23,527 nucleotides of DNA from assembly GCF_000003605.2 (NCBI RefSeq), contig NW_003114568.1, positions 1 through 23,527 of the forward strand, read 5' to 3'. The translations under genes were made by a program, and so were the position numbers. Positions 1 through 23,527 of this stretch are shown piece by piece (the first letter of the stretch is position 1; each line of letters opens with the position of its first letter). Below the pieces are notes generated by a model, which saw only the letters and a program-made list of their open reading frames with translations, had not been told where the DNA came from and searched no databases. Source of the DNA: Saccoglossus kowalevskii (lineage: Eukaryota; Hemichordata; Enteropneusta; Harrimaniidae).

Positions 1-233
1 TCATCATTGTGCAAGTTATGGCAGTTTGATAGATGTATTTGTCTATATGACCTAAGTTGGTATTATATAAAATCGCGCAGTTGTAAAGTCGACAAATTTA
101 ATAAAAGCCAGGTGAACGCCGTCTATAAATGTTCACATGAGCTGACTGTAATATGTTAGAAAACAACGTGCAAAGTTTGAAAAATCGAAGGAAATGTTGG
201 TGGAGTTGCTTGTATATTTAACCTAAGTTTTTG
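1..233 (+). repeat. Partial satellite unit at left edge
   Basis: This is the last 233 bp of a unit. It carries the TATATAAAATCGCGC variant and the GTGAAC...GTTCAC inverted repeat. The opening bases do not fit the consensus: TCATCA replaces the expected GCAAAG, and CAAGTTATGG lacks an AA present in other copies, so the first ~15 bases may be a low-quality contig end. The rest shares GGCAGTTTGAT with 19068 onward. Confidence 0.9.
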
Positions 234-242
234 TCATGACAA
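231..242. other. Perfect 12-bp palindrome TTGTCATGACAA
   Basis: This self-complementary site opens each unit and recurs at every anchor. It is imperfect only in U13 and U26 (TCATGAAAA) and U25 (GCCATGACAA), and deleted in U10. A dimeric DNA-binding protein site is possible; no specific factor can be named. Confidence 0.7.
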
Positions 243-502
243 CCCAGCAGTTAAATTTCGTAACATTAATTAATTGTATCGAGAATGCCTCATATATAAG
301 TAGATTATCACAACAGCCAACCGAAAAATCGACAACAAACTGCTTACAAAGTTGTGAAAAGCGATTGCAAAGTAGGTAGTTTCATTCCGGATTGTTACCT
401 GTTGTATCATATTAACAAGTCCCATAGTTAAAAGTTCGTAAATGTGAATAAAAATGTCCTAAATGACCGTTAAATAACCGTAGTGTTACTCCGAGTATGT
501 AG

Positions 503-515
503 AGGTCATAGGTCA
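503..515 (+). promoter_or_regulatory. DR1 motif AGGTCA-t-AGGTCA (representative, U1)
   Basis: Two perfect AGGTCA half-sites in direct repeat with one spacer base match the DR1 element bound by RXR/USP- and HNF4-type nuclear receptors. It recurs about 270 bp into each unit (for example 1429-1441 in U2). The second half-site is AGGTTA in U4, U23 and U25, the first half-site is altered in U21 and U24, and it is deleted in U10. Binding is not shown. Confidence 0.5.
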
Positions 516-640
516 ATTCTAGAAGATATTTGTGCCAGCGATATCGATTTAAAACATCTGAAAACATAAAATAGCCGCCAATTCGGCTTAGTTTCAAATA
601 ATTTATGCAGCTGTGTGTTTGGGTAACAGACAAATGTTTG

Positions 641-717
641 AAGTAAAGCACAATCGGGCGTGGTTAGCACTTGCATGGGAGACTCCCGTAGTAAACAAGG
701 TGTTGAATTGTGTTTTT
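641..717 (+). pseudogene. 5S rRNA-like segment, U1
   Basis: AAGTAAAGCACAATCGGGC aligns with box A and the intermediate element of 5S genes, ACTTGCATGGGAGAC with box C, and CAAGGTGTTG with the 5S 3' end, followed by T5. The 5' ~48 nt of 5S are not recognisable, so a mature 5S RNA cannot form. Homology is inferred by eye. Confidence 0.8.
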
Positions 718-735
718 CATCACACACAAGGACAA

Positions 736-767
736 TATATAAAGCAACGTTCCTGCTATCTTTCTCA
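736..767 (+). promoter_or_regulatory. TATA motif with initiator-like site 31 bp downstream (representative, U1)
   Basis: TATATAAAG at 736-744 is followed by CTCACTG, whose A is at 767, the spacing expected of a pol II TATA-Inr pair. Most units read CTTACTG at the same place (1661 and 1692 in U2). U5 and U18 have ACATATAAAG instead. In AT-rich DNA a TATA match alone is weak evidence. Confidence 0.35.
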
Positions 768-1041
768 CTGTAATATCAATTATTTATAGTACAAAATCGA
801 GCAATTTTTGTAACTATTTTAATTAATGAAAAGTTTTCAAATTCATTCTAATTTCAAGAACAAGTTATCGATGCTGTTGGCACGTAGTGGGTTTTAAGCT
901 GTTAAAATACCGTTCAAAGTGATTGCAAAGTTGTGCAAAGTTATGGCAAAGTTGATAGATGTATTTGTATATATGAGCTAAGTTGTTGGTATATAAAAAC
1001 GCGCAGTTGTAAAGTCGACAAATTTAATAAAAGCCAGGTGA

Positions 1042-1066
1042 ACGCAGCCTATAAATGTTCACATGA
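1042..1066. other. Inverted repeat GTGAAC...GTTCAC (representative)
   Basis: AGGTGAAC and GTTCACAT flank 13 bases that contain CTATAAAT. The inverted pair recurs in every unit that keeps this region. It could form a small stem or be a dimeric protein site; chance is not excluded. Confidence 0.4.
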
Positions 1067-1493
1067 GCTGACTGTAATATGTTAGAAAACAACGTGCAAA
1101 GTTTGAAAATCGAAGGAAATGTTGGTGGGGTTGCTTGTATATTTAACCTAAGTCTTTGTCATGACAACCCAGCAGTTAAATTTCGAAAATATTAAGTAAT
1201 TGTATCGAGAATGCCTCATATATAAGTAGATTATCACAACAGCCAACCGAAAAATCGACAACAAACTGCTTACAAAGTTGTGAAAAGCGATTGCAAAGTA
1301 GGTAGTTTCATTCCGGATTGTTACCTGTGATATCATATTAACAAGTCCCATAGTTAAAAGTTCGTAAATGTGAATGAAAATGTCCTAAATGACCGTTAAA
1401 TAACCGTAGTGTTACTCCGAGTATGTAGAGGTCATAGGTCAATTCTATAAGGTATTTGTTCCAGCGATATCGATTTAAAACATCTGAAAACAT

Positions 1494-1521
1494 GAAATAG
1501 CCGCCAATTCGGCTTAATTTC
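1494..1521. other. Imperfect hairpin beside the 5S-like segment (representative, U2)
   Basis: GAAAT-AGCCG pairs with CGGCT and ATTTC around a CCAATT loop, with a two-base bulge (TA). Many units share it. It is weakened in U4, U12, U13, U15, U16, U21 and U24 with no compensating changes seen, so a conserved RNA structure is doubtful. Confidence 0.45.
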
Positions 1522-1566
1522 AAATAATTTATGCAGCTGTGTTGTTGGGTGACCGACAAATGTTTA

Positions 1567-1642
1567 AAGTAAAGCGCAATCGGGCGTGGTTAGCACTTGC
1601 ATGGGAGACTTCCGTAGTAAACAAGCGTTGAATTTTGTTTTT
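1567..1642 (+). pseudogene. 5S rRNA-like segment, U2
   Basis: The core TCGGGCGTGGTTAG and CATGGGAGAC are present. Box A reads AAAGCGCAA, and the tail is the shorter CAAGCGTTG form with T5. Confidence 0.78.
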
Positions 1643-1840
1643 CATCGCTTACATGGACAATATATAAAGCAACGTTCCTGCTATCTTTCTTACTGTGATA
1701 TCAATTATTTATAGTGCAAAATCGTGCAATTTTTGTAACTATTTTAATTAATGGAAAGTTTTCAAATTCCTTCTAATTTTCAAGAACAAGTTATCGATGC
1801 TGTCGGCACGTAGTGGGTTTTAAGCTGTTAAACCACCGTG

Positions 1841-1878
1841 CAAAGTTGTTCAAAGTTGTGAAAAGTTATGGCAAAGTT
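1841..1878 (+). repeat. Helically phased CAAAGTT block (representative, U2)
   Basis: CAAAGTT at 1841, 1851 and 1872, with AAAAGTT at 1861, gives spacings of 10, 10 and 11 bp, close to one DNA turn. Other units have an 11-10-11 form that starts CAAAGTGATTG. Related blocks lie about 171 and 347 bp further on in the unit. Confidence 0.7.
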
Positions 1879-2084
1879 GATAGATGTATTTGTATATATG
1901 AGCTAAGTTGTTGGTATATAAAAACGGGCAGTTGTAAAGTCGACAAATTTAATAAAAGCCAGGTGAACGCAGCCTATAAATGTTCACATGAGCTGACTGT
2001 AATATGTTAGAAAACAACGTGCAAAGTTTGAAAAATCGAAGGAAATGTTGGTGGAGTTGCTTGTATATTTAACCTAAGTCCTTG

Positions 2085-3010
2085 TCATGACAACCCAGCA
2101 GTTAAATTTCGAAAACATTAAGTAATTGTATCGAAAATGCCTCATATATAAGTAGATTATCACAACAGCCAACCGAAAAATCGACAACAAACTGCTTACA
2201 AAGTTGTGAAAAGCGATTGCAAAGTAGGTAGTTACATTCCGGATTGTTACCTGTGATATCATATTAACAAGTCCCATAGTTAAAAGTTCGTAAATGTGAA
2301 TAAAAATGTCCTAAATGACCGCTAAATAACCGTAGTGTTACTCCGAGTATGTAGAGGTCATAGGTCAATTCTAGAAGATATTTGTGCCAGCGATATCGAT
2401 TTAAAACATTTGAAAACATAAAATAGCCGCCAATTCGGCTTAGTTTCAAATAATTTATGCTGCTGTGTGTTTGGGTAACAGACAAATGTTTGAAGTAAAG
2501 CACAATTGGGCGTGGTTAGCACTTGCATGGGAGACTTCCATAGTAAACAACCATTGAATTTTGTTTTTCATCGTATACATGGACAATATATAAAGCAACG
2601 TTCCTGCTGTCTTTCTTACTGTGATATCAATTATTTATAGTGCAAATTCGTGCAATTTTTGTAACTATTTTAATTAATGGAAAGTTTTCAAATTCCTTCT
2701 AATTTTCAAGAACAAGTTATCGATGCTGTCGGCACGTAGTGGGTTTTAAGCTGTCAAAACACCTTTCAAAGTGATTGCAAAGTTGTGCAAAGTTATGGCA
2801 ATTTGATAGATGTATTTGTCTATATGACCTAAGTTGGTATTATATAAAATCGCGCAGTTGTAAAGTCGACAAATTTAATAAAAGCCAGGTGAACGCAGTC
2901 TATAAATGTTCACATGAGCTGACTGTAATATGTTAGAAAACAACGTGCAAAGTTTGAAAAATCGAAGGAAATGTTGGTGGAGTTGCTTGTATATTTAACC
3001 TAAGTTTTTG
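2085..3010 (+). repeat. Satellite unit U3 (926 bp)
   Basis: It shares AGAAGATATTTGTGCC and AACATAAAATAG with U1. The 5S-like core has a C-to-T change (AATTGGGCG), and the tail is CAACCATTG. The hairpin region reads AACATTTGAAAAC, a private base. Confidence 0.95.
2493..2568 (+). pseudogene. 5S rRNA-like segment, U3
   Basis: One base of the core is changed (TTGGGCGTGG). The tail is CAACCATTG with T5. Confidence 0.77.
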
Positions 3011-3937
3011 TCATGACAACCCAGCAGTTAAATTTCGAAAACATTAAGTAATTGTATCGAGAATGCCTCATATATAAGTAGATTATCACAACAGCCAACC
3101 GAAAAATCGACAACAAACTGCTTACAAAGTTGTGAAAAGCGATTGCAAAGTAGGTAGTTTCATTCCGGATTGTTACCTGTGATATCATATTAACAAGTCC
3201 CATAGTTAAAAGTTCGTAAATGTGAATAAAAATGTCCTAAATGACCGATAAATAACCGTAGTGTTACTCCGAATATGTAGAGGTCATAGGTTAATTCTAG
3301 AAGGTATTTGTGCCAGCGATATCGATTTAAAACATCTGAAAACATGAACTAGCCGCCAATTAGGCTTAATTTCAAATAATGTATGCAGCTGTGTGGTTGG
3401 GTGACAGACAAATGTTTGAAGTAAATCACAATCGGGCGTGGTTAGCACTTGCATGGGAGACTTCCGTAGTAAACAACGTGTTGAATTGTGTTTTTCATCA
3501 CACACAAGGACAATATATAAAGCAACGTTCCTGCTATCTTTCTCACTGTGATATCAATTATTTATAGCACAAAATCGTGCAATTTTTGTAACTATTTTAA
3601 TTAATGGAAAGTTTTCAAATTCATTCTAATTTTCAAGAACAAGTTATCGATGCTGTTGGCACGTAGTGGGTTTTAAGCTGTTAAAATACCGTTCAAAGTG
3701 ATTGCAAAGTTGTGCAAAGTTATGGCAAAGTTGATAGATGTATTTGTATATATGAGCTAAGTTGTTGGTATATAAAAACGCGCAGTTGTAAAGTCGACAA
3801 ATTTAATAAAAGCCAGGTGAACGCAGCCTATAAATGTTCACATGAGCTGATTGTAATATGTTAGAAAACAACGTGCAAAGTTTGAAAATCGAAGGAAATG
3901 TTGGTGGGGTTGCTTGTATATTTAACCTAAGTCTTTG
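3011..3937 (+). repeat. Satellite unit U4 (927 bp)
   Basis: It carries GACCGATAAATAACC and AGGTTAATTC, the latter breaking the second DR1 half-site; both variants recur in U23 and U25. AACTAGCCGCCAATTAGG weakens the hairpin. The 5S-like tail keeps the GTGTTG form, which gives the extra base. Confidence 0.95.
3419..3495 (+). pseudogene. 5S rRNA-like segment, U4
   Basis: Box A is AAATCACAA. Core and box C are intact, and the tail keeps CGTGTTG before T5. Confidence 0.78.
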
Positions 3938-4864
3938 TCATGACAACCCAGCAGTTAAATTTCGAAAATATTAAGTAATTGTATCGAGAATACCTCATAT
4001 ATAAGTAGATTATCACAACAGCCAACCGAAAAATCGACAACAAACTGCTTACAAAGTTGTGAAAAGCGATTGCAAAGTAGGTAGTTTCATTCCGGATTGT
4101 TACCTGTGATATCATATTAACAAGTCCCATAGTTAAAAGTTCGTAAATGTGAATAATAATGTTCTAAATAACCGTTAAATAACCGTAGTGTTACTCCGAG
4201 TATGTAAAGGTCATAGGTCAATTCTAGAAGGTATTTGTGCCAGCGATATCGATTTAAAACATCTGAAAACATGAAATAGCCGCCAATTCGGCTTAGTTTC
4301 AAATAATTTATGCAGCTGTGTTGTTGGGTGACCGACAAATGTTTGAAGTAAAGCACAATCGGGCGTGGTTAGTACTTGCATGGGAGACTCCCGTAGTAAA
4401 CAAGGTGTTGAATTTTGTTTTTCATCACACACATGGACAACATATAAAGCAACGTTCCTGCTGTCTTTCTTACTGTGATATCAATTATTTATAGTGCAAA
4501 TTCGTGCAATTTTTGTAACTATTTTAATTAATGGAAAGTTTTCAAATTCCTGCTCATTTTAAAGAACAAGTTATCGATGCTGTCGGCACGTAGTGGGTTT
4601 TAAGCTGTCAAAACACCGTGCAAAATTGTTCAAATTTGTGCAAAGTTATGGCAAAGTTGATAGATGAATTTGTATATATGAGCTAAGTTGTTGGTATATA
4701 AAAACGCGCAGTTGTAAAGTCGACAAATTTAATAAAATCCAAGTGAACGCAGCCTATAAATGTTCACATGAGCTGACTGTAATATGTTAGAAAACAACGT
4801 GCAAAGTTTGAAAAATCGAAGGAAATGTTGGTGGAGTTGCTTGTATATTTAACCTCAGTCATTG
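3938..4864 (+). repeat. Satellite unit U5 (927 bp)
   Basis: Its 5S-like segment is among the most 5S-like copies (GTTAGTACTTG and CAAGGTGTTG). Private changes include AATAATAATGTTC for AATAAAAATGTCC near 4152 and TGCTCATTTTAAAG near 4551. The TATA motif is degraded to ACATATAAAG at 4440. Confidence 0.95.
4346..4422 (+). pseudogene. 5S rRNA-like segment, U5 (one of the closest)
   Basis: Over the 30 bases from 4360 (TCGGGC...) to 4388 or so, only two positions differ from the vertebrate (Xenopus-type) 5S sequence as I recall it: G for C in the IE and C for G in ACTTGCATGG. It also has the 5S-type GTTAGTACTTG and a CAAGGTGTTG tail, then T5. Confidence 0.82.
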
Positions 4865-5789
4865 TCATGACAATCCCGCAGTTAAGTTTGGAAAACATTA
4901 AGTAATTGTATCGAGAAAGCCTCATATATAAGCAGATAATCACAACAGCCAACCGAAAAATCGACAACAAACTGCTTACAAAGTTGTGAAAAGCGATTGC
5001 AAAGTAGGTAGTTTCATTAGGGATTGTTACCTGTGATATCATATTAACAAGTCCCATAGTTAAAAGTTCGTAAATGTGAATAAAAATGTCCTAAATGACC
5101 GTTAAATAACCGTACTGTTACTCCGAGTATGTAGAGGTCATAGGTCAATTCTAGAAGGTATTTGTGCCAGCGATATCGATTTAAAACATCTGAAAACATG
5201 AAATAGACGCCAATTCGGCTTAATTTCAAATAATGTATGCAGCTGTGTGGTTGGGTGACAGACAAATGTTTGAAGTAAATCACAATCGGGCGTGGTTAGC
5301 ACTTGCATGGGAGACTTCCGTAGTAAACAAGCGTTGAATTTTGTTTTTCATTGTATACATGGACAATATATAAATCAACGTTCCTGCTATCTTTCTTACT
5401 GTGATATAAATTATTTATAGTGCAAAATCGTGCAATTTTTGTAACTATTTTAATTAATGGAAAGTTTTCAAATTCCTTCTAATTTTCAAGAACAAGTTAT
5501 CGATGCTGTCGGCACGTAGTGGGTTTTAAGCAGTCAAAACGCCGTTCAAAGTGATTGCAAAGTTGTGCAAAGTTATGGCAATTTGATAGATGTATTTGTC
5601 TATATGACCTAAGTTGGTATTATATAAAATCGCGCAGTTGTAAAGTCGACAAATTTAATAAAAGCCAGGTGAACGCAGTCTATAAATGTTCACATGAACT
5701 GACTGTAATATGTTAGAAAACAACGTGCAAAGTTGGAAAAATCGAAAGAAATTTGGTGGAGTTGCTTGTATATTTAAGCTAAGTTTTTG
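4865..5789 (+). repeat. Satellite unit U6 (925 bp, subfamily S)
   Basis: It carries the S-type diagnostic block just after the palindrome: CAATCCCGCAGTTAAGTTTGG and AAGCAGATAATC replace CAACCCAGCAGTTAAATTTCG and AAGTAGATTATC. TTTCATTAGGGATTG is private. The right half matches the U7 and U17 group (AATGTATGCAGC). Confidence 0.95.
5273..5348 (+). pseudogene. 5S rRNA-like segment, U6
   Basis: Core and box C are intact with AAATCACAA in box A. The tail is CAAGCGTTG, then T5. Confidence 0.78.
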
Positions 5790-6715
5790 TCATGACAACC
5801 CAGCAGTTAAATTTCGAAAACATTAAGTAATTTTATCGAGAATGCCTCATATATAAGTAGATTATCACAACAACCAACCGAAAAATCGACAACAAACTGC
5901 TTACAAAGTTGTGAAAAGCGATTGCAAAGTAGGTAGTTTCATTCCGGATTGTTACCTGTGATATCATATTAACAAGTCCTATAGTTAAAAGTTCGTAAAT
6001 GTGAATAAAAATGTCCTAAATGACCGTTAAATAACCGTAGTGTTACTCCGAGTATGTTGAGGTCATAGGTCAATTCTAGAAGGTATTTGTGCCAGCGATA
6101 TCGATTTAAAACATCTGAAAACATGAAATAGCCGCCAATTCGGCTTAATTTCAAATAATGTATGCAGCTGTGTAGTTGGGTGGCAGACAAATGTTTGAAG
6201 TAAATCACAATCGGGCGTGGTTAGCACTTGGATGGGAGACTTCCGTAGTAAACAAGCGTAGAATTTTGTTTTTCATCGCATACATGGACAATATATAAAG
6301 CAACGTTCCTGTTATCTTTTTTACTGTGATATCAATTATTTATAGTGCAAAATTTTGCAATTTTTGTAACTATTTTAATTAATGGAAAGTTTTCAAATTC
6401 CTTCTAATTTTCAAGAACAAGTTATCGATGCTGTCGGCACGTAGTGGGTTTTAAGCTGTCAAAACACCGTTCAAAGTGATTGCAAAATTGTGCAAAGTTA
6501 TGGCAATTTGATAGATGTATTTGTATATATGACCTAAGTTGGTATTATATAAAATCGCGCAGTTTTAAAGTCGACAAATTTAATAAAAGCCAGGTGAACG
6601 CAGTCTATAAATGTTCACAACAGCTGACTGTAATATGTTAGAAAACAACGTGCAAAGTTGGAAAAATCGAAGGAAATGTTGGTGGAGTTGCTTGTATATT
6701 TAACCTAAGTTTTTG
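5790..6715 (+). repeat. Satellite unit U7 (926 bp)
   Basis: Its box C-like segment reads CACTTGGATGGGAGAC, the canonical 5S form that only U17 shares. From about 6150 to the end it closely follows the right half of U17 (TGTAGTTGGGTG, GCAAAATTGTGC, GCAGTTTTAAAG, CACAACAGCTG), which suggests common descent of that stretch. Confidence 0.95.
6198..6273 (+). pseudogene. 5S rRNA-like segment, U7 (canonical box C)
   Basis: CACTTGGATGGGAGAC is the exact 5S box C sequence, unlike the CTTGCATGG of most copies. The tail is CAAGCGTAG with T5. Confidence 0.82.
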
Positions 6716-7641
6716 TCATGACAACCCAGCAGTTAAATTTCGAAAACATTAAGTAATTGTATCGAGAATGCCTTATATATAAGTAGATTATCACAACAGC
6801 CAACCGAAAAATCGACAACAAACTGCTTACAAAGTTGTGAAAAGCGATTGCAAAGTAGGTAGTTTCATTCCGGATTGTTACCTGTGATATCATATTAACA
6901 AGTCCCATAGTTAAAAGTTCGTAAATGTGAATAAAAATGTCCTAAATGACCGTTAAATAACCGTAGTGTTACTCCGAGTATGTAGAGGTCATAGGTCAAT
7001 TCTAGAAGGTATTTGTTCCAGCGATATCGATTTAAAACATCTGAAAACATGAAATAGCCGCCAATTCGGCTTAATTTCAAATAATTTGTGTAGCTGTGTT
7101 GTTGGGTGACCGACAAATGTTTAAAGTAAAGCGCAATCGGGCGTGGTTAGCACTTGCATGGGAGACTTCCGTAGTAAACAAGCGTTGAATTTTGTTTTTC
7201 ATCGCATACATGGACAATATATAAAGCAACGTTCCTGCTGTCTTTCTTATTGTGATATCAATTATTTATAGTACAACATCGTGCAATTTTTGTAACTATT
7301 TTAATTAATGGAAAGTTTTCAAATTCCTTCTAATTTTCAAGAACAAGTTATCGATGCTGTCGGCACGTAGTGGGTTTTAAGCTGTCAAAACACCGTTCAA
7401 AGTGATTGCAAAATTGTGCAAAGTTATGGCAATTTGATAGATGTATTTGTATATATGACCTAAGTTGGTATTATATAAAATCGCGCAGTTTTAAAGTCGA
7501 CAAATTTAATAAAAGCCAGGTGAACGCAGTCTATAAATGTTCACAACAGCTGACTGTAATATGTTAGAAAACAACGTGCAAAGTTGGAAAAATCGAAGGA
7601 AATGTTGGTGGAGTTGCTTGTATATTTAACCTAAGTTTTTG
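6716..7641 (+). repeat. Satellite unit U8 (926 bp)
   Basis: It is almost identical to U9 and U20, with shared markers AATTTGTGTAGCTG, GCTGTCTTTCTTATTG and GCAAAATTGTGC. Differences from U9 seen by eye are few: CCTTATATAT for CCTCATATAT, GTAGGTAGTTTC for TTAGGTAGTTAC, and ACAACATCG for GCAAAATCG. Confidence 0.95.
7124..7199 (+). pseudogene. 5S rRNA-like segment, U8
   Basis: Identical in form to U2 (AAAGCGCAA, CAAGCGTTG, T5). Confidence 0.78.
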
Positions 7642-8505
7642 TCATGACAACCCAGCAGTTAAATTTCGAAAACATTAAGTAATTGTATCGAGAATGCCTC
7701 ATATATAAGTAGATTATCACAACAGCCAACCGAAAAATCGACAACAAACTGCTTACAAAGTTGTGAAAAGCGATTGCAAATTAGGTAGTTACATTCCGGA
7801 TTGTTACCTGTGATATCATATTAACAAGTCCCATAGTTAAAAGTTCGTAAATGTGAATAAAAATGTCCTAAATGACCGTTAAATAACCGTAGTGTTACTC
7901 CGAGTATGTAGAGGTCATAGGTCAATTCTAGAAGGTATTTGTTCCAGCGATATCGATTTAAAACATCTGAAAACATGAAATAGCCGCCAATTCGGCTTAA
8001 TTTCAAATAATTTGTGTAGCTGTGTTGTTGGGTGACCGACAAATGTTTAAAGTAAAGCGCAATCGGGCGTGGTTAGCACTTGCATGGGAGACTTCCGTAG
8101 TAAACAAGCGTTGAATTTTGTTTTTCATCGCATACATGGACAATATATAAAGCAACGTTCCTGCTGTCTTTCTTATTGTGATATCAATTATTTATAGTGC
8201 AAAATCGTGCAATTTTTGTAACTATTTTAATTAATGGAAAGTTTTCAAATTCCTTCTAATTTTCAAGAACAAGTTATCGATGCTGTCGGCACGTAGTGGG
8301 TTTTAAGCTGTCAAAACACCGTTCAAAGTGATTGCAAAATTGTGCAAAGTTATGGCAATTTGATAGATGTATTTGTATATATGACCTAAGTTGGTATTAT
8401 ATAAAATCGCGCAGTTTTAAAGTCGACAAATTTAATAAAAGCCAGGTGAACGCAGTCTATAAATGTTCACAACAGCTGACTGTAATATGTTAGAAAACAA
8501 CATGC
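7642..8505 (+). repeat. Satellite unit U9, 3' end deleted (864 bp)
   Basis: It is a near-copy of U8 up to about 8500, where GAAAACAACATGC runs directly into GGCCAATTCGG. The last ~62 bp of the unit are missing. One substitution in the minus-strand frame of the left half creates a stop codon at GCAAATTAGG (7776). Confidence 0.92.
8050..8125 (+). pseudogene. 5S rRNA-like segment, U9
   Basis: Same as U8. It lies about 380 bp before the deletion junction and is complete. Confidence 0.78.
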
Positions 8506-8510
8506 GGCCA
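8498..8510 (+). other. Deletion junction between U9 and U10
   Basis: AACAACATGC, expected to continue CAAAGTTGG, instead runs into GGCCAATTCGG. The two parent sequences share GC at the breakpoint. Anchor spacing (1,448 bp instead of 1,852) puts the loss at about 404 bp. Confidence 0.88.
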
Positions 8511-9089
8511 ATTCGGCTTAGTTTCAAATAATTTGTGCAGCTGTGTTGTTGGGTAACAGACAAAAGTTTGTAGTAAAGCACAATCGGGCGTGGTTAGTAC
8601 TTGCATGGGAGACTCTTGTAGTAAACAAGGGGTTGAATTTTGTTTTTCATCACACACATGGACAATATATAAAGCAACGTTCCTGCTGTCTTTCTCACTG
8701 TGATATCAATTATTTATAGTGCAAATTCGTGCAATTTTTGTAACTATTTTAATTAATGGAAAGTTTTCAAATTCCTTCTAATTTTCAAGAACAAGTTATC
8801 GATGCTGTCGGCACGTAGTGGGTTTTAAGCTGTCAAAACACCGTTCAAAGTGATTGCAAAGTTGTGCAAAGTTATGGCAATTTGATAGATGTATTTGTCT
8901 ATATGACCTAAGTTGGTATTATATAAAATCGCGCAGTTGTAAAGTCGACAAATTTAATAAAAGCCAGGTGAACGCCGTCTATAAATGTTCACATGAGCTG
9001 ACTGTAATATGTTAGAAAACAACGTGCAAAGTTTGAAAAATCGAAGGAAATGTTGGTGGAGTTGCTTGTATATTTAACCTAAGTTTTTG
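8506..9089 (+). repeat. Satellite unit U10, 5' end deleted (584 bp)
   Basis: About 342 bp are missing from its start, including the palindrome, the DR1 site and the middle CAAAG block. It keeps the hairpin's right arm, the 5S-like segment, the TATA motif and the rest. GACTCTTGTAG and CAAGGGGTTG tie it to U19. Confidence 0.92.
8571..8647 (+). pseudogene. 5S rRNA-like segment, U10
   Basis: It is retained although the first third of the unit is deleted. It starts TAGTAAAGC rather than AAGTAAAGC, has GTTAGTACTTG, then GACTCTTG and CAAGGGGTTG with T5. Confidence 0.78.
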
Positions 9090-10015
9090 TCATGACAACC
9101 CAGCAGTTAAATTTCGTAAACATTAAGTAATTGTATCGAGAATGCCTCATATATAAGTAGATTATCACAACAGCCAACCGAAAAATCGACAACAAACTGC
9201 TTACAAAGTTGTGAAAAGCGATTGCAAAGTAGGTAGTTTCATTCCGGATTGTTACCTGCGATATCATATTAACAAGTCCCATAGTTAAAAGTTCGTAAAT
9301 GTGAATAAAAATGTCCTAAATGACCGTTAAATAACCGTAGTGTTACTCCGAGTATGTAGAGGTCATAGGTCAATTCTATAAGGTATTTGTTCCAGCGATA
9401 TCGATTTAAAACATCTGAAAACATGAAATAGCCGCCAATTCGGCTTAATTTCAAATAATTTATGCAGCTGTGTTGTTGGGTGACCGACAAATGTTTAAAG
9501 TAAAGCACAATCGGGCGTGGTTAGCACTTGCATGGGAGACTTCCGTAGTAAACAAGCGTTGAATTTTGTTTTTCATCGCATACATGGACAATATATAAAG
9601 CAACGTTCCTGCTATCTTTCTTACTGTGATATCAATTATTTATAGTGCAAAATCGTGCAATTTTTGTAACTATTTTAATTAATGGAAAGTTTTCAAATTC
9701 CTTCTAATTTTCAAGAACAAGTTATCGATGCTGTCGGCACGTAGTGGGTTTTAAGCTGTTAAACCACCGTTCAAAGTGATTGCAAAGTTGTGCAAAGTTA
9801 TGGCAAAGTTGATAGATGTATTTGTATATATGAGCTAAGTTGTTGGTATATAAAAACGCGCAGTTGTAAAGTCGACAAATTTAATAAAAGCCAGGTGAAC
9901 GCAGCCTATAAATGTTCACATGAGCTGACTGTAATATGTTAGAAAACAACGTGCAAAGTTTGATAATCGAAGGAAATGTTGGTGGGGTTGCTTGTATATT
10001 TAACCTAAGTCTTTG
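9090..10015 (+). repeat. Satellite unit U11 (926 bp)
   Basis: TTTCGTAAACATTAAG resembles an intermediate between the standard and the U1/U22 variants. The right half is the TCTATAAGGTATTTGTTCC type. The end reads GTTTGATAATCG, a private base. Confidence 0.95.
9498..9573 (+). pseudogene. 5S rRNA-like segment, U11
   Basis: Core and box C intact, box A AAAGCACAA, tail CAAGCGTTG, T5. Confidence 0.78.
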
Positions 10016-10940
10016 TCATGACAACCCAGCAGTTAAATTTCGAAAATATTAAGTAATTGTATCGAGAATGCCTCATATATAAGTAGATTATCACAACAGC
10101 CAACCGAAAAATCGACAACAAACTGCTTACAAAGTTGTGAAAAGCGATTGCAAAGTAGGTAGTTACATTCGGATTGTTACCTGTGATATCATATTAACAA
10201 GTCCCATAGTTAAAAGTTCGTAAATGTGAATAAAAATGTCCTAAATGACCGTTAAATAACCGTAGTGTTACTCCGAGTATGTAGAGGTCATAGGTCAATT
10301 CTATAAGGTATTTGTTCCAGCGATATCGATTTAAAACATCTGAAAACATGAAATAGCCGCCAATTCGACTTAATTTCAAATAATTTATGCAGCTGTGTTG
10401 TTGGGTGACCGACAAATGTTTAAAGTAAAGCGCAATCGGGCGTGGTTAGCACTTGCATGGGAGACTTCCGTAGTGAACAAGCGTTGAATTTTGTTTTTCA
10501 TCGCATACATGGACAATATATAAAGCAACGTTCCTGCTATCTTTCTCACTGTGATATCAATTATTTGTAGTACAAAATCGTGCAATTTTTGTAACTATTT
10601 TAATTAATGGAAAGTTTTCAAATTCATTCTAATTTTCAAGAACAAGTTATCGATGCTGTTGGCACGTAGTGGATTTTAAGCTGTTAAAATACCGTTCAAA
10701 GTGATTGCAATGTTGTGCAAAGTTATGGCAAAGTTGATAGATGTATTTGTATATATGAGCTAAGTTGTTGGTATATAAAAACGCGCAGTTGAAAAGTCGA
10801 CAAATTTAATAAAAGCCAGGTGAACGCAGCCTATAAATGTTCACATGAGCTGACTGTAATATGTTAGAAAACAACGTGCAAAGTTTGAAAATCGAAGGAA
10901 ATGTTGGTGGGGTTGCTTGTATATTTAACCTAAGTCTTTG
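10016..10940 (+). repeat. Satellite unit U12 (925 bp)
   Basis: A one-base deletion gives ACATTCGGATTG where others have ATTCCGGATTG (near 10167). AATTCGACTTAA breaks the hairpin stem. ATTTGTAGTAC near 10563 and GCAATGTTGTGC near 10708 are private. Confidence 0.95.
10423..10498 (+). pseudogene. 5S rRNA-like segment, U12
   Basis: Core and box C intact; GTAGTGAACAAG is a private change in the tail. T5 present. Confidence 0.78.
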
Positions 10941-10990
10941 TCATGAAAACCCAGCAGTTAAATTTCGAAAATATTAAGTAATTGTATCGA

Positions 10991-11006
10991 GAATGCCTGA
11001 ATGCCT
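10991..11006 (+). repeat. 8-bp tandem duplication of GAATGCCT in U13
   Basis: GAATGCCT is present twice in direct contact; every other unit that keeps the region has one copy, with point variants. It looks like a slippage event and accounts for most of the extra length of U13. Confidence 0.9.
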
Positions 11007-11356
11007 CATATATAAGTAGATTATCACAACAGCCAACCGAAAAATCGACAAAAAACTGCTTACAAAGTTGTGAAAAGCGATTGCAAAGTAGGTAGTTTCA
11101 TTCCGGATTGTTACCTGTGATATCATATTAACAAGTCCCATAGTTAAAAGTTTGTAAATGTGAATAAAAATGTCCTAAATGACCGTTAAATAACCGTAGT
11201 GTTACTCCGAGTATGTAGAGGTCATAGGTCAATTCTATAAGGTATTTGTTCCAGCGATATCGATTTAAAACATCTGAAAACATGAAATAGCCGCCAATTC
11301 GCCTTAATTTCAAATAATTTATGCAGCTGTGTTGTTGGGTGACCGACAAATGTTTA

Positions 11357-11431
11357 AAGTAAAGCGCAATCGGGCGTGGTTAGCACTTGCATGGGAGACT
11401 TCGTAGTAAACATGCGTTGAATTTTGTTTTT
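11357..11431 (+). pseudogene. 5S rRNA-like segment, U13
   Basis: A one-base loss after box C (GACTTCGTAG) and CATGCGTTG in the tail. T5 present. Confidence 0.76.
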
Positions 11432-11873
11432 CATCGCATACATGGACAATATATAAAGCAACGTTCCTGCTATCTTTCTTACTGTGATATCAATTATTTA
11501 TAGTGCAAAATCGTGCAATTTATGTAACTATTTTAATTAATGGAAAGTTTTCAAATTCCTTCTAATTTTCAAGAAAAAGATATCGATGCTGTCGGCACGT
11601 AGTGGGTTTTAAGCTGTTAAAACACCGTGCAAAGTTGTTCAAAGTTGTGTAAAGTTATGGCAAAGTTGATAGATGTATTTGTATATATGAGCTAAGTTGT
11701 TGGTATATAAAAATGCGCAGTTGTACAGTCGACAAAGTTAATAAAAGCCAGGTGAACGCAGTCTGTAAATGTTCACATGAGCTGACTGTAATATGTTAGA
11801 AAACAACGTGCAAAGTTGGAAAAATCGAAGGAAATGTTGGTGGAGTAGCTTGTATATTTAACCTAAGTCTTTG

Positions 11874-12799
11874 TCATGACAACCCAGCAGTTAAATTTCG
11901 AAAACATTAAGTAATTGTATCGAGAATGCCTCATATATAAGTAGATTATCACAACAGCCAGCCGAAAAATCGACAACAAACTGCTTACAAAGTTGTGAAA
12001 AGCGATTGCAAAGTAGGTAGTTTCATTCCGGATTGTTACCTGTGATATCATATTAACAAGTCCCATAGTTAAAAGTTCGTTAATGTGAATAAAAATGTCC
12101 TAAATGACCGTTAAATAACCGTAGTGTTACTCCGAGTATGTAGAGGTCATAGGTCAATTCTAGAAGGTATTTGTTCCAGCGATATCGATTTAAAACATCT
12201 GAAAACATGAAATAGCCGCCAATTCGGCTTAATTTCAAATAATTTATGCAGCTGTGTTGTTGGGTGACCGACAAATTTTTAAAGTAAAGCGCAATCGGGC
12301 GTGGTTAGCACTTGCATGGGAGACTTCCGCAGTAAACAAGCGTTGACTTTTGTTTTTCATCGCATACATGGACAATATATAAAGCAACGTTCCTGCTATC
12401 TTTCTTACTGTGATATTAATTATTTATAGTGCAAAATCGTGCAATTTTTGTAACTATTTTAATTAATGGAAAGTTTTCAAATTCCTTCTAATTTTCAAGA
12501 ACAAGTTATCGATGCTGTCGTCACGTAGTGGGTTTTAAGCTGTTAAAACACCGTGCAAAGTTGTTCAAAGTTGTGAAAAGTTAGGGCAAAGTTGATAGAT
12601 GTATTTGTATATATGAGCTAAGTTGTTGGTATACAAAAACGCGCAGTTGTAAAGTCGACAAATTTAATAAAATCCAGGTGAACGCAGCCTATAAATGTTC
12701 ACAACAGCTGACTGTAGTATGTTAGAAAACAACGTGCAAAGTTGGAAAAATCGAAGGAAATGTTGGCAGAGCTGCTTGTATATTTAACCTCAGTCATTG
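11874..12799 (+). repeat. Satellite unit U14 (926 bp, first of a triplet)
   Basis: Its left part and the preceding ~240 bp share AATGCGCAGTTGTACAG, GCAGTCTGTAAATG, GTGGAGTAGC and ACAGCCAGCCG with U17, 2,777 bp downstream. It is the first member of the duplicated three-unit block. Confidence 0.95.
12282..12357 (+). pseudogene. 5S rRNA-like segment, U14
   Basis: Core and box C intact; the tail reads CCGCAGTAAACAAG and GTTGACTTTTG before T5. Confidence 0.78.
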
Positions 12800-13725
12800 T
12801 CATGACAATCCCGCAGTTAAGTTTGGAAAACATTAAGTAATTGTATCGAGAATGCCTCATATATAAGCAGATAATCACAACAGCCAACCGAAAAATCGAC
12901 AACAAACTGCTTACAAAGTTGTGAAAAGCGATTGCAAAGTAGGTAGTTTCATTCGGGATTGTTACCTGTGATATCATATTAACAAATCCCATAGTTAAAA
13001 GTTCGTAAATGTGAATAAAAATGTCCTAAATGACCGTTAAATAACCGTAGTGTTACTCCGAGTATGTAGAGGTCATAGGTCAATTCTAGAAGGTATTTGT
13101 TCCAGCGATATCGATTTAAAACATCTGAAAACATGAACTAGCCGCCAATTCGGCTTAATTTCAAATAATGTATTCAGCTGTGTGATTGGGTGAGAGACAA
13201 ATGTTTGAAGTAAATCACAATCGGGCGTGGTTAGCACTTGCATGTGAGACTTCCATAGTAAACAACCGTTGAATTTTGTTTTCCATCGTATACATGGACA
13301 ATATATAAAGCAACGTTCCTGCTATCTTTCTTACTGTGATATCAATTATTTATAGTGCAAAATCGTGCAATTTTTGTAACTATTTTAATTAATGGAAAGT
13401 TTTCAAATTCCTTCTCATTTTCAAGAACAAGTTATCGATGCTGTCGGCACGTAGTGGGTTTTAAGCTGTCAAAACACCGTTCAAAGTAATTGCAAAGTTG
13501 TGCAAAGTTATGGCAATTTGATTGATGTATTTGTATATATGACCTAAGTTGGTATTATATAAAATCGCGCAGTTGTAAAGTAGACAAATTTAATAAAAGC
13601 CAGGTGAACGCAGCCTATAAATGTTCACAACACCTGACTGTAATATGTTAGAAAACAACGTGCAAAGTTGGAAAAATCGAAGGAAATGTTGGGAGAGCTG
13701 CTTGTATATTTAACCTCAGTCATTG
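12800..13725 (+). repeat. Satellite unit U15 (926 bp, subfamily S)
   Basis: It carries the S-type block and pairs with U18 in the three-unit pattern. CATGTGAGAC alters box C, and the T-run after the 5S-like segment is reduced to four (GTTTTCC). AACTAGCCG weakens the hairpin. Confidence 0.95.
13208..13282 (+). pseudogene. 5S rRNA-like segment, U15 (T-run shortened)
   Basis: Box C is changed to CATGTGAGAC, the tail is CAACCGTTG, and only four T follow (GTTTTCC). Confidence 0.75.
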
Positions 13726-14650
13726 TCATGACAATCCCGCAGTTACGTTTGGAAAACATTAAGTAATTGTATCGAGAATGCCTCATATATAAGCAGATAA
13801 TCACAACAGCCAACCGAAAAATCGACAACAAACTGCTTACAAAGTTGTGAAAAGCGGTTGCAAAGTAGGTAGTTTCATTCCGGATTGTTACCTGTGATAT
13901 CATATTAACAAGTCCCATAGTTAAACGTTCGTAAATGTGAATAAAAATGTCCTAAATGACCGTTAAATAACCTAGTGTTACTCCGAGTATGTAGAGGTCA
14001 TAGGTCAATTCTAGAAGGTACTTGTGCCAGCGATATCGATTTAAAATATCTGAAAACATGAAATAGCGGCCAATTCGGCTTAGTTTCAAATAATTTATGC
14101 AGCTGTGTTGTTGGGTGACCGACAAATGTTTGAAGTAAAGCGCAATCGGGCGTGGTTAGCACTTGCATGGAAGACTTCCGTAGTAAACAAGCGTTGAATT
14201 TTGTTTTTCATCGCATACATGGACAATATATAAAGCAACGTTCCTGCTATCTTTCTTACTGTGATATCAATTATTTATAGTGCGAAATCGTGCAATTTTT
14301 GTAACTATTTTAATTAATGGACAGTTTTCAAATTCCTTCTAATTTTCAAGAAAAAGATATCGATGCTGTCGGCACGTAGTGGGTTTTAAGCTGTAAAAAC
14401 ACCGTGCAAAGTTGTTCAAAGTTGTGTAAAGTTATGGCAAAGTTGATAGATGTATTTGTATATATGAGCTAAGTTGTTGGTATATAAAAATGCGCAGTTG
14501 TACAGTCGACAAAGTTAATAAAAGCCAGGTGAACGCAGTCTGTAAATGTTCACATGAGCTGACTGTAATATGTTAGAAAACAACGTGCAAAGTTGGAAAA
14601 ATCGAAGGAAATGTTGGTGGAGTAGCTTGTATATTTAACCTAAGTCTTTG
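13726..14650 (+). repeat. Satellite unit U16 (925 bp, subfamily S)
   Basis: It shares GCAGTTACGTTTGG, AAGCGGTTGC, TTAAACGTTCG, AATAACCTAGTG (a 2-bp loss) and GGTACTTGTGCC with U19, 2,778 bp away. The match fades after about 14045. TAGCGGCCAATT changes the hairpin arm. Confidence 0.95.
14133..14208 (+). pseudogene. 5S rRNA-like segment, U16
   Basis: Box C reads CATGGAAGAC. Core, CAAGCGTTG tail and T5 are intact. Confidence 0.77.
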
Positions 14651-15576
14651 TCATGACAACCCAGCAGTTAAATTTCGAAAACATTAAGTAATTGTATCGA
14701 GAATGCCTCATATATAAGTAGATTATCACAACAGCCAGCCGAAAAATCGACAACAAACTGCTTACAAAGTTGTGAAAAGCGATTGCAAAGTAGGTAGTTT
14801 CATTCCGGATTGTTACCTGTGATATCATATTAACAAGTTCCATAGTTAAAAGTTCGTAAATGTGAATAAAAATGTCCTAAATGACCGTTAAATAACCGTA
14901 GTGTTACTCCGAGTATGTAGAGGTCACAGGTCAATTCTAGAAGGTATTTGTGCCAGCGATATCGATTTAAAACATCTGAAAACATGAAATAGCCGCCAAT
15001 TCGGCTTAATTTCAAATAATGTATGCAGCTGTGTAGTTGGGTGACAGACAAATGTTTGAAGTAAATCACAATCGGGCGTGGTTAGCACTTGGATGGGAGA
15101 CTTCCGTAGTAAACAAGCGTTGAATTTTGTTTTTCATTGTATACATGGACAATATATAAAGCAACGTTCCTGCTATCTTTCTTACTGTGATATCAATTAT
15201 TTATAGTGCAAAATCGTGCGATTTTTGTAACTATTTTAATTAATGGAAAGTTTTCAAATTCCTTCTAATTTTCAAGAACAAGTTATCGATGCTGTCGGCA
15301 CGTAGTGGGTTTTAAGCTGTCAAAACACCGTTCAAAGTGATTGCAAAATTGTGCAAAGTTATGGCAATTTGATAGATGTATTTGTATATATGATCTAAGT
15401 TGGTATTATATAAAATCGCGCAGTTTTAAAGTCGACAAATTTAATAAAAGCCAGGTGAACGCAGTCTATAAATGTTCACAACAGCTGACTGTAATATGTT
15501 AGAAAACAACGTGTAAAGTTGGAAAAATCGAAGGAAATGTTGGTGGAGTTGCTTGTATATTTAACCACAGTCATTG
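14651..15576 (+). repeat. Satellite unit U17 (926 bp, hybrid)
   Basis: The left half matches U14, and the right half from about 14950 matches U7, including the canonical CACTTGGATGGGAGAC. The DR1 spacer is C rather than T (AGGTCAcAGGTCA). The switch suggests exchange within the unit. Confidence 0.95.
15059..15134 (+). pseudogene. 5S rRNA-like segment, U17 (canonical box C)
   Basis: CACTTGGATGGGAGAC matches 5S box C exactly, as in U7. Tail CAAGCGTTG with T5. Confidence 0.82.
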
Positions 15577-16503
15577 TCATGACAATCCCGCAGTTAAGTT
15601 TGGAAAACATTAAGTAATTGTATCGAGAAAGCCTCATATATAAGCAGATAATCACAACAGCCAACCGAAAAATCGACAACAAACTGCTTACAAAGTTGTG
15701 AAAATCGATTGCAAAGTAGATAGTTTCATTCCGGATTGTTACCTGTGATATCATATTAACAAGTCCCATAGTTAAAAGTTCGTAAATGTGAATAAAAATG
15801 TCCTAAATGACCGTTAAATAACCGTAGTGTTACTCCGAGTATGTAGAGGTCATAGGTCAATTCTAGAAGGTATTTGTGCCAGCGATATCGATTTAAAACA
15901 TCTGAAAACATGAAATAGCCGCCAATTCGGCTTAATTTCAAATAATTTATTCAGCTGTGTTGTTGGGTGACCGACAAATGTTTGAAGTAAAGCACAATCG
16001 GGCGTGGTTAGCACTTACATGGGAGACTCCCGTAGTAAACAAGGTGTTGAATTTTGTTTGTCATCACACACATGGACAACATATAAAGCAACGTTGCTGC
16101 TATCTTTCTTACTGTGATATCAATTATTTATAGTGCAAAATCTTGCAATTTTTGTAACTATTTTAATTAATGGAAAGTTTTCAAATTCCTTCTAATTTTC
16201 AAGAACAAGATTATCGATGCTGTCGGCACGTAGTGGGTTTTAAGCTGCCAAAACACGTTCAAAGTGATTGCAAAGTTGTGCAAAGTTATGGCAATTTGAT
16301 AGATGTATTTGTCTATATGACCTAAGTTGGTATTATATAAAATCGCGCAGTTGTAAAGTCGACAAATTTAATAAAAGCCAGGTGAACGCAGCCTATAAAT
16401 GTTCACATGAGCTGACTGTAATACGTTAGAAAACAACGTGCAAAGTTTGAAAAATCGAAGGAAATGTTGGTGGAGTTGCTTGTATATTTAACCTCAGTCA
16501 TTG
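15577..16503 (+). repeat. Satellite unit U18 (927 bp, subfamily S)
   Basis: It carries the S-type block and pairs with U15. The 5S-like tail keeps CAAGGTGTTG, but the T-run is broken (TTTGTC) and the core reads CACTTACATGGG. The TATA motif is changed to ACATATAAAG at 16079. Confidence 0.95.
15985..16059 (+). pseudogene. 5S rRNA-like segment, U18 (T-run broken)
   Basis: CACTTACATGGGAGAC and the 5S-like CAAGGTGTTG tail are present. The expected T5 is interrupted (TTTGTC). Confidence 0.76.
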
Positions 16504-17429
16504 TCATGACAATCCCGCAGTTACGTTTGGAAAACATTAAGTAATTGTATCGAGAATGCCTCATATATAAGCAGATAATCACAACAGCCAACCGAAAAAT
16601 CGACAACAAACTGCTTACAAAGTTGTGAAAAGCGGTTGCAAAGTAGGTAGTTTCATTCCGGATTGTTACCTGTGATATCATATTAACAAGTCCCATAGTT
16701 AAACGTTCGTAAATGTGAATAAAAATGTCCTAAATGACCGTTAAATAACCTAGTGTTACTCCGAGTATGTAGAGGTCATAGGTCAATTCTAGAAGGTACT
16801 TGTGCCAGCGATATCGATTTAAAACATCGGAAAACAAGAAATAGCCGCCAATTCGGCTTGGTTTCAAATAATTTATGCAGCTGTGTTGTTGGGTGACCGA
16901 CAAATGTTTGAAGTAAAGCACAATCGGGCGTGGTTAGTACTTGCATGGGAGACTCTTGTAGTAAACAAGGGGTTGAATTTTGTTTTTCATCACACACATG
17001 GACAATATATAAAGCAACGTTCCTGCTGTCTTTCTTACTGTGATATCAATTATTTATAGTGCAAAATCGTGCAATTTTTGTAACTATTTTAATTAATGGA
17101 AAGTTTTCAAATTCCTTCTAATTTTCAAGAACAAGTTATCAATGCTGTCGGCACGTAGTGGGTTTTAAGCTGTCAAAACACCGTTCAAAGTGATTGCAAA
17201 GTTGTGCAAAGTTATGGCAATTTGATAGATGTATTTGTCTATATGACCTAAGTTGGTATTATATAAAATCGCGCAGTTGTAACGTCGACAAATTTAATAA
17301 AAGCCAGGTGAACGCCGTCTATAAATGTTCACATGAGCTGACTGTAATATGTTAGAAAACAACGTGCAAAGTTTGAAAAATCGAAGGAAATGTTGGTGGA
17401 GTTGCTTGTATATTTAACCTAAGTTTTTG
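16504..17429 (+). repeat. Satellite unit U19 (926 bp, S type, end of triplet)
   Basis: Its left half matches U16. The right half carries GACTCTTGTAG and CAAGGGGTTG, shared with the truncated U10. CATCGGAAAACAAGAAATAG and GGCTTGGTTTC are private changes around the hairpin. Confidence 0.95.
16911..16987 (+). pseudogene. 5S rRNA-like segment, U19
   Basis: GTTAGTACTTG as in 5S, then GACTCTTG and CAAGGGGTTG as in U10. T5 present. Confidence 0.78.
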
Positions 17430-18355
17430 TCATGACAACCCAGCAGTTAAATTTCGAAAACATTAAGTAATTGTATCGAGAATGCCTCATATATAAGTAG
17501 ATTATCACAACAGCCAACCGAAAAATCGACAACAAACTGCTTACAAAGTTGTGAAAAGCGATTGCAAAGTAGGTAGTTTCATTCCGGATTGTTACCTGTG
17601 ATATCATATTAACAAGTCCCATAGTTAAAAGTTCGTAAATGTGAATAAAAATGTCCTAAATGACCGTTAAATAACCGTAGTGTTACTCCGAGTATGTAGA
17701 GGTCATAGGTCAATTCTAGAAGGTATTTGTTCCAGCGATATCGATTTAAAACATCTGAAAACATGAAATAGCCGCCAATTCGGCTTAATTTCAAATAATT
17801 TGTGTAGCTGTGTTGTTGGGTGACCGACAAATGTTTAAAGTAAAGCGCAATCGGGCGTGGTTAGCACTTGCATGGGAGACTTCCGTAGTAAACAAGCGTT
17901 GAATTTTGTTTTTCATCGCATACATGGACAATATATAAAGCAACGTTCCTGCTGTCTTTCTTATTGTGATATCAATTATTTATAGTGCAAAATCGTGCAA
18001 TTTTTGTAACTATTTTAATTAATGGAAAGTTTTCAAATTCCTTCTAATTTTCAAGAACAAGTTATCGATGCTGTCGGCACGTAGTGGGTTTTAAGCTGTC
18101 AAAACACCGTTCAAAGTGATTGCAAAATTGTGCAAAGTTATGGCAATTTGATAGATGTATTTGTATATATGACCTAAGTTGGTATTATATAAAATCGCGC
18201 AGTTTTAAAGTCGACAAATTTAATAAAAGCCAGGTGAACGCAGTCTATAAATGTTCACAACAGCTGACTGTAATATGTTAGAAAACAACGTGCAAAGTTT
18301 GAAAAATCGAAAGAAATGTTGGTGGAGTTGCTTGTATATTTAACCTAAGTTTTTG
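17430..18355 (+). repeat. Satellite unit U20 (926 bp)
   Basis: It is near-identical to U8 and U9 (AATTTGTGTAGCTG, GCTGTCTTTCTTATTG, GCAGTTTTAAAG) although it lies more than 9 kb away. The similarity fades near the end, where GTTTGAAAAATCGAAAG replaces GTTGGAAAAATCGAAGG. Confidence 0.95.
17838..17913 (+). pseudogene. 5S rRNA-like segment, U20
   Basis: Same form as U8 and U9, with T5. Confidence 0.78.
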
Positions 18356-19281
18356 TCATGACAACCCAGCAGTTAAATTTCGAAAACATTAAGTAATTGT
18401 TTCGAGAATGCCTCATATATAAGTAGATTATCACAACAGCCAACCGAAAAATCGACAACAAACTGCTTACAAAGTTGTGAAAAGCGATTGCAAAGTAGGT
18501 AGTTTCATTCCGGATTGTAACCTGTGATATCATATTAACAAGTCCCATAGTTAAAAGTTCGTAAATGTGAATAAAAATGTCCTAAATGACCGTTAAATAA
18601 CCGTAGTGGTACTCCGAGTATGTAGTGGTCATAGGTCAATTCTTGAAGGTATTTGTGCCAGCGATATCGATTTAAAACATCTGAAAACATGAAATAGCGG
18701 CCAATTCGGCTTAGTTTCAAATAATTTATGCAGCTGTGTTGTTGGGTGACCGACAAATGTTTGAAGTAAAGCGCAATCGGGCGTGGTTAGCACTTGCATG
18801 GGAGACTTCCGTAGTAAACAAGCGTTGAATTTTGTTTTTCATCGCTTACATGGACAATATATAAAGCAACGTTCCTGCTATCTTTCTTACTGTGATATCA
18901 ATTATTTATAGTGCAAATTCGTGCAATTTTTGTAACTATTTTAATTAATGGAAAGTTTTCAAATTCCTTCTAATTTTCAAGAACAAGTTATCGATGCTGT
19001 CGGCACGTAGTGGGTTTTAAGCTGTCAAAACACCGTTCAAAGTGATTGCAAAGTTGTGCAAAGTTATGGCAGTTTGATAGATGTATTTGTCTATATGACC
19101 TAAGTTGGTATTATATAAAATCGCGCAGTTGTAAAGTCGACAAATTTAATAAAAGCCAGGTGAACGCCGTCTATAAATGTTCACATGAGCTGACTGTAAT
19201 ATGTTAGAAAACAACGTGCAAAGTTTGAAAAATCGAAGGAAATGTTGGTGGAGTTGCTTGTATATTTAACCTAAGTTTTTG
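18356..19281 (+). repeat. Satellite unit U21 (926 bp)
   Basis: TAGTGGTCATAGGTCA damages the first DR1 half-site. GTAGTGGTACTCC, TTCTTGAAGG and TTGTAACCTG are private. TAGCGGCCAATT is shared with U16. The end, with GGCAGTTTGAT and GAACGCCGTC, matches the left window edge. Confidence 0.95.
18764..18839 (+). pseudogene. 5S rRNA-like segment, U21
   Basis: Core and box C intact, box A AAAGCGCAA, tail CAAGCGTTG, T5. Confidence 0.78.
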
Positions 19282-20206
19282 TCATGACAACCCAGCAGTT
19301 AAATTTCGTAACATTAATTAATTGTATCGAGAATGCCTCATATATAAGTAGATTATCACAACAGCCAACCGAAAAATCGACAACAAACTGCTTACAAAGT
19401 TGTGAAAAGCGATTGCAAAGTAGGTAGTTTCATTCCGGATTGTTACCTGTTGTATCATATTAACAAGTCCCATAGTTAAAAGTTCGTAAATGTGAATAAA
19501 AATGTCCTAAATGACCGTTAAATAACCGTAGTGTTACTCCGAGTATGTAGAGGTCATAGGTCAATTCTATAAGGTATTTGTTCCAGCGATATCGATTTAA
19601 AACATCTGAAAACATGAAATAGCCGCCAATTCGGCTTAATTTCAAATAATGTATGCAGCTGTGTTGTTGGGTGACCGACAAATGTTTAAAGTAAAGCGCA
19701 ATCGGGCGTGGTTAGCACTTGCATGGGAGACTTCCGTAGTAAACAAGCGTTGAATTTTGTTTTTCATCACACACATGGACAATATATAAAGCAACGTTCC
19801 TGTTGTCTTTCTTACTGTGATATCAATTATTTATAGTGCAAATTCGTGCAATTTTTGTAACTATTTTAATTAATGGAAAGTTTTCAAATTCCTTCTAATT
19901 TTCAAGAACAAGTTATCGATGCTGTCGGCACGTAGTGGGTTTTAAGCTGTCAAAACACCGTTCAAAGTGATTGCAAAGTTGTGCAAAGTTATGGCAATTT
20001 GATAGATGTATTTGTCTATATGACCTAAGTTGGTATTATCTAAAATCGCGCAGTTGTAAAGTCGACAAATTTAATAAAAGCCAGGTGAACGCCGTCTATA
20101 AATGTTCACATGAGCTGACTGTAATATGTTAGAAAACAACGTGCAAAGTTTGAAAAATCGAAGGAAATGTTGGTGGAGTTGCTTGTATATTTAACCTAAG
20201 TCCTTG
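19282..20206 (+). repeat. Satellite unit U22 (925 bp)
   Basis: It shares AACATTAATTAATT and CTGTTGTATCAT with U1. It diverges from U1 after about 19560, where U22 has TCTATAAGGTATTTGTTCC. Confidence 0.95.
19689..19764 (+). pseudogene. 5S rRNA-like segment, U22
   Basis: Core, box C and CAAGCGTTG tail intact, followed by T5 and the CATCACACAC variant. Confidence 0.78.
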
Positions 20207-21132
20207 TCATGACAACCCAGCAGTTAAATTTCGAAAACATTAAGTAATTGTATCGAGAATGCCTCATATATAAGCAGATTATCACAACAGCCAACCGAAA
20301 AAAAGACAACAAACTGCTTACAAAGTTGTAAAAAGCGATTATCAAGTCGGTAGTTTCATTCGGGATTGTTACCTGTGATATCATATTAACAAGTCCCATA
20401 GTTAAAAGTTCGTAAATGTGAATAAAAATGTCCTAAATGACCGATAAATAACCGTAGTGTTACTCCGAGTATGTAGAGGTCATAGGTTAATTCTAGAAGG
20501 TATTTTTGCCAGCGATATCGATTTAAAACATCTGAAAACATGAAATAGCCGCCAATTCGGCTTAATTTCAAATAATGTATGCAGCTGTGTGGTTGGGTGA
20601 CCGACAAATGTTTGAAGTAAATTACAATCGGGCGTGGTTAGCACTTGCATGGGAGGCTTCCATAGTAAACAACCGTTGAATTTTGTTTTTCATCGTATAC
20701 ATGGACAATATATAAAGCAACGTTCCTGCTATCTTTCTTACTGTGATATCAATTATTTATAGTACAAAATCGTGCAATTTTTGTAACTATTTTAATTAAT
20801 GGAAAGTTTTCAAATTCCTTCTAATATTCAAGAAAAAGATATCGATGCTGTCGGCACGTAGTGGGCTTTAAGCTGTTAAAACACCGAGCAAAGTTGTTCA
20901 AAGTTGTGCAAAGTTATGGCAAAGTTGATAGATGTATTTGTATATATGAGCTAAGTTGTTGGTATATAAAAACGCGCAGTTGTAAAGTCGACAAAGTTAA
21001 TAATAGTCAGGTGAACGCAGTCTATAAATGTTCACATGAGCTGACTGTAATATGTTAGAAAACAACGTGCAAAGTTGGAAAAATCGAAGGAAATGTTGGT
21101 GGAGTTGCTTGTATATTTAACCTAAGTCTTTG
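20207..21132 (+). repeat. Satellite unit U23 (926 bp)
   Basis: It has private changes in the left half (GAAAAAAAGACAAC, CGATTATCAAGTCGG). The right half carries GACCGATAAATAACC, AGGTTAATTC and CCATAGTAAACAACCG, matching U25 at a 1,854-bp offset. Confidence 0.95.
20615..20690 (+). pseudogene. 5S rRNA-like segment, U23
   Basis: Box A AAATTACAA, box C changed to GGGAGGCTTCC, tail CAACCGTTG, T5. Confidence 0.76.
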
Positions 21133-22060
21133 TCATGACAACCCAGCAGTTAAATTTCGAAAACATTAAGCTATTGTATCGAGAATGCCTCATATATAAG
21201 TAGATTATCACAACAGCCAACCGAAAAATCGACAACAAACTGCTTACAAAGTTGTGAAAAGCGATTGCAAAGTAGATAGTTTCATTCCGGATTGTTACCT
21301 GTGATATCATGTTAACAAGTCCCATAGTTAAATGTTCGTAAATGTGAATAAAAATGTCCTAAATGACCGTTAAATAACCGTAGTGTTACTCCGACTATGT
21401 AGAGGTGATAGGTCAATTCTAGAAGATATTTGTGCCAGCGATATCGATTTAAAACATCTGAAAACATAAAATAGCCGCCAATTCGCCTTAGTTTCAAATA
21501 ATTTATGCAGCTGTGTGGTTGGGTAACAGACAAATGTTTGAAGTAAAGCACAATCGGGCGTTGTTAGTACTTGCATGGGAGACTCTCGTAGTAAACAAGG
21601 TGTTGAATTGTGTTTTTCATCACACACAAGGACAATATATAAAGCAACGTTCCTGCTATCTTTCTCGCTGTGATATCAATTATTTATAGTGCAAAATCGT
21701 GCAATTTTTGTAACTATTTTAATTAATGGAAAGTTTTCAAATACATTCTAATTTTCAAGAACAAGTTATCGATGCTGTTGGCACGTAGTGGGCTTTAAGC
21801 TGTTAAAACACCGTTCAAAGTGATTGCAAAGTTGTGCAAAGTTATGGCAAAGTTGATAGATGTATTTGTATATATGAGCTAAGTTGTTGGTATATAAAAA
21901 CGCGCAGTTGTAAAGTCGACAAATTTAATAAAAGCCAGGTGAACGCAGCCTATAAATGTTCACAACAGCTGACTGTAGTATGTTAGAAAACAACGTGCAA
22001 AGTTGGAAAAATCGAAGGAAATGTTGGGAGAGCTGCTTGTATATTTAACCTCAGTCATTG
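21133..22060 (+). repeat. Satellite unit U24 (928 bp)
   Basis: This is the longest unit apart from U13; it has both the GGTGTTG tail and the longer CAAAG spacing. AGGTGATAGGTCA damages the first DR1 half-site, GGGCGTTGTTAG alters the 5S-like core, and AATTCGCCTTAG breaks the hairpin. Confidence 0.95.
21541..21617 (+). pseudogene. 5S rRNA-like segment, U24
   Basis: The core is changed to GGGCGTTGTTAG; GTACTTGCATGGGAGAC and the CAAGGTGTTG tail are kept. T5 present. Confidence 0.77.
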
Positions 22061-22986
22061 CCATGACAATCCCGCAGTTAAGTTTGGAAAACATTAAGTA
22101 ATTGTATCGAGAAAGCCTCATATATAAGCAGATAATCACAACAGCCAACCGAAAAATCGACAACAAACTGCTTACAAAGTTGTGAAAAGTGAATGCAAAG
22201 TAGGTAGTTTCATTCGGGATTGTTACCTGTGATATCATATTAACAAGTCGCATAGTTAAAAGTTCGTAAATGTGAATAAAAATGTCCTAAATGACCGATA
22301 AATAACCGTAGTGTTACTCCGAGTATGTAGAGGTCATAGGTTAATTCTAGAAGGTATTTGTGCCAGCGATATCGATTTAAAACATCTGAAAACATGAAAT
22401 AGCCGCCAATTCGGCTTAATTTCAAATAATGTATGCAGCTGTGTGGTTGGGTGACCGACAAATGTTTGAAGTAAATCACAATCGGGCGTGGTTAGCACTT
22501 GCATGGGAGACTTCCATAGTAAACAACCGTTGAATTTTGTTTTTCATCGTATACATGGACAATATATAAAGCAACGTTCCTGCTATCTTTCTTACTGTGA
22601 TATCAATTATTTATAGTACAAAATCGTGCAATTTTTGTAACTATTTTAATTAATGGAAAGTTTTCAAATTCCTTCTAATTTTCAAGAAAAAGATATCGAT
22701 GCTGTCGGCACGTAGTGGGTTTTAAGCTGTTAAAACACCGAGCAAAGTTGTTCAAAGTTGTGCAAAGTTATGGCAAAGTTGATAGATGTATTTGTATATA
22801 TGAGCTAAGTTGTTGGTATATAAAAACGCGCAGTTGTAAAGTCGACAAAGTTAATAAAAGCCAGGTGAACGCAGTCTATAAATGTTCACATGAGCTGACT
22901 GTAATATGTTAGAAAACAACGTGCAAAGTTGGAAAAATCGAAGGAAATGTTGGTGGAGTTGCTTGTATATTTAACCTAAGTCTTTG
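22061..22986 (+). repeat. Satellite unit U25 (926 bp, subfamily S)
   Basis: It carries the S-type block, with the palindrome reduced to TTGCCATGACAA. Right of about 22254 it matches U23 closely. Confidence 0.95.
22469..22544 (+). pseudogene. 5S rRNA-like segment, U25
   Basis: Box A AAATCACAA, core and box C intact, tail CAACCGTTG, T5. Confidence 0.78.
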
Positions 22987-23527
22987 TCATGAAAACCCAG
23001 CAGTTAAATTTCGAAAACATTAAGCAATTGTATCGAGAATGCCTCATATATAAGTAGATTATCACAACAGCCAACCGAAAAATCGACAACAAACTGCTTA
23101 CAAAGTTGTGAAAAGCGATTGCAAAGTAGGTAGTTTCATTCCGGATTTTTACCTGCGATATCATGTTAACAAGTCCCATAGTTAAAAGTTCGTAAATGTG
23201 AATAAAAATGTCCTAAATGACCGTTAAATAACCGTAGTGTTACTCCGAGTATGTAGAGGTCATAGGTCAATTCTAGAAGATATTTGTGCCAGCGATATCG
23301 ATTTAAAACATCTGAAAACATGAAATAGCCGCCAATTCGGCTTAGTTTCAAATAATTTATGCAGCTGCGTTTTTGGGTGACCGACAAATGTTTGAAGTAA
23401 AGCACAATCGGGCGTGGTTAGCACTTGCATGGTAGACTTCCGTAGTAAACAAGCGTTGAATTTTGTCTTTCATCGCATACATGGACATTATATAAAGCAA
23501 CGTCCTGCTATCTTTCTTACTGTGTGA
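22987..23527 (+). repeat. Satellite unit U26, cut by right window edge (541 bp)
   Basis: The palindrome is broken (TCATGAAAA). Toward the edge there are several unusual changes in ~70 bp: TTTTGTCTTTC, ACATTATATAAAG, CAACGTCCTGC (one base missing) and a final TGTGTGA in place of TGTGATA. These look like a low-quality contig end. Confidence 0.93.
23395..23470 (+). pseudogene. 5S rRNA-like segment, U26
   Basis: Box C reads CATGGTAGAC, and the T-run is broken (TTTTGTCTTTC). It lies in the noisy right edge. Confidence 0.74.

Follow-up and report, generated by a model that had tools for sequence, protein, structure and literature searches.

The window, by which we mean the whole stretch of DNA analysed (23,527 nucleotides), is one head-to-tail satellite array that fills 1..23527 of the + strand. 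It comprises 26 units bearing a 5S rRNA-like module, all on a single strand, the outermost two units being incomplete. The spacing is 925-934 bp throughout, the sole exception being a step of 521 bp at U9, and the unit is ~926-927 bp long, with a consensus of 927 bases drawn from the 24 full units, among which the mean number of pairwise differences is 46. The unit has a G+C of 0.35 and a CpG observed/expected ratio of 1.14, i.e. without depletion, a value that would suit an invertebrate host better than a vertebrate one. U9 (8002-8522) lacks unit positions 503-907 (405 bases) relative to its neighbour U8, whilst retaining the 5S module; the junction of this deletion adjoins a CGGCCAATTCGGCT stretch. 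No higher-order pattern emerged among the 24 full units: the distance between closest relatives ranges from 1 to 23 units and follows no regular period.

Composition of the repeat unit

More than half of the unit consists of three related sub-repeats of 176-182 bases, at unit positions ~312-493, 494-669 and 670-845, whose pairwise alignments stand well above shuffled sequence (z 8.0, 5.3 and 4.7) and which recur at the same places in the other full units. The rest of the unit is unrelated to them: neither unit 111-311 nor unit 846-110, which holds the 5S segment, aligns to the sub-repeats (z -2.1 to 1.6), and a profile of the three found no match in the remainder of the unit. The idea that the ~178-bp sub-repeats are themselves decayed 5S units was rejected, since the 5S-bearing part fails to align to them. 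The unit is thus a composite of a ~178-base repeat and a ~393-base block that holds the 5S piece, the block being the unit minus the three sub-repeats, with limits uncertain by tens of bases; ~80 bp separate the last sub-repeat from 5S position 1. An older satellite of ~178 bases, near nucleosome spacing, seems to underlie the array. The unit also holds an exact 11-base direct repeat, CTGTGATATCA, at unit 175 and 734 (559 bases apart), which the sub-repeats do not explain.

Little else of a recognisable kind was found in the array. A tRNA scan of the window returned 0 genes, and an Rfam scan returned no other RNA family up to E 1 apart from 5S. Spliced-leader or snRNA genes can be linked to 5S; such a linked gene was rejected here, as the consensus contains no strict Sm site (taken as RAT4-6GR) on either strand and no Rfam match was found. 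A 97-aa ORF occurs on the minus strand of six units (e.g. 4764-5057), and a Pfam scan of two of these six gave nothing above the cut-off, with one SmpB line at E 0.19; we attribute them to chance in a repeat that has been homogenised. No relatives were found in phages or plasmids by blastn, nor exact unit patterns in viral or genome contig collections, absences that mean little as these collections were not made for animal DNA.

Table 1. Positions in the window of the repeat unit, its sub-repeats and the 5S-like features
Feature	Coordinates	Strand	Remark
Unit U1 as cut here	593..1518	+	unit position 1 = 5S position 1, ungapped register
Three degenerate ~178-bp sub-repeats, U1	904..1437 (~904-1085, 1086-1261, 1262-1437)	+	from consensus, +/- a base or so
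Box A-like (5S 50-64), U1	642..656	+	consensus 10/15 vs human
IE-like (5S 67-72), U1	659..664	+	5/6 vs human
Box C-like (5S 80-97), U1	672..689	+	13/18 vs human
Faint 3' continuation (5S 92-114), U1	684..706	+	U5, same GGTGTTG variant: 11-13/23
T5 run at the place of the 5S terminator, U1	713..717	+	
5S 48-91 match, U1	640..683	+	
5S 48-91 match, U2	1566..1609	+	
5S 48-91 match, U3	2492..2535	+	core altered
5S 48-91 match, U4	3418..3461	+	
5S 48-91 match, U5	4345..4388	+	copy found by Rfam; 37/44 vs human
5S 48-91 match, U6	5272..5315	+	
5S 48-91 match, U7	6197..6240	+	GGATGGGAGAC
5S 48-91 match, U8	7123..7166	+	
5S 48-91 match, U9	8049..8092	+	truncated unit
5S 48-91 match, U10	8570..8613	+	
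5S 48-91 match, U11	9497..9540	+	
5S 48-91 match, U12	10422..10465	+	
5S 48-91 match, U13	11356..11399	+	
5S 48-91 match, U14	12281..12324	+	
5S 48-91 match, U15	13207..13250	+	
5S 48-91 match, U16	14132..14175	+	
5S 48-91 match, U17	15058..15101	+	GGATGGGAGAC
5S 48-91 match, U18	15984..16027	+	
5S 48-91 match, U19	16910..16953	+	
5S 48-91 match, U20	17837..17880	+	
5S 48-91 match, U21	18763..18806	+	
5S 48-91 match, U22	19688..19731	+	
5S 48-91 match, U23	20614..20657	+	
5S 48-91 match, U24	21540..21583	+	core altered
5S 48-91 match, U25	22468..22511	+	
5S 48-91 match, U26	23394..23437	+	

The 5S-like segment and its extent

The sequence-only reading had placed a + strand segment of 5S type in every unit, and indeed all 26 carry one, as an ungapped match to positions 48-91 of animal 5S. 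The 13-base core CGGGCGTGGTTAG, allowing up to two mismatches, occurs at 26 sites on the + strand and at none on the - strand, against an expectation of 0.09; its exact form was recovered in 24 of the 26 copies, just as the sequence-only reading had counted, with alterations at 2507 (U3) and 21555 (U24). The remaining motif counts were borne out in the same way: box C reads CACTTGGATGGGAGAC in U7 and U17 (2/26), and what had been described as one base off in most other copies is the form CACTTGCATGGGAGAC, present in 15/26, whilst the GGTGTTG 3' end said to survive in some units ahead of a T5 run is found in 4/26, and the T5 itself in 23/26. A run of at least four T lies downstream of the module in every copy, and the exact core, ATGGGAGAC and T4 are jointly present in 20 of the 26.

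Over 5S 48-91 the ungapped identity of the consensus is 36/44 with human, 36/44 with Xenopus, 34/44 with Drosophila and 30/44 with C. elegans, and in a profile of these four animal sequences the stretch ranks 1/1854 across offsets and strands. Of the comparison sequences, the human one is partly confirmed, four words of it being printed in an excerpt of PMC6962460. When the consensus is locally aligned with human 5S the score is 48, where the maximum among 1000 dinucleotide shuffles, both strands considered, is 26. Under two scorings, human, Xenopus and Drosophila 5S exceed all 1000 shuffles; C. elegans is weaker (6/1000 and 1/1000 shuffles as good), as is Arabidopsis (14/1000 and 0/1000), and yeast 5S gives no signal (610/1000 and 715/1000). 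The source of the segment therefore looks animal-type. Against human 5S, the consensus retains 10/15 positions of box A, 5/6 of IE and 13/18 of box C, within limits that we take to be those listed in Table 1. With three boxes in order, a T-run where the 5S gene ends, and a shuffle test by which part of the unit is, with statistical certainty, homologous to 5S, the alignments convincingly point to a 5S origin for the segment, as the sequence-only reading had proposed; it lies on the + strand and in register without indels over 48-91.

Covariance models tell a less emphatic story. The Rfam search suggested by the sequence-only reading fell short: the best score of RF00001 on the window is 23.5 bits, below the gathering score of 38 (E 0.72), and U5 is the sole copy listed up to E 1. 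Searched alone, a 221-base stretch around U5 gives E 0.0068, a value to be read in the knowledge that the stretch was picked after seeing the match. The outcome is thus split, with Rfam below its threshold and pairwise alignment far above shuffles. A second model, built from the four animal 5S sequences (0.79 effective sequences) and run with default filters, picks up 11 of the 26 copies when E is allowed to reach 10, the best value being 0.0053, and returns no match at that level for the other 15. Nine of its 11 matches have a shortened loop and start from unit position 11, two use another start, and all 11, like the RF00001 match, span model positions 1-120. In these 11 rows 74.7% of pairs are standard, as against 33-45% in slid versions, and a covariation score is reached by 1/500 shuffles, both values coming from rows that were fitted to the structure. 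Two-sided changes are concentrated in helix I (6/7 such pairs), with at most 2 cells of 11 per pair. Good as they look, these pair counts fall short of proof of a full-length relic, the structure having guided the alignment from which they come; a full-length decayed 5S gene, tried as a candidate, is likewise left ambiguous by that fitting and by the 15 copies without a match. Folding gave no 5S-like fold in six stretches taken from five units (z -0.06 to -1.70): a two-helix arm near helices II-III appears in two of the six minimum-energy folds (U1 and U3), and in no case is helix I closed from end to end.

How much of the gene, then, is left? In register, identity over 5S 1-47 is 13-20/47 for the four animal sequences (12/47 for Arabidopsis), compared with 30-36/44 over 48-91. 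The fall is steep for human (15/47 vs 36/44, p=2e-6) and also for Drosophila (20/47 vs 34/44, p=0.001). This points to truncation or unequal loss and not merely to a distant 5S gene, because the five 5S sequences compared keep pairwise identities of 0.60-0.91 in 1-47 (0.64-0.98 in 48-91). Some hints speak for the possible survival of a decayed 5' third, contrary to the capture of a truncated piece: Drosophila's 20/47 is reached at 0.3% of offsets and C. elegans's 17/47 at 3.9%, whilst the other three of the five are unremarkable, and a profile of 5S 1-47 ranks 28/1854. On the 3' side, 5S 92-114 is identical at 6-9/23 positions in the consensus and at 11-13/23 in U5, which keeps the GGTGTTG end, a level that 0.1-1.4% of offsets reach. 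Gene coverage is therefore clear over 48-91, partial over 92-114, and near noise with hints of remains over 1-47. The earlier description, a missing 5' third and a match from 49 to ~115, is a fair one: the stretch 48-91 is certain and 92-114 likely, whereas 1-47 is either absent or decayed. The picture of the segment as an island of GC similarly holds for part of it: unit 48-91 has a GC of 0.52 against 0.35 for the whole unit, a value reached by 1.8% of equal-length windows, but 49-125 as a whole stands at 0.43, which 9.6% of such windows reach, so that the GC excess belongs mostly to the core.

Variation among the copies

The sequence-only reading allowed that the module could bind TFIIIA or drive pol III transcription; had it been kept for such a function, one might expect it to vary less than its surroundings. 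It does not. Among the 24 full units, diversity over 48-114 is 0.070, compared with 0.047 for the whole unit, and 90% of equal-length windows do not exceed the segment's value (for 48-91 the figure is 67%). Variable sites make up 25/67 of 48-114 against 207/860 elsewhere (p=0.02), and 13/44 of 48-91 against 219/883, or 25%, elsewhere (p=0.48). Of the seven regions compared, box C varies most, at 10/18 sites (p=0.005); box A has 4/15, and IE, with 1/6, is too short to test. These p values belong to 14 tests and are uncorrected, and when only sites with a minor count of at least 2 are considered, no difference in any of the seven reaches the 0.05 level. Part of the excess variation in the segment arises because G/C sites vary more than A/T sites across the unit (0.36 vs 0.19), although G/C sites are at least as variable inside 48-114 as elsewhere (0.50 vs 0.34). 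The exactness of the core in 24 of 26 copies is nothing special: it is exact in 22 of the 24 full units, and 17% of unit 13-mers are at least as conserved.

There is, then, no sign among the units of present constraint on the 5S segment, in a comparison whose power is limited because the low diversity between copies reflects homogenisation. The longest invariant stretches in the 24 units, of 19-20 bases, lie at unit 870-889, 216-235 and 672-690, all outside the 5S segment; constraint, if any exists, may reside there.

Origin of the segment and known 5S-bearing repeats

We favour, with a probability of roughly 65%, the reading that the segment is a fossil fragment of an animal 5S gene, namely of its internal control region, carried as a drifting passenger in a composite ~927-bp satellite. 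A 5S fragment would have entered an older repeat once, borne either by a truncated or decaying 5S copy or by a retroelement with a 5S-derived head, the 5' third of which had diverged beforehand. Multiplication of the unit, and its homogenisation via unequal exchange and conversion, would then have followed, and the segment would now drift along with the unit, presumably as a passive passenger. TFIIIA or pol III contact, where any is left, would be residual. The comparisons that follow draw on excerpts of the papers cited.

Two routes to such a fossil overlap with this reading. Perhaps the units are head-to-tail copies of a TRIM similar to Ajax or Cassandra, with its LTR and internal part, or perhaps the satellite built up around a SINE3 copy with a 5S head; either would have multiplied at first via a pol III transcript and later by recombination. 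We regard this as a tentative candidate. Ajax LTRs retain box A, IE and box C of 5S only, and in SINE3 families the promoter is best conserved and the upstream part more divergent (excerpts of PMC10886601), HaSE3 being most 5S-like in its promoter (in the excerpted part of PMC3272025). Cassandra forms long tandem arrays in which internal domains space the 5S domains (PMC7215508, in excerpt), and arrays of the animal tRNA-type TRIM LTR-11_DR are mentioned in the PMC10886601 excerpt. In length, and in length alone, the ~393-bp block here is close to PxSE4/PxSE5 (389 bp) and to Ajax (421-434 bp), and if the unit is viewed as a circle the two CTGTGATATCA copies, 368 bp apart that way round, bracket the module. 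Yet the left copy of that 11-mer sits within the third sub-repeat, which leaves no clean target-site duplication; the 5S head of a SINE should open the element, whereas ~80 bp precede 5S position 1; and the + strand of the window holds no Cassandra-type PBS (TGGTATCAGAGC) beyond one match with 3 mismatches, the 42 matches on the - strand (2-3 mismatches) coming mostly from the repeated 11-mer. The second route, somewhat doubtful in our view, would make the array a degenerate branch of the host 5S rDNA, gene and spacer, that lost its function and drifted. Tandem single-module units on one strand with a T-run at the 5S end are what it would produce, the possible remains of a whole gene in the covariance matches and their pairs suit it, and both PcP190 and 5SHindIII derive from 5S rDNA (PMC11675491 and PMC2713275, as excerpted). 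Those precedents, however, keep ~120 bp at 70% similarity or 95 bp, as opposed to 44 clear bp and a 5' third near noise here, and a plain spacer need not have three related ~178-bp sub-repeats.

Could selection instead be maintaining the module as a functional type 1 pol III promoter, one that yields short satellite RNAs or serves as a sink for TFIIIA? The boxes are ordered and correctly spaced without indels over 48-91 in all copies, 20 of which keep core, ATGGGAGAC and T4 together, and identity drops close to the promoter limits. The boxes themselves speak otherwise: box C is the most variable region of those compared, 5S G82 is replaced by C in 24/26 copies, box A matches at only 10 of its 15 positions, and its position 56 has gone from G to T in 7/24 full units. 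We consider a working promoter improbable. A related reading, which we regard as unlikely, is that of a promoter-only 5S relic, whose control region selection would have preserved as the remainder of the gene decayed, in an array that is or was lately pol III-transcribed and TFIIIA-binding and that possibly came from an animal 5S-promoter TRIM or SINE inserted in an older ~178-bp satellite; past promoter selection would also leave identity falling steeply close to the limits of the promoter. That the 5S match is a chance resemblance is suggested by little beyond the sub-gathering Rfam score and its E of 0.72 for the window; with a pairwise score almost twice that of the top shuffle among 1000, and at the conserved promoter part of 5S, we find this extremely improbable.

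A fossil fragment carried as a passenger, the reading we prefer, has company among satellites derived from 5S, which, as the sequence-only reading noted, are known elsewhere (PcP190, PMC11675491; 5SHindIII, PMC2713275, both in excerpt). PcP190 of hyloid frogs has a ~190-bp unit with a 120-bp conserved region ~70% similar to the 5S gene, and gives transcripts from the entire repeat, of unclear role (excerpt of PMC11675491). Like the array described here it is a tandem satellite in which a 5S-derived part lies beside an unrelated one, but our unit is ~927 bp with ~44 clear 5S bases, and those are not its conserved part. In Hoplias malabaricus, the 360-bp unit of 5SHindIII-DNA joins 95 bp of 5S to 265 bp resembling the host 5S spacer (PMC2713275, in its excerpted text); it too is a satellite with a truncated 5S part, though its unit is far shorter and its 5S part longer than the 44 clear bp of the ~927-bp unit. 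A 5S rDNA-derived satellite is also cited for the Plantago lagopus B chromosome (in the excerpt of PMC12692304), but that one is from a plant, and the module here is animal-type.

Retroelements offer the other comparison. Box A, IE and box C, which TRIMs with a 5S promoter carry, are recognisable in our repeat, and the Ajax TRIMs of nemerteans (421-434 bp) share with it the retention of the box A-IE-box C part of 5S only (excerpt of PMC10886601). In the lepidopteran SINE3 elements HaSE3 and PxSE4/5 the promoter is likewise best conserved (PMC10886601, PMC3272025 and PMC8010984, in excerpt). Ajax and these SINEs differ, as far as the excerpts describe them, in that they are retroelements known as dispersed copies; they have target-site duplications, and either LTRs with a PBS or tails of LINE type. 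Plant Cassandra elements, with head-to-tail arrays and one 5S promoter per unit (PMC7215508, in excerpt), come closer in organisation, but they carry plant 5S and a TGGTATCAGAGC PBS, whereas the module here matches Arabidopsis 5S poorly and lacks that site. More broadly, satellites derived from SINEs occur in reptiles, and in Tribolium freemani a satellite and Jockey-like elements are joined to 5S genes (excerpts of PMC10702118 and PMC11202950).

A literature search not aimed at a named host turned up no description of this very satellite. The array adds a satellite in which the promoter part alone of 5S is clearly recognisable, a state met otherwise, in the sources as excerpted, only in the retroelement Ajax, and whose unit is built from two sources. 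If it were pol III-transcribed, it would be a clean system in which to ask whether internal promoters aid satellites in spreading or in forming heterochromatin. It also carries a caution: box motifs that vary as freely as the rest of a satellite are no evidence of a working promoter. Most likely, the 5S piece in each unit is a leftover passenger like those known in fish, frogs and plants.
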